Translations under genes and position numbers: made by a program
Shown here: piece after piece, positions 1 to 64,000 of the stretch
How positions within the stretch are numbered: the first letter of the stretch is position 1
Layout of the letters: each line of letters opens with the position of its first letter
The notes under the pieces: generated by a model
The model's input: the letters and a program-made list of their open reading frames with translations, nothing else
Told to the model about the DNA's origin: nothing
Databases searched by the model: none
From: an uncultured Aquimarina sp.
GTDB taxonomy: Bacteria; Bacteroidota; Bacteroidia; Flavobacteriales; Flavobacteriaceae
Length of the DNA: 64,000 nt
NCBI GenBank assembly: GCA_947498765.1
Contig: CANMLG010000015.1
Location: 62,001-126,000 of the forward strand
Direction of reading: 5' to 3'

Positions 1-1
1 T

Positions 2-832
2 TATAATCAGTTTTTAATAAAAACTGATTTGTCTAGTTATGACATTATTTTTATTATTAAAGGTGTAAGTATATATAGATCTACGTTAAAAGAAATTAAA
101 AAAAACTATAAAAATATAAAATTAGTTTCGTGGTCATTGGATGATATGTATGCTAAACATAATAGAAGTTATCATTATACAAAAGGTATTAAAGAATACG
201 ATGTTGTTTTTACAACAAAGTCTTATAATGTAGAAGAATTAAAGTTATTGGGTGCTAAAAATGTGTATTTTCATTATCAAAAATTTTCTAAAGATGTTCA
301 TAAGCCATACAGGAGTAGGGATTCTTTTAAATATGATATCGTTTTTATAGGTTATCCCGAAAAAGAACGTTTCGAATGGATGAATTACTTAGCAGAAAAT
401 GGAATGAAAGTACATGTATTTGGATCTCCAAAATGGAATAACTCAGTATATAAAGATCATCATGAAAATTTAATTATTTCTAGTACATCATTAAATAAAG
501 AAGAATATGCTAAAACTATTGGTGATGCTAAAATTACATTATGTTTTTTACGGAAAATAAATAGAGATTTACATACAAGTCGAAGTGTAGAAATTCCCGC
601 ATGTGGAGGGTTTATGTTGGCGGAAAATACAAATGAACACAAAGATTTATTCGAAGAAGGAAAAGAAGCCGCCTATTTTAATACTAAAAAAGAACTATTG
701 GAAAAGTCAAACTATTATTTAACCAATGAAATTGAAAGAGAGAGAATGGTATTGAAAGGGATGAAACGTTGTGAAGAAAGTGGGTATTCTTATGATGATT
801 TAGTTAAATTTTTATACCAAAAGCTAAAATAA
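2..832 (+). CDS. CgeB-like glycosyltransferase, 5'-truncated by window edge
   Basis: The reading frame is open to the first base of the window with no stop or convincing start (the TTG at 29 is internal), so the gene begins upstream. The C-terminal half contains the stretch SVEIPACGGFMLAEN followed by a DLFEEGKEAAYF-like segment, which is the typical end of CgeB/Glyco_trans_1_2 proteins. These are GT-B fold sugar transferases common in capsule and O-antigen loci. No signal peptide is visible in the part present. The stop codon overlaps the next ATG by one base, so it is co-translated with the capsule operon. Donor and acceptor sugars cannot be read from sequence. Confidence 0.75.
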   Translation, partial: YNQFLIKTDLSSYDIIFIIKGVSIYRSTLKEIKKNYKNIKLVSWSLDDMYAKHNRSYHYTKGIKEYDVVFTTKSYNVEELKLLGAKNVYFHYQKFSKDVHKPYRSRDSFKYDIVFIGYPEKERFEWMNYLAENGMKVHVFGSPKWNNSVYKDHHENLIISSTSLNKEEYAKTIGDAKITLCFLRKINRDLHTSRSVEIPACGGFMLAENTNEHKDLFEEGKEAAYFNTKKELLEKSNYYLTNEIERERMVLKGMKRCEESGYSYDDLVKFLYQKLK

Positions 833-1980
833 TGAAAGTTAATATATCAGTAGTAGGTCGGTTTCATGCTTTTGATTTAGCAAAACAGTTACAAAAGCAT
901 AGCGTTTTAAATAAGATAATTACTACATATCCCAAAAGAATAACACAAAAATGGGGTATTGAAAAAAGTAAAATTAAAAGTAATTTGATATTGGAATTAC
1001 TATTGCGATTTGTAAAGCCTAAATTAAATAAAAAATATAAAGATTGGCTCAATAATATTATAATGACTAATCAGGCAAAAAGTAATTTGTCATTTTTACC
1101 TAAAATCGATGTGTTAATTGGGTGGAGTGGATCTAGTTTAGAGGCTTTTCAAGAGATTGAAAGAAAGAAATATAATGTTGTTAAAATATTAGAAAGGGGA
1201 AGTAGTCATTATAATTATCAAATGAAAGTTCTAAGTGAAGAATATGAAAAATATAATATCTCTTTTCAGTCAGATCATAAGGTATGGAAAAGAGAACTTT
1301 TAGAATATGAATTAGCAGATTACATATCAATACCTTCAAAATATGTAAAACGAACATTTTTAGAAAATGGAGTGCCAGAAAATAAACTATTAGTAAACCC
1401 TTATGGAGTTGATCTTTCAAATTTTAGGCAAATTGATAAGAAAGACAATATATTCAGGGTAATATATGCAGGAGGATTTACCATAAGAAAAGGAGTTGAA
1501 TATTTATTAAAAGCGTTTTATGAACTAGATTTGCCAAATAGTGAGCTGGTTCATCTTGGATCATTATCAAAAGAAACTGAAATTATTAGAAAAAAATACG
1601 CCAAAAATAATATAAAGTATCTAGGTCATCAACCTCAAGATGAATTGTATAAACACTATTCTCAAGGAAGTGTATTTGTAATAATGTCAATAGAAGAAGG
1701 TTTAGCAATGGTTCAACCGCAAGCAATGGCCTGCGGTTTGCCTTTAATTTGCACAACTAATACAGGTGGTGAAGATTTGATCTCTGAACAAGGTAAAGAA
1801 GGATTTGTTATTAATATTAGGGATGTGGAAGCTCTAAAGGAAAAACTAAAATATCTATATGAAAACCCAAAAAAATGTTATGAAATGGGACAAAATGCGA
1901 AAGATAGAGTAGAGTCAGGATTTTCTTGGGATGATTATGGTTTACGTTATTCAACTAATTTATTAAAAGTAAAACATTAA
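832..1980 (+). CDS. GT4 family glycosyltransferase
   Basis: This 382-residue protein has the GT-B architecture of family 4: a variable acceptor-binding N-terminal half, a YAGGFTIRKGVEYLLKAF-type start of the donor domain near residue 210, and the signature region EEGLAMVQPQAMACG at about 288-302. In most GT4 enzymes the donor site has Glu-x7-Glu; here the second acidic residue is Gln297. I recall this variant from a GT4 subgroup in Bacteroidota, so it is not obvious decay. The ATG overlaps the upstream stop by one base. The stop is followed in the same frame by the next gene. Predicted cytoplasmic enzyme of repeat-unit assembly; linkage unknown. Confidence 0.88.
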   Translation: MKVNISVVGRFHAFDLAKQLQKHSVLNKIITTYPKRITQKWGIEKSKIKSNLILELLLRFVKPKLNKKYKDWLNNIIMTNQAKSNLSFLPKIDVLIGWSGSSLEAFQEIERKKYNVVKILERGSSHYNYQMKVLSEEYEKYNISFQSDHKVWKRELLEYELADYISIPSKYVKRTFLENGVPENKLLVNPYGVDLSNFRQIDKKDNIFRVIYAGGFTIRKGVEYLLKAFYELDLPNSELVHLGSLSKETEIIRKKYAKNNIKYLGHQPQDELYKHYSQGSVFVIMSIEEGLAMVQPQAMACGLPLICTTNTGGEDLISEQGKEGFVINIRDVEALKEKLKYLYENPKKCYEMGQNAKDRVESGFSWDDYGLRYSTNLLKVKH

Positions 1981-3441
1981 TTGAAATTAAGTTTAACATA
2001 TCGGAAACATTTAAATATAAAAATTTTTATATGGACAGTTTATTGTTTGTTTGTATTGAGTAAATTATTTGTTATTAACCACGAATATCTATTTGTGAGT
2101 TGCATAATATGTTTTTTTATAATAAGGTTTTCAATAATTGTCTTTATAAATAATTGGTATAAAAATAATCATCCAAATTTGCTAGATTGGTTTAGGTTAG
2201 CAACATTCATTTCTTTAATAGTACAATTTTTTACGTTATTTGATGAGTTGAATAACTCTTTTTATATAACCGTTTTTGATACGGTTAGTTTAAGTAATGA
2301 AAATGTTTTGAAAGCATTATACGTCGTTTTGGCAGGTTTAATATCACTTTTAATTGGTGAAAAAATTATTATGGCTAATAAAAGAGAAATTAAAATTTCT
2401 AAATCGAACTTTACTATAAAAAAGTATAATCTATTTTTAATTCTTTCATTATTCTTTTTACTAGTAGAATTATTGTTGAGTTTAAGTAATATGGTTGGTT
2501 TTGGAAGTGAGAGTTCTGGTGTTGGATTATCTTTCGTAATTATGTTTATTCGTATTGTGAATTCTACAAGTTTAGTAATTCTTTCGTATGTAATTTTTAA
2601 TGATAAAGTATCAAATCCTGAAAAAATAAAATTGCTATTTGGAGTGATATTCACTGTCAAATTAATTTTGGCTTTTATATCAGGAATGAAAGAAGAAATA
2701 TTGGTTAATCTTTTATATGTAATTATACCAGTCATTGTAAATGGTAAAAAGATTAATAAAGCGATTTTAATTGTATTGTCTTTATTAATGTTAATTATCT
2801 ATCCATTAATAACCAATTACAGATCTACCTTAAGTAAATATCCAAATAAGTTTTATGCTTTTACTGAAGCTGTAAATATGACTTTCAATAAATTTCTAAA
2901 TAAAAATGATGAAAACTCTAGTGAGGAAGATGAATTATCATTGGTGTCGAGGTATCAAGGTTTAAAACCCTTAATGTATGCCGTAGAAAATGAAAATAAA
3001 TGGGTTGAATTTAAATCAATGAATAGATATCCTTTTGTGTTAATTTCTTGGATTTTACCTCGGTTTATTTTACCAGATAAGCCAAAAGCAAATACAGGAG
3101 CTAAGTTATACCAAATTGTTAGGAAAGATAGTCTTAAAACTAGTGTTTCAATAACTCCAACAACATATGGGTGGTCATATTTTGAAGGAGGTATAATTTT
3201 TGTAATAATAACGTTTTTTTTGTATTCATTTATTGTTTCTGTAGTAATTGATTTTATAAAAAAGGAAACTATTTTTTATAGTATAGTTTATATACTTTTA
3301 TTAACATCCATGATAAAGATAGAATCAGATATATACTTTAGAATAGTTGGATTGTTTCAGTTGCTTATGGTGGTATATTTTATAAAAAAATTTTTCATTG
3401 CGGAAGAAAATTTTAAGGATGAGAGTAAATTATATATATAG
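1981..3441 (+). CDS. Wzy-like polysaccharide polymerase, polytopic membrane protein
   Basis: The 486 residues are dominated by about ten to twelve hydrophobic segments, with a larger hydrophilic loop around residues 300-370 that includes an acidic run near DENSSEEDE. This topology, and the position among transferases, fit an O-antigen/capsule polymerase joining lipid-linked repeat units at the periplasmic face. Such proteins share little sequence, so the call rests on topology and context. Translation probably starts at TTG 1981, directly after the TAA of the previous gene, because no ATG precedes the first membrane segment. The end overlaps the next gene by 23 bases. A flippase would look similar, but this lacks the regular Wzx pattern. 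Confidence 0.7.
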   Translation: MKLSLTYRKHLNIKIFIWTVYCLFVLSKLFVINHEYLFVSCIICFFIIRFSIIVFINNWYKNNHPNLLDWFRLATFISLIVQFFTLFDELNNSFYITVFDTVSLSNENVLKALYVVLAGLISLLIGEKIIMANKREIKISKSNFTIKKYNLFLILSLFFLLVELLLSLSNMVGFGSESSGVGLSFVIMFIRIVNSTSLVILSYVIFNDKVSNPEKIKLLFGVIFTVKLILAFISGMKEEILVNLLYVIIPVIVNGKKINKAILIVLSLLMLIIYPLITNYRSTLSKYPNKFYAFTEAVNMTFNKFLNKNDENSSEEDELSLVSRYQGLKPLMYAVENENKWVEFKSMNRYPFVLISWILPRFILPDKPKANTGAKLYQIVRKDSLKTSVSITPTTYGWSYFEGGIIFVIITFFLYSFIVSVVIDFIKKETIFYSIVYILLLTSMIKIESDIYFRIVGLFQLLMVVYFIKKFFIAEENFKDESKLYI

Positions 3442-4402
3442 AAAAAAAACAAGAGGAGGTAATAGTATTGAAGAATTATTTAACTCTATATCTGAAAGTT
3501 TAAAATCAGTTGATAAAAATGAATATGAAGTACCTAATTCAGGAGCCTCATTAAATGCATTAATAAATAATATAAATTTTGTAGCCAAAAAGAAAGATTT
3601 AATTCATGTTACAGGTGATATTCATTATGTAAGTATTATACCATTAAAAAAAATAATTTTAACAATTCATGATGTCAATTCAATTGTAAAAGGCTCATTT
3701 ATTAAAAAACTTTTTTTTAAAATATTTTGGTTTTGGTTGCCATTATTGTTTGTAAAAAAAGCCACAGTTATATCTCATTTTTCAAAACGTCAAGTTTTAG
3801 AGATTGCACCTTGGGCGAAAAACAAAATAAAAGTAATTTACAACCCCGTTAATCAGTTTTTTAAAACTAGTATTAAACAAAGTTTAAATGAAACACCTAT
3901 AGTTTTACACCTAGGTACAAAAAAAAACAAAAACTTAGAAAATACTATAAAAAGTTTGAAAGGACTTAAATGTAAATTGATAATTGTTGGTACACTAACA
4001 GGAAATCAACATGAATTGCTTGAAGAAAATAAGATTTTATTTGAAAATTATGAAAATGTAATTTTTGAAAAAATAATTGAGCTATATGAACAGTGCGATA
4101 TAGTTTCGTTTGTGTCATTTTATGAAGGATTTGGAATGCCAATAATTGAGGCGCAAAAAGTAGGCAGGCCTGTTATAACTAGTCGATGTGCCTCAATACC
4201 AGAAATAGCAGGAAATGCAGCCTTATTTGTTGATCCAAATAATGTTTCTAATATGCGTAATGGGTTTATTAAATTATTTAAAGAAGAATCACTAAGGGCA
4301 AATCTAGTAAAACTTGGCTTAAAGAATGTTGAAAGATTTGACCTAAAAAAAATAAGTAATGATTATTTAAATTTATATAAAGAATTATTTAATGAAAATT
4401 AA
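3419..4402 (+). CDS. GT4 family glycosyltransferase
   Basis: I place the start at ATG 3419 (MRVNYIYRKKTRGG), inside the end of the polymerase gene. A TTG seven codons upstream is possible but less likely. The donor-binding region carries the intact family-4 signature FYEGFGMPIIEAQ, with Glu236 and Glu244 giving the Glu-x7-Glu pair, followed by RPVITSRCASIPEIAG, where the donor nucleotide-sugar is held. Length 327 residues is slightly short for GT4, mostly in the N-terminal domain. No signal peptide or membrane segment except a hydrophobic patch around 95-120, which could be a membrane-contacting helix. The last 11 bases overlap the next gene, indicating translational coupling in the capsule operon. 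Confidence 0.88.
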   Translation: MRVNYIYRKKTRGGNSIEELFNSISESLKSVDKNEYEVPNSGASLNALINNINFVAKKKDLIHVTGDIHYVSIIPLKKIILTIHDVNSIVKGSFIKKLFFKIFWFWLPLLFVKKATVISHFSKRQVLEIAPWAKNKIKVIYNPVNQFFKTSIKQSLNETPIVLHLGTKKNKNLENTIKSLKGLKCKLIIVGTLTGNQHELLEENKILFENYENVIFEKIIELYEQCDIVSFVSFYEGFGMPIIEAQKVGRPVITSRCASIPEIAGNAALFVDPNNVSNMRNGFIKLFKEESLRANLVKLGLKNVERFDLKKISNDYLNLYKELFNEN

Positions 4403-5540
4403 TCAAGTAGTAACTTCCATAGACATTTCTACTGGTGGACCCGCACGTAGTGTAACACATTTAATTGACAATTTATGTGAAAGTTTTAGAGATCAGCATA
4501 TAGTATTGGATACATTACAGTCGAATAAACCTATTATTAATGATTTTAATTTACCTAATGCCAAAGTTAGATTTAATAAATCAATCCGTTTAGGTTACTC
4601 TAAAGATTTAAAAATTAATTTAAATCAATCTGATCCAGATTTGTTTCATGGTCAGGGGATATGGCAAATGCCAGTGCACCAAATGGCTAAAATGGCCAGA
4701 AAAAAAGGAGTTCCCTACGTTATCACTCCAAGGGGAATGCTTGAACCATGGTCTTTAGAACAAAGTAAATTGAAAAAAAAAATAGCCCTTTTTTTATTTC
4801 AACATAAAGACTTAAAAAAAGCAACTTGTTTGCATGCTACAGCAGAATCAGAAGCTGAAAGCATAAGGAATTTAGGATATAAGAATCCAATAGCTATAAT
4901 TCCAAATGGAATTAATCTAGATGAATTTCCTGGATATAAAAAGTTAAAAAAAGAAAAAAAGAAAATATTATTTTTATCTAGAATTCATCCTAAAAAAGGG
5001 ATAGAATTGCTTTTTGATGCTTGGGAGCAATTAACCAAAAATCAAAAAAATAATTGGGTAGTAGAAATTATAGGTAACGGAGACAAATCGTATATAAATC
5101 AATTAAAAGAATTACTAAAGGCAAAAGGTTTAGCTAAAGAAATTATCATAAAAGATCCTGTTTTTGGACAAGATAAAGTGAAAGCGTATCAAAGTGCCGA
5201 TTTATTTGTATTGCCAACATATAGTGAGAATTTCGGAATTGTAATAGCCGAAGCATTGGCGTGTAATGTACCCGTTATAACAACGAAAGGTACTCCATGG
5301 GAAGATTTAGAGAAGGAAAATTGCGGTAAGTGGATAGCTATTGGTCTTGAGCCTTTACGTTTGTCTTTAATTGAAATGATGAATAAATCTGATGAAGAAT
5401 TAATATTAATGGGAGTAAATGGAAGGAAGCTTATTGAAAAAAAATATAGTATGTTAAGTGTAGCAAAACAAATGGAACGCTTATACAATTGGATTGTAAA
5501 TAAAGAAGTCTCTAAACCTAATTTCGTAAAATTGGATTAA
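4392..5540 (+). CDS. GT4 family glycosyltransferase
   Basis: The N-terminus (VTSIDISTGGPARSVTHL) is the glycine-rich acceptor-domain loop seen in GT4 enzymes that begin with a GGPARS motif. ITPRGMLEPWSL follows around residue 115, and the donor domain has SENFGIVIAEALACN with Glu279 and Glu287 as the Glu-x7-Glu pair. The IPNGINLDEFP linker between the two Rossmann domains is also present. At 382 residues it is full length. It overlaps the previous gene by 11 bases and abuts the next ATG without a gap. Role: cytoplasmic addition of one sugar to the lipid-linked capsule repeat; specificity not predictable. Confidence 0.9.
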   Translation: MKINQVVTSIDISTGGPARSVTHLIDNLCESFRDQHIVLDTLQSNKPIINDFNLPNAKVRFNKSIRLGYSKDLKINLNQSDPDLFHGQGIWQMPVHQMAKMARKKGVPYVITPRGMLEPWSLEQSKLKKKIALFLFQHKDLKKATCLHATAESEAESIRNLGYKNPIAIIPNGINLDEFPGYKKLKKEKKKILFLSRIHPKKGIELLFDAWEQLTKNQKNNWVVEIIGNGDKSYINQLKELLKAKGLAKEIIIKDPVFGQDKVKAYQSADLFVLPTYSENFGIVIAEALACNVPVITTKGTPWEDLEKENCGKWIAIGLEPLRLSLIEMMNKSDEELILMGVNGRKLIEKKYSMLSVAKQMERLYNWIVNKEVSKPNFVKLD

Positions 5541-6092
5541 ATGCCTGATGTAGATTTATCAAACTATAATAATACAATAACTAGAAAGGAACAAGTATTA
5601 CGTTTATTGTTTCAAATAGTATGGTTTTGTTTAGCAAAACCAGTACCAAGACGTATGTTTAATCCATGGAAATTATTTTTATTGCGTTTATTTGGAGCAA
5701 AATTACATAACAAGTCAGTTATATATTCTTCTGTGAATGTGTACATGCCATGGAATTTAGAAATGGATGCTTATGCTTGTTTAGCTCCCGAAGTGGATTG
5801 TTATAATGTAGCAAAAATAAGTGTTGGAGCTCATAGTACAGTATCTCAAAAAACGTTTTTGTGTTCAGCATCTCATGATGTTACAAAATCAAATAACCCT
5901 TTAATTACAGTTCCAATAACAATTAAAGATCAAGTATGGATTGGAGCATCAGTTTTTATTGGTATGGGAGTTACTGTAGGTCAAGGAGCAGTTGTAGGAG
6001 CTACAGCATCTGTTTATAAAAATGTAGATGATTGGACAATAGTTGGAGGGAACCCTGCTAAATTTATTAAGAAACGAGAAATAAATGGATAA
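5541..6092 (+). CDS. WcaF-type hexapeptide-repeat acetyltransferase
   Basis: This 183-residue protein has the left-handed beta-helix pattern of the hexapeptide acyltransferases: short isoleucine/valine-led repeats through about residues 60-165, the SASHDV segment near 115-120 that carries the catalytic His, and a terminal GNPAKFIK signature. The N-terminal helix with KPVPRRMFNPWKLFLLRLFGA is characteristic of the colanic-acid-type WcaF group, which O-acetylates a sugar of the exopolysaccharide with acetyl-CoA. Here it implies that the capsule repeat is acetylated. It directly abuts the upstream transferase and overlaps the next gene by eight bases. Confidence 0.87.
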   Translation: MPDVDLSNYNNTITRKEQVLRLLFQIVWFCLAKPVPRRMFNPWKLFLLRLFGAKLHNKSVIYSSVNVYMPWNLEMDAYACLAPEVDCYNVAKISVGAHSTVSQKTFLCSASHDVTKSNNPLITVPITIKDQVWIGASVFIGMGVTVGQGAVVGATASVYKNVDDWTIVGGNPAKFIKKREING

Positions 6093-6999
6093 TTTATCAT
6101 TAACAGCCATTGTTTTAACTTACAATGAACAATTACATTTAGAACGTTGTTTAAATTCATTGAAAAAAATATGCAAAGAAATCATTGTTGTTGATTCTTT
6201 TTCCAATGATAAAACAGAAGAAATTGCACATAATTTTAAGGCTCGTTTTTATCAACATGAATTTAAAAGTCAAGCAAATCAATTAAATTGGGCGAGTGAA
6301 CATATTCCTATAAATACAGAATGGGTTATCCGTGTAGATGCAGATGAATATATAACAGAAGCTTTACAAAATGAGCTTGTTAAATTAAATAAAGTAGCAG
6401 AAGATATTAATGGTATTCGTATTAATAGATTAATGTATTTTATGGATATGCCTTTAAAAAAAGGAGGGATGTACCCCATAAAACATTTGAGAATATGGCG
6501 TAACGGCAAAGCTTTCTGTGAACAACGGTGGATGGATGAGCGTATGGTGCTTGTTGAAGGTGAGTCAATTGAAATAGAAGGAGATTTAATTGATCATAAT
6601 TTAAATAATTTAACATGGTGGACTCAAAAACATAATAATTATGCAACTCGTGAAGCAATAGATATTTTAGATAAGCTATACAATTTTACCAATTCTGAGG
6701 TGTTGAAATCTAATTTTTTTGGAACTTCAGAAGAAAGAAGAAGATGGTTGAAAGAACGCTATTTAAAGTTACCTTTATTTGTTAGACCTTTTTTGTTTTG
6801 GTCTATAAGATATTTTATACAAGGGGGGATATTGGAAGGTAAACGAGGTTTTGTTTGGAATATATTACAATGTTTCTGGTATCGTTTTTTGGTAGATGCA
6901 AAAATTTATGAAGCCTATTTTAAAGCAGGAAAGGATAAAGAGGCTCTGATAAAGTATTTTAGAAAAGAATTTGGTTATAATGTAACTAAAATTAGTTAA
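6085..6999 (+). CDS. GT2 family glycosyltransferase (KdtX/WaaE-like)
   Basis: The GT-A fold of family 2 is clear: TAIVLTYNEQLHLERCLNSL at the N-terminus, IIVVDSFSNDKT for nucleotide binding, and the DxD motif Asp85-Ala-Asp87 (VDADEY). A central EGDLIDHNL segment and a C-terminal aromatic, basic region (KLPLFVRPFLFWSIRYFIQGG) match the group typified by WaaE/KdtX-type transferases, in which the tail contacts the membrane. It overlaps the acetyltransferase by eight bases. 56 bases separate it from the next gene with no terminator visible, so transcription likely continues. Acceptor unknown. Confidence 0.88.
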   Translation: MDNLSLTAIVLTYNEQLHLERCLNSLKKICKEIIVVDSFSNDKTEEIAHNFKARFYQHEFKSQANQLNWASEHIPINTEWVIRVDADEYITEALQNELVKLNKVAEDINGIRINRLMYFMDMPLKKGGMYPIKHLRIWRNGKAFCEQRWMDERMVLVEGESIEIEGDLIDHNLNNLTWWTQKHNNYATREAIDILDKLYNFTNSEVLKSNFFGTSEERRRWLKERYLKLPLFVRPFLFWSIRYFIQGGILEGKRGFVWNILQCFWYRFLVDAKIYEAYFKAGKDKEALIKYFRKEFGYNVTKIS

Positions 7000-7055
7000 T
7001 ATATTTTAACATAATTAAAAGTCAATTACTTAATATTGTATTAAATTAAATTTAT

Positions 7056-7814
7056 ATGGGGCTAAAATTAACAATAATAACTGCAACTTTTAATAGTAGT
7101 CATTTTATTGAAGATTGTATGAATTCGGTATTGTCGCAAGACTACAAAAATATTGAATACCTTATTATTGATGGGGCTTCAACAGATGATACCTTGTCTA
7201 AAATAAAACTGATAGCTAAAAATAATCCTGAAGTGAAAATTATTTCAGAAAGAGATAATGGAATTTATGACGCTTTGAATAAAGGAGTTCGTCTTGCTAC
7301 TGGAGATATAGTTGGTTTTGTGCATTCTGATGATTTTTTAGCTTCAAAAAATATTTTTTCAAGTATTATAAATGTTTTTAAAGAGAAAGAAGTTGATGGA
7401 GTTTATGGGGATTTGGATTATGTAGATAAAGATGATATGAATAATGTTATTAGAGCCTGGAAGAGTTGCGATTTTTATCCGGCATTATTAAAAAAAGGAT
7501 GGATGCCAGCTCATCCAACATTATTTTTAAAAAAAGAAGTGTATCAAAAACACGGTGACTTTAATTTGAAATATAAGATAGCAGCAGATTATGATTTTAT
7601 GGTTCGAATTTTTAAAGATGATACATTGAAATTTAAATATTTAAATGAAGTGTTTACTAAAATGAGAATTGGAGGAGCTTCAAATAGAAGTATTAAAAAT
7701 ATAATACATAAAACTAAGGAGGATTATTCTGTCATAAAAAGTAACAAAGCTGGGGGATTTGACGCTATATTGAATAAAAATGTCTCTAAAATCAAACAAT
7801 TTTTTATTCGATAA
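7056..7814 (+). CDS. GT2 family glycosyltransferase (WcaA/PglI-like)
   Basis: A compact 252-residue family-2 transferase. It has the N-terminal LTIITATFNSSHFIEDCMNSV, the nucleotide-binding YLIIDGASTDDT, the ERDNGIYDALNKGV segment that is very typical of this subgroup, and HSDD (Asp92-Asp93) as the metal-binding motif. GWMPAHPTLFLKKEVY around 150-165 and AADYDFMVRI near 190 complete the acceptor side seen in the family. It has no membrane anchor. It is the last transferase before the lipid-carrier and export genes, separated by 23 bases from the WecA-like gene. The subfamily often adds the second or later sugar of a capsule repeat; that role is inference. Confidence 0.88.
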   Translation: MGLKLTIITATFNSSHFIEDCMNSVLSQDYKNIEYLIIDGASTDDTLSKIKLIAKNNPEVKIISERDNGIYDALNKGVRLATGDIVGFVHSDDFLASKNIFSSIINVFKEKEVDGVYGDLDYVDKDDMNNVIRAWKSCDFYPALLKKGWMPAHPTLFLKKEVYQKHGDFNLKYKIAADYDFMVRIFKDDTLKFKYLNEVFTKMRIGGASNRSIKNIIHKTKEDYSVIKSNKAGGFDAILNKNVSKIKQFFIR

Positions 7815-7837
7815 CTTACATTGCTTCATTTTTTTAT

Positions 7838-9016
7838 ATGCATTCTTTAAATCAGTTTATATTTGTCCAAAAATTATCTATTTTGAGTAACCAATACCTT
7901 TCTTTATTACTACTTTTAATTGCCTCTTTTGTAGGAGTAATTTTAGTTGTCCCAGAAATAATTCGAGTTGTTTTAGGGAAAAAAATTTTTGACGCACCTG
8001 GGGGTAGAAAAATTCATGTTACTCAAACTCCTAGTATGGGAGGGATAGGTGTTTTTTTTAGTTTTATTTTATTAGCTCTTTTTTGTGTAGAAACATCTGA
8101 AATAGATGGAATAAATTATTTTTATGTTTCGATTACGTTACTATTTTTTACTGGTCTAAGAGATGACCTTTTACCTATTGATTCATTGAAAAAATTATTA
8201 TTACAAATTGTGGCTGTATTGTTGGTTGTAAGCTTGTGTAATGTGAGAATTGAATCTATGTATTCATTAGACTTTTTTGGTTTGGGTAAATTTCCAGAAT
8301 GGTTTTCATATCCTTTGACTGTTTTTGTTATTGTTATTTTAATAAATGCGTTTAATTTAATAGATGGTATTGATGGACTTGCAGGATCAATAGCTACTTT
8401 ATTATCATTAATTTTAGGAGTTTGGTTTAGTATAAATGGCTATTGGGGTTATGCATCATTATGTACTATAATGTTAGGAGCTCTTTTAGGTTTTTTATAC
8501 TATAATTGGTCCCCAGCAAAAATATTTATGGGTGATACAGGCTCACTTATTATAGGTTTTTTTTGCACAGTAATGCTTATTATTTTTTTAAAATTGAATG
8601 AAGAAGCTCAATTTCAAATTAAAAATTCTATCTCTTTTACAACGCTTTTATTTATATATCCCATATTTGATACTATAAGAGTGATTATTTTAAGAATGCG
8701 TAGAAAAAAATCACCTTTTTCACCTGATAAAAGGCATATTCATTTATCCTTAAAACGATTAGGATTGTCACATAGACAAATAACCCAATCAATTATATTT
8801 ACAAGTTTCTTGCTTCTAGCTATACACTTTTTATTAAGTAATTTATTTAATGTTTATGAAATTGTTTTATTAGTGCTAATTACTTTGGGATGTTTTCTAA
8901 TTCATTATGCTTTAATGCAGCGTATTATAAAATTTAAAAAAGATAAAAAGAGAATTGATATAACAAAGTTGTCAATTAGTAAAGTTCAAGTTGTATTAAA
9001 AAAAAGAAATAATTAA
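7838..9016 (+). CDS. WecA/MraY-like undecaprenyl-phosphate sugar-1-phosphate transferase
   Basis: A 392-residue polytopic inner-membrane protein of about eleven helices that starts polysaccharide synthesis by moving a sugar-1-phosphate, usually GlcNAc-1-phosphate, from UDP-sugar to undecaprenyl phosphate. Family motifs are present in order: TPSMGGIGVF near 62, RDDLLPIDSLKKLLLQ near 108, NAFNLIDGIDGLAG at 170-183 with the catalytic aspartates, FMGDTGS at 230-236, and the cytoplasmic histidine-rich loop KRHIHLSLKRLGLSHRQ near 300. MraY is excluded because this loop matches the WecA group and the gene sits in a capsule operon. The stop abuts the wza-like ATG directly. Confidence 0.92.
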   Translation: MHSLNQFIFVQKLSILSNQYLSLLLLLIASFVGVILVVPEIIRVVLGKKIFDAPGGRKIHVTQTPSMGGIGVFFSFILLALFCVETSEIDGINYFYVSITLLFFTGLRDDLLPIDSLKKLLLQIVAVLLVVSLCNVRIESMYSLDFFGLGKFPEWFSYPLTVFVIVILINAFNLIDGIDGLAGSIATLLSLILGVWFSINGYWGYASLCTIMLGALLGFLYYNWSPAKIFMGDTGSLIIGFFCTVMLIIFLKLNEEAQFQIKNSISFTTLLFIYPIFDTIRVIILRMRRKKSPFSPDKRHIHLSLKRLGLSHRQITQSIIFTSFLLLAIHFLLSNLFNVYEIVLLVLITLGCFLIHYALMQRIIKFKKDKKRIDITKLSISKVQVVLKKRNN

Positions 9017-9784
9017 ATGAAAAAAATTAATATAGCTATTGTTTCTTTATTGTTGTTCTGTTCATGTGCATCTAAGAAAGATGTTCTTTATTTTCAGGAT
9101 ATCGAAAATTACTCTGGTCAGCCTAATATTTCAAAAAATCAGATAATTATCAAAAAAAATGATAAGTTGGCGATATTGGTTTCGGCTGAAGATGAAAGAG
9201 CTGTAATTCCGTTTAATGGAGTTCCCAACAACAAAATCAATAATCTAGAGGTTAGAAGCGATCATATACTAGAACCAGAATATATCGTAAACGAAGCAGG
9301 TTATATTATTTTTCCAATATTAGGAAAATTAGAAGTGGCAAATAAAACAAAAACAGAGGTAGTTGAAATGTTAGAAAACAAATTAGCTACTTATATTAAA
9401 AAGCCTACTGTAAGTTTAAGGATCAGTAACTTTAAAATATCAGTATTAGGTGAAGTTAATAAACCAGGTTTATATCCAATAGAGGGAAATCGATTAACAA
9501 TACTGGAGGCATTAAGTTTAGCAGGAGATATGACTATTAGAGGGAAGCGTAAAGACGTATTGTTAATTAGAGAAGAAAATGGAATTGCAACATATAATTT
9601 AATTGATTTTACAAAAGGGAATTTGTTTTATTCACCTTTTTATTATTTACAACAAAACGATGTTATAGTTGTTGGACCTAACAATGCACAAGTACAACAA
9701 TCAAAAAATACACTGAAAAATATTTCTTCAATTAGCGGAATATTAAGTTTGATTGTTTCTGTAGCAGCAATATTAACAAGATAA
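9017..9784 (+). CDS. Wza-like polysaccharide export lipoprotein
   Basis: The protein starts with a lipoprotein signal, FCSC, so Cys15 or Cys17 is likely lipidated. A Poly_export domain follows (about 40-140, including the AGYIIFPILGKLEV core) and then an SLBB domain (about 145-220, with ISVLGEVNKPGLYPI). A hydrophobic C-terminal helix, about 233-252, is probably the amphipathic or membrane-spanning element by which Wza-type octamers cross the outer membrane. At 255 residues it is shorter than enterobacterial Wza because it has fewer SLBB repeats, which is usual in Bacteroidota. It sits between the initiating transferase and the Wzc-like kinase, the usual export trio. Confidence 0.92.
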   Translation: MKKINIAIVSLLLFCSCASKKDVLYFQDIENYSGQPNISKNQIIIKKNDKLAILVSAEDERAVIPFNGVPNNKINNLEVRSDHILEPEYIVNEAGYIIFPILGKLEVANKTKTEVVEMLENKLATYIKKPTVSLRISNFKISVLGEVNKPGLYPIEGNRLTILEALSLAGDMTIRGKRKDVLLIREENGIATYNLIDFTKGNLFYSPFYYLQQNDVIVVGPNNAQVQQSKNTLKNISSISGILSLIVSVAAILTR

Positions 9785-9785
9785 A

Positions 9786-12131
9786 ATGGAAGAGAATTAT
9801 TTAGAAAGGCAAAATAACTCGATGTTATTTAAGAAAAAGATAAATGTATATATATCTAAGTGGAAATGGTTTGTTCTGTCTTTTTTAATAGCTGTATTTT
9901 CTTCATTTTTATACTTGCAATATGCTACTGTAATTTATAAGACAAATGCTAAAATTTTAATTAAAGACCCAAGTAACTCGAGTAGTTTGTCAGAGTTTGC
10001 CGCATTTTCCGAAATTTCACCTATTCCAATATCAAATAATGTAATAGCAGATGAGTTGGACATTTTTAAATCAAAAAAATTAATATCAGAAGTTATAAAA
10101 AAATACAATTTAAATGTAGAACAATTTAAAGAAGAAAAATTAAAAGCAACTGATATTTATGGTAATAGTCCATATTTAATTAGTTTTATTAAGAATAAAA
10201 AAGGTAGAGGGAAGCGAGTTATACTTAAAGAGGTTTCAAATAAGTCTTACGAATTATTAGCCGAAAATCAAGAGGCAATTGATGGGGTGTTTGGTATTCC
10301 TATGGAGTTTAATGGTGGTGAATTACTGATAAATAAGAATAATAATTATGATAGCACCAATGAATATATTTTTTTAAATATTCATTCAATCCCTAATTAT
10401 GCGTCTAAAATTCAGAAAGACATAGTCGTTAATTTAAAAGACAAAGGAAGTAGTGTTGTAATTTTGTCTATGCGGGGTGCTAATAGCAAAAAAGCGGAAG
10501 ATGTATTGAATGGATTAATAAAAGAATACAATTTTCAAGCTATAGAAGAGCAAAATTTAGTAGCAAAAAATACCTCTGACTTTATTGCTGAAAGGCTACA
10601 AATTATAAAAAATGAATTAGATGTTGTAGAGGTCAATAAAGTATCTTTTAAAAAGGGAAATAATTTAACAGATATTGCTTCAGAAGCAAAATTATTCATG
10701 GATCAATCAGGAGAATCTCAAGGAAAATTATTTGATGTCGAAATTCAAATTGAGTTAATTGAAGCCATGATCACTTATTTAAATGATAAAAATCGTGAAT
10801 CTAATTTATTACCTGCAAATATAGGTATTGATAATGCAGAGCTTAACGAATTGATGGGAAGGTATAATCAGATGATTTTTGAAAAAAACTCAATGTTGAA
10901 ATCTTCAACAGAATTAAACCCATATGTGGTTAAGTTGACTAATGAGATTGAAAATCAGAAGGATATTTTATTAGAATCATTAAAAAGTCAAAAAAACAAT
11001 CAATTGATTATAAAAAAGGATATTAAAAGACATAGTAATAAAATTAAAGGTAAAATAGCATCAATTCCGCAACAAGAAAAAGATTATAGAGTAATAGAAA
11101 GGCAGCAAAATGTAAAAGAAGCATTGTATTTATTTTTATTACAGAAAAGGGAAGAAACCTCACTTTCTATGGCGCGAACACTTCCTAAAGCTAAAATTAT
11201 TGAAGAAGCAGATACTTCATTAATACCTATAGCGCCTAATAAAAAAAATATAGTTCTATTAGGGATTATTTTAGGATTATTTATTCCATATGGAATTATA
11301 TACGCACGTAATTTTTTCGACACTAAAATTAATGATAAATTAGAATTGGAAACTTCGTTAAAAAATATTCCAATACTAGGCGAATTACCTAAAATTAAAA
11401 ATGATGAATTGAGGGTGTTATCCAAAAATGATCGTTCAATTTTGGGAGAATCATTTAGGGTTTTACGCTCTAACTTAAATTATTTTTTAAAAATAAAGAA
11501 AAAGGAAAATAAAGCTCTCAAAATATTTGTAACATCTACAATAAAGGGAGAAGGGAAAACATTTATAGCTTATAATACTAGTTTATCTTTAATTGAAGCT
11601 TCTAAAAAGGTGTTGGTAATTGGTGCAGATATTAGAAACCCACAATTACATCGTTATTTAAACGAGAATAAGAAAATTTCTGGTTTATCTGAGTTTTTAT
11701 ATGATAATGAGGTTGAAATTGATAAAATTTTAAATACTACTGAGATCAATGGAAATATGGTTGATTTTATTTTGTCAGGCAGCATACCTCCAAACCCTTC
11801 AGAATTATTAATGAATGGTAGGTTCGAAAAGTTAATAAGCGAGCTAGAATCTAATTATGATTATATCGTTATCGATACTGCACCAACTATGTTAGTAGCA
11901 GATACCTTATCAATTAGTGAGTCAGCAGATGTAATGATGTATGTAATTAGAGTTGGTTATACCGACAAAAATCTCATGGGATACATTAATAAATTAGATA
12001 AAGAAGGCAAAATTAATAATGTAGCTTTAGTACTAAATGATGTTAAAGAAAGTAACATCGGTTATGGGTATAGTTATGGTTATGGAGAGTCAGGCAAAAA
12101 AACATTTTGGAATAAGATAGGTAAATCATAA
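9786..12131 (+). CDS. Wzc-like polysaccharide co-polymerase and tyrosine kinase
   Basis: A 781-residue inner-membrane protein. Two membrane segments (about 28-48 and 486-508) flank a periplasmic Wzz-type domain with a coiled-coil region around 250-440. The cytoplasmic BY-kinase domain carries Walker A near 582-590 (TSTIKGEGKT), Walker A' VLVIGADIRNP and Walker B YDYIVIDTAP near 692-701. The extreme C-terminus has a tyrosine cluster, GYGYSYGYG near 759-768, the autophosphorylation tail expected of Wzc. It controls chain length and export with the Wza-like protein one base upstream. No cognate Wzb phosphatase lies beside it; a low-molecular-weight phosphatase occurs at 46972-47433. It is the last gene before a terminator. 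Confidence 0.93.
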   Translation: MEENYLERQNNSMLFKKKINVYISKWKWFVLSFLIAVFSSFLYLQYATVIYKTNAKILIKDPSNSSSLSEFAAFSEISPIPISNNVIADELDIFKSKKLISEVIKKYNLNVEQFKEEKLKATDIYGNSPYLISFIKNKKGRGKRVILKEVSNKSYELLAENQEAIDGVFGIPMEFNGGELLINKNNNYDSTNEYIFLNIHSIPNYASKIQKDIVVNLKDKGSSVVILSMRGANSKKAEDVLNGLIKEYNFQAIEEQNLVAKNTSDFIAERLQIIKNELDVVEVNKVSFKKGNNLTDIASEAKLFMDQSGESQGKLFDVEIQIELIEAMITYLNDKNRESNLLPANIGIDNAELNELMGRYNQMIFEKNSMLKSSTELNPYVVKLTNEIENQKDILLESLKSQKNNQLIIKKDIKRHSNKIKGKIASIPQQEKDYRVIERQQNVKEALYLFLLQKREETSLSMARTLPKAKIIEEADTSLIPIAPNKKNIVLLGIILGLFIPYGIIYARNFFDTKINDKLELETSLKNIPILGELPKIKNDELRVLSKNDRSILGESFRVLRSNLNYFLKIKKKENKALKIFVTSTIKGEGKTFIAYNTSLSLIEASKKVLVIGADIRNPQLHRYLNENKKISGLSEFLYDNEVEIDKILNTTEINGNMVDFILSGSIPPNPSELLMNGRFEKLISELESNYDYIVIDTAPTMLVADTLSISESADVMMYVIRVGYTDKNLMGYINKLDKEGKINNVALVLNDVKESNIGYGYSYGYGESGKKTFWNKIGKS

Positions 12132-12145
12132 ATCTTCTTAGTAAT

Positions 12146-12186
12146 CAAAAAAGGCTTTTGGAAATTTTTTCAAAAGCCTTTTTTTG
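12146..12186 (+). terminator. Rho-independent terminator of capsule operon
   Basis: AAGGCTTTTG at 12151-12160 pairs perfectly with CAAAAGCCTT at 12171-12180 across a ten-base loop, and a run of T follows (12181-12185). The A-rich bases before the stem can extend the pairing with the T tract. It lies 19 bases after the Wzc stop and before the arginine operon. Confidence 0.9.
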
Positions 12187-12199
12187 TTTCTCTAATTTG

Positions 12200-12207
12200 T
12201 ATTTTTG
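12200..12207 (+). promoter_or_regulatory. Candidate -7 element (TATTTTTG) for the arginine operon
   Basis: TATTTTTG matches the Bacteroidota TAnnTTTG -7 consensus and lies 16 bases before the argF' start, just after the capsule terminator. A TTTG at 12183-12186 in the terminator tail is only 13 bases upstream, shorter than the usual spacing, so the -33 half is doubtful. Confidence 0.4.
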
Positions 12208-12223
12208 ATCTCAAAAAAGAAAA

Positions 12224-13180
12224 ATGAATTACTTTGATATAAACGATATAGATAATTTATCTACTTGGATAAACGAGGCTATTGAAATAAAAAAAGAACC
12301 ATTAGCTCATAAATCATTAGGACAAGATAAAACGATATGCTTATTATTTTTTAATAATAGTTTGCGTACACGCTTAAGTACTCAAAAAGCAGCTATAAAT
12401 TTAGGGATGAATGTTATGGTTATGAATTTTGGAGCAGAAGGTTGGCAATTGGAATATGGAGATGGAGAGATAATGGATCAAGGAAAATCGGAACATGTTA
12501 TTGAGGCAGCACAGGTAGTTTCTCAATATTGTGATATAGTTGCCATACGCGCCTTTGCAAAGTTTGAAAATAAAGAAGAAGATTATCAAGAACAGGTATT
12601 AAGTGCATTCATGAAATATGCAACAGTGCCCGTTTTAAATATGGAAAGTGCTATTGGTCATCCATTACAGGCGTTAACTGATATGATTACCATAGCAGAA
12701 CATAATGAGAAACCAAAACCGAAGGTGGTGCTAAGTTGGGCACCACATCCTAAAGCTTTACCACAAGCTGTAGCAAATAGTTTTGCTCAATATGCTAACG
12801 CTTCCGATTTTGATTTTGTGATAACACATCCAGAGGGGTATGAATTGGATCCTCAATTTGTTGAAAGTGCAATAGTTACAAATAACCAAGAAGAAGCTTT
12901 TAAAGATGCCGATTTTATTTATGTGAAAAATTGGAGTCCTTTTGCTGATGCTAATTATGGAAAGGTAATCAATACAGATGCTAATTGGCGAATCACAACA
13001 AATAAAATGGGATTAACTAACAATGGTAAATTTATGCATTGTTTACCTGTACGAAGAAATGTTATCGTTGATGATGCTGTTATTGATAGTGAAAATTCAC
13101 TAGTTATTAAACAAGCCAATAATAGAACATTTGCAGCGCAAATTGCCATAAAAAAAATATTAGAATCTATTAATAAATAG
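12224..13180 (+). CDS. argF': N-succinylornithine carbamoyltransferase (ArgF')
   Basis: This 318-residue transcarbamylase matches the Bacteroides fragilis enzyme closely as I remember it: FFNNSLRTRLST (42-53) for carbamoyl phosphate, HPLQALTD at 146-153, WAPHPKALPQAV and the HCLPVRRN motif near the end. Ordinary ornithine carbamoyltransferase lacks this pattern. The residue that separates acetyl- from succinyl-ornithine enzymes (Glu92 in Xanthomonas, Pro90 in B. fragilis) is Ser89 here, in GKSEHVIEA. Published substitution of Glu92 by Ser gave succinylornithine activity, so the succinyl substrate is predicted. It makes N-succinylcitrulline in arginine synthesis and leads an operon with argB, argE and argH; argC, argD and argG are not in view. 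Confidence 0.92.
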   Translation: MNYFDINDIDNLSTWINEAIEIKKEPLAHKSLGQDKTICLLFFNNSLRTRLSTQKAAINLGMNVMVMNFGAEGWQLEYGDGEIMDQGKSEHVIEAAQVVSQYCDIVAIRAFAKFENKEEDYQEQVLSAFMKYATVPVLNMESAIGHPLQALTDMITIAEHNEKPKPKVVLSWAPHPKALPQAVANSFAQYANASDFDFVITHPEGYELDPQFVESAIVTNNQEEAFKDADFIYVKNWSPFADANYGKVINTDANWRITTNKMGLTNNGKFMHCLPVRRNVIVDDAVIDSENSLVIKQANNRTFAAQIAIKKILESINK

Positions 13181-13213
13181 TATGGAATTTTAAGTTATTA
13201 GTAATGCAAATTT

Positions 13214-13241
13214 ACTGACAACTGACAACTGACAACCAACA
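13214..13241 (+). repeat. Tandem heptamer ACTGACA, four copies
   Basis: Three exact copies of ACTGACA (13214-13220, 13221-13227, 13228-13234) are followed by a variant, ACCAACA (13235-13241), ending four bases before the argB ATG. I recall similar ACTGACA/CTGACAA runs between genes in other Flavobacteriaceae. It sits in the spacer between argF' and argB, where it could affect ribosome entry or simply be slippage-prone DNA. Confidence 0.9.
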
Positions 13242-13244
13242 AGA

Positions 13245-14024
13245 ATGGAAAAGCTACTAATAGCCAAAATAGGAGGAAATATAGTTGATAATGAAGATGC
13301 ATTGCAAAGCTTTTTAAAAGATTTTGCAGCTATTGATCAACCGAAAATTTTAGTGCATGGTGGAGGAAAAATTGCAACCCGTATTGCCGAAAAATTAGGA
13401 GTAAAAACTCAAATGATCAATGGACGACGTATTACATCAAAGGAAAATTTAGATATTGTAGTACAGTTGTATGCTGGCTTAATAAATAAAAATATTGTAG
13501 CAGATTTACAAGCAACAGAATATTGTAACGCTATTGGATTTACAGGAGCCGATGCGAATTTAATAACTGCTGTAAAGCGTCCAGTGAAGGATATTGATTA
13601 TGGTTATGTTGGTGATGTGACTGAGGTAAATCAAGATCGTATTCATCAATTTTTAGCTAATGGACTAACACCAGTTTTTTGTGCAATTACACATAATGGT
13701 AATGGACAATTATTTAATACAAATGCGGATACTATAGCGTCACAAATAGCAGTAGCTTTAAGTAGTTATTATGAGGTGTCATTATATTATTGTTTCGAAT
13801 TAAAAGGGGTGTTGACAGATATAAAAGATAAAGATTCGGTAATCGAAAAAATTGATTCAAAAAAATATTTAGAATTAAAAGAACAAGGTATTATAGCTGA
13901 TGGCATGCTTCCTAAAATGAAGAATTGTTTTGATGCATTACAAAAAGGAGTAGCCGAGGTGCATATTGCAAATGCAGAGTTTGTAAATAATCATAATGTA
14001 GAACACACTACATTAACGCTGTAA
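13245..14024 (+). CDS. argB: N-acyl-L-glutamate kinase (ArgB)
   Basis: A 259-residue amino-acid kinase. The phosphate-binding N-terminus IAKIGGNIVDN, the LVHGGGKIATRIAEKLG loop near residues 35-55, an acyl-glutamate-binding GRRITSKENLDIV segment near 65, and NADTIASQIAVAL near 160 are all recognisable. It phosphorylates the gamma-carboxylate of N-acylglutamate, the second step of arginine synthesis; in this phylum the acyl group is expected to be succinyl rather than acetyl. It lacks the N-terminal helix of arginine-inhibited hexameric forms, suggesting a dimer without strong feedback, which is inference from length. It lies 64 bases after argF' and 23 before argE. Confidence 0.92.
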   Translation: MEKLLIAKIGGNIVDNEDALQSFLKDFAAIDQPKILVHGGGKIATRIAEKLGVKTQMINGRRITSKENLDIVVQLYAGLINKNIVADLQATEYCNAIGFTGADANLITAVKRPVKDIDYGYVGDVTEVNQDRIHQFLANGLTPVFCAITHNGNGQLFNTNADTIASQIAVALSSYYEVSLYYCFELKGVLTDIKDKDSVIEKIDSKKYLELKEQGIIADGMLPKMKNCFDALQKGVAEVHIANAEFVNNHNVEHTTLTL

Positions 14025-14047
14025 TAAGACATACAAGTAATCAACTA

Positions 14048-15118
14048 ATGACACTAGCCGAATTGACAAAAGAAGCCATTGAGTTTCTTAAAACATTGAT
14101 ACAAACACAATCTTTTTCAAAAGAAGAGCAATTAACAGCCCTTTTAATTGAAGATTGGTTTAAAAAGAAAGAGATTCCTTTTCAAAGAGAAGGCAATAAT
14201 ATTTGGGCATACAATAAATTTTTTGACAATAAAAAACCCACAATTTTACTGAATTCACATCATGATACGGTGAAGCCTAATAAAAATTATACCAGGGATC
14301 CTTTTGAAGCTAATATTGAAGATGGAAAGTTATATGGCTTAGGAAGTAATGATGCTGGAGGCTGTTTAGTATCACTAATGGCTACATTTGCTTATTTTTA
14401 TGACCGAAATAATATGGAATATAATTTTATTATAGCACCTACTGCCGAAGAGGAAATTTCTGGACTTAATGGAATTAAAAGTATTATAGATCAGTTTAAA
14501 AATGTGGAATTTGCTATTGTTGGCGAGCCTACATTATTGGATTTGGCTATTGCCGAAAAAGGACTTTTGGTACTTGATATTACTGTAAAAGGAACCGCAG
14601 GACACGCCGCTCATCGTTACGAAGATCAACCTGTTTTTAATGCTTTACCTGTTTTAGAGTGGTTTAAAAATTATGAATTCCCAGAAGTTTCGGAACAATT
14701 AGGAAAAGTAAAAATGACCATTACTCAAATTAACGCAGGTTCTCAACATAATGTAGTACCTGGTGAATTAAATTTAGTAGTAGATTGTAGAGTTACTGAT
14801 AAGTATCAAAATAAAGAAGTATTTGAAATAATAAATAAAGCTATTGGATCAAATAAAGTTGAAGTCAAAGCACGTTCATTTCGTTTAAATAGTTCATCTA
14901 TTTCACCAGAACATCCAGTGGTAAAAGCAGGAGTAGCTATGGGCAAAAACACCTATGGTTCGCCCACATTATCCGATCAAACTAATTTGACATGCCCGTC
15001 TTTAAAAATGGGGCCAGGGGATAGTACACGTTCACATTCTGCAGATGAGTTTATTTACATAGAAGAAATTGAAGAAGGAATAAAAACGTACATTGAGTTA
15101 TTAGAAAAAATAATATAA
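14048..15118 (+). CDS. argE: M20 family deacylase, ArgE-type (probable N-succinylcitrulline desuccinylase)
   Basis: A 356-residue zinc peptidase of the ArgE/DapE group. Metal and catalytic residues are visible: HxD at His71/Asp73 (NSHHDTV), bridging Asp102 (GLGSNDAGG), the catalytic Glu135-Glu136 pair (PTAEEEISG), Glu160 (GEPT) and a late His in TRSHSADE. The dimerisation domain follows about residue 170 (VKGTAGHAAH). Position between argB and argH assigns it to arginine synthesis rather than lysine synthesis. With a succinylornithine-type ArgF', its likely reaction is release of citrulline from N-succinylcitrulline. In this route carbamoylation precedes deacylation. Confidence 0.88.
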   Translation: MTLAELTKEAIEFLKTLIQTQSFSKEEQLTALLIEDWFKKKEIPFQREGNNIWAYNKFFDNKKPTILLNSHHDTVKPNKNYTRDPFEANIEDGKLYGLGSNDAGGCLVSLMATFAYFYDRNNMEYNFIIAPTAEEEISGLNGIKSIIDQFKNVEFAIVGEPTLLDLAIAEKGLLVLDITVKGTAGHAAHRYEDQPVFNALPVLEWFKNYEFPEVSEQLGKVKMTITQINAGSQHNVVPGELNLVVDCRVTDKYQNKEVFEIINKAIGSNKVEVKARSFRLNSSSISPEHPVVKAGVAMGKNTYGSPTLSDQTNLTCPSLKMGPGDSTRSHSADEFIYIEEIEEGIKTYIELLEKII

Positions 15119-15191
15119 GGGATCGTATATTGGGCATCAATTAATAAATTATTTTTTTTGCCTAAAATTAGAAACCTGAAACCAAAAAAAT

Positions 15192-16472
15192 ATGAAACTT
15201 TGGAGTAAAGGATTACCAACAGATCAAAAAATAGATTTTTTTACCGTAGGAAATGATCGAGTGTTGGATTTAGTAATTGCGAAATATGACGTAAAGGCTA
15301 CATTAGCGCATGGAAAAATGTTGCATAAAGTAGGTTTATTATCTGATAATGATATTCAAGGAATTGAAAAAGGCTTAAATGAGCTTGCGCAAGAAATAGA
15401 AGTCGGGGAATTTAGTATTGGTGAAGAGTTTGAAGATGTACATTCTAAGATAGAATTTGAATTAACACAACGTATCGGTGATGCAGGAAAGCGAATTCAT
15501 ACTGCACGTTCTCGAAATGATCAAGTGTTAACAGCAATGCATTTGTATTTAAAGGATGAACTTTCTGATATTAAATCAAGTGTAAAAGAATTAGGAGAGG
15601 TACTTCTGGCTGCAGCCGAAAAATATAAAGAAGTCTTATTGCCAGGATACACACATTTGCAAATAGCTATGCCAAGTTCTTTTGGTTTATGGTTTTCTGC
15701 TTACGCGGAAAGTTTTGTTGATGATTTATATTTTGTAAATGCAGCATACAAAGTGGTTGATCAAAATCCTTTAGGTAGTGCAGCAGGTTACGGGAGTTCA
15801 TTTCCAATTGATAGAGCATATACTACAGAACAATTAGGTTTTGCAACATTAAAATATAATGTAGTTGCTGCACAAATGAGTAGAGGTAAGGCAGAAAAAT
15901 CAGCCGCTTTTGCGATGAGTACAGTGGCAGGAACCTTATCAAAGTTGGCCATGGATGTATGCTTGTATATGAGTCAGAATTTTGGTTTTATGAGTATTCC
16001 GAGTGAATTTACTACTGGCTCAAGTATTATGCCTCATAAAAAGAATCCAGATGTATTTGAATTAATTCGTGGAAAATGTAATCGTATTCAAGCTTTACCT
16101 TATGAGTTAAGTTTATTAACTAATAATTTACCAAGTGGGTATCACAGGGATTTACAATTATTAAAAGAAGGTATCGTACCAGCAATTCAGGATTTAAAAG
16201 CCTCATTAGAATTAGCTATTTATGCACTTAAAAATGTGGAAGTCAATGATAGTATTCTTGAAGATGATAAATATGACTATTTATTTAGTGTGGATACCTT
16301 AAATGAATTGGTACAACAAGGAATGACATTTAGAGATGCTTATGTAAAAATTGGTTTGGATATTGAAAATGGAAATTACAAGCCAATTAAAAACACAAAA
16401 CATAGTCATATAGGTAGTATTAATAATATTGGATTAGATGCTATAAAAGCAAAATTAAATCAAGTAGAGTAA
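15192..16472 (+). CDS. argH: Argininosuccinate lyase
   Basis: Full-length 426-residue member of the fumarase/aspartase superfamily. It has the HTARSRNDQVLT segment near residue 97, the TH and SAAGYGSSFPIDR regions, and the superfamily signature GSSIMPHKKNPD near 278-289 containing the flexible catalytic loop. It splits argininosuccinate into arginine and fumarate, the last step of arginine synthesis. The 73-base spacer from argE has no hairpin, so it probably belongs to the same transcript. The matching argininosuccinate synthase (argG) is not in this window. Confidence 0.94.
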   Translation: MKLWSKGLPTDQKIDFFTVGNDRVLDLVIAKYDVKATLAHGKMLHKVGLLSDNDIQGIEKGLNELAQEIEVGEFSIGEEFEDVHSKIEFELTQRIGDAGKRIHTARSRNDQVLTAMHLYLKDELSDIKSSVKELGEVLLAAAEKYKEVLLPGYTHLQIAMPSSFGLWFSAYAESFVDDLYFVNAAYKVVDQNPLGSAAGYGSSFPIDRAYTTEQLGFATLKYNVVAAQMSRGKAEKSAAFAMSTVAGTLSKLAMDVCLYMSQNFGFMSIPSEFTTGSSIMPHKKNPDVFELIRGKCNRIQALPYELSLLTNNLPSGYHRDLQLLKEGIVPAIQDLKASLELAIYALKNVEVNDSILEDDKYDYLFSVDTLNELVQQGMTFRDAYVKIGLDIENGNYKPIKNTKHSHIGSINNIGLDAIKAKLNQVE

Positions 16473-16522
16473 TAAATTGATCAGAAAAAGGTTAATAAAT
16501 ACCACCTTATAATTAAAAAATC

Positions 16523-17701
16523 ATGAAAATAGGAATTACATTGGCTATTTTTTTAGCTTCATTTTCTGCTTTAGCGCAAAAAAAAGAGCTTAAAGAAGCT
16601 GAAAAATTGATAAATACCTCTCAATTTGAGGCTGCTAAACCTTTAATTAGTAAGGCTGAATCTAAATTAGAAGCTATAAAGCCCTCAGATAAATCTAAAT
16701 TATACAGATTAAAAGCATTGGCCTTTACTGGAAATAAAAATGAGGCTACACTAGCAGACTATAAAACGGCCATTGAAGCCTATAATAAAGTGCTTTCTTT
16801 GGAAAAAGCAACAAAAAGTATTAAGTATACGGCTGAAGCTTTGGATGCTTTAACTAAAATAAATTATGCTATTGAGAATAAAGCAGGAGCTTCGATAAAT
16901 GAGGGTAAATTTATAGATGCTGCAAATATGTATGAGTATTTGTATGAACAAGATACTAAGGATACTATATATTTGTTTAACACAGCTGTTAGTTATGTTA
17001 AAGCGAAAGAATATGATAAATCGTTAGAAGCCTATCAAAAATTATTAGATCTAGGATATACAGGAAAAGGAACTAATTATATAGCAACACATGTTGCTTC
17101 GGGCGAAAATCATGAAATTCAAACCAAATCAGATATGGATGCTTTGGTAGCAAAAGGACTGTATACTAATCCTAGAGAAGAAAAATTAGCCTCTAAAAGA
17201 GGAGTCATAGCAAAGGATATTGCATTAATACATTTAGCGAATGGAGATGAGGCTAAAGCCGCACAAGCTTTTGTGGTGGCAAAAAAAGAAAACCCTAACG
17301 ATGAAAGTATCATAGATTCAGAAGTTAATATGTATTTTGTAAAAGGAGTAGAATATTCAAAAGTGAATGATAATGAAAATGCGTTAAAATATTATCAAAA
17401 AGTATTAGCTGTAAAGCCATCACATGCCGATGCTAATTATAATATTTCTGCTATTTTATTACAAAAAGATGGTCCTATAGTGGATAAAATCAATGCTTTA
17501 TCTAAAACAAAAGCAGCTGATAATCAATATGAATTATTACGTAAAGAACGTGAAGAAAATTTTAAAGAAGTTATTCCTTATATGGAAAGATATTTGGAAT
17601 TAAAACCAGATGATAAAGCATTTGCAAAAAACTTATTATCATTATATAAAGTAGTGAAAAGTGAAAAAACAGAAGCTTTTAAAGCTAAATTTGGTTTATA
17701 A
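16523..17701 (+). CDS. Exported tetratricopeptide-repeat protein
   Basis: A 392-residue protein with a cleavable signal peptide (about 1-18, LAIFLASFSALAQ) followed by helical repeats of the TPR type: FEAAKPLISKAESKL, YEYLYEQDTKDTIYLFNTAVSYVKAKEYDKSLEAYQKLL and NDNENALKYYQKVLAVKPSH are separate units. Located in the periplasm or attached to the envelope as a scaffold; no catalytic motif is visible. Similar proteins of about 400 residues are widespread and unnamed in flavobacteria. It lies 50 bases after argH and is followed by a strong hairpin. No functional link to arginine synthesis is evident. Confidence 0.82.
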   Translation: MKIGITLAIFLASFSALAQKKELKEAEKLINTSQFEAAKPLISKAESKLEAIKPSDKSKLYRLKALAFTGNKNEATLADYKTAIEAYNKVLSLEKATKSIKYTAEALDALTKINYAIENKAGASINEGKFIDAANMYEYLYEQDTKDTIYLFNTAVSYVKAKEYDKSLEAYQKLLDLGYTGKGTNYIATHVASGENHEIQTKSDMDALVAKGLYTNPREEKLASKRGVIAKDIALIHLANGDEAKAAQAFVVAKKENPNDESIIDSEVNMYFVKGVEYSKVNDNENALKYYQKVLAVKPSHADANYNISAILLQKDGPIVDKINALSKTKAADNQYELLRKEREENFKEVIPYMERYLELKPDDKAFAKNLLSLYKVVKSEKTEAFKAKFGL

Positions 17702-17738
17702 ATTACAGAGTTAAAGGAATTATATTTTATTAATACTC

Positions 17739-17779
17739 ACCACAAAGAGACTACTTTTTTCAAGTAGTCTCTTTGTGGT
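17739..17779 (+). terminator. Perfect 18-bp hairpin closing the arginine/TPR operon
   Basis: ACCACAAAGAGACTACTT (17739-17756) pairs without mismatch with 17762-17779 across a five-base TTTTC loop. The T tract after the stem is short (TTTATAG). It is unusually long and stable for this AT-rich DNA and lies 38 bases after the TPR stop, so a terminator is the simplest reading. Confidence 0.75.
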
Positions 17780-18456
17780 TTATAGTGTAGTTTACTGATT
17801 GTCTTTTATTTTTTTTAATACTTTATGGAGTAATGAATATCAGATGTTTTTTAAGAAAAATTATGCGATGTGTAGTGTTAAAATCAGAAAAAAATATCTT
17901 TTTATCAAAAAGGCAGACTACTTATTTACGTTATAATAACAATAAAATACAACTTTTATATTCGATCTAAGCAGATTAGCTCTTAATTCTACTCTAAAAT
18001 ATATTTTTTTTTTGTTTAAAAATATTTCTAAAGTTAGTTTTTTGTTAATTAGATTATGTGTCAATAAAATCAGATAAAAGTAATAATGTGTTTTAAGTTT
18101 ATTGTAGTTGTTTTTTTGCTTTTATTCTGGTTTTTAAAATGTTAACATTAAGTTAAATTAGATTTAACACCTTATTTAGTCATATAAAATGAGCTTTTTG
18201 TAAAGTAGTGTATGTAAATTTAATTTTTTATGCTAAGTAAATTTGTTCTTTTTTTAAGTTTTTATATGTAAGATAATACTTCAATTTTATTTTGATAATA
18301 GATCCATTTTTGTGATATTTTTATGAATTATGCAATTTAACGAAAACATTATAGTTAAATATTCAATAAATTTTTTAATTTTTTAAAGTATCAATAATTT
18401 TTAGTTTTTAATATATTGCAGATATAACGATGTAGTACAACTAACTATTAACTGAA
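17780..18456. other. Very AT-rich intergenic region before first SusC gene
   Basis: No open frame of useful length or RNA gene was recognised in these 677 bases. The DNA is rich in T tracts. TAAATTTG at 18238-18245 fits the TAnnTTTG -7 pattern but would give a leader of about 200 bases, and no -33 element sits at the right distance. A closer, imperfect TATATTG lies at 18412-18418. It presumably holds the promoter and control region of the first SusC/SusD operon. The GntR operator candidate found before the second SusC and before the GH36 gene is not present here. Confidence 0.6.
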
Positions 18457-21400
18457 ATGACTATGACCAAAAAAACTAACAAAAATTATTATTTTATAAA
18501 AAAACCTACGGTTTTTTTGCTGACAATGCTAAGTTCATCTGTGGCTTTTTCGGGGAATTTAGATTATAATGAACTTTTCAATAAAAATTTAACTTATGAT
18601 GTAGCTTTAAAAGAAGTTACAGGTGTGGTAACCGATACCAATGGACAACCATTGCCAGGAGCTACAGTGTTTATTAAAGGTACCAATAAGGGAACACAAA
18701 CAGATTTTGATGGGAAATTTGTACTTGACGTCCAAGAAGGGGAGATTATAGCCGTTTCTTATGTGGGATATCAAACTCAAGAAGTTTTGTATAATGGACA
18801 ATCATCGTTAAATATAACTTTAAAAGAAGAAACGAATTCTCTGAATGAAGTGGTAGTTGTTGGGTATTCCACTAAAAAAAGAGGTGATCTTACTACAGCT
18901 GTATCTTCTGTTAAAAATGAAGATTTGAACGAGAGACCTGTAGCAACTGTTAATGAAGCTTTAGAAGGAAGAGCAGCAGGGGTACAGGTACTAAGTAATG
19001 GTTCTCCAGGAGAGGATAGTGCAGTTCTTATAAGGGGTTTAAATACATTTGGTGATGGTAGACCTTTATATGTTGTTGATGGAGTTTTTGTGGATAGTTT
19101 AACAGAATTAAATCCAGAAGCTATAGAGAGTGTTGATGTGTTAAAGGATGCAGCAGCAGCAGCTATTTATGGTTCTCGTGGTTCAAATGGTATAATAATT
19201 ATAACAACCAAAAAAGGTAAGGCGGGTAAGCCAAAATTCACTTTTAGTTCATACACAGGTTTTCAAGCTTTAGATAAAAGTAAGCTGCCTGATTTACTTT
19301 CTGGTTCTGATTTAGTAAATACATTAATAGAGGAAGATATAATTACAGATAATTTTTCAGATCCTAACGCAGCAAATACTATTGGAAATAATACACCTGC
19401 TAGGTTTTTAGCTCCTGGATATACTCCATCAAATACGGATTTTACGGAGGCACTTTTTAGAATAGCACCTATAAGAAATTTTAATATTGGAGCATCTGGT
19501 GGTAGCGATAAAGCTACCTTTAGTTTGAATACAGGTTATTTTGATCAGGAAGGAATTCAAAAGAAGACCAGATTTAGACGATATACTTTGAATTTGAATA
19601 GCAATTTCAAAATAAATAATAAATTTAAGGTTGGACAGACGTTAAATTTAGGATATAGTAAAACGAATTTACCCATTTTAATAGGAGGAACACCATTACA
19701 AACTTGGGCGCTTAGGCAGCCAACATATTTACCTGTAAGAAATGAACAAGGACAATTTGTTGAAGCGAGTAGGGCTTTAGATGATATTCCTGCTAATACA
19801 GAGAATCCATTATTATACTTAGATATTACAAATAATGAATCTAGAAAATTGAGTGTTAATGGATCTGTTTTTGCTGAAATTAAATTATTTGATGGATTGG
19901 TAAATAAATCTACAATAGCAGTTAATTATTTCAATTTGGAAGCAGATTTACAAAGAAATTCATTTGAGGATGGAGGAATTTCTGTTGGAGATGGAGCTCA
20001 ACCTCAAAAAAGGATAGAATTTGATAGAAATAGTACTGTAGCTACAACGTTTACAAATATTTTATCATATAATAAAACTTTTGGAGATCATAATGTTAAT
20101 GCATCCGCAGTTTTTGAAAGAATTGATACAGAAAGAAGGTTTCTAGAATTAATTAATAATTCATTTGTTCCAAATGTTGTTGATCAAGTCAGTGGGGAAT
20201 CGCAGACAACTTCTGAAATACTCCCTGATATTTTATTGTCATATTTAGGTACTTTAGGATATTCATATAAAAATAAGTATTTTATTAATGGTTCATTGAG
20301 GAGGGATAGCTCTTCTAAATTTGGAGATAGAACAGGTATTTTTAAATCAATATCAGGGGCATGGATAGTATCAAATGAAGATTTTTTAAGTTCCAATGAA
20401 GTTATTACTAATTTAAAACTTAGAGCAGGGTTTGGAGAGACGGGAAACAATTTGTTGGATCCTTTTCAGACTTCTGTACGTTTAGTACCATCAGTTGCTC
20501 CTAATATAGGAGATATTGGAGAACCAGATGCTACATCGGGTTTTCGATTTAGAGGTGTAGAAAACCCAAGATTGACATGGGAAACTGCTGAAAAACAAAA
20601 TTATGGAATGGATTTAGATTTATGGAGAGGTAAGGTGAATATGACTTTAGAATACTATAAGAATACAAGTGAAAATCTTATTGGAGAAAATAAAGTAGGT
20701 GAGTCTTTATCAGAAGATTTTATTGATAATATTGGAGTGGTAGATTCGAAAGGTTTTGAATTTTCTATGGGGTATAATGATAATCAAGGAGATTTTAAAT
20801 GGAGTTTTTGGGGACAAGTTTCTAAAAATGAAGCGGAAGTTGTTGTTTCAAATGGTTTAACAGGTAATGGTGGAGGTATATCAGGAGAACCTTTAACTTT
20901 TATAGAAGGATCAACTGCTACAAATATTTCACAAATTGTTCCAGGTAGAAGTTTATGGGGGCTTTATGGTTTTAAAACACAAGGTTTATTTAGGTCTATT
21001 GATCAATTGATAGAAGCTCCTAGTAATGGGGGAGGAGACTTTATTTTTAAAGAAAATCTTTCTGGAGGAAATATAAATGATCCAGCAGTTTATACAATTG
21101 AAAGGACTTTTGATGCTAATGGAACTCCAGTATTTACTAGAAAATTTGCTGATGAGACTAATGCACAAAATAATACTATTGTTGATAGGGGAAATATTGG
21201 CATAGATGATGTAAATGGTCCTGGTTTAGGAGATATTCAGTTTCAAGATGTTAATGGAGATGGAAAAGTTGATAATCAAGATATAGTACAGATAGGAGAT
21301 CCTAACCCAGATTTTACTTATTCATTTAACTTAAAAGCAAGTTATAAAGGATTTGATGCTTCTATGTTGTTTACAGGTATTCAGGGGGTTGATGTAATTA

Positions 21401-21825
21401 ATGCAGCAGCAATACCTTTAAGAAATTATTTTAGTGTAGCAGCATTTGATCGAAATGCTGTAAATAGGTATTCTGAAACTAATACTTCTTCAAACTTTCC
21501 TAGGTATTCTGCAGATGATAAAAATGCCAATTCACGTATTTCAGATCGTTACATCGAAGATGGTTCGTATTTTAGAATGAAAAATTTAATTATAGGTTAT
21601 AGTTTTAGTTCTAATTTATTAAATAATTCTTTTAACGGAACTTTATCTAAATTAAGAGTTTATATTCAAACTCAGAACCTTTTTACCATAACTGATTACA
21701 GTGGTCTTGATCCAGAAATTAGGCCTTCTTATAATAGTTTTGGAACTATAGGAGGATTAGGGATTGATAGAGGTACATCTCCAGCACCTAAATCATTTTT
21801 AGTAGGATTACAATTAGAATTTTAA
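18457..21825 (+). CDS. SusC/RagA-type TonB-dependent outer-membrane transporter (first pair)
   Basis: A 1122-residue SusC family protein. After a signal peptide (hydrophobic core VFLLTMLSSSVAFSG) comes a carboxypeptidase-regulatory-like domain (VTGVVTDTNGQPLPGATVFIKG, about 52-125), then the conserved link LNEVVVVGYSTKKRGDLTTA and a plug domain containing RPLYVVDGVFVD and DAAAAAIYGSRGSNGIIIITT. The 22-stranded barrel ends in an aromatic outer-membrane terminus, LVGLQLEF. It imports a glycan fragment or other substrate with the SusD partner 12 bases downstream. ATG 18457 and ATG 18463 are both possible starts. The ligand cannot be read from sequence. Confidence 0.95.
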   Translation: MTMTKKTNKNYYFIKKPTVFLLTMLSSSVAFSGNLDYNELFNKNLTYDVALKEVTGVVTDTNGQPLPGATVFIKGTNKGTQTDFDGKFVLDVQEGEIIAVSYVGYQTQEVLYNGQSSLNITLKEETNSLNEVVVVGYSTKKRGDLTTAVSSVKNEDLNERPVATVNEALEGRAAGVQVLSNGSPGEDSAVLIRGLNTFGDGRPLYVVDGVFVDSLTELNPEAIESVDVLKDAAAAAIYGSRGSNGIIIITTKKGKAGKPKFTFSSYTGFQALDKSKLPDLLSGSDLVNTLIEEDIITDNFSDPNAANTIGNNTPARFLAPGYTPSNTDFTEALFRIAPIRNFNIGASGGSDKATFSLNTGYFDQEGIQKKTRFRRYTLNLNSNFKINNKFKVGQTLNLGYSKTNLPILIGGTPLQTWALRQPTYLPVRNEQGQFVEASRALDDIPANTENPLLYLDITNNESRKLSVNGSVFAEIKLFDGLVNKSTIAVNYFNLEADLQRNSFEDGGISVGDGAQPQKRIEFDRNSTVATTFTNILSYNKTFGDHNVNASAVFERIDTERRFLELINNSFVPNVVDQVSGESQTTSEILPDILLSYLGTLGYSYKNKYFINGSLRRDSSSKFGDRTGIFKSISGAWIVSNEDFLSSNEVITNLKLRAGFGETGNNLLDPFQTSVRLVPSVAPNIGDIGEPDATSGFRFRGVENPRLTWETAEKQNYGMDLDLWRGKVNMTLEYYKNTSENLIGENKVGESLSEDFIDNIGVVDSKGFEFSMGYNDNQGDFKWSFWGQVSKNEAEVVVSNGLTGNGGGISGEPLTFIEGSTATNISQIVPGRSLWGLYGFKTQGLFRSIDQLIEAPSNGGGDFIFKENLSGGNINDPAVYTIERTFDANGTPVFTRKFADETNAQNNTIVDRGNIGIDDVNGPGLGDIQFQDVNGDGKVDNQDIVQIGDPNPDFTYSFNLKASYKGFDASMLFTGIQGVDVINAAAIPLRNYFSVAAFDRNAVNRYSETNTSSNFPRYSADDKNANSRISDRYIEDGSYFRMKNLIIGYSFSSNLLNNSFNGTLSKLRVYIQTQNLFTITDYSGLDPEIRPSYNSFGTIGGLGIDRGTSPAPKSFLVGLQLEF

Positions 21826-21837
21826 AAAAGAAAAGTC

Positions 21838-23370
21838 ATGAAAAAAATAATGAAAATTTCTGTTTTTACGGTAATAGCTTCAGCATTAGTAGCAATTTCA
21901 TGTAACGAAGATATTCTGGAAATAGAAAATACGAATGTGCCTATTAGACAATTATTAGGTGATAATGTAGCTTTATTGAAAGGAGCAACAAGATCTATTT
22001 ATAAACCAATGCAATCTAGAGGTATGTATTCTAGATGGCAATATTTTTTAGAAGATTTAACATCAGATGAGGTTACATTAACAATTAATCAACCGCCAAT
22101 TCAACGAATAGTAGATTATCGTTTAGATAATACTACAGAAGCTAATTCATTTTATTGGGAGAGCTGTTTTGCAGGAGTTATAGCGGCAAATCAATTTCTA
22201 AATAATATTACAGAGGTAACGGACATAAATAAACCTTTTATAGCCGAAGCTAGATTTTTAAGAGCTCACTATTATTTCTCATTAGTAACAAGGTTTTCGG
22301 GTGTTCCTGTAAATTTAACAGGTGAACCAGTACCAACTCCTAGAAGTACTTATGGAGAAACAATTGCTCAAGTAATACAAGATTTACAATTTGCAGCTGA
22401 GAATTTACCTCCCAAGGGAGTCCAAGCTAAAGGAAGACCAACACAAGGGACAGCATATGCTTATTTGGGAAAAGCGTTATTGTTTAGTGTTGAGCCCAAG
22501 GATTTTGGAAATAAACCAGAAACTTATGAAGAAGCATATAAAGCATTTGATCAAGTTGAAGGTTATAGCTTAGACTCTCAGTATGTAAATTCTTTTAATA
22601 CAGCTGGAGAGTATAATGAGGAATCTTTATTTGAAATAGATTTTCAAAGCGGTATTGATGCTGCTCAAGCTAATTTTTGGAGTGGAAACTTATTGGATAA
22701 TGATACAAGTTTAACTTTTAGAAGTGCAGAATATTCTGGTTGGGGTAATGGTCAGCCAACTGCTACTATGTTAGATGCTTATGAAGATAAAGCTTCAGGA
22801 GAAAAAGATCCGCGCTTAAGTGAAACTTGGTGGATGCCTGGAGATAAATTTGGTAAAAGTAGTGATCGTATTTGGGGAGAAGATGCCGATGCAGTTGATG
22901 GAGGTTTCGGTGCTCCAGCTGAAGGGACAGTTTGTTCTCGTAAATTTTCAGAATACATAGAGACTGATGGCTCAATTCAAGGTAGTGGAATTAATTATAG
23001 AATAATTAGATATGCCGATGTTTTATTAATGAAAGCAGAAGCAGCTTTGTTTAAAATAGCTCCAAATAAAGATGAAGCTATAAGTTTAATGAATGAAGTT
23101 AGAGCTAGACCAAGTGTAGATATGCCTCCTTATCCAACATCTGAGTTTCCATGTACTGATATAGAATCAACTTTTGAAGCATTAGTGCACGAGCGAAGAA
23201 TTGAATTAGCCATGGAAGGGAAAAGAACGGTTGATTTAGGACGTTGGGGTATGGATGAAGAGGTGCTGAGCCCATTGAAACCAGGCTATAACACCAATAA
23301 AAGGTTTTTTCCAATTCCTCAAACTGAATTGTCTGGGAATGAAAATTTTGGTGATGATAATCCTCAATAG
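21838..23370 (+). CDS. SusD/RagB-type surface glycan-binding lipoprotein (first pair)
   Basis: A 510-residue SusD family lipoprotein. The signal peptide ends in a lipobox, VAISC, giving a lipidated Cys22. The N-terminal TPR-like region contains RFLRAHYYFSLVTRFSGVPV near 140, typical of the family, and the C-terminal SusD domain holds RYADVLLMKAEA near 385 and VHERRIELAMEGKRTVDLGRW near 452. It forms the lid over the SusC barrel encoded just upstream and determines ligand capture. It differs clearly from the second SusD at 31709, so the two pairs are probably for different ligands or sizes. It is followed 33 bases later by a small lipoprotein gene. Confidence 0.95.
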   Translation: MKKIMKISVFTVIASALVAISCNEDILEIENTNVPIRQLLGDNVALLKGATRSIYKPMQSRGMYSRWQYFLEDLTSDEVTLTINQPPIQRIVDYRLDNTTEANSFYWESCFAGVIAANQFLNNITEVTDINKPFIAEARFLRAHYYFSLVTRFSGVPVNLTGEPVPTPRSTYGETIAQVIQDLQFAAENLPPKGVQAKGRPTQGTAYAYLGKALLFSVEPKDFGNKPETYEEAYKAFDQVEGYSLDSQYVNSFNTAGEYNEESLFEIDFQSGIDAAQANFWSGNLLDNDTSLTFRSAEYSGWGNGQPTATMLDAYEDKASGEKDPRLSETWWMPGDKFGKSSDRIWGEDADAVDGGFGAPAEGTVCSRKFSEYIETDGSIQGSGINYRIIRYADVLLMKAEAALFKIAPNKDEAISLMNEVRARPSVDMPPYPTSEFPCTDIESTFEALVHERRIELAMEGKRTVDLGRWGMDEEVLSPLKPGYNTNKRFFPIPQTELSGNENFGDDNPQ

Positions 23371-23403
23371 TTTTATCTGAATTATAATAAAATTTTAAAA
23401 ATT

Positions 23404-23802
23404 ATGAAAAAAAATAAATTATATATATTATTTCTATTGGCGATTCCGGTTTTGGGAATGTTTAGTTGCGAAGAAAGTGATAATAGTTCTCAACTTCAGT
23501 GTGATGAGACTATTCCAGTGTTTAACAGTTTTAATGATAGTGACGGAGTAGTTAATGAAACTAGGAATAAATTAGTATGTGCCACTACACAAAGTGAAGT
23601 AGAAGCTAAAAAAGTTATAGCAATGGCTGATTATGATGATACTGTGGAAAAAGCGCGAACAATTAAAAATTTATTAGATAATCCTGATAGTGTTACAAAT
23701 GAAGAAGCTTTGACAACTATTAGGAATATTGAGATCTTAAATATTAGTAATGCAGGATTAAATAGTTTAATTGTTAGGGCAAAAGAATTTTTCAACATGT
23801 AG
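23404..23802 (+). CDS. Small lipoprotein of unknown function after SusD
   Basis: I do not recognise a family. The 132-residue product has a lipoprotein signal (FLLAIPVLGMFSCEES, Cys23) and a mature part of about 110 residues. Two further cysteines (CDETIPVF and LVCATT) could form a disulfide, and the second half is predicted helical (VEKARTIKNLLDNPDS to SLIVRAKEFFNM). It is encoded 33 bases after SusD and before a terminator, so it is in the SusC/D operon. By position it could be a surface glycan-binding accessory protein, but it is much smaller than usual SusE/F-like proteins. Function unassigned. Confidence 0.75.
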   Translation: MKKNKLYILFLLAIPVLGMFSCEESDNSSQLQCDETIPVFNSFNDSDGVVNETRNKLVCATTQSEVEAKKVIAMADYDDTVEKARTIKNLLDNPDSVTNEEALTTIRNIEILNISNAGLNSLIVRAKEFFNM

Positions 23803-23862
23803 ATTCCTTTTTTCGATTTGATAGCAATTAATTTTTATATTTAGAATTAAATATGAAATTTT

Positions 23863-23895
23863 AAAAGGTAGTAATTTTAATTTGCTACCTTTTTT
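23863..23895 (+). terminator. Terminator after first SusC/D operon
   Basis: AAAAGGTAG (23863-23871) pairs with CTACCTTTT (23885-23893) across a 13-base loop, and the T run continues for two more bases. It separates the SusC/SusD/small lipoprotein transcript from the VCBS-repeat gene that starts at 23925, although read-through is possible. Confidence 0.75.
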
Positions 23896-23924
23896 ATATA
23901 CTAAAAAGTAAACTAAAGACGAAT

Positions 23925-26900
23925 ATGAAGAATTATTTTTTGTTCAGATTATTTATTATTGCCTTTTTAACACAATCGTGTAATTATTTTAATAATAAAA
24001 GAAGTAAAGAATCAATAGTAGAAAATAGAAAAAACTTAATTTTCGAAGAAATTAGGTCCGGTATTTCTGGATTAACCTTTTCAAATACTTTAAAAGAAAC
24101 AGATACTTTAAATTATTTTACTTACCCATATTTATATATGGGAGGTGGGATATCGGTGGGGGATATTAATAATGATGGTTTAGATGATTTGTTTTTTACA
24201 GGAAATCAGGTTTCAAATAAATTATATCTAAATAAAGGAAATTTAAAGTTTGAAGATATAACGAATACGGCAGGTATAGGTGGAGATCACAGGTGGTATA
24301 CGGGTACGACCATGGCAGATGTAAATGGAGATGGCTTATTGGATATTTATGTTTTAGTGGCGGGGCAGTCTAAAAATATAAATTTTAAGCAAAACGAATT
24401 ATATATTAATAATGGAGATTTAACTTTTACAGAAAGCGCTAAAAAATATGGACTAAATGATAAAGGACAAAGTGTAAGTGCTACATTTTTAGATTATGAT
24501 AAAGATGGTGATTTAGATGTTTATGTGGCTAATTATCCCATAACGCCTTTTAATGCAAGTACCTATCAGTATACTCAAATGATGAATTATGTACAGGATA
24601 TCCAATCGGATCAATTATATAGAAATGAAGGAGGACATTTTTCTAAAGTAACAGAAAAAGCAGGAGTTAAACAATATAATCTATCCTTGAGTGCCACAGC
24701 AGCAGATATTAATAATGATGGTTGGCCCGATATTTATGTGTCTTCCGATTTTAATTCGCCGGATGCATTGTATATTAATAATAAGGATGGTACTTTTTCT
24801 GATAGAATACATGATATAGTAAACCATACTGCATTTTATGGAATGGGGGTGGATATTGCAGATTTTAATAATGATACCCATTTAGACATCTATCAAATGG
24901 ATATGGATGCAGCTAGTAACCGCAGATCAAAAGCGAATATGGCAAGTATGAATCCAGAAATGTTTGCAGATATTGAAAAGGCAGGATTTAAAACCCAATA
25001 CATGCAAAATGCCTTACAATTACAAACAGGAAAAGGAAAAGATGGATTGCCAATTTTTTCTGAAATATCTCGCTTATCAGGGATTTCATCCACCGATTGG
25101 AGTTGGGGACCTTTATTTGCAGATTTAGATAATGATGGTTTTAAAGATATTTTTGTTTCAAATGGAACGCGAAGAGAAATTAATAATAAAGATTTTTTTA
25201 ATTCTTTAGTAGGGCACAAAAAGCATAAAGATAGTTTATTGTATAATACATTAAGAATACCTTCAGAACCAATTGATAATTATGTGTTTAAAAATAAAGG
25301 AGATTTAACGTTTGAAAAAATGAATGATCAATGGGGTATTTCGCATAAAGGATTCTCTAATGGTTGTGTGTATGCAGACTTAGATAATGATGGCGATTTA
25401 GAAATTCTAACAAATAATATTGATGAAGAGGTTTCACTTTTTAAGAATACTACAGATAGTACTAAGAATTATATCCAATTAAGCTTCAAAGACATCAAAG
25501 GAAATAGAAATGGATTAGGGACTAAAGCTTATGTATATAGTGAGAAAAAAGTACAATTTCAAGAATTAACGTTAACAAGAGGTTTTCAATCATCAATGGC
25601 ACCTTATTTACATTTTGGATTAGGAAAAGAGAATAAAATAGATAGTATTAAAGTAATTTTTTCTAATGGAAACATAAAATTAATAGATAACATTTCGGTT
25701 AATCAGCGATTCACTATTGATGTAAAAGAAGCAGGTAATAAGAACGTTCTTTTAGCCAATCAGCGTAGTTTTTTTAAAAGTGATACGGATAGTTTAGCGA
25801 TTTACAAGCATAAGGAAAATTATTATGACGATTTTAAAAAGGAAGTGCTTTTACCGCACAAAACTTCAAATTTTGGTCCAGGTATTTCTGTAGGGGATTT
25901 AAATGAAGATGGATTAGATGATTTTTACATAGGTGCTGCCAAAAGATACCCAGCAGGTATGTTTTATCAAAATCTAGATGGAAGTTTTACACAGCAAAAA
26001 ACTAAAGTTTTAGTCAATGATAGAAATCATGAGGATTTAGGTTCTGTTATTTTTGATGCTGACAATGATGGAGATAATGATATTTACATTGTGAGTGGAG
26101 GGAATGAATTTAACCATGATTCAGAAATGCTTCAGGATAGGTTGTATGTAAATATGGGTAAAGGCAATTTTATTAAGAGTCCAACATCATTACCAAAAAT
26201 GTTATCAAGTGGCAATCGAGTGTATACTAATGATTTTGATAAAGATGGGGATTTAGATTTATTTATAACAGGAAGGCTTGTTCCAGGGAATTATCCATCA
26301 CCAGCAAATAGTTATGTTTTAGAAAATGTAAGTACAAAAAGTTTTGTAAAGTTTGTCGATGTAACAAACAAAGTAGCCCCATTCATGAATAAATTAGGTA
26401 TGGTTACTTCAGCATCTTTTAGTGATATTGATAATGATGGATGGGATGATTTAGTGGTTGTAGGTGAATGGATGCCAATTAAGATTTTTAAAAATAGCAA
26501 AGGGAAATTTTTAGATGTTTCAAAAAAATACGGGCTATCCAGTGAAACTTCGGGCTGGTGGTTTAGTATTAAATCAGCAGATTTTGATGCTGATGGGGAT
26601 CAAGACTTTATTATAGGGAATTTAGGGTTAAATTATAAATACAAAGCCGATAAAGAAGAAACATTCGATATTTATTTTAATGATTTTGATGGGAATAAAA
26701 AGAATGATATTGTATTAAGTTACTATAATGAAGGCAAACAATATCCAGTTAGAGGGAGACAATGTTCCAGTCAACAAATTCCAACTATAAAGAAAAAATT
26801 TAAAAACTATGAATCATTTTCAACTGCCACTTTAGAAGATGTTTATGGTGACAAATTAAAAAAGTCATTACACTATCAAGTAAAATCATTTGGTAGTATT

Positions 26901-27251
26901 TATATGGAAAATACAGGAGGTGGTTTCAAATTACACCAGTTGCCAAATCAAGCACAGCAAGCACCTATCAACCAAATTTTAATAAAAGATTATAATAATG
27001 ATGGTAATTTGGATGCACTAATTGCAGGGAATTTATATGCCTCGGAAGTAGAAACACCTAGAGCAGATGCAGGTATTGGGGGGTTGTTGTTAGGGAATGG
27101 AAAAGGAAAATTTGAATATCAAAATGCTTTCAAATCAGGGTTTGTGGCTAGAGGAGATGTTAAGGATATGGCTTCAATTAAAATAAAAAAAGATAATTAT
27201 ATTTTAATTGCAAAAAATAATGATTTCATGCAAATAGTCAAAGAGAAATAA
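23925..27251 (+). CDS. Large VCBS/FG-GAP repeat lipoprotein with ASPIC/UnbV domain
   Basis: A 1108-residue surface or periplasmic lipoprotein: signal ending FLTQSC with Cys19 as the lipid site. About fourteen calcium-loop motifs of the form DxNxDGxxD are spread along the chain (DINNDGLDD, DVNGDGLLD, DYDKDGDLD, DLDNDGFKD, DFDKDGDLD and others), the signature of FG-GAP/VCBS beta-propellers. An ASPIC/UnbV-type domain lies in the middle (GNRNGLGTKAYVYS to HFGLGKENKIDSIKVIF, about 530-590). The pattern suggests two propellers joined by that domain. Proteins of this kind regularly accompany SusC/D pairs in flavobacterial carbohydrate loci; ligand binding is likely, while catalysis has no visible support. 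Confidence 0.88.
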   Translation: MKNYFLFRLFIIAFLTQSCNYFNNKRSKESIVENRKNLIFEEIRSGISGLTFSNTLKETDTLNYFTYPYLYMGGGISVGDINNDGLDDLFFTGNQVSNKLYLNKGNLKFEDITNTAGIGGDHRWYTGTTMADVNGDGLLDIYVLVAGQSKNINFKQNELYINNGDLTFTESAKKYGLNDKGQSVSATFLDYDKDGDLDVYVANYPITPFNASTYQYTQMMNYVQDIQSDQLYRNEGGHFSKVTEKAGVKQYNLSLSATAADINNDGWPDIYVSSDFNSPDALYINNKDGTFSDRIHDIVNHTAFYGMGVDIADFNNDTHLDIYQMDMDAASNRRSKANMASMNPEMFADIEKAGFKTQYMQNALQLQTGKGKDGLPIFSEISRLSGISSTDWSWGPLFADLDNDGFKDIFVSNGTRREINNKDFFNSLVGHKKHKDSLLYNTLRIPSEPIDNYVFKNKGDLTFEKMNDQWGISHKGFSNGCVYADLDNDGDLEILTNNIDEEVSLFKNTTDSTKNYIQLSFKDIKGNRNGLGTKAYVYSEKKVQFQELTLTRGFQSSMAPYLHFGLGKENKIDSIKVIFSNGNIKLIDNISVNQRFTIDVKEAGNKNVLLANQRSFFKSDTDSLAIYKHKENYYDDFKKEVLLPHKTSNFGPGISVGDLNEDGLDDFYIGAAKRYPAGMFYQNLDGSFTQQKTKVLVNDRNHEDLGSVIFDADNDGDNDIYIVSGGNEFNHDSEMLQDRLYVNMGKGNFIKSPTSLPKMLSSGNRVYTNDFDKDGDLDLFITGRLVPGNYPSPANSYVLENVSTKSFVKFVDVTNKVAPFMNKLGMVTSASFSDIDNDGWDDLVVVGEWMPIKIFKNSKGKFLDVSKKYGLSSETSGWWFSIKSADFDADGDQDFIIGNLGLNYKYKADKEETFDIYFNDFDGNKKNDIVLSYYNEGKQYPVRGRQCSSQQIPTIKKKFKNYESFSTATLEDVYGDKLKKSLHYQVKSFGSIYMENTGGGFKLHQLPNQAQQAPINQILIKDYNNDGNLDALIAGNLYASEVETPRADAGIGGLLLGNGKGKFEYQNAFKSGFVARGDVKDMASIKIKKDNYILIAKNNDFMQIVKEK

Positions 27252-27264
27252 GATTCAAAAAAAC

Positions 27265-27307
27265 AACTTAATAAACTATGTTTTTTTTATATGTAGTTTA
27301 TTAAGTT
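27265..27307 (+). terminator. AT-rich hairpin after VCBS gene
   Basis: AACTTAATAAACTA (27265-27278) pairs perfectly with TAGTTTATTAAGTT (27294-27307) over a 15-base, T-rich loop. It starts 14 bases after the VCBS stop. There is no long T tract after the stem, so termination is plausible but not certain. Confidence 0.55.
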
Positions 27308-27360
27308 TAACTTCGTTTGTGTTAATTTCTATTTTGAAGAATAGTTTTTAATTATTATTT

Positions 27361-28377
27361 ATGTCTTCACTACTAAAAAAAATATACGAATTACAGAATA
27401 TACCTTCTATTTCTAAACACGAACAGATTGTACTAGGAGTTATAGCAGCTATTGATGCTGATATTTTAAAAATAGACGATAAGTTACCTTCTATAAATGA
27501 AATGGTAGCCGAAGTAGGTTATGCGCGTAAAACTTTTGTAAAAGCATATAATGAGTTAAAAGAAAGAGGACTTATTGAATCTAAAAGTATGAAGGGATAC
27601 TTTGTAATAAGTAATAAAACGAATGTTAAGCTTAGAGTAGCTTTAGTTTTATTTGCTTTTCATAGTTTTCAAGAAGATTTTTATAATACCTTCAGAAAGG
27701 AATTAGGAGACAAATTCCATATTGATATCTTTTTTCATCATAATAATGTATCTTTATTAAAAACAGTTTTAGAGAATATTTCACGAAAATATGGAATGTA
27801 TGTAGTGGCTCCTATACAGAAAGCTGAAGTGAGTGAAATGTTAAAGCAATTTTCTTCCGATAAGTTATTGATTATTGACCGTCATATTAAAATGCCTAAA
27901 ACATATTCATATATAACACAAGAGTTTGAAAATGTTACTTATCAAAAATTGGTAGAGTTAAGTTCTGGTATAAAAAAACATAAGCGTTTTGTATTGTTTT
28001 ATAAAGATAATTCTGATTATCCGTCAGATATTTTAAAAGCTTTTAATCGTTTTGTTGATGAATATGATATTGATGGGACTGTGCTTGATAGTTATGAGCC
28101 AAATACTTTAAAACGAAACACAGTATATTTTTCAATAAGTGATACACAATTATGGAAAGTTTTGAAGGATGCCCGAAATATGGAATATCGATTAGGGAAA
28201 GACATTGGTATATTAGCCCATGATGATAATATTATAAAGGAAATTGCCTTTGGTGGTATTTCCACAATATCAACAGATTTTACCTATATGGCCAAAAAAG
28301 CGGCTCTTTTTGTTAAAGAAGGAAATCCTATTCAAGAAACAGTACCTACTTATTTAAGACAACGTAATTCTTTATAA
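27361..28377 (+). CDS. GntR-family regulator with LacI-like ligand-sensing domain
   Basis: This 338-residue protein has an N-terminal GntR winged helix (about 15-82, with KLPSINEMVAEVGYARKTFVKAYNELKERGLIES) and a C-terminal region resembling periplasmic-binding-protein sensors of LacI type (RVALVLFAFHSFQEDFYNTF, MYVVAPIQKAEV, LLIIDRH, DIGILAHDDNIIKEIAFGGISTIST). This pairing is typical of Bacteroidota sugar regulators that bind a small sugar or sugar phosphate. The gene lies between the two SusC/D pairs and is the only regulator in the accessory region, so it is the best candidate to control one or both and the downstream GH36 operon. Ligand unknown; galactose or a galactoside is my inference. 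Confidence 0.9.
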   Translation: MSSLLKKIYELQNIPSISKHEQIVLGVIAAIDADILKIDDKLPSINEMVAEVGYARKTFVKAYNELKERGLIESKSMKGYFVISNKTNVKLRVALVLFAFHSFQEDFYNTFRKELGDKFHIDIFFHHNNVSLLKTVLENISRKYGMYVVAPIQKAEVSEMLKQFSSDKLLIIDRHIKMPKTYSYITQEFENVTYQKLVELSSGIKKHKRFVLFYKDNSDYPSDILKAFNRFVDEYDIDGTVLDSYEPNTLKRNTVYFSISDTQLWKVLKDARNMEYRLGKDIGILAHDDNIIKEIAFGGISTISTDFTYMAKKAALFVKEGNPIQETVPTYLRQRNSL

Positions 28378-28590
28378 ATGTAAAGAATCGCCTTTATTTA
28401 TTCTGCGAAACAAAACTTTGTATTTCACCCAATAAAAAATCATTTTCATTCTTCATACACAAGAGATATTTGTTTTTATAACAATTTTGATGTAAGAATA
28501 TTCGTTATTATATTAATAATTTTTAAGCTATTAAAATGTTAATTTTTTAATTTATATTCATTTTAATAGAGTTTTGTTCAAAAAATTAAT

Positions 28591-28598
28591 TATTTTTG
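28591..28598 (+). promoter_or_regulatory. Candidate -7 element (TATTTTTG) of second SusC/D operon
   Basis: TATTTTTG fits the Bacteroidota TAnnTTTG consensus 69 bases before the SusC start. A TTTG at 28573-28576 lies 14 bases upstream, shorter than the usual spacer of about 19, so the -33 assignment is weak. Confidence 0.4.
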
Positions 28599-28608
28599 AA
28601 AGTAGCAT

Positions 28609-28626
28609 AGTGTATCATAGCACACT
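28609..28626. promoter_or_regulatory. Candidate operator dyad downstream of the SusC promoter
   Basis: AGTGT (28609-28613) and ACACT (28622-28626) form a dyad 10-18 bases after the candidate -7 element, where a bound repressor would block initiation. On the minus strand it contains TGCTATGATA (28613-28622), the same decamer found in the dyad before the GH36 gene at 33484-33499. The GntR regulator at 27361-28377 is the likely binder; this is inference. Confidence 0.35.
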
Positions 28627-28667
28627 TTGTTTTGATCATAGAAAATACCAACTAAAAAATTATTGTA

Positions 28668-31600
28668 ATGAATTTAAAACTATACATTAAAATTATTGTG
28701 TTATTATTAGTGGGGATTACATCTGTAAATGCACAACAGTCGGTTTCAGGAGTTGTTAGTGATAAAAACTTTCCACTTCCTCAAGTAAATATTTCCATTG
28801 AAGGAACCACAAAAGGGACTACTACCGATTTTGATGGAAATTATACTTTGAATAGTATTGAAGAAGGTCAAACTATAGTATATAGTTACATTGGCTACAG
28901 TACCCAGAAGATTTTATATAATGGGCAAAAAAAGATTGATGTAGTGCTTCAAGAAGATACAGCATCACTCAGTGAAGTGATTATTGTAGGTTATGGTTCG
29001 CAAATAAAAAAGGATTTGACCTCATCAATATCGACATTGAAAGCTAAAGAAATTACACAAACAGCAGTAGCAAGTAATCCCGTTACTGCGTTACAAGGTA
29101 GAGCTCCTGGAATACAGGTTGAAAGTTTTGGAGGGCAACCAGGAGGGAGAGCAAATGTATTTATAAGAGGGGTAAATTCATTAAGTAATGCCTCACCACT
29201 TTTTTTAGTTGATGGTTTGTTTGTTGATGATATGCAGTTTGTAAACCCAAATGATATAAAAAATATATCAATCCTTAAAGACGCAGCAGCTGCGGCTATA
29301 TACGGATCAAGAGCTGCCAATGGAGTAATTCTTATTGAAACGAATCATGGTCGTCAAAATGGAGAAATTGAAGTAAAATTTACTTCAAGAATAGGAGTAG
29401 ATACACCAAGTAAAAAATTAGATTTTATTAATGGACAACAATACACGGAATATTTAAATCAACGTTTTAGGAATGATCAAGATCCTACATCAACTGATCC
29501 GGCACCACAAGTAACTTGGAATGGCGTGGATACCGATTGGCAAGATCAAAATATATCACCTGCTTTAGTACAGGATTATGGATTAACAGTTTCTGGAGGT
29601 GGAGCAAATACATCTCAATTTTTTTCATTCAACTATTTTGATCAGGATGGTATTTTAGTAGGTTCTGGTTTTGAGCGTATCAATCTTCGTTTTAATAGTA
29701 AGTTTGATAAAAATAAATTTCATGTAACTCAATCAGTAGGTGTTGCTCAAGGAAAACTACAAGAAAATAATTGGTATGGATTTGATGGTACTACAGCTCC
29801 AACTGTAGCGGTACGAAATCCTAATAATGAAGGAGGTTTTGAAGCTCCTCTAACTCAAGTGCAAGGTCCGGGAGGTGTAAACCAGTTTGCTTTAGCTTCG
29901 TTGGAAGAAAATGAAACAACAACCAGAACTATTTTCGGGAATGTTAAATTAGAGTATGATATTACAGACTATTTAACAGCAGGGGCAACCTTTGGAGTAG
30001 ATTATCGCAATATTAGAAATTTTCAATTTACACCTACCTTTGTTCAAAGTAGAGATGTTGATCCAATTCGTAATTTAAATGAACAAAATGACCTTACTGA
30101 TTTTAGAACAGAAGAATTAAATTTTCAAGTAGAGCCTACACTTAATTTTAATAAAGATTTTGATAAGCATAAGGTGGGAGCGGTATTAGGATTTACTTAT
30201 TTCGAAGAAAATATTGTAAGTGGCGGTATTTTTGGTCAAAATACTCCAGCAAACTCCATAAGAGTTACTAGTGCATTACCTTCTAATGATCAGTTGGTAC
30301 TTTTGGGTGAAGATAGTGAGGCTACATTAGTATCTTATTTTGGAAGAGTAAATTATAATTATGATAGTAAATATTTATTTTCGGCAACATTACGTAGAGA
30401 TGCCACATCTCGTTTTGCAAAAGAGAATCGAGTAGGGTATTTCCCTTCATTTTCAGCAGGGTGGAATATTAGTAACGAAAATTTTTGGAAATCTGAAGTC
30501 GTTAATTATTTAAAGTTAAGAGCCTCTTATGGTGAGTTGGGATCTTATCCAGATACATTTTACCCAACGCAAGATGTATTTCCGAATAACAGATCAAATA
30601 CCTCATTCGGAGGAACAAATGCTACAGGTTTAGCAAGGTTAACAATAGCCGACCCTAATTTAATATGGGAAACAACGAAAACGTTTGATGTTGGAGTTGA
30701 TGCTTCTTTATTAGATAGCAGAATTAATTTTTCAGCAGATTATTATTCTAAGGATATCGAAGATGTAATAGTTGATATAAATTTAGCACCAAGTTTAGGC
30801 TTTGATTTACCAACCACACGTAATGCAGGTAATTTAATTAACCAAGGATTTGAATTTAGCCTTAATTACAAAAAACGAGAAGGGGATTTTATATTTACCG
30901 CAGGAACAAATTTTTCATTTAATATAAAGAGTGAAGCTGGAGATATTCCTAATCCAATATTAGGACCCGAAATTGACGAAGATTTACGTAGGGTTAATCG
31001 AACTATTTCCAATCAACCAATAGGTGCTTTTTATGGGTTTATTGTAGAAGATCGTGTGAATCCTGATACAGGAGATTTTGTAAGAAGAGATATAAATAAC
31101 GATGGAGCCATTGACGAAAATGACCTTACGGTAATTGGTGATCCAGTTCCAGATTTCACCTATGGATTTACTTTTGATGCAGAATACAAAAATTTTGATC
31201 TAGGGTTAAACTTTGTAGGTGTACAAGGAAATGAAATTTATAATTTAAGTAGGTATTATAATATTTTATGGCAAGATGGAGGTAAACTTACAGAGGTGTT
31301 AAATGCATGGACTCCTACAAATAGAAATACGAATATTCCTAGAGCTACAGTAAGTGATGGAGCAGATAACAAAGCGCCTTCGTCATTTTTTGTCGAAGAT
31401 GGTTCTTACTTTAGGCTAAAAACTCTGGAAATAGGCTATAATTTTAAAGATGGGATTTTAGGAAATGACATCATAAAAGATCTTCGATTATCATTCAATA
31501 TTCAAAATGTATTTGTACTTACAGACTATTCGGGTTATGATCCAGATGTTTCTTCAACCGATGGAGGTAGAGCAAGTTTAAATTCGGGAGTACCTGGGGT

Positions 31601-31697
31601 TCGAGTTCCTGTGAATCCATTACTGGGAAGAGGTTTAGATGCTAGAGCTTATCCCAATGCTCGAACTTTTACATTAGGTATTCAAGCTACATTTTAA
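28668..31697 (+). CDS. SusC/RagA-type TonB-dependent outer-membrane transporter (second pair)
   Basis: A 1009-residue SusC protein with signal peptide ending near VNAQ (about residue 23). It has a carboxypeptidase-regulatory-like domain (VSGVVSDKNFPLPQVNISIEG), the LSEVIIVGYGSQIKKDLTSS link, and a plug with SPLFLVDGLFVDD and DAAAAAIYGSRAANGVILIET. The barrel closes with a terminal FTLGIQATF. It is about 110 residues shorter than the first SusC, mostly in the barrel loops and N-terminus. Its SusD partner begins 12 bases later. It lies directly after the GntR-type regulator and upstream of the GH36 operon, so its ligand may be related to an alpha-galactoside; that link is positional only. Confidence 0.95.
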   Translation: MNLKLYIKIIVLLLVGITSVNAQQSVSGVVSDKNFPLPQVNISIEGTTKGTTTDFDGNYTLNSIEEGQTIVYSYIGYSTQKILYNGQKKIDVVLQEDTASLSEVIIVGYGSQIKKDLTSSISTLKAKEITQTAVASNPVTALQGRAPGIQVESFGGQPGGRANVFIRGVNSLSNASPLFLVDGLFVDDMQFVNPNDIKNISILKDAAAAAIYGSRAANGVILIETNHGRQNGEIEVKFTSRIGVDTPSKKLDFINGQQYTEYLNQRFRNDQDPTSTDPAPQVTWNGVDTDWQDQNISPALVQDYGLTVSGGGANTSQFFSFNYFDQDGILVGSGFERINLRFNSKFDKNKFHVTQSVGVAQGKLQENNWYGFDGTTAPTVAVRNPNNEGGFEAPLTQVQGPGGVNQFALASLEENETTTRTIFGNVKLEYDITDYLTAGATFGVDYRNIRNFQFTPTFVQSRDVDPIRNLNEQNDLTDFRTEELNFQVEPTLNFNKDFDKHKVGAVLGFTYFEENIVSGGIFGQNTPANSIRVTSALPSNDQLVLLGEDSEATLVSYFGRVNYNYDSKYLFSATLRRDATSRFAKENRVGYFPSFSAGWNISNENFWKSEVVNYLKLRASYGELGSYPDTFYPTQDVFPNNRSNTSFGGTNATGLARLTIADPNLIWETTKTFDVGVDASLLDSRINFSADYYSKDIEDVIVDINLAPSLGFDLPTTRNAGNLINQGFEFSLNYKKREGDFIFTAGTNFSFNIKSEAGDIPNPILGPEIDEDLRRVNRTISNQPIGAFYGFIVEDRVNPDTGDFVRRDINNDGAIDENDLTVIGDPVPDFTYGFTFDAEYKNFDLGLNFVGVQGNEIYNLSRYYNILWQDGGKLTEVLNAWTPTNRNTNIPRATVSDGADNKAPSSFFVEDGSYFRLKTLEIGYNFKDGILGNDIIKDLRLSFNIQNVFVLTDYSGYDPDVSSTDGGRASLNSGVPGVRVPVNPLLGRGLDARAYPNARTFTLGIQATF

Positions 31698-31708
31698 AAC
31701 AAAGAACT

Positions 31709-33295
31709 ATGAAATCAATAAACATAAAAAAAATTAGAGTAGTAGTGTTCATAGGAATTCTATTATTTGGTTGTTCCGAAGATGTATTGGAAAAAGAAAA
31801 TAATAATGCTACATCAAGTGCTAACTTTGGAGCTAATTTTGAGCAAATTGAAGCTGCAGTAAATGGAGCTTTTCATCCACTAACAACAGCATTTTGTTGG
31901 GGAAGAGTGTTGCATACTGGTGCGTTTTTACGATCTGATGAATACAATGTATTTGAATTTGGATCAAATACGGCTATGGCTGGTCTTAAAGCTACACCAG
32001 CAGATCGTTGGGCATTAGAACCATGGCAACAAATGTATAAATCAATCGGGCGTTGTAATACCATAATTACTAGAGTTGATGCCAGTGCGGATAGTAATTT
32101 TGAAAGCTTACTTGGTCAAGCTTATTTTTTACGAGCGTTTAATTATTGGTATTTATTGCATCTGTATGGAAATATCCCTCTTGTACTTCAAGAACCTGAT
32201 TTGGATGCATTACAACCTGATCAAGCAGAACCCAATGTAGTTAGACAAACAATTATTGATGATTTAAGAAAGGCTTCGGAGATGCTTCCAGATCAATGGT
32301 CGGGAGATGATGCTGGGAGACCTACAATGTGGTCGGCAATTGGATTATTAGGTAAAACTTATTTGTATAATAAAGAATGGGATATGGCACGTATCGAATT
32401 TCAAAAAATTGTAGACCAAGGAAGGTTTTCATTATTACCTACAAATAGTTTTGGTCAAAACTTTGGCATAACTAATGAAAATAATAATGAGTCATTGTTT
32501 GAATTACAATTTTTAGCTGTAGACTCCTTTATATGGGGAGTAGACATAGCAGGAACAGGAACACAAGGTAATTATCATATTGATTATGCGCCACCTACTA
32601 AATCACCAGATCGAGGACATGTTATTAATCCATGGTTAAGAGATTTATTTGAAAGCAATAATGATACCATCCGAAGAAACGAAACCTTGTTATATGATTA
32701 TCCAAATGCTACAAGCTATGGTGGCTTATCCTTTGAAGAAGATTTAAATACTGTAAGAAATGATGCCGATGGACAGCCAATTCAAACCGATGTTCAAATA
32801 GCTGAAGCTGCTGGTGTCGAGCCTATTTTTTCGAAAAAATATGCTGGTATGGATTTAGGATCTAGAGATGAAGTGAATTTTTTAGGTGCTAATGTTGGTA
32901 ATAATTGGAGAGTAATAAGATACTCGGATGTCTTATTAATGCTAGCCGAATCACTAAACGAATTAAATAGAACAGGTGAGGCTGAACCTTTGATAAATCT
33001 AGTACGCCAACGTGCAGGCATTAATTTATTAAATGGTCTAAATAAAGAGGAAATGACTCAAGCAATTATTGACGAGCGAGCTATGGAATTAGCAGGTGAA
33101 GGACATCGTTTTCTTGATTTAGTTCGCTGGGATTTAGCAGATGACTTTTTAGGAACACCTTCGTTACACGGAGGGCTTAATCATCCAAAATCATTGGTAG
33201 GTGGATCATTTCAATCTAATAGAGATGAATTGATTTGGATTCCACTAGCCGAATTATCAGCAAATCCCAATATTAATCCCAACCCCGGATATTAG
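31709..33295 (+). CDS. SusD/RagB-type surface glycan-binding lipoprotein (second pair)
   Basis: A 528-residue SusD family lipoprotein with lipobox LLFGC (Cys22). Family landmarks are AYFLRAFNYWYLLHLYGNIPLV near 137, GRPTMWSAIGLLGKTYLYNKEW near 210, VIRYSDVLLMLAESLNELNR near 405, and IIDERAMELAGEGHRFLDLVRWD near 450. The C-terminal LIWIPLAELSANPNINPNPGY is the usual end of this subgroup. It should cap the second SusC barrel. A terminator follows 41 bases later. Confidence 0.95.
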   Translation: MKSINIKKIRVVVFIGILLFGCSEDVLEKENNNATSSANFGANFEQIEAAVNGAFHPLTTAFCWGRVLHTGAFLRSDEYNVFEFGSNTAMAGLKATPADRWALEPWQQMYKSIGRCNTIITRVDASADSNFESLLGQAYFLRAFNYWYLLHLYGNIPLVLQEPDLDALQPDQAEPNVVRQTIIDDLRKASEMLPDQWSGDDAGRPTMWSAIGLLGKTYLYNKEWDMARIEFQKIVDQGRFSLLPTNSFGQNFGITNENNNESLFELQFLAVDSFIWGVDIAGTGTQGNYHIDYAPPTKSPDRGHVINPWLRDLFESNNDTIRRNETLLYDYPNATSYGGLSFEEDLNTVRNDADGQPIQTDVQIAEAAGVEPIFSKKYAGMDLGSRDEVNFLGANVGNNWRVIRYSDVLLMLAESLNELNRTGEAEPLINLVRQRAGINLLNGLNKEEMTQAIIDERAMELAGEGHRFLDLVRWDLADDFLGTPSLHGGLNHPKSLVGGSFQSNRDELIWIPLAELSANPNINPNPGY

Positions 33296-33336
33296 TTGTA
33301 ATACAACCATTATCATAGTTTAGTTAGTTTTTTTGT

Positions 33337-33373
33337 GAACTAAGCAGATTGTTAAAATTTGCTTAGTTCTTTA
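33337..33373 (+). terminator. Terminator after second SusC/D operon
   Basis: GAACTAAGCA (33337-33346) pairs perfectly with TGCTTAGTTC (33360-33369) across 13 bases, followed by TTTA. It lies between SusD and the GH36 operon, which argues that the latter has its own promoter in 33374-33573. Confidence 0.75.
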
Positions 33374-33483
33374 TAATCTCTTGTAGAGAATTTAAAATTT
33401 TTAAGACTAACCTTTCAAAGCTTTTTAATTAGTTATGTATTGTAATGAAAATATAATAGTTATTTAGTATTCAATAGTTTGAA

Positions 33484-33499
33484 ATGCTATGATAAGCAT
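33484..33499. promoter_or_regulatory. Candidate operator dyad before the GH36-GlpKD-symporter operon
   Basis: ATGCT (33484-33488) and AGCAT (33495-33499) flank ATGATA. The site lies 74 bases before the GH36 start and includes TGCTATGATA at 33485-33494, identical to the minus-strand decamer in the dyad before the second SusC. The two dyad centres are offset by about two bases relative to the shared decamer, so they may not be bound in exactly the same register. Likely regulator: the GntR-type protein at 27361. Confidence 0.35.
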
Positions 33500-33573
33500 G
33501 ACTATTGTTGAGTTTTACAACGTAGTTATAGCAAAGGCTTTATCAGTAAATTGTATAAATACGAAGAAAACGT

Positions 33574-35337
33574 ATGAAAAAAAATATCACACACCAAATT
33601 GAAATTAGTAAAGATTCTCAAGATTTTGAAGTAACTGTAAATTTGTTAAAGCAATATGGGAATATAGCTATTTATGAGCTTCATTTTTTTTCTGATATAG
33701 CGTTTACACCACAAAAAACAACTTTAAAATGGAAGTTTCCTGCGATTAATGTAAAAGGAGTTTGGAAGCCAACCTCCGATTTTTCAAAACGGATTATGGA
33801 TGATTGGGAATTAGATCATATGCAAGCAAGAATTTCTGTTGATTCTCCTGTAATATCAATTTTCGGACATGATGATACCAATAGAATGACTTTTGCTTGT
33901 TCAGATGCTATTAGTACTACCGAATTGAATGTATTATACAGGGAAGAGGACAATTATATGTATAGCCATATTTCTTTCTTTACAGAAAAACACCACAAGA
34001 TTAAAAGCTACAAAGCACAACTAATTATTGATACTACAGCCTATCATTTTTCGAGAGCATTAGGTAACGTAAATCAATGGTGGAGTTCTTTTGATCAATT
34101 ATCGCCTGTAATGCAAGTAAATGATACAGCTAAATTACCAGTATACTCTACGTGGTATCAATTTCATCAAAATTTGGATACAATTATGTTAATAGAGGAA
34201 TGTAAAAAAGCAAATAAACTAGGATATGGATTAATTATTATTGATGATGGTTGGCAAACTAATGACGATAATCGAGGTTATGATTTTACAGGAGATTGGA
34301 ATCCCGATCGTATACCAGAAATGCAAAGTTTTGTGGAACAAGTACATCAAATAGGACTAAAATTAGCCTTGTGGTATTCGGTACCATTTTGTGGTAAAAA
34401 ATCAAAGGCATATCAAAAGTTTAAAGGAATGCTTTTAGTTGAAGAACATCGATGGGCACCTGTTTTTGATCCTAGATATCCAGAGGTCCGAAATCATTTA
34501 ATTACTATTTATGCTAATGCATTAAAAGAATGGAATTTAGATGGTTTTAAACTAGATTTTATTGATGAATTTAGAGTTTATCCAAATACCGTATTAACAA
34601 AAGAAAATGGAAGAGATTATGCTTCAGTAAATTTAGCAGTTGATCGTTTAATGACAGATATTATGAAGACATTAAAAGCAATAAAATCAGATTTAGTTAT
34701 TGAATTTAGACAAAAATATACAGGACCTGCTATGCGAAAGTATGGAAATATGTTCAGGGCATTTGATTGTCCAGGTGATTCGGTAATGAATAGAGTACGC
34801 ATTGCAGATTTAAGAATGTTAAGTGGTGAAACGGCTATACATAGTGATATGTTTACATACCATAATGATGAACCTGTAGAAATCAAAGCACTTCAGGTAG
34901 TGAATACATTATTTGGTGTTCCTCAATTATCTGTATTGCTAGATAAGGCTACAAAGAGTGAACTAGAAATGATTGAGTTTTATACTAGTTATTGGAATAA
35001 AAATAAAGAGGTTTTACTCCGTGGGAAATTTACTCCTTTAAGGCCATTAGCTAATTATCCTATTTTAAAAGCTGAAACTGATATACATTCAATAATTGGA
35101 GTTTATGATAATTATATTTTAGATATTGAAATGAATGCGGATCGAATTGATATTATAAATGCTAAAATATCTGAAGAAATAATCTTAAATTATAATACAA
35201 TTCACAGTACTTATTCTTGTATTGTTTATGATTGTATGGGAACTGAAATAGATCAATTTTCTATGCAAATGAATGAGGCTTTTAAATATATTAAAGTTCC
35301 GCCTTGTGGATTAGTTGTTTGTTCAAAAAATAAATAA
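33574..35337 (+). CDS. Cytoplasmic GH36-type alpha-galactosidase
   Basis: A 587-residue glycoside hydrolase of clan GH-D. The barrel carries IIIDDGWQTND near 221-231, the nucleophile segment DGFKLDFIDEF with Asp328, and RAFDCPGDS (Asp398, Asp402), where the acid/base is expected. SDMFTYHNDEP follows near 424. There is no signal peptide (the N-terminus is hydrophilic from residue 1), so the enzyme should act in the cytoplasm on an imported small alpha-galactoside. The gene is four bases upstream of the glycerol kinase/dehydrogenase fusion, implying one transcript and linking galactoside cleavage to glycerol metabolism. Other GH36/GH31 specificities (alpha-GalNAc, for example) cannot be excluded. 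Confidence 0.85.
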   Translation: MKKNITHQIEISKDSQDFEVTVNLLKQYGNIAIYELHFFSDIAFTPQKTTLKWKFPAINVKGVWKPTSDFSKRIMDDWELDHMQARISVDSPVISIFGHDDTNRMTFACSDAISTTELNVLYREEDNYMYSHISFFTEKHHKIKSYKAQLIIDTTAYHFSRALGNVNQWWSSFDQLSPVMQVNDTAKLPVYSTWYQFHQNLDTIMLIEECKKANKLGYGLIIIDDGWQTNDDNRGYDFTGDWNPDRIPEMQSFVEQVHQIGLKLALWYSVPFCGKKSKAYQKFKGMLLVEEHRWAPVFDPRYPEVRNHLITIYANALKEWNLDGFKLDFIDEFRVYPNTVLTKENGRDYASVNLAVDRLMTDIMKTLKAIKSDLVIEFRQKYTGPAMRKYGNMFRAFDCPGDSVMNRVRIADLRMLSGETAIHSDMFTYHNDEPVEIKALQVVNTLFGVPQLSVLLDKATKSELEMIEFYTSYWNKNKEVLLRGKFTPLRPLANYPILKAETDIHSIIGVYDNYILDIEMNADRIDIINAKISEEIILNYNTIHSTYSCIVYDCMGTEIDQFSMQMNEAFKYIKVPPCGLVVCSKNK

Positions 35338-35341
35338 AACA

Positions 35342-38300
35342 ATGAGTGAAAAATATATAATTGCTTTTGATCAAGGAACAACAAGTACTCGAGCTATCAT
35401 TTTTGATTCAAAGGCTCAGATTTGTGGTATTGAGCAAAAAGAATTAACGCAAATTTATCCCAAATCAGGTTGGGTAGAACATGACCCATTAGAAATTGTG
35501 AAACACCAAAAAGAAGTTTTTGAGAAGGTATTAGAGAATTCTCAAATTTCTCCGAATCAAATTGCAGCCATTGGTATAACAAATCAACGAGAAACTACTG
35601 TGGTGTGGGATAAAAAAACAGGTGAACCTATTTATAATGCTATAGTGTGGTTGGATAAACGGACTACAGAAATTTGTAAAAAATTAAAGAAGAGTGGATT
35701 ACAAAGCTATATTTCTAAAAACACAGGTTTAATAATTGATTCCTATTTTTCGGGAACTAAATTGAAATGGATTTTAGATCATATTGAAGGTGCCAGAGAA
35801 AAAGCAGAAAAAGGGGACTTGTTATTCGGTACCATTGATACATGGTTAATTTGGAAGTTAACCAAGGATAAAAAGCATGTAACTGATCATACTAATGCAT
35901 CACGTACCATGTTATTCAATATTCATGACTTAGATTGGGATGTCTATTTATTAAAAAAGTTAGATGTACCTAAATCAATGATGCCCAAAGTACAACATTC
36001 CTCATCCGATTTTGGAGTCATTGATTATAAAGGGACTCAAATACCAATTTATGGTGTGGCAGGTGATCAGCAAGCTTCATTATTTGGTCAAGGAGGTTAT
36101 AAATCTGGTATTGCCAAAAATACGTATGGAACAGGGTGTTTCTTGTTATTGAATACTGGTAAAAAAGCCTATCAATCTAAAAATGGCCTGCTAACAACAT
36201 TGTGTTGTAGTTTGCCTGATAAAAAAATAAAATATGCCTTAGAAGGTAGTGTTTTTGTAGCTGGAGCATCAGTAAAATGGCTTCGCGATGAATTACAAGT
36301 AATTTCAAAGGCCTCTGAAACGGAGCAAGTATGTAATCAAGCAGCTTCACCTAAAGGTTTGTATGTAGTCCCTGCATTTGCTGGGTTAGGTGCTCCATAT
36401 TGGGATATGAATGCTAAGGGAGCTATTTATGGTTTGGGCTTAGAAACAGGAAGAAAAGAAATTATTAAAGCGACTATTGATGCTATAGCTTATCAGTCAA
36501 GAGATGTGTTAGAAGCTATGATTGAAGATAGCGGAAAATTAATGAGCGAATTAAAAGTTGATGGTGGAGCTTCTGCAAATAATTACTTGATGCAATTTCA
36601 GGCCGATATTTTAAATATTCAGGTGAATAGACCTGAAATGTTAGAAGTTACCGCTTTAGGTGCCGCTTTTTTAGCAGGAATTAAAGCAGAAGTATGGACA
36701 AAAAAAGACTTAAAAACATTAAATAAAATAGACGAAAAGTTTGTTCCTAAAATTACAGAATATGAACGCACAGAAAAGTATACAGGCTGGAAACAAGCAG
36801 TAGAACGTACTAAAACAGAAAATATAAAAATGCTTGAGGTACAAGGGAATGAACCTATTCGATTTTCTGTATTGGATAGACAACGTCAAATAAAGCAAGC
36901 AGAGTATACCAAATACGATTTAATAATTATTGGGGGTGGAGTTACCGGGGCAGGTATTGCCTTAGATGCCGCTTCACGGGGAATGAAGGTGTGCTTAGTC
37001 GAAAAAAATGATTTTGCGTCGGGAACTAGTAATAAGTCTACCAAATTGATTCATGGGGGACTACGCTATTTAAAACAGATGGAAATCGGATTAGTAAAAG
37101 AGTCTGGAAGTGAACGTGCTATTGTACATAAATTAGCGCCACATTTAGTAGTTCCCGAAAAAATGTTATTGCCTTTAATTGAGGGAGGGACATACGGAAA
37201 AATGATGACAGCCATTGGTTTAAAAGTTTATGATTTTTTAGCTAATGTGGAAGATATAGATAAACGAGTAATGCTTAGCGCAGAAGAAACTTCAGAAAAA
37301 GAACCTCTGTTAAATGCAGATATACTTACTGGAGGTGGTTATTATGCTGAATATCGAACAGATGATGCTCGTTTAACCGTTGAATTATTAAAAAAGGCAG
37401 CTTTTTATGGTGCCAATATTATTAATTATTGCGAAATGACTTCATTTAATTATGACGATAAAGGAATGATAGTAAGCTTGGAATGCATTGATTATAATAA
37501 TAAAGAAATTTTTAAACTAAAGGCTCATAATTATGTATCTGCAGCAGGTCCATGGGTAGATTTACTTAGAGAAAAAGATGATTCAATGAATAATAAACAC
37601 TTGCATTTGACAAAGGGGGTGCATATTGTTTTTTCACGAGAAAAATTTCCATTAACACAATCTATCTATTTTGATGTTCCCGATGGTAGGATGATTTTTG
37701 CTATTCCAAGAGGGAGAGCAGTATACGTAGGTACAACGGATACTAACTATAATGCCAGTTTAAATAGGGTAATTGCTACTTTAAGCGATGCTAACTATTT
37801 ATTGGATGCCATAAATAATATGTTTCCTAATGTGAATTTGTTGTTAGAAGATATCGAATCTAATTGGGCTGGTTTACGTCCTTTGATTCATGAAGATGGA
37901 AAGGATCCGTCGGAACTTTCACGGAAAGATGAAATTTTTCAATCGCAAACGGGGTTAATATCTATAGCAGGAGGTAAGCTAACGGGTTATCGGAAAATGG
38001 CACAGCGAGTTATTGATACCGTGCTAAAAACAATGAGTACTAAAAAACAAGAAAGTTTTACAAGGTCTTTTACTAAAAAAATTTCATTAACCAGTGCACC
38101 TTTAAAAGATACCGATGAAGTTGAAAGTTATACAAAGCAAATAAGCATGAAACTCAAAGAATTGGGGAACAAGGATCCTTATTGTGGATGGTATTTATCT
38201 ACAAATTATGGAAAGCAATCGGATATTATTATTAATAAAATCAATTATTTTCTAAATGACACCATTGAAGAAAGATTGATTAGGGCTGAGGTTTGGTATG

Positions 38301-38521
38301 GAGTTCATTTTGAAATGATAAATAGTCTGTCAGATTTTTTTGTACGAAGAACAGGAAGGCTTTACTTTGATATCAATAGTGTACGTCAATTTAGATCTAT
38401 TGTACAGGAGGATTTAGTTAAATACTTAGGTTGGAATATAAAACGAGTAGAAGAAGAGAATAATTATTTAGACCTTTTACTGCAAGATGCATCAACATTT
38501 TATGAAAAAGAAGTAATGTAA
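35342..38521 (+). CDS. glpK-glpD: Glycerol kinase - glycerol-3-phosphate dehydrogenase fusion
   Basis: One uninterrupted frame of 1059 residues encodes two complete enzymes. Residues 1 to about 495 are glycerol kinase: DQGTTSTR at 10-17, glycerol-binding Arg83-Glu84, Tyr135 and Asp242-Gln243, and VDGGASANNYLMQFQADI near 420. From about 497 comes FAD-dependent glycerol-3-phosphate dehydrogenase: dinucleotide fold GGGVTGAG (531-538), SNKSTKLIHGGLRYLK, then the C-terminal helical domain. The fusion would turn glycerol and ATP into dihydroxyacetone phosphate, probably at the inner membrane. ATG 35342 is the start (a TTG at 35315 would add nine residues). Met497 at the junction might allow separate GlpD. 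GlpK and GlpD are normally separate proteins. Confidence 0.93.
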   Translation: MSEKYIIAFDQGTTSTRAIIFDSKAQICGIEQKELTQIYPKSGWVEHDPLEIVKHQKEVFEKVLENSQISPNQIAAIGITNQRETTVVWDKKTGEPIYNAIVWLDKRTTEICKKLKKSGLQSYISKNTGLIIDSYFSGTKLKWILDHIEGAREKAEKGDLLFGTIDTWLIWKLTKDKKHVTDHTNASRTMLFNIHDLDWDVYLLKKLDVPKSMMPKVQHSSSDFGVIDYKGTQIPIYGVAGDQQASLFGQGGYKSGIAKNTYGTGCFLLLNTGKKAYQSKNGLLTTLCCSLPDKKIKYALEGSVFVAGASVKWLRDELQVISKASETEQVCNQAASPKGLYVVPAFAGLGAPYWDMNAKGAIYGLGLETGRKEIIKATIDAIAYQSRDVLEAMIEDSGKLMSELKVDGGASANNYLMQFQADILNIQVNRPEMLEVTALGAAFLAGIKAEVWTKKDLKTLNKIDEKFVPKITEYERTEKYTGWKQAVERTKTENIKMLEVQGNEPIRFSVLDRQRQIKQAEYTKYDLIIIGGGVTGAGIALDAASRGMKVCLVEKNDFASGTSNKSTKLIHGGLRYLKQMEIGLVKESGSERAIVHKLAPHLVVPEKMLLPLIEGGTYGKMMTAIGLKVYDFLANVEDIDKRVMLSAEETSEKEPLLNADILTGGGYYAEYRTDDARLTVELLKKAAFYGANIINYCEMTSFNYDDKGMIVSLECIDYNNKEIFKLKAHNYVSAAGPWVDLLREKDDSMNNKHLHLTKGVHIVFSREKFPLTQSIYFDVPDGRMIFAIPRGRAVYVGTTDTNYNASLNRVIATLSDANYLLDAINNMFPNVNLLLEDIESNWAGLRPLIHEDGKDPSELSRKDEIFQSQTGLISIAGGKLTGYRKMAQRVIDTVLKTMSTKKQESFTRSFTKKISLTSAPLKDTDEVESYTKQISMKLKELGNKDPYCGWYLSTNYGKQSDIIINKINYFLNDTIEERLIRAEVWYGVHFEMINSLSDFFVRRTGRLYFDINSVRQFRSIVQEDLVKYLGWNIKRVEEENNYLDLLLQDASTFYEKEVM

Positions 38522-38571
38522 TCTGTTTTATTTCAGTAATTTAATTTATTTTAAAATTAATTGAACATTTT

Positions 38572-40218
38572 ATGGGACTTATTTCATTTATTGGATTTAC
38601 ACTTTTAGTAGCAATAGTAGCATGGTGGTCTACCCGAGGAACTGATGAAAAATCAGCTAAAGGCTATTATTTAGGAGGCAGAAGTTTAGGGGCTATTACC
38701 ATTGCAGGGTCATTATTGTTAACTAATCTTTCTGCAGAGCAAATAGTAGGTTTAAATGGACAGGCTTTTACTGAGGGAGTATTGGTTATGGCATGGGAAA
38801 CATTAGCAGCAATTGCTATGATTATTACTGCCGTTTTTTTATTACCTAGCTACATGAAAGGAGGTATTACCACAATACCCGAATATGTCGAAAATCGTTT
38901 TGATCATCAAACTAAAGCCATACTTACGGTATTGTTTTTAAGTGGATATGTAATAGTTATTATACCTTCAGTATTATATTCCGGATCATTAGCTTTTAGT
39001 ACTATGTTTGATATTCCTGAGATGTTGGGAGTTTCTCAAATAAATGCTATACGTATTTGTTCATTCACTATTGGAGCAATAGGTATTGTTTATGCTATTT
39101 TTGGAGGCTTAAAAGCTGTAGCTGTTTCCGATTTGATTAATGCTATAGGTTTATTAATTGGAGGAATGTTAATTCCTGTTTTTGGGTTATTATTGATAGG
39201 AGATGGAAGTATTATTAATGGAATGGATATCCTGTGGAAATCGAATCCAGAAAAGTTTGTAGCCGCTGGAGCAGCTGATGCTTCAATTCCTTTTGGAACT
39301 ATTTTTACTGGAATGATGTTAGTTCAAATGTTTTATTGGGGGACTAATCAAGCTATTTTGCAACGTGTTTTTGGTGCTAAAAGTTTAAAAGAAGGTCAAA
39401 AAGGAATGATATTGGCAGCATTGGTGAAATTTTTAATTCCAATAATTGTAGTGCTTCCAGGGATTATTGCATGGCATGTTTTTGAAGGTGATTTAGCTAA
39501 TCCCGATCAAGCTTATCCATCTTTAGTTAAAAAGGTACTTCCTGTAGGTTTGGTTGGTTTTTATGCCGCTGTATTATTTGGCGCAGTATTAAGCTCTTTT
39601 AATAGTTTATTAAATAGTAGTGCCACTTTGTTTGGTTTTGACCTATACAAACAATATTTTAAAAAAGAAGCAACAGAGCATCAAACGGTAAGGGCAGGGA
39701 AAATGTTTGGTCTTATTTTAGGAATTGTAGGCATGCTGGTAGCTCCATTAATAGCAAATGCTCCCAAAGGATTATTTGCTTGGTTGCAAGAGGCTAATGG
39801 TTGTTATAGTATTCCTATTTTAACGGTAGTTGTTATTGGTTTCTTTACCAAAAGAGTTCCAGCTATAGCGGCTAAAGTTGGTGTTATTTCGGGAGTAGTT
39901 TTATATTCAATAAGTCAGTTTGTCATAAAGCCTAAAATGATTGCAAGTGCTCTTGAAAAAGCCAAAGCTTCAGGAGTTACAGATACTTCGGTGTTAAGTT
40001 TAATAGAAGCAGAAGCCTATCCACATTTTTTACATGTAATGGCTATTTTATTTGTACTAAATATTAGTATTATGCTTGTTATAGGAAAATTATATCCAAG
40101 GAAAGAAGCCTTCATAGCTCAAGAGACTAAAGAAGTTGATATAACTCCTTGGAAGTATGCATTACTTTCAGGTGGTATAATAACTGTTTTGGTATTAAGT
40201 ACGTATTTGATATTCTAA
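38572..40218 (+). CDS. vSGLT-like sodium/sugar symporter
   Basis: A 548-residue polytopic member of the solute:sodium symporter family, with about fourteen membrane helices. Compared from memory with the Vibrio sodium/galactose transporter vSGLT, many sugar-contacting positions are kept: Asn52 and Gln57 in TNLSAEQ, Glu76 (AWETLAA), the gate Tyr255-Trp256 (FYWGTNQ), Lys286 and Gln406 (WLQEANG). Gln252 and Ala79 replace vSGLT Asn260 and Ser91, so the ligand may differ from galactose. This supports sodium-driven uptake of a galactose-containing solute across the inner membrane. It lies 50 bases after the GlpK-GlpD gene with no terminator between, and ends the operon. Confidence 0.88.
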   Translation: MGLISFIGFTLLVAIVAWWSTRGTDEKSAKGYYLGGRSLGAITIAGSLLLTNLSAEQIVGLNGQAFTEGVLVMAWETLAAIAMIITAVFLLPSYMKGGITTIPEYVENRFDHQTKAILTVLFLSGYVIVIIPSVLYSGSLAFSTMFDIPEMLGVSQINAIRICSFTIGAIGIVYAIFGGLKAVAVSDLINAIGLLIGGMLIPVFGLLLIGDGSIINGMDILWKSNPEKFVAAGAADASIPFGTIFTGMMLVQMFYWGTNQAILQRVFGAKSLKEGQKGMILAALVKFLIPIIVVLPGIIAWHVFEGDLANPDQAYPSLVKKVLPVGLVGFYAAVLFGAVLSSFNSLLNSSATLFGFDLYKQYFKKEATEHQTVRAGKMFGLILGIVGMLVAPLIANAPKGLFAWLQEANGCYSIPILTVVVIGFFTKRVPAIAAKVGVISGVVLYSISQFVIKPKMIASALEKAKASGVTDTSVLSLIEAEAYPHFLHVMAILFVLNISIMLVIGKLYPRKEAFIAQETKEVDITPWKYALLSGGIITVLVLSTYLIF

Positions 40219-40261
40219 GACTTCATTTTAAGTTGTAAAATATCATTTTATATAGGTTAAT

Positions 40262-40954
40262 TTACTCACAAGCGTCCCAAACGGGATCCTTAGGAGTTGG
40301 TGCAATTATGCTTATTGGTTCTTTTTTTACGGGGTGTGTAAAAGCAAGTTTACGGGCGTGTAAATGGATCCCTCCATTGGGATTGCTACGCTTGGCATTA
40401 TATTTTAAATCACCTTTAATGAAACAACCAATTTTATTAAGTTGAGCTCGTATTTGGTGATGACGACCAGTGTGTAATTCTATTTCAAGTAGCGAAAAGT
40501 TATCTAATTTTTTGAGTAATAGATAATTTAAGCTTGCTTTTTTAGATTCAGGAACTTCTTTACTATGCGCGTATGATTTATTCTGTTTTGGGTTTCTTTT
40601 TAAATAATGCACAAGATTATCTTGTTGTTTTGGAGGTGCGGGACTAACAATAGCCCAATATGTTTTTTGAGTCGTTTTTTCAGCGAAAGCTTTATTTAAT
40701 CGTGTTAAAGCTTTACTTGTGCGTGCAAAAATAATAACACCAGTAGTTGGTCTATCTAATCTGTGTACTACACCTAAAAAAACAGCTCCTGGTTTATTAT
40801 ATTTTTTAGCTATATATTGTTTTACAATTTCGCTTAAAGGAATATCACCTGTTTGGTCTCCTTGTACAATATCTCCTGCACGCTTATTGATAGCTATAAT
40901 ATGGTTGTCTTCATATAAAACTTCTAAATTGTCAGGTGTAGAGTGTATTTTCAA
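40262..40954 (-). CDS. RluA-family RNA pseudouridine synthase
   Basis: A 230-residue catalytic domain without an S4 domain. The N-terminus LYEDNHIIAINKRAGDIVQG and the catalytic motif VVHRLDRPTTGV, with Asp67 as nucleophile, identify the RluA family; LLEIELHTGRHHQIRAQLNKIGCFIKGD is the conserved C-terminal block. It isomerises uridines in rRNA or tRNA, target not determined. It is convergent with the symporter gene (43 bases between stops). Upstream on the minus strand, a terminator-like hairpin at 40979-41015 lies just before the start, so how it is transcribed is unclear. Confidence 0.92.
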   Translation of the reverse strand: MKIHSTPDNLEVLYEDNHIIAINKRAGDIVQGDQTGDIPLSEIVKQYIAKKYNKPGAVFLGVVHRLDRPTTGVIIFARTSKALTRLNKAFAEKTTQKTYWAIVSPAPPKQQDNLVHYLKRNPKQNKSYAHSKEVPESKKASLNYLLLKKLDNFSLLEIELHTGRHHQIRAQLNKIGCFIKGDLKYNAKRSNPNGGIHLHARKLAFTHPVKKEPISIIAPTPKDPVWDACE

Positions 40955-40978
40955 AAGAAATGTAATTAATAGTTTATA

Positions 40979-41015
40979 AAAAAAGCCAATAGTATATAAA
41001 CACTATTAGCTTTTT
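40979..41015 (-). terminator. Terminator of the HtrA gene on the minus strand
   Basis: AAAAAGCCAATAGT (40980-40993) pairs with ACTATTAGCTTTTT (41002-41015) with a single C/A mismatch. Read on the minus strand the stem is followed by a long T run, as expected for a terminator of the protease gene at 41166-42599. It lies only 25 bases before the rluA-family start. Confidence 0.65.
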
Positions 41016-41165
41016 CATTGTAAATGCAAATATATAACTAAGATGAATTTGTTATGTAATTTAGATGTAATAATTCATCATTTTTTCCTTTTCATTTATC
41101 TGTTCATCTTACAATTTTTTATAAAGGTTATAAATTTAGTTTCAAAAGCTACATTTATTTTGAAT

Positions 41166-42599
41166 CTAATTAAAAACAAAATGTTTCTTTTCCCCATATT
41201 GATCTAAAAAACTTACCATAATGTCTTCATTTTCTGCTTTTGATTGCAATAATTTTTTAACATCACTTACGCTGTTTACAGGAGTATCATCAATTTCTGT
41301 AATAATATAACCTTCTAAACCATAACGTTTCATAGCATTACTTAATACCTGATTTATTTTTACTCCATGCTTGGCACCAAATTTAGCTAAATCACTTTCA
41401 GTAGCATTAATAATTTCTATCCCTATATCTTTCAATTGATAACTTTCATATAGGCTTAAAGTAACAGGAATATCCATTAGTTTATCATTACGCATTATAC
41501 TTACATTAAGTACATCATTCGGTCTTTTACTATTAATGTAACCCGTTAAATCTGAAAATTTACGAATAGCATATCCATCTATTTTTTTTATAATATCTCC
41601 TTTTTTTACACCACTTTTTTCAGCACCACTATTTTTACTAACGCTAGAAACAAATACTCCTTGAGAGTAATTAATCCCTAATTCTTTAGCAGCACTTTGA
41701 CTAAAAGTACCTCCTGATATTCCTAAAATAGCTTTTTGTACATCTCCATATTCTAAAATATCTTCAACAATTTTGCGGGCGTTATTTGAAGGTACAGCAA
41801 AAGCATAACCGACATAGCTACCTGTTTGTGAAGTTATGGCGGTATTAATACCGATTAACTCTCCCTTTGTGTTAACTAAAGCACCACCACTATTTCCGGG
41901 ATTAATAGCAGCATCGGTTTGAATAAAGGATTGCATATTTCTGTCATTTTCGTCCAAATCACGTGCTTTAGCACTAATAATCCCAGCGGTTACTGTTGAA
42001 GTTAAATTAAATGGATTACCAACGGCTAAAACCCATTCACCTATTTTAGTATTATCAGAATTTCCGAAAGGGATGTAATCAAACTTTTCATCAGAAGCTA
42101 TTTTTAATAAAGCAATATCGGCATTTGGATCAGATCCAATAATCTTAGCTTCGTAAGATTTATTATTGTTTAAAGTTACTCGGACTTCGCTTGCTCCTTT
42201 TATAACATGATTATTAGTAACAATATAACCATCTTCGGTAATAATTACTCCTGATCCAGCACCAACAATAGCTTTTTCAAGTTTACCCCCATTACGTAAA
42301 TAATCCATATAATTTCTAGGCCTACGGTAGGTAGACACGTTTTTAACATGTACCACAGCGTTTACAGTTTCTTCGGCTGCAACGGTAAAATCAATACCTA
42401 ACGATGCCGCTTTACGAGCAGCAGTATCGTAATTAGGCATACTGGTGGTTTGTAATTTTGGTGCAGGTAATGTTGGTGTAATTGATACATTAGTTGAATC
42501 TTCATTTTTAGATTCGTTATGATCTATAATTTTTTGAGTTCCAAGAGCAACAGCGCCACCCACAATGCCTACCAAAAGTAATGATGCGAATTTTTTCAT
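41166..42599 (-). CDS. HtrA/DegP-family periplasmic serine protease
   Basis: I choose the start at 42599 (MKKFASLLLVGIVGG), giving a normal export signal; an in-frame start 18 codons upstream would bury it. The 477-residue product has the trypsin-like triad His131 (TNNHVIKGA), Asp161 (NADIALLKI) and Ser237 (NPGNSGGAL), followed by two PDZ domains (about 290-375 and 385-475). It degrades or refolds misfolded envelope proteins in the periplasm. The N-terminal helix may remain as a membrane anchor. It is divergent from dapF across a 312-base region with a perfect palindrome (42753-42770). Confidence 0.94.
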   Translation of the reverse strand: MKKFASLLLVGIVGGAVALGTQKIIDHNESKNEDSTNVSITPTLPAPKLQTTSMPNYDTAARKAASLGIDFTVAAEETVNAVVHVKNVSTYRRPRNYMDYLRNGGKLEKAIVGAGSGVIITEDGYIVTNNHVIKGASEVRVTLNNNKSYEAKIIGSDPNADIALLKIASDEKFDYIPFGNSDNTKIGEWVLAVGNPFNLTSTVTAGIISAKARDLDENDRNMQSFIQTDAAINPGNSGGALVNTKGELIGINTAITSQTGSYVGYAFAVPSNNARKIVEDILEYGDVQKAILGISGGTFSQSAAKELGINYSQGVFVSSVSKNSGAEKSGVKKGDIIKKIDGYAIRKFSDLTGYINSKRPNDVLNVSIMRNDKLMDIPVTLSLYESYQLKDIGIEIINATESDLAKFGAKHGVKINQVLSNAMKRYGLEGYIITEIDDTPVNSVSDVKKLLQSKAENEDIMVSFLDQYGEKKHFVFN

Positions 42600-42752
42600 A
42601 GTCAAAAATTTAATTATAATGCAGTTATAATAGTTGAACAAAGACAGTACCAAATTTGAAATTTCTTATTACCCTATCATAAAAAATATTGAACCTGCCA
42701 TTATTTCACTATAAACTTGTATTGTTTTTACAAAAATATGTCATAAGGTATC

Positions 42753-42770
42753 TAAAATACTAGTATTTTA
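42753..42770. promoter_or_regulatory. Perfect 18-bp palindrome, candidate operator
   Basis: TAAAATACTAGTATTTTA equals its own reverse complement over all 18 bases. It lies 14 bases beyond the minus-strand TATTTTTG, so it covers the zone where the -33 element of the protease promoter would be. It is about 115 bases before the dapF promoter. A dimeric regulator binding site is the simplest explanation; the regulator is unknown. Confidence 0.45.
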
Positions 42771-42884
42771 TAACCTATAAATAATACGTTTTAAATTAAA
42801 AAGTGTTGCAGATAATAGCTAATTGTTTTAAAGTCGAGGTAATAAATTATACAATGATTAGTCGTAAACTATTAAGAATTCCTA

Positions 42885-42892
42885 TACCTTTG
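42885..42892 (+). promoter_or_regulatory. -7 element (TACCTTTG) of dapF operon
   Basis: An exact TAnnTTTG match 19 bases before the dapF ATG, leaving room for a short leader. No clear TTTG is present at the -33 position, which is common for this class. Confidence 0.5.
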
Positions 42893-42911
42893 TAAGTCGA
42901 AAAAAGAATAA

Positions 42912-43703
42912 ATGGAGATTACTTTTTATAAATACCAAGGAACAGGTAACGATTTTGTAATTATTGATAATCGTTCAAAATTTTTATCAAAAACGGATAC
43001 TAACTTGATTGCACATTTATGTGATCGTAAGTTTGGTATTGGTGCTGATGGATGCATGTTTTTAGAAAAACCTAGTGTAGCAGGGGATGATTTTACCATG
43101 GTCTATTTTAATGCAGATGGTAATGAGAGCACAATGTGTGGTAACGGAGGACGTTGTTTAGTGGCATTTGCAAAAGAATTAGGAGTAGTGAGTAATACCG
43201 CTAATTTTACAGCTATTGATGGTCCACATGATGCCACTATATCTGGAGATTTGGTTAAGTTAGGAATGCAAGATGTAGCTACTATAAATGCTTCAGGAAG
43301 TCACTGGTTTTTAGATACCGGATCGCCTCACCATGTACAAGAAGTAGAAAAATTATCAGATTTTGATGTGTTTATTCAAGGTAGAAATATTCGTAGGGGA
43401 GCTCCTTATTTTGAAGAAGGAACTAATGTGAATTTTGTAGAGCAGATCAATGATGATTCTTTTTCAGTGCGTACTTATGAGCGTGGAGTAGAAGATGAAA
43501 CATTATCATGTGGAACTGGTGTTACAGCGGTAGCCATTGCAATGCATACAGCAAATAAAACGATTGCTGAAAAAGTAAATATAGAAACCCCTGGAGGGAA
43601 ATTAACTATTAGTTTTACAAAAACTGAAGCTGGTTATGAAAATGTATATTTGGAAGGCCCCGCTAAATTAGTTTTTAAAGGCACAATATTATGGTCACGT
43701 TAA
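42912..43703 (+). CDS. dapF: Diaminopimelate epimerase
   Basis: The 263-residue enzyme interconverts LL- and meso-diaminopimelate for lysine and peptidoglycan synthesis, using two cysteines as acid and base. Both are present: Cys76 in STMCGNGGRC and Cys200 in TLSCGTGVTA. The N-terminal KYQGTGNDFVIID and RGAPYFEEGTNVNFVE are also characteristic. It overlaps the next gene by 13 bases and heads a dapF-GNAT-mltG group, linking precursor supply to peptidoglycan processing. Confidence 0.95.
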   Translation: MEITFYKYQGTGNDFVIIDNRSKFLSKTDTNLIAHLCDRKFGIGADGCMFLEKPSVAGDDFTMVYFNADGNESTMCGNGGRCLVAFAKELGVVSNTANFTAIDGPHDATISGDLVKLGMQDVATINASGSHWFLDTGSPHHVQEVEKLSDFDVFIQGRNIRRGAPYFEEGTNVNFVEQINDDSFSVRTYERGVEDETLSCGTGVTAVAIAMHTANKTIAEKVNIETPGGKLTISFTKTEAGYENVYLEGPAKLVFKGTILWSR

Positions 43704-44221
43704 AAGGAATTCAAGTTTATTTAAGAGCTTTAGAACCTGAAGATTTAGAGTTTGTATATGAAGTAGAAAATGATGAACGTGTTTGGGAGGTGAGTGCTAC
43801 GCAAACTCCTTATTCGCGATTTTTAATTAAACAATACCTAGAAAATGCACATTTAGATATTTATGAAGCTAAACAACTTCGATTAGCTATTTGTACTAAA
43901 CATGAAAATAAAATTATAGGTTTAATTGATCTATATGATTTTAACCCAACTCATCGTCGTTCAGGGGTTGGAATACTTATTTTAGATACTCAAGAACGAG
44001 GAAAAGGTTATGGAACAGAAGCTCTAAGTCTACTTATTAAATACGGAAAAACACATTTACGCTTACATCAATTATATGCAGCTATTTCGGAGGACAATAA
44101 AGTAAGTCAAGAATTGTTTTTAAAAGCAGGCTTTAAGTTTATTGGACAGAGGAAAGACTGGACTTTAGTGAATGGAGTTTACAAAAATGAAAATTTATAC
44201 CAATTGATTTATGTACATTAA
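43691..44221 (+). CDS. GNAT-family N-acetyltransferase (RimJ/RimL-like)
   Basis: A 176-residue GNAT fold: the LRALEPEDLEFVYEVENDERVW opening is typical of the RimL/SpeG-like group, IGLIDLYDFNPTHRRSGVGILI leads into the acetyl-CoA-binding QERGKGYGTEAL pyrophosphate loop near residue 98-110, and LFLKAGFKFIGQRKDW closes the fold. Acceptor unknown; ribosomal protein N-termini or polyamines are known for relatives. It overlaps dapF by 13 bases and mltG by 11, so it is co-translated. Confidence 0.9.
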   Translation: MVTLKGIQVYLRALEPEDLEFVYEVENDERVWEVSATQTPYSRFLIKQYLENAHLDIYEAKQLRLAICTKHENKIIGLIDLYDFNPTHRRSGVGILILDTQERGKGYGTEALSLLIKYGKTHLRLHQLYAAISEDNKVSQELFLKAGFKFIGQRKDWTLVNGVYKNENLYQLIYVH

Positions 44222-45254
44222 AAAGATACTATTATTAATTGTAGCTATTACATTGGTTGCTGGAAGTATTTTTTCCTATACAGTCTATAATAAAATTTTT
44301 GATTCGAACACTAATTTCGATGAAGCTACTAAAGAAATATTAATTGAATCAGATACTTCATTTAATGATGTAATAAGAAAATTAACTCCTTATTTAAGAG
44401 ATGTAGATTCGTTTGTTTGGTTGGCTAAAAAGAAAGGATATGCTACCCGTGTAAAGCCAGGGAAGTATGTACTTATTAAAGGAAGTAATAATAATGAATT
44501 AATTGCTAATTTAAGAAGTCGAAATATTCCTGTAAAAGTAAGTTTTAATAATCAAGAGCGTTTAGAAAATTTAGCAGGAAGAATAGCTGAACAGATTGAG
44601 ATAGATAGTATAGCTTTAATAAAAGCTTTTAAAAACCTAACTTTTTTAAAGGAGCATGGTTTTAGCTCTAATACTGCATTAGCTATGTATATTGCTAATA
44701 GTTATCAAGTTTTTTGGAATACTTCGGCTGAAGCGTTTCGAGATAAAATGTTGAAAGAGTATCAACGTTTTTGGAATAAAGAGCGTATAGCCAAAGCAGA
44801 GGCCATAGGATTGAAACCGAATGAGGTAATTACTTTAGCCTCTATAGTTCACAAAGAAACGGTTAAAATAAAAGAACGACCAAGAGTAGCAGGGGTTTAT
44901 ATGAATCGATTAAAACTAGGAATGAAGCTAGATGCAGATCCTACGGTGATTTATGCATTAAAGAAATCAGAAAACAATTGGAATAGAGTTATTAAAAGAG
45001 TATTACGTAAGGATTTAAAGTTAGAAAACTCTTATAATACATATAAAAATAAAGGTTTACCTCCAGGACCTATTGCTATGCCTGATATTTCAGCAATTGA
45101 TGCCGTTTTAAATTATGAAAAGCATGATTATTTTTATTTTGTGGCCGATGTAGAAAATTTTGGATACCATAAGTTTTCAAAAACTTTGAGGCAACATAAT
45201 AATTATAGCTCTAAATATCATAAATGGGTAAATAACAAAGGAATTAAACGCTAA
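44211..45254 (+). CDS. mltG: Endolytic murein transglycosylase MltG
   Basis: A 347-residue YceG-like protein with one N-terminal membrane anchor (about 4-24), a LysM-like region (FNDVIRKLTPYLRDVDSFVW) and the catalytic domain containing ASIVHKETV, whose Glu216 corresponds to the E. coli catalytic Glu. DPTVIYAL and NTYKNKGLPPGPIAMP also match the family. MltG cuts nascent glycan strands in the periplasm and sets chain length. It overlaps the GNAT gene by 11 bases. Confidence 0.94.
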   Translation: MYIKKILLLIVAITLVAGSIFSYTVYNKIFDSNTNFDEATKEILIESDTSFNDVIRKLTPYLRDVDSFVWLAKKKGYATRVKPGKYVLIKGSNNNELIANLRSRNIPVKVSFNNQERLENLAGRIAEQIEIDSIALIKAFKNLTFLKEHGFSSNTALAMYIANSYQVFWNTSAEAFRDKMLKEYQRFWNKERIAKAEAIGLKPNEVITLASIVHKETVKIKERPRVAGVYMNRLKLGMKLDADPTVIYALKKSENNWNRVIKRVLRKDLKLENSYNTYKNKGLPPGPIAMPDISAIDAVLNYEKHDYFYFVADVENFGYHKFSKTLRQHNNYSSKYHKWVNNKGIKR

Positions 45255-45369
45255 TATGTAATATATCAATTTTTTTATCGTTTCTGTTATTAAATTATAA
45301 AACAGAGGTTAAAAAAATAAGAATCACTTAAAATTTGTGCGTATTTTTCTTACAAATAATTTTGATTTG

Positions 45370-45377
45370 TAACTTTG
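45370..45377 (+). promoter_or_regulatory. -7 element (TAACTTTG) of the lysozyme-like gene
   Basis: TAACTTTG followed by C is a very typical flavobacterial -7 sequence. It ends 25 bases before the ATG of the lysozyme-like gene. No convincing -33 TTTG lies at the usual distance. Confidence 0.55.
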
Positions 45378-45402
45378 CCTCGCTAAACAGAAATGATAGT
45401 AT

Positions 45403-46068
45403 ATGGTCAGAACCAACGAAGTGTTTCGTGTTTCTGTATTACCGCTAGTTATTGCTTTAATAGGTCAATGGCGTGCGATTGATCTTTTAAAAATTTCAAA
45501 AAACTTTAATAGTTCACATTCTATAGAGGAAATGTGTTATGAGTATCCATCAAATGAGCAGCTTTCTAATTTGAAAGATGCTAATTATCAGCTTTTTCTT
45601 AAAAATGATTTTTTAGGCTTTAAAGAAGCCTTAGCTTTTAAAGAATCGCAGGGAAAATATGACGTAGTTAATCAATTTGGTTATTTGGGGAAATATCAGT
45701 TTGGTAAAGGTACTTTAGCTTTGGTAGGTGTACGGGATACTAATTTATTTTTAAGTTCTCCAGCATTACAGGAAAAGGCATTTGAAGCTAATGTGTCTAG
45801 AAATAAATGGGTATTGAGAAGAGATATAAAACGTTTTGTTGGTAAGAATATAGGAGGTGTGTTTGTTACAGAATCAGGTATTCTAGCGGCGGCCCATTTA
45901 GGAGGTCCGGGATCTGTCAAAAAGTTTTTACGAAGTGGTGGAAAGATAGCTTTTCAAGATGGTTTTGGAACTTCGATTGTAGAGTATATGGATAAGTTTA
46001 AATCTTATGACATTTCTGATATTCCAGTAAATAGAAAAGCTAAAGTAAATTTAATAGGCAGAATCTAA
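45403..46068 (+). CDS. Lysozyme-like (lytic transglycosylase-type) protein
   Basis: A 221-residue protein with an N-terminal hydrophobic segment (about 10-22, VLPLVIALIGQW) that may be a signal or anchor. The key region is FKESQGKYDVVNQFGYLGKYQFG, with Glu81 in the place of the catalytic Glu of lysozyme-like folds; AAHLGGPGSVKKFL near 165 is the usual C-terminal helix of the fold. This small protein is, from memory, conserved in flavobacteria and sometimes named as peptidoglycan-binding. Position after mltG supports a cell-wall role; actual cleavage is not proven. It has its own promoter and ends at a convergent terminator. Confidence 0.78.
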   Translation: MVRTNEVFRVSVLPLVIALIGQWRAIDLLKISKNFNSSHSIEEMCYEYPSNEQLSNLKDANYQLFLKNDFLGFKEALAFKESQGKYDVVNQFGYLGKYQFGKGTLALVGVRDTNLFLSSPALQEKAFEANVSRNKWVLRRDIKRFVGKNIGGVFVTESGILAAAHLGGPGSVKKFLRSGGKIAFQDGFGTSIVEYMDKFKSYDISDIPVNRKAKVNLIGRI

Positions 46069-46100
46069 TTATTTTTGTTTTTAACAATCAAAAAATAATT
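46067..46100. terminator. AT-rich bidirectional terminator between convergent genes
   Basis: AATTATTTTTG (46067-46077) and CAAAAAATAATT (46089-46100) form an inverted repeat differing by one A/T. It overlaps the stop codons of the lysozyme-like gene and the RsmI-like gene, and would give T-rich tails in both directions. Confidence 0.5.
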
Positions 46101-46821
46101 AATCCTTGTGGATAATAAAAATACAAGGTCTTTTGTGAAGGTCTAGGCTGTTTTTAATCGTTTTCCATTCAGCTACGTTTAAGGTTTTTATATACTCGGA
46201 TGTTAAGGTAATATCAACGGCTATACATAACCTTGTATTTGAATGGAGAGTGTTAATTAAGTCTTCCAATAATTTTTCATTTCGGTAGGGAGTTTCAATA
46301 AATAATTGACTTTGATTCTGCTCAAAAGAAATACGTTCTAAATGTTTTATCTTTTGTTTGCGCTCTTGTTTGTCTATAGGTAAGTATCCATTAAAACTAA
46401 AGCCTTGGCCATTCATACCACTACTCATCATAGCTAATAATATAGATGAAGGTCCTACTAAGGGAACTACAGTAATATTTTTTTGATGTGCTATTTGAAC
46501 AATATCAGCTCCTGGATCAGCAATTCCAGGACAACCAGCTTCGGATAATACACCAACATTATGACCTTCAAAACATGGATTTAGAAAGTCTGGTAGTTCC
46601 ATTTCATTAGTAAACTTATTTAGCGTATTCATAACTAAGTTGGACTGCGTTTTTGCAGGTGAAATTTTTTTTATGAATCGTCTAGCAGTTTTTTCATTTT
46701 CAACAATATAATGATCCGTATTTTCGATCACTTTTTTTATTGAAATTGGGAGTACTTCTAATTTAATGTCATCACCAAGTCTGGCAGGAATCAAAAAAAG
46801 TTTACCAGTATTTTCACTCAT
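46099..46821 (-). CDS. RsmI-like tetrapyrrole-methylase-family methyltransferase
   Basis: I prefer the start at 46821 (MSENTGKLFLIPARLG), ten codons inside the longest frame. The 240-residue product has the SAM-binding GVLSEAGCPGIADPGADIV near residue 95, VVPLVGPSSILLAMMSSG and GFSFNGYLP near 140, and IETPYRNEKLLEDL near 178, all hallmarks of the RsmI branch. True RsmI 2'-O-methylates 16S rRNA C1402. The changed N-terminus and short length indicate a paralogous Bacteroidota group, so the substrate is left open. It ends convergently with the lysozyme-like gene. Confidence 0.85.
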   Translation of the reverse strand: MSENTGKLFLIPARLGDDIKLEVLPISIKKVIENTDHYIVENEKTARRFIKKISPAKTQSNLVMNTLNKFTNEMELPDFLNPCFEGHNVGVLSEAGCPGIADPGADIVQIAHQKNITVVPLVGPSSILLAMMSSGMNGQGFSFNGYLPIDKQERKQKIKHLERISFEQNQSQLFIETPYRNEKLLEDLINTLHSNTRLCIAVDITLTSEYIKTLNVAEWKTIKNSLDLHKRPCIFIIHKD

Positions 46822-46860
46822 AAGGATAGTTATAAATAAATTTAGATTCAACTAATTTAA

Positions 46861-46906
46861 GGAAAAAGAATAACAGTTAAAATTTTAACAAATTCTAACT
46901 GTTATT
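46861..46906 (-). terminator. Terminator of the dnaA/phosphatase transcript
   Basis: AATAACAGTTA (46869-46879) pairs perfectly with TAACTGTTATT (46896-46906) over a 16-base loop. On the minus strand the stem is followed by TTCTTTTTCC. It lies between the LMW phosphatase and the RsmI-like gene. Confidence 0.65.
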
Positions 46907-46971
46907 TGTATCGATGTTATTGTACTACTGTATTATTTTGTGTTGATAAAGCTTTAAAACTTACTTATATA

Positions 46972-47433
46972 TTAAATACGGGCAGCAATAATAGAACAGG
47001 CCGTATCTAATAGGGTGTACACGTTATCAAATCCTTTGGGTCCTCCGTAATAAGGATCAGGAACCTCAGCATTACTATCTGGGCTTATTTCATTAAGTAT
47101 CAAGGATACTTTTTCTTTTTGCTCTTTTGAATTAGCTAAGGCGATTATATTAGCATAATTCTCGGCATCCATAGCAAAAATATAGTCGTACCTATCAAAA
47201 TCTACAGCAGAAAATTGAGCTGCACGTTGATTAGTGATGTCAATACCATTTTTACGAGCTACATTTATGGATCTTACATCAGGTAATTTACCTATATGAT
47301 AGTCAGCAGTACCTGCAGATTGTACATCATATTTTTTTGGATTGAGTTTTTGTTGTAAAATTCCTTGGGCTAAAGGAGATCTACAAATATTACCCAAACA
47401 AACCATTAAAATTTTAATGTGTTTGTCAGTCAT
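46972..47433 (-). CDS. Low-molecular-weight protein tyrosine phosphatase
   Basis: A 153-residue phosphatase with the P-loop CLGNICRS (nucleophile Cys12, Arg18) and the general-acid DPYYGG near residue 126, both intact. It dephosphorylates phosphotyrosine proteins in the cytoplasm. It could act on the Wzc-like kinase of the capsule locus, as Wzb does elsewhere, but it is not encoded there, so this is only a suggestion. Its ATG overlaps the dnaA stop by one base, so it is translated from the dnaA message. Confidence 0.93.
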   Translation of the reverse strand: MTDKHIKILMVCLGNICRSPLAQGILQQKLNPKKYDVQSAGTADYHIGKLPDVRSINVARKNGIDITNQRAAQFSAVDFDRYDYIFAMDAENYANIIALANSKEQKEKVSLILNEISPDSNAEVPDPYYGGPKGFDNVYTLLDTACSIIAARI

Positions 47434-48860
47434 TATATAGTTAGTTTTTTATGTAAATCTTCAACGTACTTTTTAAATTGTTTATCTGTCATACTTAAAT
47501 TATCAACAGTTTTGCAAGCATGTAGTACGGTGGCGTGATCTCTTTTTCCAATTTGACTACCAATGCTTGCTAATGAAGCCTTAGTAAGTTTTTTGGCAAA
47601 AAACATAGCCAATTGTCTAGCTTGAACAATATGACGTTTACGTGTTTTAGATTGTAGTGTTTCTACATCCATTTGGAAATAATCACTGACAACCTTTTGT
47701 ATATATTCAATAGAAACTTCACGCTTAGTATTCTTTACATAATTTTCAACAATCGTTTTCGCTAAATCAATAGTGATATCTTTTTTGTTGAATGATGAAT
47801 GAGCAATTAATGATATGATAGCCCCTTCAAGTTCACGAATATTTGTTTTAATATTATGAGCTAAAAACTCTATAATATCTTCAGGCATTTCAACACCGTC
47901 TCGATATAATTTGTTTTTAATTATTGAAATACGTGTTTCGAAGTCAGGCTGATTTAATTCTGCAGATAAGCCCCATTTAAACCTAGATAACAAGCGTTGT
48001 TCAATATCTTGCATATCCACAGGAGCTTTATCACTAGTTAAAATTACCTGTTTCCCATTTTGATGTAAGTGATTAAAAATATGGAAGAAAACATCTTGTG
48101 TTCCTGCTTTACCTGAAAGTAATTGAATGTCATCAACAATCAATACGTCAATAATTTGATAAAAATGAATAAAATCATTTCTATTATTCTTTTTAACAGA
48201 TTCAATATACTGTTGTGTAAATTTTTCTGCTGATATATAAAGTACTGTTTTATCCGGATATTTGTCTTTTATGTCTACACCAATAGCATGGGCTAAATGC
48301 GTTTTTCCTAAGCCGACCCCACCAAAAATTAGCAAAGGGTTAAATGAAGTTCCTCCAGGTTTATTTGCTACAGCTAAACCAGCTGAACGAGCTAAACGGT
48401 TAGAGTCTCCTTCAAGAAAATTTTCAAAATTATAATTTGAATTTAATTGAGAATCAATTTTTACATCTCTAATTCCAGGAATGATAAAAGGATTCTTTAA
48501 TTCTGGGCTTTTTGCCTTTAAAGGAATATCAACTTTTTGTGATTGTACTCCAGATCTATTTGTGCTAGGTATTTTTTCAGTATAGGGAGTTTTGTCATCT
48601 ACACTGTTTTCCATGCGTATTACGTAAACCAATTTAGCTTGTGATCCAAGTTGTTTTACTAAAGCAATTTTTAGTAATTCAACATAATGCTCTTCTAGCC
48701 ATTCGTAAAAAAATTTACTAGGAACTTGGATGCTCAAGGAATTATCAACAAGCTTTACTGCCTTGATGGGTTCAAACCATGTTTTGTACGCTTGTGGGTT
48801 AATATTGTCCTCAATAAATGATAGACAACTGTCCCATGCTTCTTGAGCTGTTATAATCAT
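47433..48860 (-). CDS. dnaA: Chromosomal replication initiator DnaA
   Basis: The 475-residue protein has the N-terminal helicase-loading domain (TWFEPIKAVKL), a linker, the AAA+ domain with Walker A GGVGLGKTHLA near 180-190, Walker B VLIVDDIQLL near 240 and arginine finger region RLLSRFKWGL, and the C-terminal DNA-binding domain with the signature GKRDHATVLHACKTV near 440. It opens the replication origin. No cluster of DnaA boxes is visible around the gene, so the origin is probably elsewhere. The LMW phosphatase follows with a one-base overlap. Confidence 0.97.
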   Translation of the reverse strand: MIITAQEAWDSCLSFIEDNINPQAYKTWFEPIKAVKLVDNSLSIQVPSKFFYEWLEEHYVELLKIALVKQLGSQAKLVYVIRMENSVDDKTPYTEKIPSTNRSGVQSQKVDIPLKAKSPELKNPFIIPGIRDVKIDSQLNSNYNFENFLEGDSNRLARSAGLAVANKPGGTSFNPLLIFGGVGLGKTHLAHAIGVDIKDKYPDKTVLYISAEKFTQQYIESVKKNNRNDFIHFYQIIDVLIVDDIQLLSGKAGTQDVFFHIFNHLHQNGKQVILTSDKAPVDMQDIEQRLLSRFKWGLSAELNQPDFETRISIIKNKLYRDGVEMPEDIIEFLAHNIKTNIRELEGAIISLIAHSSFNKKDITIDLAKTIVENYVKNTKREVSIEYIQKVVSDYFQMDVETLQSKTRKRHIVQARQLAMFFAKKLTKASLASIGSQIGKRDHATVLHACKTVDNLSMTDKQFKKYVEDLHKKLTI

Positions 48861-49019
48861 TTTAAAATTTAAGAGTTGATTGGTTATAAAACATTGAAAT
48901 GAGGATAAATAAATGTAATATCATTCCCTCAATAACTATACAGCAAATATGTGAACAAAAAACTGAATAAAAAAACTAAATAGTGCTTGACTTATAACTT
49001 TTTTTTGACTACTAAGTGT

Positions 49020-49027
49020 TAATTTTG
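49020..49027 (+). promoter_or_regulatory. -7 element (TAATTTTG) for the thioesterase, beside a minus-strand element for dnaA
   Basis: TAATTTTG lies 34 bases before the thioesterase ATG. Seven bases further right, CAAATTTA (49034-49041) reads TAAATTTG on the minus strand, pointing toward dnaA with a leader of about 170 bases. The two elements face each other and so would overlap in space if both are used. Confidence 0.4.
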
Positions 49028-49061
49028 AAACAACAAATTTATTTTTCTTAAAATCGATTAA

Positions 49062-49475
49062 ATGACATATTTTTCTACGAAAACAAATATTAGAGTGCGT
49101 TATGGTGAAACTGATCAAATGGGTGTTGTATATCATGGGAATTATGCGCAATATTTTGAAATAGCGCGTATTGATTGGTTAGAAAAGCTTGGGTTTTCAT
49201 ACAAAAAAATGGAAAAAGATGGGGTAATGCTACCAGTTGTAGCACTTAGTACCACCTTTAAAAAATCTGCTTTTTTTGATGATGAATTAACTATTACGAC
49301 TACCTTAAGAAATCTTCCTACTGCAAAGATTGAATTTGAATATGAATTACATAATCAACAAGGTGAATTGTTAACAACTGGTAGTACCGTACTTGTGTTT
49401 GTGTCTATGCAAACTAAACGTCCGATAAAATGCCCTGATGTTATGTTAGAAAAAATTAAAAGAACTGTAGGTTAG
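49062..49475 (+). CDS. YbgC-like acyl-CoA thioesterase
   Basis: A 137-residue single hotdog-fold protein. RVRYGETDQMGVVYHGNYAQYFEIARIDWL contains the catalytic Asp and the YHGNY signature of the 4-hydroxybenzoyl-CoA thioesterase/YbgC branch. It hydrolyses short acyl-CoA esters in the cytoplasm; the natural substrate is not evident. It starts divergently from dnaA and is convergent with yigZ, with two bases between stops. Confidence 0.9.
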   Translation: MTYFSTKTNIRVRYGETDQMGVVYHGNYAQYFEIARIDWLEKLGFSYKKMEKDGVMLPVVALSTTFKKSAFFDDELTITTTLRNLPTAKIEFEYELHNQQGELLTTGSTVLVFVSMQTKRPIKCPDVMLEKIKRTVG

Positions 49476-49477
49476 TT

Positions 49478-50089
49478 TTAAGCTTCATTGTTTAAGATGG
49501 TAATACCATAAATACTTTTTAAAAGAGCTGAGTTTTTTTCAGTTTCACTTTTAGGGCTTTCAATCCAAATTTCACAATTCGTATTAAAATCTTGCTTACT
49601 TATAATTAGTTTATGCTGTTTAATTTTACGCATCACATCGTTCATTAAAGGATATTCAAAATTGATTTTAATAGTTGTGGTAATTAGCTTAGTAACTATA
49701 GATACATTTCTTAAACATTCATGAGCTGCAGTTCTGTAAGCACTAATTAAACCACCAACACCTAATTTTACACCTCCAAAGTAACGAACAACTATGAGTA
49801 GTGTGTTCGTTACTTCGAAGGATTGTAATTGTCCTAATATGGGTTGGCCGGCTGTATTTGAGGGTTCCCCATCATCATTAGCCCGATAGCGAATTGGGGA
49901 AGTGTCAAGTCGCCAAGCGTAACACCAATGACGTGCTTGGTAATGTTCTTTTTTAATTTGATTTAGAATTTCTTTAATCTCCTCTTCATTAGCAACAGGA
50001 AAGGCATAACTAAAAAACTTACTGTTCTTAATTTTATAAAGGCTTTCGCCAGAAGGTGTAGCAATAGTTTTATAGTGATCACTTTTCAT
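49478..50089 (-). CDS. YigZ/IMPACT family protein
   Basis: A 203-residue protein with the UPF0029/IMPACT signature: HWCYAWRLDTSPIRYRANDDGEP and VRYFGGVKLGVGGLISAYR, then a C-terminal ferredoxin-like domain (DUF1949-type). The family is linked to translation control in eukaryotes, and bacterial YigZ has no settled function. It is the last gene of a tight minus-strand group (LEA14-like lipoprotein, ribD, HAD, EamA transporter, yigZ), two bases after the transporter. Confidence 0.9.
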   Translation of the reverse strand: MKSDHYKTIATPSGESLYKIKNSKFFSYAFPVANEEEIKEILNQIKKEHYQARHWCYAWRLDTSPIRYRANDDGEPSNTAGQPILGQLQSFEVTNTLLIVVRYFGGVKLGVGGLISAYRTAAHECLRNVSIVTKLITTTIKINFEYPLMNDVMRKIKQHKLIISKQDFNTNCEIWIESPKSETEKNSALLKSIYGITILNNEA

Positions 50090-50091
50090 AA

Positions 50092-50961
50092 TTAATTGAA
50101 ATTTCCAGCAAGGCTAACTAAAGCAATCCCAGCAGCAGCCATTAAAATACCAAGCTTGTTTTGTTGTGTTAATTTTTCTCGGAATAGTATAACTCCTAAA
50201 ATAGTTGTTACAAGGAGTATGCCTACATTATTTATGGTAAATAAAGTAGAGCTTTCAAGCCCTTTGTAACTTATAGCTTTTACTAAAAAATAAATTGAAA
50301 AATAATTGACAATACCTAGAGCAACACCTCCGATAAGGTTTTTAAATTCAAATTTAAATTTCTTCTGTATCATTTGAAAAATGATAATCAAAATGCCCGT
50401 AAAACCAGCCGTAGCAAATAATGTTGCTGAAAAAATAGAAATATGTTGAGGATTGACAAATTTAGTTTGCAAAAACTTTAAGCTTGTATCGATTAATCCA
50501 CTTCCTAAAAAAACAAGAAATGGAAAAAGTATAGAACTGCTTTTAATTTTATTTGGATTTACAGTAACTAAATAAATAGAAAATAATGCAATTAAAATAC
50601 CCAATACCTTAATACGTCCAATGGTTTCATTGTAAACAAATACTCCAAATAGAATAGGAATAACTACACTCATTTTACTGGATACGGCCACTACAGATAA
50701 TCCATTACGTTGTGTAGTAATAGCCATGGCGTAAAACACAGCTATAAATATTAGGCCTAAACCTAATGTGTAATAAAACCAAGAAAATTGAGTGATTTGA
50801 GGAATACTAATAGGTTTGTTGTGGGCAATATAACCACAAACAGCAGCTACTAAATAATTAAAAATGATAGCTTGAATGGTGTTGATTTTAAATTTAGAAA
50901 ATAGTTTAAAAACAACAAATAAAATACTTGAGGCTGTAATACTGAGTAGTATATAACTCAT
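50092..50961 (-). CDS. EamA/DMT-family inner-membrane transporter
   Basis: The start at 50961 (MSYILLSITASS) makes an ATGA overlap with the HAD gene; a start 21 codons upstream would lie inside it and add a hydrophilic tail. The 289-residue product has about ten hydrophobic helices in two EamA halves, including VVIPILFGVFVYNETIGRIKVLGILIAL-type and VTTILGVILFREKLTQQNKLGILMA-type repeats, the usual glutamate-containing re-entrant segment of each half. It exports or imports a small metabolite; substrate unknown. Confidence 0.88.
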   Translation of the reverse strand: MSYILLSITASSILFVVFKLFSKFKINTIQAIIFNYLVAAVCGYIAHNKPISIPQITQFSWFYYTLGLGLIFIAVFYAMAITTQRNGLSVVAVSSKMSVVIPILFGVFVYNETIGRIKVLGILIALFSIYLVTVNPNKIKSSSILFPFLVFLGSGLIDTSLKFLQTKFVNPQHISIFSATLFATAGFTGILIIIFQMIQKKFKFEFKNLIGGVALGIVNYFSIYFLVKAISYKGLESSTLFTINNVGILLVTTILGVILFREKLTQQNKLGILMAAAGIALVSLAGNFN

Positions 50962-51578
50962 AAAATTGTAGGATTTTTGGTAAACAATTGGGTGACATCT
51001 TCTTGACCAGGAATTAGGTTCCAAACATGAATGCCTAGGGCTTTGGCGGTATCAGTGTTTTGTTTTAGGTCATCAACAAATAATGTTTCATTAGCTGTTA
51101 ATTTGTTTTGTTGTAACACAAATTCATAAATTTCACTATTTGGTTTTCGTAAACCAATTTCTTGAGATAAGTAGAATTGATCAAAACAAGATTTAAATTC
51201 ATTAAAAAAATGTACATTTTCCTTGACCCAATCAATATGTAAATTATTAGTATTACTTAGTAAAATAAGTTTGTATTTATTTTGGGAGGCAAGAGCTTTT
51301 AAAAACTCTAATCGTGCTATTGGAAAGTCTTTTAAAATACTGTTCCAGGCATCAATAATTTCATTTACAGTCACCTTTGGTAACCATTTTTGATACGTAT
51401 ATAAAAATGAATTGGTGTTAATTTTACCAACTTCGTAGGTGTCGTTTACTAAGGAAATAGCATCAATTGGAGCGGTTAATCCTAATTTTAAAAAAGCATT
51501 GGTTGGAGCAACTTTGTCGAGATTTATAAAAATATCGCCAAAATCGAAGATGATATTTTTTATGTTTGGTTTATTCAT
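50958..51578 (-). CDS. HAD-superfamily hydrolase, subfamily IA
   Basis: A 206-residue HAD hydrolase. Motif I IIFDFGDIFINLD holds the nucleophile Asp pair, motif II LILLSNTN the Ser/Thr, motif III is RKPNSEIY with Lys, and motif IV LFVDDLKQN the metal-binding aspartates. It dephosphorylates a small metabolite. Its position two bases after ribD suggests it may be the missing phosphatase of riboflavin synthesis (5-amino-6-ribitylamino-uracil phosphate), a step known to be done by HAD proteins elsewhere; this is inference from context. Confidence 0.9.
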   Translation of the reverse strand: MNKPNIKNIIFDFGDIFINLDKVAPTNAFLKLGLTAPIDAISLVNDTYEVGKINTNSFLYTYQKWLPKVTVNEIIDAWNSILKDFPIARLEFLKALASQNKYKLILLSNTNNLHIDWVKENVHFFNEFKSCFDQFYLSQEIGLRKPNSEIYEFVLQQNKLTANETLFVDDLKQNTDTAKALGIHVWNLIPGQEDVTQLFTKNPTIL

Positions 51579-51580
51579 TT

Positions 51581-52633
51581 CTAAAGTTTGATATTGGTGT
51601 AATGTGTTATGAAATCATTTTTAATTGTTGAAGTTTTGTTGCTTCCTTTAATTAAAGGAGCTTTTGTGCCTTTGTTAAAAAATACCGTGTTACCAGTGTA
51701 AATGGTAGCTTCATCCCAAAGCTTGGCATCAATAAAAGTTTGTAGCGTTTGACTTCCTCCTTCAATAATTAAAGATTGGATTTCTTTTTTGTAAAGTATA
51801 TTACAAATTTGGAGAGCAATATTTTTTGTTGAATCCACCCATTCAAAAGAAAGGTTTTTAGTGTTTTTAGGATGGTCTTTTTTGTTTGTGATCACTAACG
51901 TAGATTGTTTATTATTAAAAACTATACTGTTTTTAGGTATTCTTAAATTAAAATCTAGAACAACTCTTAGTACATTATTACCTTTCCACAAGCGAGTGTT
52001 TAAGGATGGGTTATCATTAACAACCGTGTTAGTTCCTACTAAAACAGCTTGTTCTTGGGCGCGTTGTTTGTGTACAGATTGCTTTGAAAATGGATTAGTA
52101 ATCCATACTGGGGTTCTTTTTTGATTCGGGGTTACTTCGGGACTTAAAAAACCATCGGCAGATTGGGCCCATTTTAAAAAAATATAAGGTCTTTTATTAT
52201 TGTGAAATGTAAAAAAACGCTTGTTTAATTCTTGACATTCTTGTTCTAGCACACCAACAATAACTTCACAGCCAGCATCCATTAATTTTTTAACTCCACG
52301 ACCTGCAACTACTGCAAAGGGGTCAATTGTGCCAATAACAACACGTTTAATTCCTGAACTTATAATGAGATCGCTACATGGAGGTGTTTTTCCAAAATGA
52401 CTACAAGGCTCTAAACTAACATAAATAGTAGATTTTAACAAGAGGGATTTGTCAGCAACACTATTAATAGCATTTACTTCGGCATGAGCTTGTCCGGATT
52501 TATAGTGCCAGCCCTCACCAATAATTTTGTTATTGTAGACAATAACACTGCCTACCATAGGATTTGGATAACTAGTACCTAAACCATTTTTTGCTAACTC
52601 AAGGCAGCGAGTCATAAATTCGGGCTTAATCAT
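51581..52633 (-). CDS. ribD: Bifunctional riboflavin deaminase/reductase RibD
   Basis: 350 residues in two domains. The N-terminal deaminase carries the zinc site HAEVNAINS and PCSHFGKTPPC (about 50-85). The C-terminal reductase (about 150-350) contains FLKWAQSADGFLS and SLIIEGGSQTLQTFIDAKLWDE. It performs the second and third steps of riboflavin synthesis. No FMN riboswitch precedes the operon. It overlaps the LEA14-like lipoprotein gene by four bases. Confidence 0.94.
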   Translation of the reverse strand: MIKPEFMTRCLELAKNGLGTSYPNPMVGSVIVYNNKIIGEGWHYKSGQAHAEVNAINSVADKSLLLKSTIYVSLEPCSHFGKTPPCSDLIISSGIKRVVIGTIDPFAVVAGRGVKKLMDAGCEVIVGVLEQECQELNKRFFTFHNNKRPYIFLKWAQSADGFLSPEVTPNQKRTPVWITNPFSKQSVHKQRAQEQAVLVGTNTVVNDNPSLNTRLWKGNNVLRVVLDFNLRIPKNSIVFNNKQSTLVITNKKDHPKNTKNLSFEWVDSTKNIALQICNILYKKEIQSLIIEGGSQTLQTFIDAKLWDEATIYTGNTVFFNKGTKAPLIKGSNKTSTIKNDFITHYTNIKL

Positions 52634-53097
52634 AATTTGATTTTGACTTCGTTAGTTTGATCTATGTGATAGGTATATTTAAAAGGTCCTTTTTTAAAGA
52701 GTAGATCTCCTTTAAAAGAAATAGGAATTTTTTTAGATGATAATATGTTTAGTACACTATTAATAATATCATTTTTATCTTTCGCTAAAATTTTGTCAAT
52801 CGAAAATTTCCCTGTTAAAGGAATAGCAAAAGTATCCTGAGTAGGGATGTTAAATTCTTCTGTTTGTAATTGACCAATTGAAATACCATTAGCAAAAACT
52901 TCAATATTATCAGTAGCTAAATTTCCGCCAATATCATTATTGTTTTTAAAAATAGCGTTAGCCTTAAAAGTTACGGATCCGTTACTAATATTTTGAATGT
53001 TTATTTTTTCAACATTAATAAAGGTGGGTTTTTTATCGTATTTACAACTGGTGGTAAGTAGTAGAACGATGCTTAAACATGTGAATAAAGATTTCAT
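52630..53097 (-). CDS. LEA14-like lipoprotein
   Basis: A 155-residue protein with lipobox LLTTSC (Cys18) and a beta-rich mature part (VEKINIQNISNGSVTFKANAIFKNNN), which resembles the water-stress LEA type-2 fold. It is probably anchored to a membrane facing the periplasm. Function unknown. It is the first gene of the minus-strand group and begins 19 bases from a 13-bp inverted repeat that carries promoter-like elements on both strands. Confidence 0.78.
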   Translation of the reverse strand: MKSLFTCLSIVLLLTTSCKYDKKPTFINVEKINIQNISNGSVTFKANAIFKNNNDIGGNLATDNIEVFANGISIGQLQTEEFNIPTQDTFAIPLTGKFSIDKILAKDKNDIINSVLNILSSKKIPISFKGDLLFKKGPFKYTYHIDQTNEVKIKL

Positions 53098-53115
53098 AAG
53101 TCTTAAAATTAACGC

Positions 53116-53158
53116 TTCAAAAATAAGGTTAAATTATGGGATACTCCTTATTTTTGAA
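53116..53158. promoter_or_regulatory. Perfect 13-bp inverted repeat with divergent -7 elements
   Basis: TTCAAAAATAAGG (53116-53128) is the exact reverse complement of 53146-53158, with 17 bases between. Each arm contains TATTTTTG: on the plus strand at 53149-53156 (toward prmC) and on the minus strand at 53118-53125 (toward the LEA14-like gene, 20 bases from its start). This makes a symmetric bidirectional promoter or shared operator. Confidence 0.5.
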
Positions 53159-53181
53159 CTCCACATTGTGAGTCTCATTTT

Positions 53182-53217
53182 TCAAGGCTTACCTTGATTC
53201 TGAAAATCATATTTTCA
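53182..53217 (+). other. Two small hairpins in the prmC leader
   Basis: TCAAGG (53182-53187) pairs with CCTTGA (53192-53197) over four bases, and TGAAAAT (53201-53207) with ATTTTCA (53211-53217) over three. They are adjacent in the 199-base space before prmC. Function unknown; no known riboswitch is recognised. Confidence 0.35.
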
Positions 53218-53296
53218 ATAGGATACTTTGTAAGTTTGTTCAAAGTAGCTTGAATCAACTGATTTTGGGTTTTTATAATATTTTTTAGATCATTCA

Positions 53297-56142
<2,846 letters not shown>

Positions 56143-56148
56143 AATGAA

Positions 56149-56212
56149 TAATTAATATGTTATTTTTTTAAAAACATGTTAATTAATTAGTATATTTCTA
56201 GTTAATTAACAT
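56149..56212 (+). other. Three-arm inverted repeat cluster after ligA
   Basis: Arm 1 TAATTAATATGT (56149-56160) can pair with arm 2 ACATGTTAATTA (56174-56185) with one mismatch. Arm 2 can alternatively pair perfectly with arm 3 (ATGTTAATTAA 56176-56186 with TTAATTAACAT 56202-56212). The two hairpins exclude each other. It fits in the 82 bases between ligA and the next gene. Confidence 0.6.
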
Positions 56213-56224
56213 ATTTTAATTGAT

Positions 56225-56944
56225 TTGTTAAACCAAACCCCATTGAAAGAAAAAATAGCTTATGTAATATTAGTAATTTCGGCTGTGCTTAGCTGTTATT
56301 TTGCACATCAAAATATGATGTATCAAGCTATTTTTTTTCGTGTCATAAGTCTTTCTTCTATTGCTTATGTGTTTTATTTATATAAAAAATTTAGATCAAT
56401 TCTATTTTACATCGCCTTAGTTTTTGCTTTAATTGGAGAATCGTATGTTATGCTAGGAATGAAAAAATATCCATTAGAAGTAATGGTGTTTTTTTTTATT
56501 TATTATTGGTTGTTGTTTTTTGTAATAAAATCCAATGTTAGGGAAGTTAATTTTTGGAAACAAAAAAAAGTGTTAGTATCTGCATTGATTTCTATTGCGT
56601 TTATCATTTATTTGTTTGTTGTTAGTTATAATATGGTCATAGAAAGTTATAAAGACAAAGCTTTTTTAATTTATGTGTCAACATTTACTTTTTTGTTTTT
56701 AATAGCTTATATGGGATTGGTGTATATTAACAAAATGTCACTACGGAATTTTTGGTTAGTTCCTGCTATAGTTTCTTTGGTTTTTATAAGATTTATTTTT
56801 CCAATGGAAGCTTATTATTATAATTCTTTATATTTTAAATGTTTAGGTCTTTTAGTGCAGGTGGCACGTCATTTTTTTATTCTTAAATATTTAATTTCTG
56901 CAGAAAAAGAAGTAATTATCGATAATAAAGAATCCTATTTGTAA
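56225..56944 (+). CDS. Polytopic membrane protein, possibly YhhN-like
   Basis: A 239-residue protein with about eight membrane helices. The start is probably TTG 56225, since a stop lies in frame 18 bases upstream and no ATG precedes the first helix. I do not firmly recognise it. The pattern ALIGESYVMLGMK in the third helix recalls the GD-containing segment of YhhN/lysoplasmalogenase-like proteins, but with Glu in place of Asp. No soluble domain. It is isolated between ligA and the DUF6913-like gene. Confidence 0.6.
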   Translation: MLNQTPLKEKIAYVILVISAVLSCYFAHQNMMYQAIFFRVISLSSIAYVFYLYKKFRSILFYIALVFALIGESYVMLGMKKYPLEVMVFFFIYYWLLFFVIKSNVREVNFWKQKKVLVSALISIAFIIYLFVVSYNMVIESYKDKAFLIYVSTFTFLFLIAYMGLVYINKMSLRNFWLVPAIVSLVFIRFIFPMEAYYYNSLYFKCLGLLVQVARHFFILKYLISAEKEVIIDNKESYL

Positions 56945-57044
56945 AATGATCAAAAAGTAAATAGCTGTTTTTATAGATAGTTATTTTTTGTTTTAATTTA
57001 AATATTACAACATAAATAATAGCAAAGGTAATCTTCAAAATACC

Positions 57045-57052
57045 TACATTTG
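57045..57052 (+). promoter_or_regulatory. -7 element (TACATTTG) of the DUF6913-dapA operon
   Basis: TACATTTG followed by CA is a textbook flavobacterial -7 element, 19 bases before the ATG at 57072. Confidence 0.55.
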
Positions 57053-57071
57053 CAATCCATTTTGGTAAACC

Positions 57072-57599
57072 ATGTTTAAAGGCTTTAAAAATAAATCTGT
57101 AGGTAAAGTAATCGATTCGCAGATCAAAAAAAGATCTGTGTATACGGGGGCTATAAAATTAAAATCATTAGCAGTGTTAATTGACGCGCGCAAAGATTTT
57201 GATATTTTGTCTGTTGTAAAATTAGCTGATAAATTAGGAGTGCGTTCCGATCAATTGAAAATTATGGGACTAAAAGAAACTACAAAATCTGGCGGTGACG
57301 AAACTTCAAAGGGAGGGGCAACGTATTTTGATGAAAAATCAATAGGCTATGCAGGTGGTTTTAAAAGCAAAGCATTAAATAATTTTGTAGAAGAACCATT
57401 TGATGTGCTGATTAATTTTTATGGAACAGATATTCCTCATTTAAACTTGGTAGCAGTCTCGTCAAATGCGAAATTTAAAGTAGGTTTTGCAGATGTGGAT
57501 CACAGAATTAATGATTTAGTTATAGGTACACCTTCTGATAATATAGATTTATTTATTAGTGAGTTGAAAAAATACCTAAAAATTTTAAATATAATATGA
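57072..57599 (+). CDS. DUF6913-like protein of unknown function
   Basis: A 175-residue soluble protein (no signal, no membrane helix). FDVLINFYGTDIPHLNLVAVSSNAKFKVGF near 120-150 is typical of the DUF6913 group found next to dapA in flavobacteria. A short region SGGDETSKGGATYFDEK looks flexible. Its stop overlaps dapA by four bases (ATGA), so the pairing is translational and may signal a link to lysine/diaminopimelate synthesis, though no activity is known. Confidence 0.75.
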   Translation: MFKGFKNKSVGKVIDSQIKKRSVYTGAIKLKSLAVLIDARKDFDILSVVKLADKLGVRSDQLKIMGLKETTKSGGDETSKGGATYFDEKSIGYAGGFKSKALNNFVEEPFDVLINFYGTDIPHLNLVAVSSNAKFKVGFADVDHRINDLVIGTPSDNIDLFISELKKYLKILNII

Positions 57600-58471
57600 G
57601 TAACTTTTTAGTTGGAACAGGAACAGCATTAGTAACACCATTTAAAAAAGATGGAGCAATAGATTTTGATGGGCTTGCCAATTTGGTAAACTATTGTATC
57701 AATGGTGGAGTTGAGTATCTTGTGGTTTTGGGAACCACAGGAGAATCTGTAACGCTTTCCAAACAAGAAAAACAGGAAGTGATAGATCATGTTGTTAAAG
57801 TAAATGCAAAACGAGTACCACTTGTTTTAGGTGTAGGAGGGAACAACACAGCTGTTGTGGCTGAAGAAGCTTCAAGGGTAAGTACTGCGGATTTTCAAGC
57901 TATTTTATCAGTAGTGCCTATGTATAACAAACCAAGTCAAGAAGGAGTTTTTCAGCATTATACAGCTGTAGCAAATGCAGCATCATTACCTGTGTTAATA
58001 TATAATGTTCCAGGGAGAACAGGGGTTAATATGACTGCTGAAACAACATTGCGATTAGCAGACCATAAAAATATTATAGGTGTTAAAGAAGCTACAGGAG
58101 ATATTACACAAGTTTTGAAAATAATTAAAGATGCCCCTAAAGGATTTTTGGTAATTTCAGGGGATGATATGTTGGCTTTACCTTTGGTGACTGCTGGAGG
58201 GCACGGAGTTATTACAGTGGTTGGTCAAGGTTTTCCTAAAGCTTTTTCGGATATGATTCGATTAGGTTTGAAAGGAGAAAATAAACCTGCATATGATATT
58301 CATTATAAAATGATTCCAATAACAGAGTATGCATTTGATGAAGGGAATCCAGTGGGGATTAAAGCTATTTTAGCAGCTCAAAATGTATGTGATGCTACAG
58401 TGCGCTTACCTTTAATAGAGGCTACAAGTGAATTACAACAAAAAATTGATGTGTACGTAAATGAATTTTAA
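57596..58471 (+). CDS. dapA: 4-hydroxy-tetrahydrodipicolinate synthase
   Basis: The 291-residue TIM-barrel enzyme condenses pyruvate with aspartate semialdehyde. Catalytic residues are in place: Schiff-base Lys164 (IGVKEATGD), Tyr136 with Arg141 (YNVPGRTG), and Thr47-Thr48 (LGTTGES). It starts the diaminopimelate route completed by dapF at 42912. It is followed without a gap by a potassium channel gene. Confidence 0.96.
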   Translation: MSNFLVGTGTALVTPFKKDGAIDFDGLANLVNYCINGGVEYLVVLGTTGESVTLSKQEKQEVIDHVVKVNAKRVPLVLGVGGNNTAVVAEEASRVSTADFQAILSVVPMYNKPSQEGVFQHYTAVANAASLPVLIYNVPGRTGVNMTAETTLRLADHKNIIGVKEATGDITQVLKIIKDAPKGFLVISGDDMLALPLVTAGGHGVITVVGQGFPKAFSDMIRLGLKGENKPAYDIHYKMIPITEYAFDEGNPVGIKAILAAQNVCDATVRLPLIEATSELQQKIDVYVNEF

Positions 58472-59416
58472 ATGAGTGAACGCGTTAAAGATCCTGGTGT
58501 AGGTGCTTTTTCTAAAGAAAAAGCGAAAAGATTTATAAATCAGGATGGTACTTTTAACGTAACACATATCAATAAGAAAAGAACAGTAAATGAGACCTAT
58601 ATATACTTAATAAGTATAAGTTGGCCTCATTTTTTAGTTTTGTTATTTGTTGGTTTCGTTGTTTTAAATATCATTTTTGCTGTATGCTACTTGCTAATCG
58701 GGGTTGCTGCTATAGGAATTGAAGAAAAATCATTGATTGAAGATTTTTTTAAGGCGTTCTTTTTTTCGGTGCAAACCATAACAAGTGTGGGCTATGGTCG
58801 TTTTTCTCCAGAAGGTATAGCAGCTGGCTTAGTGTCAAGTTTTGAGGCATTAATAGGTTTAATTTCTTTTGCTTTCATTACAGGCTTACTCTATGGACGT
58901 TTTTCAAAACCACGTTCAAATATTCGATTTAGTAAATCTGTTTTACTATGTAAGCATAATGACAAAGATGCATTAATGTTTCGTTTAGTAAGTAGAAGAA
59001 AAAGTTTAATTGTTCTGCCTAAAATAAAAACCTCTTTGTCATTGAGTATACCCGATAAAAAGGGAGGCTATACAAATGAATTTTTTGAATTAAAGCTGGA
59101 GCGTGAAACAATTACCTATTTACCTACCACATGGACGTTAGTACATCAAATAAATGCAGAGAGTCCTTTAAAAGGGTATTCTAGAGTAGAAATCCAGAAA
59201 TTACAAGCTGAATTATTAATTTTATTTAGTTATCACGATGATTCTTTTAATCAGGAATTACATAGGGTACATTCATATTTATTTAAAAACTTAAAAGTAG
59301 GCTACAAATTTAAAAAAGCCTTTTATTTTAATAAAGATGGAAAGGTAGTGTTGGATCATGATTTAATTGATGAAATAATTCCAGAACCCACAGATGTTGT
59401 AACGAAGAACAATTAG
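58472..59416 (+). CDS. Inward-rectifier (Kir-type) potassium channel
   Basis: 314 residues with the Kir layout: an N-terminal segment KRFINQDGTFNVTH before the slide helix, TM1 (about 51-77), pore helix and filter TSVGYG (104-109), TM2 (about 118-142) and a beta-rich cytoplasmic domain (about 150-300, FRLVSRRKSLIV and FELKLERETITYLPTTWTLVHQI). It is a tetrameric channel for K+ in the inner membrane. The filter reads S-V-G-Y-G with Thr before it. The gene abuts dapA with no spacer. Confidence 0.9.
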   Translation: MSERVKDPGVGAFSKEKAKRFINQDGTFNVTHINKKRTVNETYIYLISISWPHFLVLLFVGFVVLNIIFAVCYLLIGVAAIGIEEKSLIEDFFKAFFFSVQTITSVGYGRFSPEGIAAGLVSSFEALIGLISFAFITGLLYGRFSKPRSNIRFSKSVLLCKHNDKDALMFRLVSRRKSLIVLPKIKTSLSLSIPDKKGGYTNEFFELKLERETITYLPTTWTLVHQINAESPLKGYSRVEIQKLQAELLILFSYHDDSFNQELHRVHSYLFKNLKVGYKFKKAFYFNKDGKVVLDHDLIDEIIPEPTDVVTKNN

Positions 59417-59465
59417 AAACGTTAGTATAGTTGAAATTTATCTTTTATTATAATACAGAAAAACT

Positions 59466-59473
59466 TACTTTTG
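59466..59473 (+). promoter_or_regulatory. -7 element (TACTTTTG) five bases from the bamD ATG
   Basis: TACTTTTG matches TAnnTTTG, and only four bases separate it from the start codon. Transcription would begin at or very near the ATG, so bamD mRNA may be leaderless. Confidence 0.45.
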
Positions 59474-59477
59474 CAAA

Positions 59478-60284
59478 ATGTTTTTATACCACATAAAAAA
59501 AATAGTACCTATTGTCGCAGTCACGTTAGTGTTGAATTCATGTAGTGAATTTCAGCAAGTAATAAGAAAAGGTGATTTAGCAACAAAACTGAGTACTGCA
59601 GAAAAATTATATAAGGAGGGTAGTTACAAAAAGGCATTACGTGTTTTTGATTTAATTACTCCTGCTTATCGTGGTAAACCACAAGCTGAGCGAGTGTTGT
59701 TTTATGAAGCAGATACCTATTATAATTTACGTGATTATTATATTGCTAGTTATAAAATGGAACGTTTTTTAGCCGCATTCCCTAAAAGTGATAAAGCAGA
59801 AGAAGCTTCTTTTAAAGGAGCAAGAAGTTTATATGAACTTTCGCCTCGTTATAGTTTAGATCAAAAGGAAACACTTGATGGTATTGACAAGCTTCAAAAT
59901 TTTATTAATGATTATCCTGAAAGTGACTATTTAGAAGAAGCTAATACTTACGTAAAAGAGTTACAGACTAAATTAGAACAAAAATATTACAATATTGCCA
60001 AACAGCATCATCATAGAGAATTGTATAAGGCAGCTATAAAGTCTTTTACCAATTATTTGATTACCTATCCTGGGTCAATATACATTGAAAAGGCATTATT
60101 TTATAGGCTGGATTCGGCTTACACTTTAGCTATAAATAGTTATGAGGATTTAGTTCCCGAGCGTTTAAAAGAGGCTAAAGAATATTACGAAGCTTATGAA
60201 AAGCACAGTAATGATGAAGATTTAAAAAAGAAAGCTCAGAAAATTTTTGAGGATATTACAAAAAGGCTACAAGCTATTAATTAA
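59478..60284 (+). CDS. bamD: Outer membrane assembly lipoprotein BamD
   Basis: 268 residues with lipobox VLNSC (Cys22) and five TPR-like helical pairs, starting AEKLYKEGSYKKALRVFDLI and RVLFYEADTYYNLRDYYIASYKMERFLAAFP. It is the essential scaffold of the BAM complex that inserts outer membrane beta-barrels, such as the SusC proteins above, on the periplasmic side. rpoZ follows eight bases later. Start ATG 59478 is the only Met before the signal. Confidence 0.94.
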   Translation: MFLYHIKKIVPIVAVTLVLNSCSEFQQVIRKGDLATKLSTAEKLYKEGSYKKALRVFDLITPAYRGKPQAERVLFYEADTYYNLRDYYIASYKMERFLAAFPKSDKAEEASFKGARSLYELSPRYSLDQKETLDGIDKLQNFINDYPESDYLEEANTYVKELQTKLEQKYYNIAKQHHHRELYKAAIKSFTNYLITYPGSIYIEKALFYRLDSAYTLAINSYEDLVPERLKEAKEYYEAYEKHSNDEDLKKKAQKIFEDITKRLQAIN

Positions 60285-60292
60285 TACAGCGT

Positions 60293-60643
60293 ATGGATCT
60301 TAAACAAAGTTCAGCATCAGTAAGTACATCAACAATCGATAAAAATTTAGTTGATGCGCAAACAGATAATATTTACGAAGCAATCTCAATTATTGCTAAA
60401 CGAGCAACTCAAATTAACGCAGATATCAAAAAAGAATTAATTGATAAGTTAGATGAATTTGCTACGTATAATGATAGTTTAGAAGAGGTTTTTGAAAACA
60501 AAGAGCAAATTGAAGTATCTAAGTTTTACGAAAAATTACCTAAGCCACATGCATTAGCAGTAGAGGAGTGGTTGGATCAAAAAATCTACCACAGAAATAC
60601 GGCTACAGAAGGCAACGAAGAAGTTTCAGGTGAAACGATCTAA
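60293..60643 (+). CDS. rpoZ: RNA polymerase omega subunit
   Basis: A 116-residue protein of the Rpb6/omega type. TDNIYEAISIIAKRATQI is the conserved helix that packs on the beta' subunit; the C-terminal half (FYEKLPKPHALAVEEWLDQKIYHR) is specific to Bacteroidota forms. It helps to assemble and stabilise RNA polymerase. It lies in the bamD-rpoZ-coaBC block common to flavobacteria. Confidence 0.88.
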   Translation: MDLKQSSASVSTSTIDKNLVDAQTDNIYEAISIIAKRATQINADIKKELIDKLDEFATYNDSLEEVFENKEQIEVSKFYEKLPKPHALAVEEWLDQKIYHRNTATEGNEEVSGETI

Positions 60644-60651
60644 GTTACTGT

Positions 60652-61863
60652 ATGTCGATATTAAAAGATAAAAAAATTTTATTAGGAGTTACGGCAGGTA
60701 TTGCAGCTTATAAAGCGGCAATGCTTGTTCGAGCACTTATAAAAAAAGGAGCGGAGGTTAAAGTGGTGATGACACCAGCCGCTAAGGATTTTGTTACTCC
60801 CTTAACATTATCAACACTTTCTAAGAATCCAGTACATTCTACCTTTTATGAAAAAGAAGAGGAGAATGAATTGTGGAACAATCATGTAGATTTAGGGCTT
60901 TGGGCTGATTATTTTATAATAGCTCCAGCTACCGCTAATACCTTGTCAAAAATGGCACATGGTAAAAGTGATAATTTATTATTGGCTACTTATCTTTCTG
61001 CAAAATGTCCAGTATATTTTGCACCAGCAATGGATTTGGATATGTATAAGCACCCCTCAACAGCAGAAACTTTTGAAAAGTTAATAACTTTTGGTAATAT
61101 TATGATTCCTGCTACTTCTGGTGAATTAGCCAGTGGCTTAGTAGGTCAAGGTCGTATGGCCGAGCCAGATGCTATTGTTGAGTTTGTTGAAAATGATATT
61201 TTAGGAAAACTACCTTTAAAAGGAAAACACTTTTTAGTTACAGCTGGTCCAACTTATGAAGCTGTTGATCCTGTTCGTTTCATTGGGAATCATTCTACAG
61301 GGCGTATGGGGATTCAAATAGCAGAAGTGGCTGCAAATTTAGGTGCTCAAGTTACCTTGGTTTTAGGACCTTCAGTATTAAAGGTGACCAATGATCAAAT
61401 TAGAATAGTTAATGTAGTAAGTGCTGCAGATATGTTTGAAGCAGTAAAAGAAGTCTACAATACAGTTGATGTAGCTATTGCTTCGGCAGCAGTTGCAGAT
61501 TATAAGCCTAAGAATAGATCAGACCAAAAAATTAAGAAAAAAGAAGGTGATATGTTTATTGAACTAGAACGTACTACCGATATTTTGAATTGGATGGGAG
61601 AACAAAAAGTAAAGCAGTTTTTGGTTGGGTTTGCATTGGAAACCCAAAATGAAATTGAAAATGCTAAAGGTAAATTAACTCGTAAAAATTTAGATCTAAT
61701 TGTGTTAAATTCATTGAATGACAAAGGAGCTGGTTTTAAAAATAAAACAAATAAAGTAACTTTTATAAATCATAAATTAGAAACTAAAGCGTTTGATTTA
61801 AAAACTAAAGCCGAAGTTGCTGAAGATATTTTAAAAGAAATACAAGAACTACACTATGCGTAA
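60652..61863 (+). CDS. coaBC: Bifunctional phosphopantothenoylcysteine decarboxylase/synthetase
   Basis: 403 residues. The CoaC flavoprotein half (1 to about 185) has the ILLGVTAGIAAYKAA start, catalytic His78 (NNHVDLGLWAD), PAMDLDMY where other phyla have PxMNxxMW, and SGLVGQGRMAEP where a Cys is often found. The CoaB half (about 190-403) has NHSTGRMG and SAAVADYKPKN with KIKK. It makes phosphopantetheine from phosphopantothenate and cysteine in coenzyme A synthesis. Overlaps the next gene by eight bases. Confidence 0.95.
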   Translation: MSILKDKKILLGVTAGIAAYKAAMLVRALIKKGAEVKVVMTPAAKDFVTPLTLSTLSKNPVHSTFYEKEEENELWNNHVDLGLWADYFIIAPATANTLSKMAHGKSDNLLLATYLSAKCPVYFAPAMDLDMYKHPSTAETFEKLITFGNIMIPATSGELASGLVGQGRMAEPDAIVEFVENDILGKLPLKGKHFLVTAGPTYEAVDPVRFIGNHSTGRMGIQIAEVAANLGAQVTLVLGPSVLKVTNDQIRIVNVVSAADMFEAVKEVYNTVDVAIASAAVADYKPKNRSDQKIKKKEGDMFIELERTTDILNWMGEQKVKQFLVGFALETQNEIENAKGKLTRKNLDLIVLNSLNDKGAGFKNKTNKVTFINHKLETKAFDLKTKAEVAEDILKEIQELHYA

Positions 61864-62746
61864 TCTTTTCTGTTTGTTATTTATGTGTGTTTCAACTTTT
61901 TTAGTAGGAGCGCAAGAATTTAATGCTAAAGTGACCATTAATGCAGAGCAAACAGGACAACCTAATTTATCTATTTTTAAAACTTTAGGTACATCACTTG
62001 AGGAGTTTATAAATAAAACAAGATGGACAGATGTAGAATACCTGCCTCAAGAACGAGTAGATTGTAGTTTTTTTATAAATGTTACTGCCTATAATAACAA
62101 TTTTTTTGAGGCGACTATTCAAGTGCAATCATCTAGGCCTGTATATAATTCGGGATACCAAACCACACTAGCTAATTTTAACGATAAAGATTTTTCTTTT
62201 GATTATTTGGAATATCAACCTTTAGTATACAATCCAAATTCTGATCAAGGAAATTTGATAGCAGTTATAACGTATTACTTATATACTCTTTTAGGTTTAG
62301 AAGCTGATACATTAGAAAAGCTAGGAGGATCGGATCATTATGAGACAGCTAAACAAATTGTAAATATAGCTCAATCTTCAGGTGGAAAAGGCTGGAGTGC
62401 ATCATCGGGAACTACATCGCGTTTTCGTTGGAATGAAGATATATTATCGGGAACATTCAGTGAATACAGAGAGGTTTTGTATGCCTATCATATGGAAGGC
62501 TTAGATACTATGGCCGAAGATGCTAAACAAGCTAAAAAGAAGATTATTGAAGCTTTAGAGACTTTAGGTAAAGTAAATAAAAAGCGTTCTAATTCTTATG
62601 TGATGCGTACCTTTTTTGATGCTAAATCTATTGAGCTTTCTAGACTTTTTTCAGGAGGTCCTAAAGTGGATATATCAAAAACACTTGATCTTTTAAATTT
62701 TATGGCCCCTTCATACAAAACAGAGTGGTCTAAAATAGAAAATTAA
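61856..62746 (+). CDS. DUF4835 family exported protein (PorD-type)
   Basis: 296 residues with a signal peptide ending near LVGAQ (about 20). The mature protein has the DUF4835 pattern: FNAKVTINAEQTGQ, TRWTDVEYLPQERVDCSFFINVT, and a conserved ITYYLYTLLGLEADTLEKLGG segment. I recall this family being annotated as a type IX secretion component PorD, which would suit a phylum whose surface enzymes use that pathway; I am not sure of that assignment. It overlaps coaBC by eight bases. Confidence 0.8.
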   Translation: MRNLFCLLFMCVSTFLVGAQEFNAKVTINAEQTGQPNLSIFKTLGTSLEEFINKTRWTDVEYLPQERVDCSFFINVTAYNNNFFEATIQVQSSRPVYNSGYQTTLANFNDKDFSFDYLEYQPLVYNPNSDQGNLIAVITYYLYTLLGLEADTLEKLGGSDHYETAKQIVNIAQSSGGKGWSASSGTTSRFRWNEDILSGTFSEYREVLYAYHMEGLDTMAEDAKQAKKKIIEALETLGKVNKKRSNSYVMRTFFDAKSIELSRLFSGGPKVDISKTLDLLNFMAPSYKTEWSKIEN

Positions 62747-62823
62747 GATTACTTTTTAAAAAACAGAGAAAGAGGTTGTAAATAAAAGTAAGGTCTTAAT
62801 AAATAAAAATGCGATCTACATTT

Positions 62824-62853
62824 TTTGTGTCAACATATTCTATAGTATCTTTA
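62824..62853 (+). promoter_or_regulatory. Candidate -33/-7 promoter for recN
   Basis: TTTG at 62824-62827 and TATCTTTA at 62846-62853 are 18 bases apart, close to the Bacteroidota spacing. The -7 differs from TAnnTTTG in its last base. The recN GTG is 22 bases further on. Confidence 0.45.
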
Positions 62854-62875
62854 GCCTTCAAATAATTAAAAAAAA

Positions 62876-64000
62876 GTGCTTCAAACATTAACTATTCAAA
62901 ATTTTGCATTAATTGAATCGCTACACGTTAATTTTACTAGTGGTTTGTCAACCATTACTGGAGAAACGGGAGCAGGAAAATCATTATTATTAGGAGCTTT
63001 AGGCTTAATTATTGGTAAACGAGTAGATACTTCAGTAATTAAAAATGCAGAAAAAAAATGTGTAGTCGAAGCTTATTTTAATGTGTCAGATTATGAGTTA
63101 ACTGCTTTTTTTGAAGAAGAAGATTTGGATTATGAAGAAGAGACTTGTATTAGAAGAGAAATTCTTCCATCTGGTAAATCGAGAGCTTTTGTAAATGATA
63201 CTCCAGTTACTTTAAAGGTATTACAAAGTTTAGGTGAGCAATTAATTGATATTCATAGTCAACATCAAACATTAGAGGTTACTAAACCCGAATTTCAATT
63301 TTATATTTTAGATGCCTTAGCTAAAACGTCTAAGGAGTTGGCTTCATTTACTAGAGGTTTGAAGCAACTTAAATCTGCACAAAAAGAATTAAAAGAGCTA
63401 CAAGAAAATGAGTTACGCTTTAAAGAAGAATATAATTACAATTCACATTTATTAAATGAATTAGTAGAAGCTAATATAAAAGAAGAAGAACAAACTGAGT
63501 TGGAAGAATTACTTGAAAAATTAAGTAATACTGAAGAAATTCAAGAACGTTTAGGCTTTGTTATAGGAAGTATAACTGCAGAAAATCATGGAGCTTATGA
63601 TCAGTTAACAGAAGCAAAGAATAACATGCAAAAAATAGCAGGTTATACAATTGAGTATGGTGAATTGTTTAAGCGTTTAGAGAGTGTGTGTATTGAGTTA
63701 GATGATATACGTTCTAGTATGGAGCAACAATCAGAATTGGTAGACGCTGATCCTCAAAAATTAGTATCGGTTAATGATCGATTACAATTACTTTATAATC
63801 TTCAGAAAAAACATACTGTTGGTACTAATGAAGAATTGTTGAGTGTTCAAAAAGACTTACAAGAAAAAGTATCGGTAACCGAAAATATGCATGAAGCTAT
63901 TGAAAAAGCACAATTAACAGTTTCGGATATAGAAAATAAGTTAAATAGTTTAGCAGATAAAATTCATACAAAAAGGGCAAAAGTGCTTAAAGGATTAACC
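62876..64000 (+). CDS. recN: DNA repair protein RecN, 3'-truncated by window edge
   Basis: The frame from GTG 62876 is open to the last base (375 codons). It starts MLQTLTIQNFALIESLHVNF, the conserved RecN opening, and has Walker A GETGAGKS at 29-36, LIDIHSQHQT near 122 and a long coiled-coil region (about 145-375) as in SMC-like proteins. The C-terminal ATPase half lies beyond the window. No ATG fits this N-terminus, so GTG is the start. RecN acts in double-strand break repair. Confidence 0.95.
   Translation, partial: MLQTLTIQNFALIESLHVNFTSGLSTITGETGAGKSLLLGALGLIIGKRVDTSVIKNAEKKCVVEAYFNVSDYELTAFFEEEDLDYEEETCIRREILPSGKSRAFVNDTPVTLKVLQSLGEQLIDIHSQHQTLEVTKPEFQFYILDALAKTSKELASFTRGLKQLKSAQKELKELQENELRFKEEYNYNSHLLNELVEANIKEEEQTELEELLEKLSNTEEIQERLGFVIGSITAENHGAYDQLTEAKNNMQKIAGYTIEYGELFKRLESVCIELDDIRSSMEQQSELVDADPQKLVSVNDRLQLLYNLQKKHTVGTNEELLSVQKDLQEKVSVTENMHEAIEKAQLTVSDIENKLNSLADKIHTKRAKVLKGLT

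Follow-up and report, generated by a model that had tools for sequence, protein, structure and literature searches.

We consider it likely that a gene cluster of an uncultured marine flavobacterium, an Aquimarina near A. agarilytica, its closest named species, serves the inducible use of alpha-galactosyl-glycerols, most likely the floridoside and/or isofloridoside of red algae. SusC and SusD would pass the intact small heteroside across the outer membrane and a sodium symporter would carry it across the inner membrane, after which a signal-less GH36-like enzyme would split it in the cytoplasm into galactose and glycerol. A fused GlpK-GlpD would convert the glycerol into dihydroxyacetone phosphate, and the galactose would enter the Leloir pathway, through galKTME genes that here lie on another contig and that some relatives have within or next to the locus. 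A GntR regulator would repress the system by way of an operator at the SusC promoter; some relatives have further copies of it before an unlinked glpK or glpD, through which the regulator would act as well. The gene families, synteny, linkage, single-copy status and operator distribution that bear on this proposal were all computed here, as was the failure to find GlpF, and from them we infer the substrate, the catalytic activity, the direction of regulation and the binding of GntR to this operator. The comparisons cover 80 named orthologous loci and 17 genomes with a close orthologue of the GH36-like gene.

The window, that is, the whole stretch of 64,000 nucleotides that was analysed, contains three co-directional open reading frames on the plus strand at 33574-40218, which the sequence-only reading had taken as a three-gene operon. 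The genes and their coordinates are confirmed, but the locus is larger, as GntR, SusC and SusD genes (27361-33295) and an operator lie upstream on the same strand.

Table 1. Features of the locus and its surroundings (positions in the window)
Feature	Position	Strand	Remarks
FG-GAP/ASPIC-UnbV repeat protein	23925-27251	+	Pfam
GntR-type regulator	27361-28377	+	GntR winged helix and probable LacI-type effector domain
Presumed -7 box TATTTTTG	28591-28598	+	Fits Bacteroidota TAnnTTTG; sequence read directly
Operator TAGCATAGTGTATCATAG	28603-28620	+	Exact match in window; overlaps presumed SusC transcription start
SusC-type TonB-dependent outer-membrane transporter	28668-31697	+	TIGR04056, 796 bits (cut-off 368)
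SusD-type outer-membrane lipoprotein	31709-33295	+	SusD_RagB, 120.9 bits
Hairpin with T-rich tail, in the gap between SusD and GH36-like genes	33337-33369	+	14-pair stem
GH36-like alpha-galactosidase, predicted cytoplasmic	33574-35337	+	587 aa; Melibiase profile, fold matches
Fused glycerol kinase and FAD glycerol-3-phosphate dehydrogenase	35342-38521	+	TIGR01311; glycerol-3-phosphate oxidase/dehydrogenase matches
Sodium/solute symporter, vSGLT/YidK type	38572-40218	+	548 aa; NF007790, 734 bits

Between the GH36-like gene and the GlpK-GlpD reading frame there is either an overlap or a gap of 4 bp, according to which start is used, and the symporter gene begins 50 bp past that frame. Among the related loci, SusC occurs in 61 and SusD in 66 of the 80. 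Relatives of the FG-GAP gene are a frequent companion of the cluster (62/80 loci); the gene itself may lie outside the functional cluster. The hairpin is a possible attenuator, the evidence for which is weak because the stretch holds three terminator-like sites against 3.2 expected in shuffles. By profile search, the SusC/SusD pair adjoins a carbohydrate-active enzyme and a regulator, and the locus shares with the PULs of Bacteroidota the presence of SusC, SusD, regulator and glycosidase in one gene run. It differs from them in that a scan of seven locus proteins found no secreted depolymerase, in the combination of a glycosidase predicted to be cytoplasmic with an inner-membrane sodium symporter, and in its predicted substrate, a small heteroside.

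The putative glycosidase matches the Melibiase profile PF02065 with 36.9 bits (cut-off 27), over residues 194-369 only, and the Pfam scan did not report the N- and C-terminal GH36 domains (PF16875, PF16874), both of which Pfam detected in the full-length GH36 of another locus (L065); the protein is therefore called GH36-like here, and not a member of GH36. Alignments, structure model and Foldseek search all point to a clan GH-D fold with a DD pair and a catalytic KxD. The model has a pLDDT of 87.2, and all of its 22 best Foldseek matches are enzymes of the GH36 kind, either alpha-galactosidases or an alpha-galactosaminidase. Alignment to 3mi6 places the pair at D224-D225 and the nucleophile candidate at D328, invariant in a 24-row alignment, and D398 would be the acid/base. 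The barrel fold and the DDGW and KxD motifs are held in common with its best fold matches, the GH36 enzymes AgaA, SpAga and Lactobacillus 2xn0 and 3mi6, whereas the locus protein has 587 residues instead of about 730. With only 11-14% identity to these enzymes, the earlier assignment to GH36 alpha-galactosidases is valid for the fold alone. The same reading had taken the protein to be signal-less, in agreement with a simple hydropathy scan that found no N-terminal hydrophobic stretch in it or in any of 80 close homologues, versus seven of seven more distant ones. GH4 (PF02056) was considered as well and has no match in the genome.

The symporter belongs to the SSF family, well over the NF007790 cut-off of 401 bits, and its best PDB matches are chains of vSGLT from Vibrio parahaemolyticus, a transporter of the same YidK-type SSS family. 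At the positions that we take to be the galactose contacts of vSGLT, four of six residues are identical (Q69, E88, K294, Q428), whereas S91 is replaced by Ala and N260 by Gln; N64, Y263 and W264 are also retained, so it was fair to say that most contacts are kept.

The annotation of a glycerol kinase/dehydrogenase proved right, in the form of one fused reading frame (35315-38521, 1068 aa; likely start ATG at 35342, 1059 aa) with the kinase at about residues 2-492 and the FAD glycerol-3-phosphate dehydrogenase at about 508-1035. The first half is a GlpK (TIGR01311, 702.8 bits, cut-off 590.35). The second carries the FAD-dependent DAO and DAO_C domains of the GlpD type and matches 3da1 (E 1e-148), both of which support a GlpD-like enzyme, oxidase or dehydrogenase, but stays below the NCBIfam equivalog cut-offs for GlpD (314.7 bits with PRK12266, cut-off 360; 436 with the type 1 oxidase, cut-off 840). 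We identified 24 fused relatives; a four-term, and thus weak, search of the open-access literature found no published description of such a fusion. Compared with the glp regulon of GlpF, GlpK and GlpD, the chemistry of GlpK and GlpD is the same, whereas here the two are fused, no GlpF was found in the genome, and control would apparently belong to a heteroside regulator.

Apart from the fusion, the genome has no GlpK over the cut-off and no GlpD. Likewise, exactly one GlpK over the family cut-off and one full-length GlpD are present in all 17 genomes with a close orthologue, and in seven of these both sole genes lie inside the locus (chance below 1e-8, kinship ignored). GlpK occurs in 39 and GlpD in 40 of the 80 loci, 30 of which have neither the glycerol nor the galactose arm at the thresholds of this analysis, and according to the trees the locus acquired glp genes on two or more occasions. 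GlpK over the cut-off was found in 17/17 genomes with the orthologue versus 9/28 without it; among GH86-bearing genomes, in 6/6 with a close orthologue versus 1/10 without any. GlpF of the NPARD type was found in eight of the ten genomes with unlinked glp genes and in none of the seven with GlpK in the locus, including this one (p=0.002); from the sequence alone, too, no glpF had been noted.

Galactose use had been left to genes elsewhere, and these exist: galK, galT, galM and galE lie together on another contig (G000:C11), giving a Leloir pathway in which galM is below one equivalog cut-off (286 bits against 398) and above that of another model (260 against 240). Exactly one GalK over the family cut-off is found in each of the 17 genomes, within 11 kb of the GH36-like gene in six (chance below 1e-8, kinship ignored). 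In the 80 loci there are GalE in 18, GalK in five, plus two cut at the locus edge, and GalT in two. A locus with both galK and glp genes is rare (L123, galK with glpD; L073 and L077, glp with the edge-cut galK). Glp and gal genes nevertheless accompany the GH36-like gene far more often than chance would allow, kinship ignored.

The regulator scores 34.6 bits with Pfam GntR, over the cut-off, and 24.1 with Peripla_BP_3, just below 26.5. Orthologues occur at the locus in 16 of the 17 genomes, this one included, the other 15 being 50-72% identical. The operator has its only exact copy in the draft genome here, and its core motif recurs in 60 of the 80 loci; in many relatives a similar arrangement 5' of SusC, seen by eye, combines it with a box like TAnnTTTG, which we take to be the Bacteroidota -7 consensus. 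The GntR protein would bind this site, presumably as a repressor. Where glp genes are unlinked, the operator precedes glpK (three) or glpD (two) in five of ten genomes (0.003 expected), no credible site being seen at the glp genes of the other five; a matched comparison for glpK only, with no operator before glpK in 11 genomes without the orthologue, is not significant (3/10 versus 0/11, p=0.09). Genome-wide, matches with up to one mismatch are about as frequent as those of a reversed control pattern; what makes them informative is their position alone. Three further operator-like sites in this genome, with two mismatches each, were dismissed as chance, as the reversed control gave four. Control of galK through the operator was also rejected, since no site with up to one mismatch lies near unlinked galK in the 17 genomes. 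One match in relatives precedes a TetR gene (G236), and a GntR paralogue is found near galK in four (G017, G019, G072, G036). In G032, a GntR relative (52%) and the operator stand beside a distant, signal-bearing GH36-like gene, and the region examined shows relatives of neither the symporter nor the glp genes; regulator and operator are therefore not exclusive to the cytoplasmic enzyme.

The linkage of glp and gal genes, their single copies, the failure to find GlpF, the operator before unlinked glp genes and the recruitment of the latter all argue that the cell probably cleaves, in its cytoplasm, a substrate containing both galactose and glycerol. The use of galactosyl-glycerols proposed from the three genes thus gains comparative support, also from the distribution of GlpK. 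In red algae, floridoside is a main osmolyte and carbohydrate store according to the abstract of PMC8703398 and passages of PMC8509150 and PMC12323150, the second of which also mentions isofloridoside made from galactose and glycerol by a GH36 enzyme in reverse hydrolysis. A title cited in PMC10163077 gives a red alga as the source from which A. agarilytica was described, and a golden-brown alga also contains an isofloridoside-type galactosylglycerol, as mentioned in PMC5928181. The genome has 11 matches to the GH86 porphyranase domain and no PL7 alginate lyase. GH86 occurs in 8/23 genomes with a homologue versus 10/276 others (p=9e-6), and the PL7 control in 10/23 versus 60/276 (p=0.04), genome size and kinship being ignored in both; the association with red algae is therefore not exclusive. 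A link to digeneaside was discarded, with one mannosylglycerate-hydrolase-like GH63 gene, of weak NCBIfam score, after glpD in one of 80 loci (L128).

A SusC/SusD pair is unexpected with a solute as small as floridoside, which counts against our best explanation and would suit a larger ligand such as digalactosylglycerol, the deacylated DGDG head group (Gal-alpha-1,6-Gal-beta-1,3-glycerol). It holds both alpha-galactose and glycerol; the GH36-like enzyme would remove the former and a beta-galactosidase would free the latter. GH2-like genes do occur in six of the 80 loci, the only one confirmed by Pfam standing together with galK (L129), but the other 74 loci showed none in a search confined to GH2, and the scan of seven locus proteins in the window turned up neither a beta-galactosidase nor a lipase. 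With the GH36-like enzyme predicted to be cytoplasmic, the second hydrolysis would fall to an enzyme encoded elsewhere, and we regard this substrate as unlikely. The usual substrates of GH36 enzymes are raffinose/melibiose-type sugars, and the galactose arm seen in relatives would fit a generic operon for such alpha-galactosides, with glycerol genes adjacent by chance or for general metabolism. This leaves unexplained the operator before unlinked glp genes, the repeated glp recruitment and GlpK in all 17 genomes, and deserves little credence.

The glycerol arm would also fit glucosylglycerol, a compatible solute of marine cyanobacteria, and GH31 alpha-glucosidases are among the clan relatives of the GH36-like protein. 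An alpha-glucosidase is nevertheless highly improbable, given the Asp-Asp pair typical of alpha-galactosidases, invariant in the 24 aligned homologues, and the galK, galT and galE genes linked in some relatives. Least probable of all is that GntR governs the use of plain glycerol, with the GH36-like gene as a mere passenger: the presence of the sole glp genes in the locus in 7/17 genomes and the operator at unlinked glp genes in 5/10 would agree with it, but in 16/17 genomes the GH36-like gene keeps both regulator and operator, even with glp elsewhere, and the search for GlpF came up empty in the genomes whose glp genes belong to the locus. Floridoside or isofloridoside appears to us the best candidate substrate.

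For the red algae themselves, passages of PMC8703398 propose a turnover of floridoside by alpha-galactosidase, GALT and glycerol kinase; the reactions are similar, but are placed inside the alga, whereas ours is a bacterial locus of uptake and catabolism. The open-access literature searched yielded no published description of bacterial floridoside or galactosylglycerol use and, as the sequence-only reading had supposed, no operon of exactly such composition. We lean towards seeing here the first bacterial floridoside/isofloridoside regulon, with dedicated uptake and hydrolysis, a GntR operator of its own, captured or controlled sole glycerol genes, a bifunctional GlpK-GlpD, and a GH36-like enzyme that could be the first member of a new family, or subfamily, of hydrolases for galactosyl-glycerols. 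If this is true, a common flow of seaweed carbon would gain named genes, a marker enzyme and a regulator, and housekeeping glycerol catabolism would have been relocated into a specialised uptake locus.

The sequence-only reading had placed three genes of one pathway here, for a signal-less GH36 enzyme, a glycerol kinase/dehydrogenase and a symporter. ORF calls and profile matches confirm all three, the second as a single fused ORF in which a glycerol kinase and an FAD glycerol-3-phosphate dehydrogenase are joined by a short linker, as also occurs in 24 fused relatives; in the Algibacter/Flavivirga clade they are separate adjoining genes. A GntR-type regulator, SusC and SusD are encoded on the same strand, 5′ of the three. 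The window corresponds to positions 62001-126000 of contig C15 in the host draft genome (G000), which measures 3.84 Mb, and the closest named relatives by the GH36-like protein are Aquimarina agarilytica ZC1 (85% identity) and then A. agarivorans (75%).

Features of the locus, its surroundings and related loci (window coordinates unless prefixed with contig C15 or locus L; counts among the best 80 of 165 loci)
Feature	Position	Loci of 80	Remark
Exopolysaccharide-type genes	832-12131		in a run; Pfam, ten proteins scanned in this and the next row
Arginine-type genes	12224-16472		Pfam
Second SusC/SusD pair	18457-23370		slightly 5′ of the locus
GntR		55	
Operator TAGCATAGTGTATCATAG	28603-28620		GntR-SusC intergenic region
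SusC		61	
SusD		66	
Operator half-site, reversed (TGCTATGATA)	33485-33494		between SusD and GH36-like gene
GH36-like gene	33574-35337		
Fused GlpK-GlpD	35342-38521		
GlpK		39	23 of these fused to GlpD
GlpD		40	
Symporter	38572-40218	68	
Other SSS subtype		8	one locus with both transporter kinds, five with neither
GalE		18	all Aquimarina or Dokdonia
GalK		5	
GalT		2	
GH86 domain match	C15:7245-7556		same contig as the window
GH63 gene	L128:16691-18613		immediately 3′ of glpD, Maribacter
O-acetyltransferase-like gene (maltose/galactoside type)	L036:11723-12283	17	also L089, others
PAP2-superfamily protein, ~440 aa	L037:8093-9415	11	count of relatives
Strong operator-like site (35.6 bits)	L181:3595		ahead of a TetR-family gene; genome G236, distant from its locus

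The predicted structure of the GH36-like protein (pLDDT 87.2, pTM 0.89) is closest to GH36-kind alpha-galactosidases, which fill the top 22 rows of matches (TM 0.61-0.67 by query, 11-14% identity) and are followed by GH31 enzymes such as MYORG. Residues D224, D225, K326 and D328, invariant in a 24-row alignment, match the DDGW and KxD motifs of the Lactobacillus GH36 structure 3mi6. A Pfam scan detected neither GH36N nor GH36C domains, and for this reason we keep the label GH36-like. An N-terminal hydrophobic stretch is absent from all 80 close proteins (best 80 of 165). Such a stretch is present in 7/7 distant homologues, one of them in a genome (G018) that also holds a close copy, and no relative of the symporter or of GlpK/GlpD accompanies the distant homologues within the examined stretches.

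Homologues (E 1e-140 or better) occur in 23 of 299 same-family genomes, close (identity at least 50%) in 17 and distant alone in 6. A scan of named genomes, which overlaps this set and is not independent of it, retained the best 80 of 165 loci, from Aquimarina, Dokdonia, Zobellia, Maribacter, Algibacter, Flavivirga, Tenacibaculum and other genera; neighbours were counted by chosen identity and coverage thresholds. The symporter, GlpK and GlpD recur at the numbers tabulated; of these best 80 loci, 50 have at least one gene from the glycerol arm (GlpK, GlpD) or the galactose arm (GalK, GalT, GalE), and 30 have no gene from either. Examples of locus GalK, GalT and GalE that were tested scored above a family cut-off; galK and glpD share locus L123, and L082 has consecutive symporter, galK and galT.

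Other neighbours deserve mention. The GH63 gene resembles mannosylglycerate/glucosylglycerate hydrolases and might serve for digeneaside, another red-algal heteroside. The acetyltransferase-like gene, mostly lying between the GH36-like gene directly ahead and the symporter, resembles lacA of the lac operon. The PAP2-superfamily proteins, perhaps vanadium haloperoxidase relatives, often adjoin FG-GAP proteins.

All 17 close-orthologue genomes have, apiece, a single GlpK and a single GalK above cut-off and one full-length GlpD. The sole GlpK and GlpD lie inside the locus in seven of them (the host's G000, G177, G036, G072, G019, G017 and G138), and the sole GalK lies within 11 kb in six (G120, G211, G215, G086, G138 and G177). 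With chance linkage of 0.7% per genome (30-kb span) and genomes treated as unrelated, P is 1e-11 for GlpK/GlpD and 1e-9 for GalK. GlpK above cut-off is found in 17/17 of these genomes vs 9/28 without a close orthologue (11/28 including two sub-cut-off), the latter a hand-picked, non-random set of all 10 GH86-bearing genomes without homologue plus 18 from earlier lists. Within GH86-bearing genomes, leaving out G002 and G169 (distant homologue only), the contrast is 6/6 vs 1/10, or 2/10 including one sub-cut-off.

In MIP channels, the residue after the second NPxR motif is Ser in the aquaporin type and Asp in the GlpF type. By this rule, 11 of the 12 channels in the seven genomes with in-locus glp genes are of aquaporin type; the twelfth, a broken copy in G072 whose second motif was not seen, starts like the aquaporin-type copies. 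A GlpF-type channel was found in 8 of the remaining 10 genomes, the exceptions being G026 and G102 (Fisher p=0.002).

In midpoint-rooted trees (that of GlpK with a long-branch warning), the GlpD and GlpK encoded within the locus group together in a clade separate from the unlinked genes, except those of Maribacter L086, L087 and L119 and Cellulophaga L130, which group on the unlinked-lineage side with 100/100 support. Most simply, glp genes would have entered the locus at least twice. Each tree needs two state changes for the GlpK-GlpD fusion, which may reflect a single fusion then split, or two fusions.

The operator begins four bases past a TATTTTTG box, and its exact copy is unique in the host draft genome; three further sites there, each with 2 mismatches, are taken as chance level because the reversed control pattern yields four. 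Among the orthologous loci (best 80 of 165), 60 contain the core motif TAGCATAnnnTAkCATA, and at several loci without a same-strand SusC ahead of the GH36-like gene (e.g., L084, L092, L104) a copy stands directly 5′ of the latter. In the G032 genome (L049), an operator lies 5′ of a SusC-like gene beside a 52% GntR relative, an FG-GAP gene and a distant GH36-like gene whose product bears a signal, with no symporter or glp relative within the stretch seen; therefore, GntR and operator are not limited to the cytoplasmic enzyme type.

With at most one mismatch, operators precede the unlinked glpK of G018, G001 and G236 and the unlinked glpD of G086 and G211 by 32-42 bp, measured to the matched start (position-weight scores 11.9 to 29.4 bits), where 0.003 such positions are expected by chance. 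Per-genome numbers of such matches are about those of the reversed control, so that the matches speak by their position. A matrix from 22 Aquimarina/Dokdonia sites alone ranks all five top in their own stretch (6.8 to 28.5 bits), closely in G211 (6.8 vs 4.4 bits for the runner-up). The position-weight scan gave no credible operator at glp genes of G026, G102, G120, G215 and G050; G050 has no GntR orthologue and no operator match at its locus, and the other 16 of 17 genomes hold a single GntR copy, always at the locus. For glpK in 11 genomes without orthologue (nine GlpK above cut-off, two below at 535 and 548 bits), the best score was -8.8 near the start and -4.5 in the whole 4.5-kb stretch. 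The resulting 3/10 vs 0/11 (p=0.09) covers glpK alone.

The host genome has 11 GH86 porphyranase domain matches and no PL7 alginate lyase match. GH86 occurs in 8/23 genomes with homologue vs 10/276 without, a stronger enrichment than that of PL7 (10/23 vs 60/276). Floridoside metabolism within red algae (PMC8703398) and isofloridoside production by a GH36 enzyme (PMC8509150) have been reported; floridoside in algae is mentioned, and bacterial catabolism not described, in passages of PMC5928181 and PMC12323150. The words “floridoside” and “GH36” are absent from the main text of a Zobellia transcriptome paper (PMC5613140), and no description of an operon of this composition was found in the accessible open-access literature.

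Because the operator control covers only the glpK half, and because of the G032 case, our confidence is slightly tempered. At that level, genome comparison supports well the use of galactosyl-glycerol by this locus, which we consider probable: the solute would be imported intact and cleaved in the cytoplasm by the GH36-like protein, with floridoside or isofloridoside as the best candidate substrate.
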